Of a stretch of 12,782 nt of DNA, positions 1-12,782 are shown one piece after another. The notes under the pieces are model-generated. The model saw only the letters and a program-made list of their open reading frames with translations, was not told the origin of the DNA and did no database searches. Origin of the DNA: Thermoplasmata archaeon (GTDB lineage: Archaea > Thermoplasmatota > Thermoplasmata > SG8-5); assembly GCA_030655715.1 (NCBI GenBank), contig JAUSPR010000012.1, forward strand, positions 1 to 12,782, written 5' to 3'. How positions within the stretch are numbered: the first letter of the stretch is position 1; every line of letters starts with the position of its first letter. The position numbers and the translations under genes are program-made.

Positions 1-1
1 T

Positions 2-1018
2 GACCATCATACAACTGCTGGGGCAATCGCAACCAAGCTCGGCATTGCCGATTCAGAGTCGGAAATTATCCTTGGCAGCCAACTGGAGATTATGACAGAT
101 GACCAGCTTTACGATGTTGTACAGAGATGCTCGGTTTATGCGAGGGCGTCACCGATTCACAAATACAGAATAGTTCAGCAACTTCGCAAACATGGTGAGG
201 TCGTCGCAGTTACTGGCGACGGCGTCAATGATGCGCCAGCACTCAAAGCGGCAGATATCGGAATTGCCATGGGCATTTCCGGTACCGACGTAACCAAGGA
301 GGCGGCTGACATGATACTGGCAGATGACAATTTCGCCACGATTGTCAGTGCCGTGGAGGAAGGTCGTCATACATATGCCAATCTTCAAAAAATACTGGCA
401 TTTCTAATTCCGACATCATTAGGCCAGTCACTTGCAATAACCATTGCAATTCTGGCTGGCCTGACCATACCGCTGATGCCTGTTCATGTTCTATGGATCA
501 ATCTGGTCACTTCCGCAACTTGCACAATTCCGCTGGCGCTGGAGGTGAAGGACACTGGGCTTCTCCAAAAATCGCCCCGGGATCCAAAGGCCCCGTTACT
601 TAGCAGAAGGCTGATGGTCAGATTGATGGTTGTGGCCACTACCATGACTTTATGCGCCTTCATCGCTTTCAGCTTCGCTATCGGTGCCGGTTACAGTGTG
701 GATGCTGCTAGAACAATCGTGATGACCACCATAGTGATGATGGAACTCGCCTGCATATTCACGACCAGGTCATTCATTGAGCCTGCCATATCTAAACATT
801 TTTTCACGAACAAGTGGGTATTCGTTGGCGTTGCTGCCACATTGCTGCTCCAGCTTGCGGTTGTTTATCTTCCTATCATGAATCGGCTATTCAGCACAGT
901 TCCTATGGGAATCGATGCATGGCTTCCTGCAATCCTGGCAACTGTTGCAATTTTTGCCATGGTTGAGGCCGAGAAGGTGGTGATGAAACATTACTCGGCC
1001 GGAAAGGGCGAGCCTTGA
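2..1018 (+). CDS. Cation-transporting P-type ATPase, C-terminal part (5' end outside window)
   Basis: The open frame runs in from the window edge (no stop from base 2), so the first in-frame ATG at 92 is not the true start; 338 residues are visible. It opens inside the P-domain at a DHHTTAGAIA motif, the usual (T)GDH..TA..IA element, followed by the hinge motif GDGVNDAPAL at about residues 72-81, which binds Mg2+ in the HAD-type phosphorylation domain. Six hydrophobic segments follow, matching M5-M10 of P2-type (Ca2+/H+/Na+-like) pumps, so the C-terminus is complete. The phosphorylated DKTGT motif and M1-M4 lie upstream. In M6 the visible WINLVTS motif keeps Asn and Thr but has Ser where Ca2+ pumps of the SERCA type have Asp, so the ion cannot be assigned. 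Family is sure, substrate is not. The stop is TGA; no gene is close downstream. Confidence 0.93.
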   Translation, partial: DHHTTAGAIATKLGIADSESEIILGSQLEIMTDDQLYDVVQRCSVYARASPIHKYRIVQQLRKHGEVVAVTGDGVNDAPALKAADIGIAMGISGTDVTKEAADMILADDNFATIVSAVEEGRHTYANLQKILAFLIPTSLGQSLAITIAILAGLTIPLMPVHVLWINLVTSATCTIPLALEVKDTGLLQKSPRDPKAPLLSRRLMVRLMVVATTMTLCAFIAFSFAIGAGYSVDAARTIVMTTIVMMELACIFTTRSFIEPAISKHFFTNKWVFVGVAATLLLQLAVVYLPIMNRLFSTVPMGIDAWLPAILATVAIFAMVEAEKVVMKHYSAGKGEP

Positions 1019-1195
1019 TGCCCTGGAGAAAATACAGCCACATGGTAGGTTCCTGCCCTCCAACATCAAAGTAGAAGTGCCGCTTATGCGGAGATAAGAT
1101 TCCTTCCCCATTCACGAGGAAGAAAACATTCAGGTAGCAATAGGGGAAGAAGCGGCAGAAAAAACCCAGGAAAACAAATACTCATTTCCATACGT

Positions 1196-1210
1196 AAAAT
1201 ATATATATAC
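1196..1210 (+). promoter_or_regulatory. TATA box for the exported Ig-like protein gene
   Basis: A strongly AT-rich tract (AAAATATATATATAC) sits in an otherwise mixed 268-bp spacer. An archaeal start site would fall about 25 bp downstream, near 1230-1236, giving a leader of about 50 nt before the chosen ATG at 1287. The rest of the 1019-1286 spacer shows no convincing gene. Confidence 0.6.
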
Positions 1211-1286
1211 AAACATATATTACTTTTACTGCCAGCAAACAAGGATGCGGGGAATTCCGTGCGATTTGCCTGGCAAGGGATACTAC

Positions 1287-3497
1287 ATGGCATTCAAAAA
1301 CAAGCTTCTGGCACTGACTTTCACAGTCATGTTCATTTTGACAATATTGGTTCTTCCAGCACCCGTTGAGGGTGCTGTCACAAACCTGGAGTTGGTTCCT
1401 GGCAAGTATACCGGGAACAACACATACGTGCCTGGTGAAACAATCAGCATCATCGTCGCAGGCGATACCGAGGGTGAAAAATTTGCAATTTACAGCGTCA
1501 TAAACGGTGAAAATCTCATTCCGGGAGGTAATATTCAGATTCCAGCAAGTGGTTCAGTCAAGGTCTCTTACGAGGTGCCGAGCGATGTTCCTGACGGCAA
1601 TTACCTACTCAGGGTGAAAAGGCCGAACGAGGCCGTAGAGGCCGAGACCAACTTCAGCGTCCAGGGTTATGTGTTCAAGATAGAAACCGATAGGAACGCC
1701 TACCTGAGCAGCGATGAGATAAGGGTATTCTGGACCGCGAACAACCTGAAGGATCAGACTCTACCTGCCACAGGCATTGGCAAGATAGATATCTGGATGA
1801 TAGATCCGAACCTCGGGAATCTGGGACGCATAGTGGAGGCGTACAGGTTCAATGTCTCGGCTGGGAGTGTGGCTTTCAAGCTTCCTATGATAGACAACTA
1901 CACAAGAATTTTTTTCGTGGATGGTTGGTTCAATAGCAGTTCCACGGCACCGTTGCGAAGCCAGTACTCCAAGGCTGATTTTTCAATCAAGCGTCTTGGC
2001 GTCATAATCACCATGGACAAAAATCAGTATGCAGCCGGCTCGTTAATGAGGCTCTCTGTCCGCACCCTTGCCACAGACAATCCTGCCAACCCCTCCATCA
2101 CGGAAACTGCGGAACCCGAATGTAATGTCACGATTTCCATCAAGAAAATTGGAGACATACAACCGACCTACCCGCCAATCACACTCAAAACGGATTCACA
2201 AGGTGTATTGAATCACATAATCCCGCTGAACAATGAAACCTATGTTGACGGCGCGTTCTTTGAAGTGGAAATATATGCTTACAAGGGCACGAACTCAATT
2301 TCCGATAGCCAGTCATTTGAAATAGTATCTTCGTCATCCATAAGTATCGTGCTTAACTTCAACAGGGCTCAATACGCGTCCAGCGAAACTTTATTCGTGA
2401 ATGCGACCGCATCTGCCATAGGCGATGTGACCAGCACCACTTTCACGTATATACTGGAAATCAGAGCTCTATCATCGAATGGTTCACTTTTCGCCAGGGA
2501 TACACAGACGCATGGCAATTTTTCTTTCGCTATCCCTGGGAATTTCGAGGGTTTGCTCTGGATTAGGGTCACGGGAGATGATGGCGCGGGAAATAGTGCG
2601 TCAGTCATCCAGCAGGTGAGTGTCGCATATGCCCTTGTTCTGGTAAACCTGGACAGGGATTATTACAATCAGAATGACCGGCTTTCTATATCATATTCCA
2701 TAATCGGGACAATGATTGGAACGCCATCTACATTCTATGTGGTGTATGACAACGAGGGAAACGTGGTAGAGGAGGGCGTCACCCAGGGCGGTATTTTCAC
2801 CTTTGATGTGCCTGTCGCGCCATCTAGCAAGTACGGATTTACTGTATTCGCTTCTGCGGGAGGTAGGGTAGTCCAGGGCACTGACAGTGCGTTCCTTTTC
2901 TCGGGTTACCTGCTCAATCTGGAATTCAACAGAGGGTACTATGGACCTGGTGACACCATTGCAGTGAACTACGACATCATAATTCTTGGCAATGCAAATA
3001 TGCCCGCCACTTTCACTATAACATATGGGCTTATCAACGGCCCGGTATCCAGCCTGCAGACCACGGAGACAAGCGGAACGTTAATCTACACCATTCCAAA
3101 GGATATTGACGAAGGCGTTCAGATATTCATGGCATCATGTAACTTTGGCGCAACCCAGGCCTCTTCGAGCGAAATTCTACTTGTCAAATCAGATGCGAAC
3201 CCTTTGTGGTTTCTCAAGATTAGTGATATCCCGGTCTTCAGCATCGGCTTGCTGCTGATAGTACTCTTCTCTCTCTACATATCCTACAGGACAAGAAAAA
3301 GAATAAAACATATGGAGAAGGAAGGGGTAATCAAACCAACTGGCCTTGCCGAGTTAACCATGCCAAAACGAGCACAGGATTCATCACTCCATCAGGTTGA
3401 ATGTGTGGAATGCGGTAATCCCATAGAAATTACCACCAGCAGGAGACCGATTGAGGTAATGTGCCCGCACTGCGGGGAGATACAGCACATAGAATAG
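1287..3497 (+). CDS. Exported, membrane-anchored multi-Ig-like-domain protein with cytoplasmic zinc ribbon
   Basis: Protein of 736 residues. I chose ATG 1287 over in-frame ATG 1245 because it places a signal peptide exactly at the N-terminus (MAFKNKLLAL followed by a hydrophobic core, likely cleaved near residue 29); AAGGGA lies just upstream. About six beta-sandwich-like domains of 90-110 residues follow (roughly 34-127, 128-236, 237-348, 351-447, 449-538, 541-633). Most begin with a recurring strand of the form hydrophobic-D/N-(R/K)-x-x-Y-x-x-(G/S)-(D/E), for example LNFNRAQY, VNLDRDYY and LEFNRGYY, resembling macroglobulin MG2/CARDB-type adhesion modules. One membrane helix lies at about 648-667, then a basic stop-transfer (RTRKRIK) and a cytoplasmic tail ending in a CxxC-x16-CxxC zinc ribbon (Cys706, 709, 726, 729). 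It is probably a cell-surface protein; the ligand is unknown and I cannot give a gene name. Confidence 0.88.
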   Translation: MAFKNKLLALTFTVMFILTILVLPAPVEGAVTNLELVPGKYTGNNTYVPGETISIIVAGDTEGEKFAIYSVINGENLIPGGNIQIPASGSVKVSYEVPSDVPDGNYLLRVKRPNEAVEAETNFSVQGYVFKIETDRNAYLSSDEIRVFWTANNLKDQTLPATGIGKIDIWMIDPNLGNLGRIVEAYRFNVSAGSVAFKLPMIDNYTRIFFVDGWFNSSSTAPLRSQYSKADFSIKRLGVIITMDKNQYAAGSLMRLSVRTLATDNPANPSITETAEPECNVTISIKKIGDIQPTYPPITLKTDSQGVLNHIIPLNNETYVDGAFFEVEIYAYKGTNSISDSQSFEIVSSSSISIVLNFNRAQYASSETLFVNATASAIGDVTSTTFTYILEIRALSSNGSLFARDTQTHGNFSFAIPGNFEGLLWIRVTGDDGAGNSASVIQQVSVAYALVLVNLDRDYYNQNDRLSISYSIIGTMIGTPSTFYVVYDNEGNVVEEGVTQGGIFTFDVPVAPSSKYGFTVFASAGGRVVQGTDSAFLFSGYLLNLEFNRGYYGPGDTIAVNYDIIILGNANMPATFTITYGLINGPVSSLQTTETSGTLIYTIPKDIDEGVQIFMASCNFGATQASSSEILLVKSDANPLWFLKISDIPVFSIGLLLIVLFSLYISYRTRKRIKHMEKEGVIKPTGLAELTMPKRAQDSSLHQVECVECGNPIEITTSRRPIEVMCPHCGEIQHIE

Positions 3498-3526
3498 TGT
3501 ATTATTGTGTTGGACGACACGCAGAG

Positions 3527-3560
3527 CCCGCACTGTGGGGAGATTCAACACATCGAATAG
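3527..3560 (+). repeat. First in-frame echo of the zinc-ribbon C-terminus (non-coding remnant or readthrough segment)
   Basis: This 34-base segment repeats 3464-3497, the end of the preceding CDS including its stop codon, exactly 63 bases (21 codons) downstream and therefore in the same frame. Both encode PHCGEIQHIE followed by TAG. The two copies differ at four bases, all of them synonymous (TGC/TGT, ATA/ATT, CAG/CAA, ATA/ATC). No start codon or RBS for an independent gene is visible. Confidence 0.75.
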
Positions 3561-3575
3561 GCTCGCCATCCCAGT

Positions 3576-3599
3576 GGCGAAATCCAACACATCAAGTAA
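3576..3599 (+). repeat. Second in-frame echo of the zinc-ribbon C-terminus
   Basis: A shorter copy in the same frame encodes GEIQHIK followed by TAA. Against the first echo, GGG/GGC, GAG/GAA and ATT/ATC are synonymous, and only the last sense codon changes (E to K). It is preceded by a 6-bp inverted repeat TCGCCA/TGGCGA at 3563-3568 and 3575-3580, which overlaps the start of the echo. Confidence 0.6.
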
Positions 3600-3611
3600 A
3601 CCATAACCTCA

Positions 3612-3621
3612 TTTTATATAA
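3612..3621 (+). promoter_or_regulatory. TATA box for the HisA-like gene; transcript probably leaderless
   Basis: TTTTATATAA is centred about 28 bp before the GTG at 3645. Archaeal transcription starts about 25 bp downstream of the TATA centre, so the mRNA would begin within a few bases of the start codon. No Shine-Dalgarno sequence lies before 3645, which agrees. Confidence 0.65.
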
Positions 3622-3644
3622 TGTAATAAGCCATTAGCCTTCCC

Positions 3645-4319
3645 GTGAAACAGATTCCAGCATTGTCACTTAGGGACGGCCACGTTGTAGTGGTGGAGGG
3701 TGGCAAATACACCCCCCTTCGGAATAAAGAAGGGCAGTACCGCAGCCCGGTCAATATTCTGAAGGAACATAATTTTCAGGAAGAAGAAATTTTCATACTG
3801 GATCTTGATGGAATTGAGAGAAACAGCCCTAATTTGAACATCGTCAAACGTATAGCGGCACTGAAGGACGTTTGGCTGGATGCCGGAACCGATGATGCAG
3901 ATAGCATGATGGATCTGTTCATTTCAGACGCTTCTCGGGTGGTCATGAGCACAGCTTATGTGGATTCGCTGTCCGAGTTGACCGATGCCCTGGATTTATC
4001 TGAAAACATCATCGTGTCCATTGGTTACGACCAGGGCATTGTGAGTCCGAACAAACAGATTTGTGAAATGAACCTGGACACGCTTCTTGACGAAATCAGT
4101 ACTATGCCGAATATTCGCACGGGAATGCTGTTCGACCTGGGTGGATTGAGGGATGGCACAGCCCCGGATCCTGGAGTGGTTTCCAGGATGGCCGATACAT
4201 TCAAGGAATTGTACGTTTCAGGTTTTGTCGGGAAGACTGTCATTGACTCTCTAGAATCTTCTGGCATTGCCGGCGTTATCGTAGATTTCAGAACAATGGA
4301 GGCGATGCAGGATGTCTGA
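3645..4319 (+). CDS. HisA-related TIM-barrel protein (COG1411-like), GTG start
   Basis: Protein of 224 residues resembling the archaeal proteins related to HisA (ProFAR isomerase) but distinct from true HisA. The N-terminus IPALSLRDGHVVVVEGGKY matches the first beta strand of the family (I-P-x-x-x-L-x-x-G-x-V-V). Further strands are visible: IFILDLDGI at about 48-56 (the LDLDGI strand), DVWLDAG, VVMSTAYV, IIVSIGYD, GMLFDLGGLRDG and the final GIAGVIVDF. The start is a GTG with no SD but a TATA box at leaderless distance; no upstream in-frame alternative is needed. It overlaps the DUF2240 gene by 8 nt (ATGTCTGA), so the two are cotranscribed. The reaction is unknown; a role in histidine biosynthesis should not be assumed since no other his gene is nearby. 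Confidence 0.8.
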   Translation: MKQIPALSLRDGHVVVVEGGKYTPLRNKEGQYRSPVNILKEHNFQEEEIFILDLDGIERNSPNLNIVKRIAALKDVWLDAGTDDADSMMDLFISDASRVVMSTAYVDSLSELTDALDLSENIIVSIGYDQGIVSPNKQICEMNLDTLLDEISTMPNIRTGMLFDLGGLRDGTAPDPGVVSRMADTFKELYVSGFVGKTVIDSLESSGIAGVIVDFRTMEAMQDV

Positions 4320-4788
4320 ACTTCAGGTTGCCTTGGCCCAGGTATTCAGGAAGAAGGGCAAATCTTCCATGCCGGAAAATGATTTCGTTTTTGCGGTCTC
4401 TCTGGATTTCAGATGGTTCACCCCGAAGGAGGCGCAGAAACTTCTGGAGCTCGGCCTAGACAGTGAGTTGCTGGCCATGAAAGACGGCATTGTAAGTCCG
4501 ACTTTCGATTTCAAGGCCACAGAAATCCCAAAAGGTTATTCCCCGGCGCCTGAACTTATCCTTCAGAACAAGCAACCGAGGGGCCTTTTTCTCAAGATTG
4601 TGGACATGATTTCTCAGTCAAAAAATTTGCCTACCAAGGACGTAATTTCTCAGATTAACCAGACCCAGGACAGAATGTCAGTTGACATCGAGGTGGCTGC
4701 ACTCGTGGTGGCTAAAAATTTCGAGTTGGATGTGTCAAAATACCTTGACTTGGTAGAGGAAGAGATTGGTAAAAGATATAAACAATAA
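4312..4788 (+). CDS. DUF2240 family protein
   Basis: Protein of 158 residues with the features I associate with archaeal DUF2240: an N-terminal FRKKGKSSMPENDFVFAVSLDFRWFTPKEAQKLLELG segment in winged-helix style (about residues 12-48), then a strand-turn KDGIVSPTFDF, a conserved-looking EIPKGY, and a helical C-terminal half. The start ATG overlaps the stop of the HisA-like gene, with GGAGG about 10 bases upstream. The winged-helix-like first half suggests nucleic-acid contact, but this is inference. Its TAA stop abuts the TAG of the convergent PAC2-family gene with no base between them. Family assignment is from memory of sequence character. Confidence 0.72.
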   Translation: MSELQVALAQVFRKKGKSSMPENDFVFAVSLDFRWFTPKEAQKLLELGLDSELLAMKDGIVSPTFDFKATEIPKGYSPAPELILQNKQPRGLFLKIVDMISQSKNLPTKDVISQINQTQDRMSVDIEVAALVVAKNFELDVSKYLDLVEEEIGKRYKQ

Positions 4789-5541
4789 CTATCCGATATA
4801 TCTTAATTCATCCGGCTTCTCGATTGCTGGTTTCAAATCATTCAGGCTGGCAGTGAGATCATCTATCTCCTTGGAATGCTTTTCAAGCTCGGTGAAGTCA
4901 ATTTTTATTCCCAAAAGTTTCACCAGAACCTCAAGAACGCCTTGAGCGCTCTTCGGGTCTGAGAAATAACCGGATGTTTCGCCCATCAAACAAGCAGCCT
5001 CTATTTTTCTCAGTTGGCCAAGTCCAAGAAGCAAACCAGCCGCGCCTACAATTCCGCCGGCAGGTTCGTTCATGGAAAATTGAACGCCTGCGATCTTGAG
5101 CTCCTCAACCAGTTCCTTGGAGGTGGTCGCACCCAGCACCCTGGGCTCAGAAATCAGTTTGCCAACGCTCCAACCGCCAAGCGTGTAAATCCTGCTTCCT
5201 CCGAATTTCTCGAAAATGTCAAGAACCTCGTAGGTAATCTCGTACTGGCCTTCCTGGGAAATGCCTTGATAATCGCCGGATAGAATTATTATATCGGAAC
5301 CATTTTTTGATTTATGATAATAAAGGTCATTGGAAACCAGCCTTATCACGCCATCGTCGCCAATCAAAACCTGGGGCGGGAAATGTTTTGAATAAATGCT
5401 GATGAATTTCTTGGCTTTCAATTTGGAAATCAGGTGGTCTGCAGCTAATTTTCCCACATTGCCGACGCCTGGAAGTCCTTCAACCAGTATTGGCTTGTTG
5501 AGCTTCGGCTCTTCATGATGTACAAGAAGGATGTCCTTCAT
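4789..5541 (-). CDS. PAC2 family protein (COG2047-like), proteasome assembly chaperone homologue
   Basis: Protein of 250 residues. The N-terminal EGLPGVGNVGKLAADHLI motif (about 21-38) is the PAC2-family signature, followed by the beta-rich core (QVLIGDDGVIRL, DIIILSGDYQG, IYTLGGWSVG) and GGIVGAAGLLLGLGQL near 163-178; the C-terminus is a charged helix (FTELEKHSKEIDDLTASL). Eukaryotic PAC2 helps assemble the proteasome alpha ring. The archaeal COG2047 proteins are homologues whose chaperone role is not shown for all members. The start codon overlaps the nop10 stop (ATGA), with GGAGGCG just upstream, so it is the last gene of the ribosomal operon, a recurrent archaeal order. A second, more distant PAC2 homologue lies at 11747-12535. 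Confidence 0.87.
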   Translation of the reverse strand: MKDILLVHHEEPKLNKPILVEGLPGVGNVGKLAADHLISKLKAKKFISIYSKHFPPQVLIGDDGVIRLVSNDLYYHKSKNGSDIIILSGDYQGISQEGQYEITYEVLDIFEKFGGSRIYTLGGWSVGKLISEPRVLGATTSKELVEELKIAGVQFSMNEPAGGIVGAAGLLLGLGQLRKIEAACLMGETSGYFSDPKSAQGVLEVLVKLLGIKIDFTELEKHSKEIDDLTASLNDLKPAIEKPDELRYIG

Positions 5542-5714
5542 TTACTCGCCTCCTCTGCGACAAGCTTCTTCAGTCTTCTTCTGTACTTGCCATACCTGTC
5601 TTCTGGAGAAAATCTTGAAGGGTGAGGCGATGCGGTCTTACCGCCGCATTTCTGACAGGCGTCATTGAGAGAATAGGCTCCGCATTCCATACATCTTGTC
5701 ATGTAATTGTCCAT
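5538..5714 (-). CDS. nop10: H/ACA RNP component Nop10
   Basis: Protein of 58 residues, normal for archaeal Nop10 (about 55-60). The zinc ribbon has Cys8-x2-Cys11 and Cys20-x2-Cys23 (CMECGAYSLNDACQKCGG), followed by the family hallmark PHPSRFSPEDRYGKYRRRLKK. Nop10 binds Cbf5 and helps form H/ACA pseudouridylation particles. The start is ATG 5714, because this gives the usual short N-terminus before the first Cys, leaves one base after the eIF2 alpha stop, and has GAGAGG upstream; a longer in-frame start at 5747 would run back into eif2a. It overlaps the next gene by 4 nt. Confidence 0.95.
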   Translation of the reverse strand: MDNYMTRCMECGAYSLNDACQKCGGKTASPHPSRFSPEDRYGKYRRRLKKLVAEEASK

Positions 5715-5715
5715 C

Positions 5716-6492
5716 TCAAGACCTCTCGAAGGTGCCTGTTCCGCCATGCTTCAGGATTTCGTTTATTGCCTGGTTGGCAGCATGCCGTATGAGTTCCTCG
5801 GCGGCTTTGAATTCCACCTCGGTTGCAACAATGCGGTACTTGGGCGCACCCATGTATTGGATTTTGACCACGCCAGAATCTCCGCCTTCTTTCTCAGCCA
5901 AGGCCAGGGCATTTCTGATATTCTCGATTCCGTTGCTTCCCGGGCAAATCAATTCGATGACTCCGTCAACTTTAGCCAGGGAGATGGTGACGTTTTCCTT
6001 CGCAACCTGAACGAAAATGTCCACCCAGGTTCCTTTGAATTTCTTGGGCAGGCCGCTTTCTTCAGCGGCAGCCTCGAATGCAATGTAATATCCCCCATAT
6101 TCGTCAACCAGTTTGGAGCCGTGTTTGGACTTGAAGTCCTCCAGGGTTGTTTCCAGTCGCTCGGCCACAATCTCAATGAGTTTCGTGGCCTTTTGCTCAT
6201 TCTTCCATTCCTGGATTTTTTCGCGTTTCTGGTGAGCGTTGACCTTTTTGAGTGAGAGATCGATATGGCCCTTGGAGGTTTCAACTTTCATGACCTTACA
6301 GACAATGCGCTGGCCATCACGAACATAATCGCTCATCCGTTTGACCCAACCTGTAGCGATTTCCGCAACATGGATGAATCCTTCTTTGCCCGGATATTCT
6401 TCAAGTTCAACGAATGCGCCAAAGTTCCGCACGCTCTTTACCGTGCAGACTACAAGGTCGCTTTCCTCTGGAAATAATTCTTCGGAGTCCAT
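5716..6492 (-). CDS. eif2a: Translation initiation factor aIF2 subunit alpha
   Basis: Protein of 258 residues, the usual size. Domains in order: S1 OB-fold at about 11-84 (VVCTVKSVRNFGAFVELEEY, GFIHVAEIA, IDLSLKKV), helical middle domain at about 85-170, and C-terminal alpha/beta domain at about 175-258 with VKIQYMGAPKYRI and EFKAAEELIRHA. It is part of the aIF2 heterotrimer that delivers Met-tRNAi to the small ribosomal subunit; the C-terminal domain contacts the gamma subunit. The start is ATG 6492, which shares one base with the rps27e stop (TAATG); the frame stays open further upstream to 6576, but that would duplicate rps27e. It lies in the L44e-S27e-aIF2alpha-Nop10-PAC2 operon. Confidence 0.96.
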   Translation of the reverse strand: MDSEELFPEESDLVVCTVKSVRNFGAFVELEEYPGKEGFIHVAEIATGWVKRMSDYVRDGQRIVCKVMKVETSKGHIDLSLKKVNAHQKREKIQEWKNEQKATKLIEIVAERLETTLEDFKSKHGSKLVDEYGGYYIAFEAAAEESGLPKKFKGTWVDIFVQVAKENVTISLAKVDGVIELICPGSNGIENIRNALALAEKEGGDSGVVKIQYMGAPKYRIVATEVEFKAAEELIRHAANQAINEILKHGGTGTFERS

Positions 6493-6680
6493 TATTCTAC
6501 AACCCCGACTATCTCGCCTTTGATGGCACATTTGCCGCCTGTAGGAGTAGCCAGGGTTGAGCCACATGCCTGACACGGCACCCGGGTGGCGCTTTTAACA
6601 AAAAGAATCTGTTTGTTTTCGCAGTCCGGGCACTTGACTTCCACGAACTTTGCTTCCTTGACATCTGTTGCTTTTGCCAT
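6492..6680 (-). CDS. rps27e: Small ribosomal subunit protein eS27 (S27e)
   Basis: Protein of 62 residues, full length. The zinc-binding cysteines are Cys17-x2-Cys20 and Cys36-x2-Cys39 (VKCPDCENKQ, VPCQACGSTLATPTGGKC). The signature TLATPTGGKA/C is present. It follows rpl44e with a 2-base gap and has GAGGGAT before the ATG; its TAA overlaps the eif2a start. Confidence 0.96.
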   Translation of the reverse strand: MAKATDVKEAKFVEVKCPDCENKQILFVKSATRVPCQACGSTLATPTGGKCAIKGEIVGVVE

Positions 6681-6682
6681 GA

Positions 6683-6964
6683 TTATCCCTCAGTGAATTC
6701 GAATTTCTTTGCCCTAATGGCAATAGGTTGGACATATTTCTTGCATACTGGACACTTGAACCTTAACCAAACTTTCCTGGTTGGTTTTTCCCTGCCCTCT
6801 GGTTTTGGTCTCGGAAAACCTCCGTACCCTGCGGTGACCTTCCTGAATCTCCTCTGACCCCATTTTAGCTCGCTTGTCCTCTTCTTCTTTACCCTCTCTG
6901 CATCATGGGGTGTGTGTTTCTTACACGTGGGGCAGTACATGTTGACTTTTCTTGGAAGTTTCAT
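6683..6964 (-). CDS. rpl44e: Large ribosomal subunit protein eL42 (L44e)
   Basis: Protein of 93 residues, full length. It has two CxxC pairs (Cys11/14 in YCPTCKKHTPH and Cys71/74 in FKCPVCKKY), the basic HTPHDAERVKKKR stretch, and YGGFPRPKP followed by KPTRKVWLRFKC, all classic for the family. It is the first gene of the minus-strand operon. The TATA box lies at 7022-7029, giving a leader of about 35 nt with an AGGTAGGAT stretch before the ATG. Confidence 0.97.
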   Translation of the reverse strand: MKLPRKVNMYCPTCKKHTPHDAERVKKKRTSELKWGQRRFRKVTAGYGGFPRPKPEGREKPTRKVWLRFKCPVCKKYVQPIAIRAKKFEFTEG

Positions 6965-7021
6965 ATTTATCCTACCTGGCTGCTTTTCTGCTCTGGCAGT
7001 GGGGGGCTATGTAGCCGCATC

Positions 7022-7029
7022 CTATATAT
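7022..7029 (-). promoter_or_regulatory. TATA box of the rpl44e-rps27e-eif2a-nop10-PAC2 operon
   Basis: The minus strand reads CATATATAGG here, about 60 bp before the rpl44e ATG. A start about 25 bp downstream would fall near 6998-7000. It is the only clear TATA box upstream of the five tightly packed genes. Confidence 0.65.
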
Positions 7030-7083
7030 GAAGGTTTTTATGATTAAGCACGATTAAACATATTCTCGTCCACATGCCTAAAT

Positions 7084-7104
7084 TTTAGGGGTTGGTAGTT
7101 TACT
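7084..7104 (+). repeat. 21-bp direct repeat at left edge of locus B (partner at 7428-7448)
   Basis: TTTAGGGGTTGGTAGTTTAC plus T matches 7428-7448 at 20 of 21 positions. The partner is the 3' strand of the last unit's Pc hairpin plus its GTTTAC tail. The left copy is therefore either the remnant of an upstream unit or a terminal direct repeat of the whole element. Confidence 0.75.
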
Positions 7105-7161
7105 GCACATATGCCGAGAACACTCAGCCCTGTGGGACTGAGATGAATCGGCATGAGCAGT
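7098..7161 (+). ncRNA. 5' hairpin (P0) of structured repeat, locus B
   Basis: Stem-loop of about 60 nt. Outer stem ACTGC (7102-7106) with GCAGT (7157-7161); middle stem ATGCCGA (7111-7117) with TCGGCAT (7148-7154); tip CTCAGCCC (7123-7130), loop TGT, GGG-A-CTGAG (7134-7142) with a bulged A. An internal loop GAACA/ATGAA lies between the middle stem and the tip. The same hairpin occurs at 11438-11503. The GA and ATGA bases in the internal loop recall a kink-turn but do not fit the consensus cleanly. The minus strand would form a similar structure, so strand is chosen from the downstream units. Confidence 0.7.
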
Positions 7162-7300
7162 CGTCGATCCACCGTTGCATACCGTGCATGTACTTTCATC
7201 GATAATCGAAGCGTAAAAGCTTCGATAAATCAGGTATGCAACTGCCATATGGTAAACTTCCAGCCCCGGGAATAAACGCCAGCTTCTTTAGGGGCTGGTA
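7160..7300 (+). repeat. Structured repeat unit 1, locus B (141 bp)
   Basis: First of two head-to-tail copies. Helices: Pa GTTGCATACC (7174-7183) with GGTATGCAAC (7233-7242), 10 bp; Pb ATCGAAGC (7205-7212) with GCTTCGAT (7219-7226), 8 bp with a 6-nt loop; Pc CCAGCCCC (7260-7267) with GGGGCTGG (7291-7298), 8 bp. Unpaired conserved motifs are CCGTGCAT after the Pa 5' arm and GATAAATCAGG leading into the Pa 3' arm. The same helices with different bases occur at 11437-11647 and on the minus strand at 12511-12782. No ORF of note is present. Confidence 0.85.
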
Positions 7301-7447
7301 GTCGTCGATCCACCGTTGCATACCGTGCATGTACTTTCATCGATAATCGAAGCGTAAAGGCTTCGATAAATCAGGTATGCAACTGCCATATGGTAAACTT
7401 CCAGCCCCGGGAATAAACGCCAGCTTCTTTAGGGGCTGGTAGTTTAC
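7301..7447 (+). repeat. Structured repeat unit 2, locus B (141 bp plus GTTTAC tail)
   Basis: Copy of 7160-7300 with one difference in 141 bases (A7218 versus G7359, in the Pb loop). Pa is 7315-7324/7374-7383, Pb 7346-7353/7360-7367, Pc 7401-7408/7432-7439. Unlike unit 1, Pc is extended by GTAAAC (7393-7398) pairing with GTTTAC (7442-7447) across a TT/TA internal loop. The terminal GTTTAC contains, on the minus strand, the TAA stop of the gene at 7444-7629. Confidence 0.85.
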
Positions 7448-7629
7448 TCGTCTTCGCCAAGGCCGGTGTATAAAAGCAGTGCAACCCCGAACCAGCTGAG
7501 CATGAGAATCATCAATGGCAGGTTCCCCCAGCTCAGGAAGACCTGGGCTATCAGGAATATCATAGGTATGCCAAATCCGAGGAATCCGTAAAGGAATTTT
7601 CCGTATTTTGATGTGATGAACTGGTTCAT
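7444..7629 (-). CDS. Small two-helix membrane protein, hypothetical
   Basis: Protein of 61 residues with two hydrophobic segments (about residues 12-34, FLYGFLGFGIPMIFLIAQVF, and 37-57, LPLMILMLSWFGVALLLY) and a short acidic end (GEDE). I do not recognise a family. A likely TATA box (GTTTTTAAA, 7659-7667) lies about 33 bp before the ATG, giving a short leader, so it may be transcribed separately from rpe, which ends 68 bp upstream. Its TAA stop lies within the GTTTAC tail of the repeat array, so the gene end abuts the structured repeat. Confidence 0.65.
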   Translation of the reverse strand: MNQFITSKYGKFLYGFLGFGIPMIFLIAQVFLSWGNLPLMILMLSWFGVALLLYTGLGEDE

Positions 7630-7658
7630 GTCAATCTTGTCGATGCATACGGAGGGGG

Positions 7659-7667
7659 TTTAAAAAC
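7659..7667 (-). promoter_or_regulatory. TATA-like box for the small membrane protein gene
   Basis: The minus strand reads AGTTTTTAAACC about 30-38 bp before the ATG at 7629. The T-run could equally help terminate rpe transcription, since it lies 30-40 bp past the rpe stop. Confidence 0.45.
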
Positions 7668-7697
7668 TTAACGATGGGTTCGGGCCAAAGTTCGAAA

Positions 7698-8366
7698 TTA
7701 GATGCCAGCTGCCGCCTTGAGTGCGGCAATCTCGCCTGCGGGGCCGCGCTTGCCCTTGAACACCGCTGAACCAGCCACGAAAATAGTTGCTCCGGCCTTC
7801 ACGACCTCTGCCACATTGTGCTCGTTGATGCCGCCGTCCACCTCAATCTCTATGTCCTGGCCTAGTTTTTCTGCCAATCTCCTGACCTCAGAAATCTTGG
7901 AGAAATGCTCATTCATGCATTTCTGGCCTCCGAAACCAGGGTTTACAGTCATAATTACGACCATGTCCAGCTCGGAGATGAACGGTTCCAGATCCTCAAT
8001 CGGGGTACATGGATTAACTGCCATGCCCACCTTCGCGCCCAAATCCCGAATGTGCTTGATAGTCTGGGTTGGATTGTCCTCCGACTCGACATGAAATGTC
8101 AGCCAGTCACTGCCTGCTTCGATGAATTCCCTGGCATACCTCATAGGGTGATTAATCATGAGATGTGTATCGAATGGAATTTTTGAAATGGCCTTCAGCT
8201 GCCTGGCAAATGCCGGTCCGAATGTGATATTCGGTACAAAATTTCCGTCCATGACGTCCAAATGGACCATATCCGCTCCTGCGTCATTCAAAATTCGAAT
8301 GGCATCTCCCAGATTGGTCAGGTCCGCCGAAAGAATCGAAGGGGCAATCTTCACTTTTCTATCCAT
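7698..8366 (-). CDS. rpe: Ribulose-phosphate 3-epimerase
   Basis: Protein of 222 residues, full length TIM barrel that interconverts ribulose 5-phosphate and xylulose 5-phosphate. Signatures: APSILSADL (8-16), VHLDVMDGNFVPNITFG (34-50), DTHLMI (66-71), MTVNPGFGGQ (139-148) and EVDGGIN (175-181). The metal/catalytic residues His36, Asp38, His68 and Asp177 are present, as is the phosphate-binding VAGSAVF. ATG 8366 is preferred to the in-frame GTG at 8375, because that GTG forms part of a strong Shine-Dalgarno GGTGAGG placed 3 nt before the ATG. The upstream coiled-coil gene ends 14 bp before, so the two probably share a transcript. Confidence 0.96.
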   Translation of the reverse strand: MDRKVKIAPSILSADLTNLGDAIRILNDAGADMVHLDVMDGNFVPNITFGPAFARQLKAISKIPFDTHLMINHPMRYAREFIEAGSDWLTFHVESEDNPTQTIKHIRDLGAKVGMAVNPCTPIEDLEPFISELDMVVIMTVNPGFGGQKCMNEHFSKISEVRRLAEKLGQDIEIEVDGGINEHNVAEVVKAGATIFVAGSAVFKGKRGPAGEIAALKAAAGI

Positions 8367-8368
8367 AA

Positions 8369-8375
8369 TCCTCAC
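8369..8375 (-). promoter_or_regulatory. Shine-Dalgarno site of rpe, decides the start
   Basis: The minus strand reads GATGGGGTGAGGATT directly before ATG 8366; GGTGAGG complements the archaeal 16S 3' end and overlaps the alternative GTG codon, making that GTG an unlikely start. Confidence 0.7.
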
Positions 8376-8380
8376 CCCAT

Positions 8381-8554
8381 CTAATTGTACATGTCAAGGA
8401 ATCTCTGGTTGTTCGGAATGGCATCGTACTCATCTTCGCCACCATCTATATCCATGACTATGTTAACGAGAGAATTCACTATCTCCTGCATGTGCTTGAG
8501 TTCGTTCCTGAGCTGCCTTATTTCTTCAACGAGTTCCTGGGTAGACTTGTCCAT
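8381..8554 (-). CDS. Small coiled-coil protein, hypothetical (57 aa)
   Basis: The sequence starts MDKSTQELVEEIRQLRNELK and continues through HMQEIVNSLVNIVMDIDGGEDEYDAIPNNQRFLDMYN. Residues 5-36 have heptad-like spacing (L8, I12, L15, L19, M22, I25, L29) consistent with a short coiled coil, followed by an acidic tail. The chosen ATG 8554 has GGGAGGG 5-6 nt upstream and a TATA box at 8594-8602; the longer frame reaching back to 8860 runs across csl4 and is rejected. It ends (TAG) 14 bp before rpe, implying cotranscription. I do not recognise a family. It may be an oligomerising or partner-binding microprotein. Confidence 0.75.
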   Translation of the reverse strand: MDKSTQELVEEIRQLRNELKHMQEIVNSLVNIVMDIDGGEDEYDAIPNNQRFLDMYN

Positions 8555-8593
8555 GCAATCCCTCCCTATGCATAAGGGTAAGTTCATTCTTGT

Positions 8594-8602
8594 TAAATAT
8601 AA
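8594..8602 (-). promoter_or_regulatory. TATA box for the coiled-coil gene and rpe
   Basis: The minus strand reads AATTATATTTAAC within the 61-bp gap between csl4 and the small gene. The expected start is near 8572, a leader of about 18 nt that includes the GGGAGGG site. Confidence 0.6.
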
Positions 8603-8615
8603 TTGCGGCGGAAAT

Positions 8616-9188
8616 TCACGCTTCAGTATATCCAGGCGTGAATTTGCCGAAATCACTAGCAAGTTTTCTGTGCTCGTTATTCTCGCATTCATTGCAGTAG
8701 AGTTTGCCGCTTTTATTGACCATCTGGATACGACATCGGCTGCATCTGGCCTTGAGAACTCCAAGTTCCGGCTCCTTGCTCGAAAGTTGAAGTGAAGGTC
8801 TTGCCTGAAGAACCCTGGCCCGTACCAGGTCGCCTGTGCGATATTCCTTCCTGGCATCATCGGTATATGCTTCCGTGATTTTGGACACGTGTATCACGCC
8901 CATCTCATTGAACCCCACTCGTTTCACTGAGTCCTCAACACCCGAGACAATAACATTGGCCAGGCTGTTTGAAACATTGGACACCTCACCGAGAATGATG
9001 TCCCCCGGCTTGAGTGCGCTTACTATCTTGATTTCCAGTACCTGGACGGTTTTTTCCGATTCATTGAACACGGGCTTGCCCATGACTGCAGCAAATATCG
9101 TGCCATTGCTCTCATATGTGCCCTGGCCAGGCATATATTCCTCGCTCGTTGCGAGCTCGTCGCCGGGCATTGCCATTTTTTCGTTCAT
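8616..9188 (-). CDS. csl4: Exosome RNA-binding subunit Csl4
   Basis: Protein of 190 residues in the usual three-part layout: N-terminal domain with PGDELATSEEYMPGQGTYE (8-26), S1 domain at about 61-137 (KPGDIILGEVSNVSNSLANV, MGVIHVSKI, LVRARVLQA), and a C-terminal zinc ribbon with Cys149-x2-Cys152 and Cys165-x2-Cys168. Csl4 caps the archaeal exosome ring (Rrp41/Rrp42) and recruits RNA and DnaG. The ATG overlaps the stop of the methylase gene (ATGA), with GATGAGG about 12 nt upstream, so the pair is an operon. Confidence 0.93.
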   Translation of the reverse strand: MNEKMAMPGDELATSEEYMPGQGTYESNGTIFAAVMGKPVFNESEKTVQVLEIKIVSALKPGDIILGEVSNVSNSLANVIVSGVEDSVKRVGFNEMGVIHVSKITEAYTDDARKEYRTGDLVRARVLQARPSLQLSSKEPELGVLKARCSRCRIQMVNKSGKLYCNECENNEHRKLASDFGKFTPGYTEA

Positions 9189-9784
9189 GGTCTCACAATC
9201 CTCATCATGGTAACATCGAAGAAGGCCATGTCCTTCGTGTGGAAATCGAAGGTATGTTTTATCTCCATTTTATATTTTCTCTCCATTTGGACAATTCTGT
9301 CATTTTTTACTATTTTTGTTCTGAGGAAATCCATGGTCTCGGCATTGTGAAGGCTATAGATCACATCGGCCAGTTCCATGGCTTTGTCAAGAAATGGAAT
9401 GTCTGCATGTTTTGTCTGGGAGCCGAACGGAGGATTCATGATGCATGTGTCATATTTCCCAGAGATGTCATCCACTTTACTGCACTGGAAATTGATGTCA
9501 CATCCTGCTTTTTCCGCGTTTCGCCTGGCTGCATCCAGTGCCTCGGCATCAATATCTAGCCCGACAATCTCCAAGGCTCCTAGCAGGCAGGCGCCGATTG
9601 AAAAAACACCTGTGCCGCATCCAAGGTCAATAATGCTTTTCGATTCAATGTCGCCGAATGCGTGGGCCGTGTAAAGGATATCGGCCGCTATCTTTGCCGG
9701 TGTTGCATATTGCTCCAACTTGGCTTTTGGATTGGCAAATCCCTCAAGGCCCTGAAGCCGAATCTCCAGCACTCTCTGTTTCAT
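9185..9784 (-). CDS. METTL5-like RNA N6-adenine methyltransferase (COG2263)
   Basis: Protein of 199 residues, SAM-dependent Rossmann methylase. Visible motifs: LEQYATP (24-30), the SAM-binding DLGCGTGVFSIGA (53-65), GLDIDAEAL (75-83) for the ribose contact, and catalytic NPPFGSQTKHADIPFL (117-132), the NPPF motif typical of N6-adenine methylases. Homologues include METTL5, which makes m6A in 18S rRNA; the archaeal target is inferred, not shown here. I chose ATG 9784, which gives the usual MKxRxLEIxLQxLEGF start and lies 27 bp from a TATA box (leaderless); a TTG at 9808 would add eight residues. The gene overlaps csl4. Confidence 0.9.
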   Translation of the reverse strand: MKQRVLEIRLQGLEGFANPKAKLEQYATPAKIAADILYTAHAFGDIESKSIIDLGCGTGVFSIGACLLGALEIVGLDIDAEALDAARRNAEKAGCDINFQCSKVDDISGKYDTCIMNPPFGSQTKHADIPFLDKAMELADVIYSLHNAETMDFLRTKIVKNDRIVQMERKYKMEIKHTFDFHTKDMAFFDVTMMRIVRP

Positions 9785-9805
9785 GCGTGGGTTAGTGTCG
9801 TCATT

Positions 9806-9815
9806 CAATTAAACT
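9806..9815 (-). promoter_or_regulatory. TATA-like box for the methylase-csl4 operon (leaderless geometry)
   Basis: The minus strand reads AGTTTAATTG, centred about 27 bp before ATG 9784. No Shine-Dalgarno sequence precedes that ATG, in keeping with a leaderless mRNA. Confidence 0.5.
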
Positions 9816-9886
9816 TTTTGCCAGGATATCTGAAATGTTAACATCCAACACATGGCCAGCACAAAATAATATTTCCCGAACGCAAA

Positions 9887-9894
9887 GTATTTAC
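9887..9894 (+). promoter_or_regulatory. TATA-like box for the 37-aa gene
   Basis: GCAAAGTATTTACAC contains a TATA-like GTATTTAC preceded by purines, centred about 33 bp before ATG 9923. It would give a leader of only a few bases. It is divergent from the methylase promoter. Confidence 0.4.
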
Positions 9895-9922
9895 ACCCCT
9901 TCGTACAATATTATCTATTACA

Positions 9923-10036
9923 ATGTTAGTAGTGAAGGTTTCGGAAAAACTGAAGTACAATGTCGGAAAACTTCAGAAGGGTATCAAGGTATCAGGGAAC
10001 ATACCAAAGGTCGTAATAACTGCGGAAGAAGATTAA
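9923..10036 (+). CDS. Probable 37-aa small protein, hypothetical
   Basis: The predicted product begins MLVVKVSEKLKYNVGKLQKG, continues IKVSGNIPKVVITAEED and ends at TAA. It is rich in alternating hydrophobic/basic residues (VVKV, KGIKVS, PKVVIT), suggesting two or three short beta strands, with an acidic end. The frame has ordinary codon use, a TATA-like box at 9887-9894, and lies in the 9785-10106 spacer, which otherwise would be empty. A longer open frame on the same strand (9835-10077) reads as low-complexity unnatural protein and is rejected. I do not recognise a family, and the short length keeps confidence moderate. From 10037 to 10106 I see nothing. Confidence 0.5.
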   Translation: MLVVKVSEKLKYNVGKLQKGIKVSGNIPKVVITAEED

Positions 10037-10106
10037 CGATCGGGGGGCTAAGGAATGTTTTACCAGTCAATAGTTAGCTTTAGCGCAAAATAGTGAGAAA
10101 ACTGGC

Positions 10107-11369
10107 TTAACAGTTCTCGATTTCTTTCATAACCCTTTTGAGCTGTTTTTCAAGTTCCAAGTGAAGATATAGATTGGCAGCCCGGCGCAGCTCGCTTTTT
10201 GCCTGTTCCACTTCGCCTTTTTGCTTTAATGCGAGGCCGTACTCTTCATAGACCTCTGCCAGCGAGATTGGCGTGTTAATCTCCATGAAGACCTCAATAG
10301 CTTTTTTATTGTACTCCTCCATCTTAGGCCAGTCTTTTCTGGCCGCATATAACCGCCCATAATTCTGATAGATGCCTCCGATGCCTACCTTGTCCCCTAT
10401 CCTCATGAGAATGTCAAAGCTACCATCTAGATTCTTTTTGGCCTTGTCCAGCTTTCCCAGATGTATAAGTGCTTCACTCGAGTTGAACTCGGCCCAGGCC
10501 ATCATGTTCATCCAACCGCCTTTTTCACCGTACTCCCTGCATTTGTCGAATTGCACCAGGGCCTTTTCCCAATCTGCAAGCTGAAGGTAAGTGTCTCCCA
10601 GGTTATTGTAGGCACGGGAGATTTCGTAAACCTCATCTGTCTCCTTGAGATATTTCAGAGCTTCCTGGTAATGCCCAATTGCTTCTTTCATTTCATGACT
10701 ATCAGAATGTATGTTTCCGAGGCCGATATGTGCCGAGCCAAGTATCTTCTTGTCATCTACTTTGAGAGCAAATTCGATGGCCCTTTCTTGATATTGTCCA
10801 GCAAGTTCGTAGTTACCCTTGTTCCAGTAGATGCCGCCTATCATATTACAAGCCTGGCCTATGGATTTTGCCTCTCCAGATTCCTCGGCAGCCTCCAGTG
10901 CCTGTTCGTAATAGTCCAGAGCCTGGTCGAATTCTGACCGTTCCTGATGAATGAATCCCAGTCTTCGAAGATATTGGGAAACTTCGGGCTGATTGTTGCT
11001 GGCCCTTGCAGCGGCCAGAAGTTTGTTAAAATATTCGAAGGCTTTGTCCCACTCTGCCGAGAAAATGCAAGTCATGCCCAGGTCTTCCAGCATCTTGTTG
11101 CGTTTCACCTCGCTTTTCTCTCCGGCCGCAACCTGATCCAGGTTCTCCAGTTTCTTGATTTCGGAATAAATTTTCCTGGCTTTTTCATAACCACCGAAGG
11201 TTCTCATGACCTCCGATAGGTTGCTCGCGAGTTTCGGTAGATCTGGCGGCTCTATGTCGTTCGGGTCAGAACCTATCAACATGCACTGCTTTTTAACAAT
11301 GAAACCGCCAATGTCGCTCATCTCTCTATTCATGATGGCGTAAATTTGCTTGGTAAGTTCTTTTGACAT
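10107..11369 (-). CDS. TPR-repeat protein (about eight 40-residue repeats)
   Basis: Protein of 420 residues, no signal peptide or membrane segment. Residues 1-80 are a helical domain (IMNREMSDIGGFIVKKQCML, then LSEVMRTFGGYEKARKIYSEI) that I cannot name. From about 92 to 405 there are eight tetratricopeptide-like repeats with a 40-residue period (starts near 92, 132, 172, 212, 252, 292, 332, 372), each with A-helix LG-x-I/Y-x-x-x-x-x-x-(Y/W) and B-helix A-x-x-x-(Y/F)-x-x-A-(L/I), e.g. LDYYEQALEAAEESGEA and IGHYQEALKYLKETDE. This 40-residue TPR type is typical of protein-interaction scaffolds. The ATG has GGAGGG about 3 nt upstream and a TATA box at 11404-11413. The partner is unknown; it is divergent from the second PAC2 gene, with a structured repeat in the shared intergenic region. 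Confidence 0.9.
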   Translation of the reverse strand: MSKELTKQIYAIMNREMSDIGGFIVKKQCMLIGSDPNDIEPPDLPKLASNLSEVMRTFGGYEKARKIYSEIKKLENLDQVAAGEKSEVKRNKMLEDLGMTCIFSAEWDKAFEYFNKLLAAARASNNQPEVSQYLRRLGFIHQERSEFDQALDYYEQALEAAEESGEAKSIGQACNMIGGIYWNKGNYELAGQYQERAIEFALKVDDKKILGSAHIGLGNIHSDSHEMKEAIGHYQEALKYLKETDEVYEISRAYNNLGDTYLQLADWEKALVQFDKCREYGEKGGWMNMMAWAEFNSSEALIHLGKLDKAKKNLDGSFDILMRIGDKVGIGGIYQNYGRLYAARKDWPKMEEYNKKAIEVFMEINTPISLAEVYEEYGLALKQKGEVEQAKSELRRAANLYLHLELEKQLKRVMKEIENC

Positions 11370-11403
11370 GACCCTCCTATTCAGACCTATATTTCTCTCT
11401 TAG

Positions 11404-11413
11404 CTTATAGTTT
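11404..11413 (-). promoter_or_regulatory. TATA-like box for the TPR gene
   Basis: The minus strand reads GTTAAAACTATAAGC. The expected start is near 11383-11387, leaving about 15 nt of leader that contains the AGGAGGGT site at 11371-11378. It is 24 bp from the left end of structured repeat A. Confidence 0.5.
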
Positions 11414-11436
11414 TAACGATGAAGTTTGTGTTGGGG

Positions 11437-11647
11437 GTTTACTGTACAAATGCCGAGAACGCTCAGTCCTTTAGGGCCGAGATGAATCGGCATGAACAGT
11501 AAAAACGTGATAGACCGCCATGCGCCGTGCATAATTTTGCATATGAAATCAAAGCTAAATGGCTTTGATAAATTAGGTGCATGGCCTACACGTGTAAACT
11601 TCCAGCCACACAACAAACGCCAGCTCCTTTAGGGGCTGGTAGTTTAC
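11437..11647 (+). ncRNA. Structured repeat, locus A (single complete copy, about 211 nt)
   Basis: Helices in order: P0, outer TTTACTGT (11438-11445) with ACAGTAAA (11496-11503), middle ATGCCGA (11450-11456) with TCGGCAT (11487-11493), tip CTCAGTCC/GGGCCGAG (11462-11469/11474-11481, one A-C mismatch, one G-U). Pa GCCATGCGCC (11517-11526) with GGTGCATGGC (11576-11585), one G-U, prolonged by ACGTG (11505-11509)/CACGT (11589-11593). Pb ATCAAAGC (11548-11555) with GCTTTGAT (11562-11569). Pc GTAAAC-TT-CCAGCC (11594-11607) with GGCTGG-TA-GTTTAC (11634-11647). Compared with locus B most Pa pairs differ but pair. The Pa G-U pair exists only in the plus-strand reading, mildly supporting that strand. 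It lies between the divergent TPR and PAC2 genes. Whether it is transcribed is unknown. Confidence 0.75.
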
Positions 11648-11700
11648 AACCTTTGACATTTTGCATGATTGATGTTTTGTCTGAAATTGATATTGTGTAC

Positions 11701-11710
11701 TTTATGTTTA
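11701..11710 (+). promoter_or_regulatory. TATA-like box for the second PAC2-family gene
   Basis: TTTATGTTTA lies about 40 bp before ATG 11747. The predicted start near 11730 leaves a short leader containing GAGGA (11736-11740). Confidence 0.4.
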
Positions 11711-11746
11711 AGTACAGGCATGCAGATATAGGGACGAGGAAACACC

Positions 11747-12535
11747 ATGCCAGAGGATATTGAGATATACGAACTGAAGAAGGTGGACATTCGCGGTGCA
11801 ACAGTCATTGACGGCTTTCCCAGTGTTGGCCTTGTCAGCTCGATAGTGGCCAATTACCTAATCAACACCCTTAAACTTACTCAGGTTGGAACCATGGATT
11901 CGGTGTACTTTCCTACAGTATCTTTGGTAAGGGACGGAATACCCCACAATCCCGTGAGAATATATGCCGGCGAGAAAATCGGTACCGGTCCCGGTTCCAT
12001 GGATCAGATTGTCGTTTTCATTTCAGAATTTCAGCCACCACCCAACCTAGTCAAGCCCATTGCCAGTGCCATGCTGGACTGGGCGCAGGACCAGAGATGC
12101 AAGATGTTGGTGTCCCCAGAAGGACTGATCATTGATAGAGAATCTATTGACATTGAAGGAGATGACGGCGAGGCCGAACTCGGCGTTTACGGCGTTGGTA
12201 GTACTGACTGGATGCGCGAGGAGCTTCTCAAAAACGGTATAAACGAGTTCACCGAGGGTGTTATCACTGGCGTTGCAGGAGTTCTTCTCAATGAGGGCAA
12301 GCGCAGGGACTTCAATGTTGCCACCATACTGGCCGAGGCCCATCCCGATTACCCGGACGCCAGGGCAGCAGCAAGGGTCATGGAGATGATTGATAAATTC
12401 TTGCTTCACATCGACCTGGACGTAACCCCATTGTACGAAGAAGCGGAACGGATTGAGTCGCAGCTGAAGAACATACACAAGCAGACGAAGAAGAACAAAG
12501 CACCAGGCCAAAATCAGCCTTCTATGTACGGATAA
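11747..12535 (+). CDS. PAC2 family protein (COG1938-like), proteasome assembly chaperone homologue
   Basis: Protein of 262 residues. IDGFPSVGLVSSIVANYLI at about 21-39 is the PAC2-family N-terminal signature; RIYAGEKIG, DQIVVFISEFQPPP (86-99) and ITGVAGVLLNEG (about 173-184) complete the core, and the C-terminus is a charged helix (YEEAERIESQLKNIHKQTKKNK). It belongs to the branch of larger archaeal PAC2-like proteins (COG1938), distinct from the one at 4789-5541. SD GAGGA lies 6 nt before the ATG. The last seven codons and the TAA (12512-12535) lie inside structured repeat C and recur at 12658-12681, so the C-terminal NQPSMYG is repeat-derived. A chaperone role is inferred from the family. 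Confidence 0.87.
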   Translation: MPEDIEIYELKKVDIRGATVIDGFPSVGLVSSIVANYLINTLKLTQVGTMDSVYFPTVSLVRDGIPHNPVRIYAGEKIGTGPGSMDQIVVFISEFQPPPNLVKPIASAMLDWAQDQRCKMLVSPEGLIIDRESIDIEGDDGEAELGVYGVGSTDWMREELLKNGINEFTEGVITGVAGVLLNEGKRRDFNVATILAEAHPDYPDARAAARVMEMIDKFLLHIDLDVTPLYEEAERIESQLKNIHKQTKKNKAPGQNQPSMYG

Positions 12536-12656
12536 TCTGCGAGCCGAAGGCTGATTATGGCCTGTTTCCGTAGGTCGTGTGCCTGATTTATCGAAGCTGG
12601 ATGGCTTCGATTTTCTTTGAATATATTTGTACGGCACACGACGGTATATCGTTTTA
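12511..12656 (-). repeat. Structured repeat unit, locus C, minus orientation (146 bp)
   Basis: Head-to-tail with the next copy at period 146. Read on the minus strand it has the same order as loci A and B. Pa arms lie at 12633-12642 and 12574-12583 (GTCGTGTGCC/GGCACACGAC). Pb arms lie at 12604-12611 and 12590-12597 (ATCGAAGC/GCTTCGAT). Pc arms lie at 12546-12556 and 12512-12522 (AATCAGCCTTC/GAAGGCTGATT, perfect 11 bp). The conserved GATAAATCAGG and CCGTAC motifs lie in the same places. The unit overlaps the last 25 bases of the PAC2 gene. Confidence 0.82.
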
Positions 12657-12782
12657 AAATCAGCCTTCTATGTACGGATAATTAGCGAACCGAAGGCTGA
12701 TTATGGCCTGTTTCCGTAGGTCGTGTGCCTGATTTATCGAAGCTGGATGGCTTCGATTTTCTTTGAATATATTTGTACGGCA
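12657..12782 (-). repeat. Structured repeat unit, locus C, second copy, cut by window end
   Basis: 126 bases visible, matching 12511-12636 with three differences, all in the Pc loop (12683, 12684 and 12689). The Pc arms (12658-12668/12692-12702) and the Pb arms are unchanged, and Pa is cut off at its second arm. The array may continue beyond the window, where a P0 hairpin would be expected if it resembles loci A and B. Confidence 0.8.

Follow-up and report, generated by a model that had tools for sequence, protein, structure and literature searches.

A covarying core inside probable gene-less IS200/IS605-type elements of a Thermoplasmata archaeon

Repeat copies in the window

The DNA analysed in the current study, referred to as the window, is a stretch of 12,782 nt from a Thermoplasmata archaeon (GTDB lineage Archaea; Thermoplasmatota; Thermoplasmata; SG8-5), corresponding to positions 1-12,782 of the forward strand of contig JAUSPR010000012.1 in the assembly GCA_030655715.1. 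It represents the entire contig C36 of this genome (G000; 1.73 Mb, 287 contigs, 72.7% complete). Neighbouring proteins encoded in the window match eIF2 alpha, ribosomal L44, PAC2 and the N-terminal region of RRP4, consistent with an archaeon. Three loci, referred to as A, B and C, contain five units of a repeat for which the initial annotation had proposed a common helix order Pa-Pb-Pc, and reading and folding of the units bear this order out. The features recognised are the following.

11438-11442, plus strand: TTTAC, putative target and left flank of element A (read directly)
11443-11647, plus strand: element A, a putative complete non-autonomous element of 205 nt with left end, core and right end (ends common to tnpA elements)
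11450-11493, plus strand: left-end hairpin of A with internal loop GAGAAC / GATGAAT (motif also upstream of tnpA in loci L110/L111, L271 and L280)
11517-11585, plus strand: core of A, Pa 11517-11526/11576-11585 enclosing Pb 11548-11555/11562-11569 (fold, covariation, match to model R2 of 83.1 bits)
11594-11647, plus strand: Pc, the right-end hairpin of A, GTAAACTTCCAGCC ... GGGGCTGGTAGTTTAC (right end common to tnpA elements)
7099-7103, plus strand: TTTAC to the left of element B, with a right-end-like stretch at 7083-7099 before it (read; repeat family D5)
7104-7447, plus strand: element B, left end (hairpin 7111-7154), two tandem units of core and Pc, right end (141-nt tandem repeat, 99%)
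7174-7242 (model match 7171-7243), plus strand: core of B1, Pa GTTGCATACC/GGTATGCAAC (fold and R2 match)
7315-7383 (model match 7312-7384), plus strand: core of B2 (R2 match)
12573-12645, minus strand: core of C1, Pa GTCGTGTGCC/GGCACACGAC (R2 84.8 bits, the top score among 86 matches)
12504-12564, minus strand: Pc of C1, outer stem CAGGCC/GGCCTG, inner stem with ATCAG/CTGAT, without the TAGTTTAC end (fold)
12719-12782, minus strand: core of C2, truncated 5' by the contig end (R2 match)

The Pa arms quoted in the initial annotation are exact, namely GCCATGCGCC (11517-11526) with GGTGCATGGC (11576-11585) in A, and those given above for B and, on the minus strand, for C. In Pa, A and B differ at seven consecutive pairs (2-8), six of them fully compensated and one being G-U versus A-U; the change of Pb, ATCAAAGC/GCTTTGAT versus ATCGAAGC/GCTTCGAT, and the CAGCC/GGCTG core of Pc also read and fold as described. 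The stems had been called nearly unrelated in sequence, which is overstated, since Pb is almost identical in A, B and C. The count of five units holds, B and C each being a real tandem pair with units of 141 nt (B1/B2, 99% identical) and 127 nt (C1/C2, 98% identical). The plus-strand coordinates first assigned to A and B take in an extra 5' hairpin (11450-11493 and 7111-7154) as well as the element ends, and the accompanying description named neither.

Element A, at 205 nt, is too short for a transposase gene and contains no ORF of 80 aa or more. A DNA search with this element revealed 56 matches in its own genome, where copies elsewhere are at most 91% identical, and matches in all four genomes of the genus that were searched.

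A PAC2-like protein (ORF 11747-12535; named by eye) has its last residues encoded antisense to the Pc arm of the C repeat (window 12504-12535), so that the repeat forms the 3' end of the gene. Another repetition is seen at window 3463-3599, where three imperfect 35-nt copies of the zinc-ribbon-like end of the gene at 1245-3497 are present, two of the three lying past its stop codon.

Fold and distribution of the core

Two covariance models have been built, R1 covering the core and the right hairpin (from 18 copies of the own genome) and R2 covering the core alone (from 25 diverse cores). Each of them matches 12 of the 13 genomes of the order, and R2, with 150 candidates scored in each genome, has at least 131 matches in the own genome and at least 136 in the sister genome G002; these and the other copy counts refer to related copies and do not represent independent events. 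The genome devoid of R1 and R2 matches (G004) is the sole member of its family among the 13. In two wider searches with stricter filters and 10-12 candidates scored per genome, in which weak matches may be lost, R1 matches 11 of 300 genomes of the class, every one in this order and none outside it, and R2 matches 2 of 389 genomes of the phylum, both of this genus. The covariance-model search proposed in the initial annotation has thereby brought out many further homologues, in which the stem changes are compensated. A collection of plasmids gave no match. The exact 16-mer of the right end occurs in four contigs of IMG/VR, which by a rough estimate is not above chance. For these archaea, no paper was found under Thermoplasmata-type names in an open-access library.

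An alignment (A4) of 25 diverse cores from across the order has standard pairs in 98.7% of its 450 cells, against 79.2% when shuffled and 24.9-37.8% when slid. Both sides of a pair have changed in 103 cells, where 24.8 are expected from the control, and 15 of the 18 pairs show such compensated changes. The description as a new structured repeat with compensatory change is therefore correct, with a support far beyond what three loci could give. The unpaired stretches CCGTRCA and GATAAATYAGG, which had been reported as kept, are so within the genus; across the order the loop columns fall below the stem columns in conservation (mean majority frequency 0.63 versus 0.75), a pattern that speaks against a loop with a catalytic or ligand-binding function.

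The mismatches of Pa are biased with respect to strand. Among 161 cores, 43 distinct pairs of Pa arms give 430 cells, of which 385 are Watson-Crick, 30 G-T, 8 A-C and 7 other, as read on the left-to-right strand, with the misregistered cut copy L251 left out and, the copies being related, with no exact test applied. A double-stranded inverted repeat should give G-T and A-C in about equal number; the excess of G-T points to the left-to-right strand folding alone. The core is thus probably folded in a single-stranded state, either as RNA or as single-stranded DNA. Compensatory change together with strand-asymmetric wobble, the pattern of a structured single strand, is present.

The 6+5 bp form of Pc reaches a score of 10 of 11 or better in 137 of 155 copies and in 0 of 80 shuffled controls. 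Its outer stem is mostly GTAAAC/GTTTAC; CATGAA/TTCATG, CCTGAA/TTCAGG, CAGGCC/GGCCTG and others are also seen.

Rfam offers no named RNA for these loci, in agreement with the initial annotation: a covariance-model search with E up to 10 gave three matches, all far below the gathering score and none at the three loci, where no match at gathering score is found. The initial annotation had taken a match to an existing Rfam or repeat family as evidence against novelty. Rfam has no such match, but the outer parts of the elements do correspond to a type of mobile element already known, PATE, as described in the available text of PMC3119063.

Short tandem expansions of the left arm of Pa with its loop (GCCATGC.TCGTG..CATATGCATGACC and the like) are seen upstream of the core in L190, L121, L144 and L167 (G002) and in L264 (G000).

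Ends, insertion sites and transposase partner

Many copies have a hairpin upstream of the core, with an internal loop GAGAAC ... GATGAAT and stems that vary, and a downstream end TAGTTTAC. A simple motif test recognised both ends in 39 of 82 cores of the own genome; in 30 others only the right end was recognised. For 61 cores of G002 the numbers are 21 with both ends and 21 with the right end alone, with right ends at cut contigs in 10 more. The test misses a second type of left end, GGCCGGGAAC..GATGA..GGCC, so the counts without a left end are upper bounds and the true share with both ends is larger. One copy, L134:3490 (G002), had been entered as bearing a right end through a loose match only, and this right end is false. 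The assemblies compared are fragmented, with several contigs breaking off within the repeats. A sizeable share of the cores have no recognisable left end and fewer are without the right end or both, which counts against the transposition reading.

Minimal elements of about 115 nt, consisting of left end and right end without the core, are also present in G002, and five of them have been read (L157, L130, L120, L159 and L188:917). Apparent core-less copies in G001 were rejected on inspection of three, L053 and L055 containing the core and L054 including a run of N.

Flanks of the cores were compared both ways between the sister genomes G000 and G002, and three pairs of filled and empty sites are readable base by base. 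The site L252 (G000), filled as GATTAC|element|AAGGA, corresponds to the empty GATTACAAGGA of L137 (G002). L195 (G002) is filled as TTGAG|element|GGTTCAATG and empty in L011 (G000) as TTAGGGTTCAATG, and conversely L011 (G000) is filled as ATTAC|element|ATC where L195 (G002) is empty as ATACATC. Target duplication is seen in none of the three pairs, and the insertion lies 3' of a TTAC/TTAG-like target; in one pair the left flanks differ by 1 nt. The site pairs of L246 and L230 align poorly at the joint, with the same outcome for L023. No empty site of element A itself, and no filled and empty pair for any of the window copies, was found in this comparison. The locus L030/L166 is filled in both species, which counts against the transposition reading in so far as not every copy is recent.

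Forty-four cores of the own genome have the left-end motif and sufficient upstream sequence. TTAC or TTAG stands just before this motif in 30 and TTAT in 6; the remaining 8, without TTA(C/G/T) at the expected place, count against the transposition reading.

The copies are mostly intergenic and their orientation to the neighbouring genes is without preference. The four arrangements of neighbours, obtained with a home-made gene caller, number 10/14/15/14 in G000 (59 usable of 82, of which 2 lie within genes and 4 lack a called gene on one side) and 10/11/9/9 in G002 (42 usable of 51; 1 within a gene, 2 without a called gene on one side). A role as riboswitch or terminator is disfavoured by this random orientation, with the same home-made gene caller as its basis.

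Y1 transposase genes (PF01797) have been identified in 7 of the 13 genomes of the order. At 2 of 11 such loci, L111 (G002) and L110 (G009), tnpA lies between the left-end motif GAGAAC..GATGAA and a right end GGTAGTTTAC, both on the strand of the gene and at distances that are nearly the same in the two loci. The final 32 nt of element A (11616-11647) are identical to those that close the tnpA element L110 and have 2 differences from those of L111. These two elements have tnpA as their only gene and a structured leader in the place of the core. Two points count against such a partnership, namely the 9 of 11 Y1 loci of the order without these ends, and the own genome, which has no match to Y1_Tnp or TnpB, although it is 72.7% complete with several copies at contig ends.

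The TnpA of the L110/L111 elements (P0001) belongs to Y1_Tnp (E-value 1.3e-28) and matches solved transposases including the TnpA of ISHp608. Its sequence shows the HUH motif, as HVH, and a tyrosine in the expected region. A protein identical to the G002 TnpA is encoded in VMTD01000135.1 (Euryarchaeota archaeon isolate S2_100); a further copy, 85% identical, occurs in a record labelled Methanomassiliicoccales archaeon CSMAG_2432. A search with P0001 revealed 17 tnpA loci in named genomes, and the surroundings of 11 were examined; both ends of the same kind are present at L271 and L280, which are records labelled Methanoperedens/Methanoperedenaceae, and the right end at L272. The core is absent from all 17 loci in a search with E up to 1.

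Part of the leader, L111:1361-1442 and the same part of L110, appears by eye to be foldable as GATAGGC..GCCTATC around two hairpins and lies directly 5' of the probable tnpA ribosome-binding site. At L116 (G002:C115), L108, L109, L112, L113 and L118, Y1 proteins of a second group, which resemble one another by eye, are encoded without matching ends; in L116, genes for a DUF4258 protein and a MazE-like antitoxin come after the Y1 gene.

Interpretation and alternative readings

The shared ends, the presence of tnpA between such ends in two genomes and the mode of insertion lead to a PATE-like reading. The loci very probably represent a non-autonomous element of the IS200/IS605 kind, about 205 nt long and present in high copy, with the core inside. 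Judged by the available portions of PMC3119063 on Haloquadratum and PMC7290912 on Halanaerobium, IS200/IS605 elements and the PATEs derived from them, which have no gene, agree with the present elements in ends, partner, target and insertion without duplication. The PATEs of Haloquadratum walsbyi, in the accessible text of PMC3119063, have no transposase, near-terminal palindromes related to IS605-type transposons and no target duplication, and occur in high copy, also as ends-only versions. The present elements have all this in common with them, being too short for a transposase and having near-terminal palindromes like those of IS200/IS605; they differ from these haloarchaeal elements in belonging to another order, in the extra covarying core and in a partner with tnpA only and no tnpB. 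With the tnpA-only IS200 group, represented by L110/L111, they share left and right hairpins, the TTTA(C/G)-type left flank and the right end, whereas the window elements are gene-less and have the core in place of leader and tnpA.

As a mechanism, a Y1 (HUH) transposase acting in trans would recognise the left and the right hairpin, both folded on a single DNA strand, and cleave 3' of TTTA(C/G) at the left and after TAGTTTAC at the right. The single strand would then be inserted 3' of another TTAC/TTAG-like site without target duplication. For IS608 and ISDra2, the template of the lagging strand is reported as the target (PMC6006769). The core (Pa around Pb), followed by the Pc form of the right-end hairpin, would occupy the position of leader and tnpA in the autonomous element. 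Mobilisation would presumably be due to a TnpA of the L110/L111 type, matching copies of which are seen in G002 and G009 only. The cut site of the IS200/IS605 family is chosen through pairing with a guide 5' of the hairpin, as stated in the available part of PMC8266576. Here the predicted pairing is of GTAAA(C) before the right hairpin with TTTAC, and of TAAA before many left hairpins with TTTA; the copies in which the outer stem of Pc is not GTAAAC/GTTTAC count against the transposon reading.

What is new, as judged from sequence comparison, is the internal core, which is found in this order only, is absent from the 17 tnpA loci and sometimes occurs without the ends. The transposase model alone leaves the covariation of Pa and Pb unexplained, since tnpA elements and minimal elements do without Pa and Pb. 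The core lies outside the IS200/IS605 plan and would be either a cis-acting folded module, a leader relic on which selection still acts, or a separate element. It may be kept for folding on the transposed strand, or in an RNA read from it, and may aid mobility or its regulation.

The last of these origins overlaps with the transposon reading, as it concerns only where the core came from, and we hold it to be possible but rather unlikely. The core (Pa-Pb with Pc) would be an element of its own, similar to a small mobile repeat, or a structured RNA, captured and carried by transposon ends. Five of the 61 cores of G002 have neither end by the motif test, and in three of them (L191:1475, L190:2327 and L155:602) Pa and Pb are intact and the Pc hairpin is spelled in another way; L188:5591, with intact Pa, has a poor Pc (8 of 11) and L136:1322 appears decayed, which speaks against it. 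The full element differs from the minimal one by a segment with GTAAA on both sides and short inverted ends ACGTG/CACGT, and the lack of cores at the 17 tnpA loci also fits a capture. However, the right end is present in most cores, the flanks in G000 and G002 reveal no empty site of a bare core, and no enzyme is known for it. SMRs, small mobile repeats, hit PATEs in Haloquadratum; SMR-A, of about 110 bp with inverted ends and no target duplication, lies inside PATEs within the near-terminal palindromes, according to the text available of PMC3119063. The core is comparable in these respects and differs in that its own insertion is not observed here. In its fuller form, likewise possible but rather unlikely, core and Pc would be an independent structured element, whether a small mobile repeat that hitchhikes or a small RNA with an effect on transposition in cis or in trans, selected for its single-stranded fold across the order, captured by an IS200-type transposon and spread to more than 100 copies per genome.

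The initial annotation had favoured an RNA family, which for a chromosomal non-coding RNA multiplied in the genome and acting as RNA now appears improbable. The strong covariation would suit it, and the excess of G-T over A-C on one strand is equally expected of folded single-stranded DNA. It is opposed by the transposon ends, by the empty sites with insertion at TTAC/TTAG-like sequences without duplication in three pairs, by the want of a constant orientation to genes, by loops that fall below stems in conservation and by the absence of an Rfam match. A reading as REP-like palindromes on which a domesticated, non-mobile Y1 protein (RAYT) acts is still less probable. High copy number, intergenic position, tandem units and the occurrence, in several genomes, of low-copy Y1 genes that lack these ends would agree with it, and bacterial REP/BIME with TnpA-REP (RAYT) are likewise dispersed palindromes linked to single-strand-acting Y1 proteins. 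In the available text of PMC8266576, REPs are palindromes of 20-50 nt mostly preceded by the tetranucleotide GTAG, whereas the units here are complete elements of 115-205 nt with two different ends and another anatomy, and the Y1 gene that has matching ends forms, with the same two ends, a complete element. Hardly credible is the proposal of TnpB omega-RNA remnants, with Pa-Pb-Pc as scaffold ending at the right end and the flank as guide. The fold does adjoin an IS605-type right end, but PF07282 (TnpB/Cas12f zinc ribbon) is over cut-off in 0 of the 13 genomes of the order, and the TnpB guide-RNA idea was rejected on this ground; three weak matches (E-values 5e-4 to 8e-4) lie in reading frames not TnpB-like by eye, and the autonomous elements with matching ends have tnpA only.

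If the elements are PATE-like, they add to a group of gene-less relatives of single-strand transposons so far described, in the accessible text of PMC3119063, by their terminal palindromes, a module in which the letters change and the fold is kept. Its very many copies in 12 of the 13 genomes offer a natural mutational series on the role of folded single-stranded DNA (or RNA) inside a transposon. R1 and R2 also serve to recognise elements at which several contigs end and which readers can mistake for non-coding RNAs.

Three cores of G002 (L155:602, L155:3066 and L134:3490) lie behind one repeated non-coding stretch, between genes that are ATPase- or nuclease-like by eye, and the L155/L134 region is possibly gene-cassette-like.
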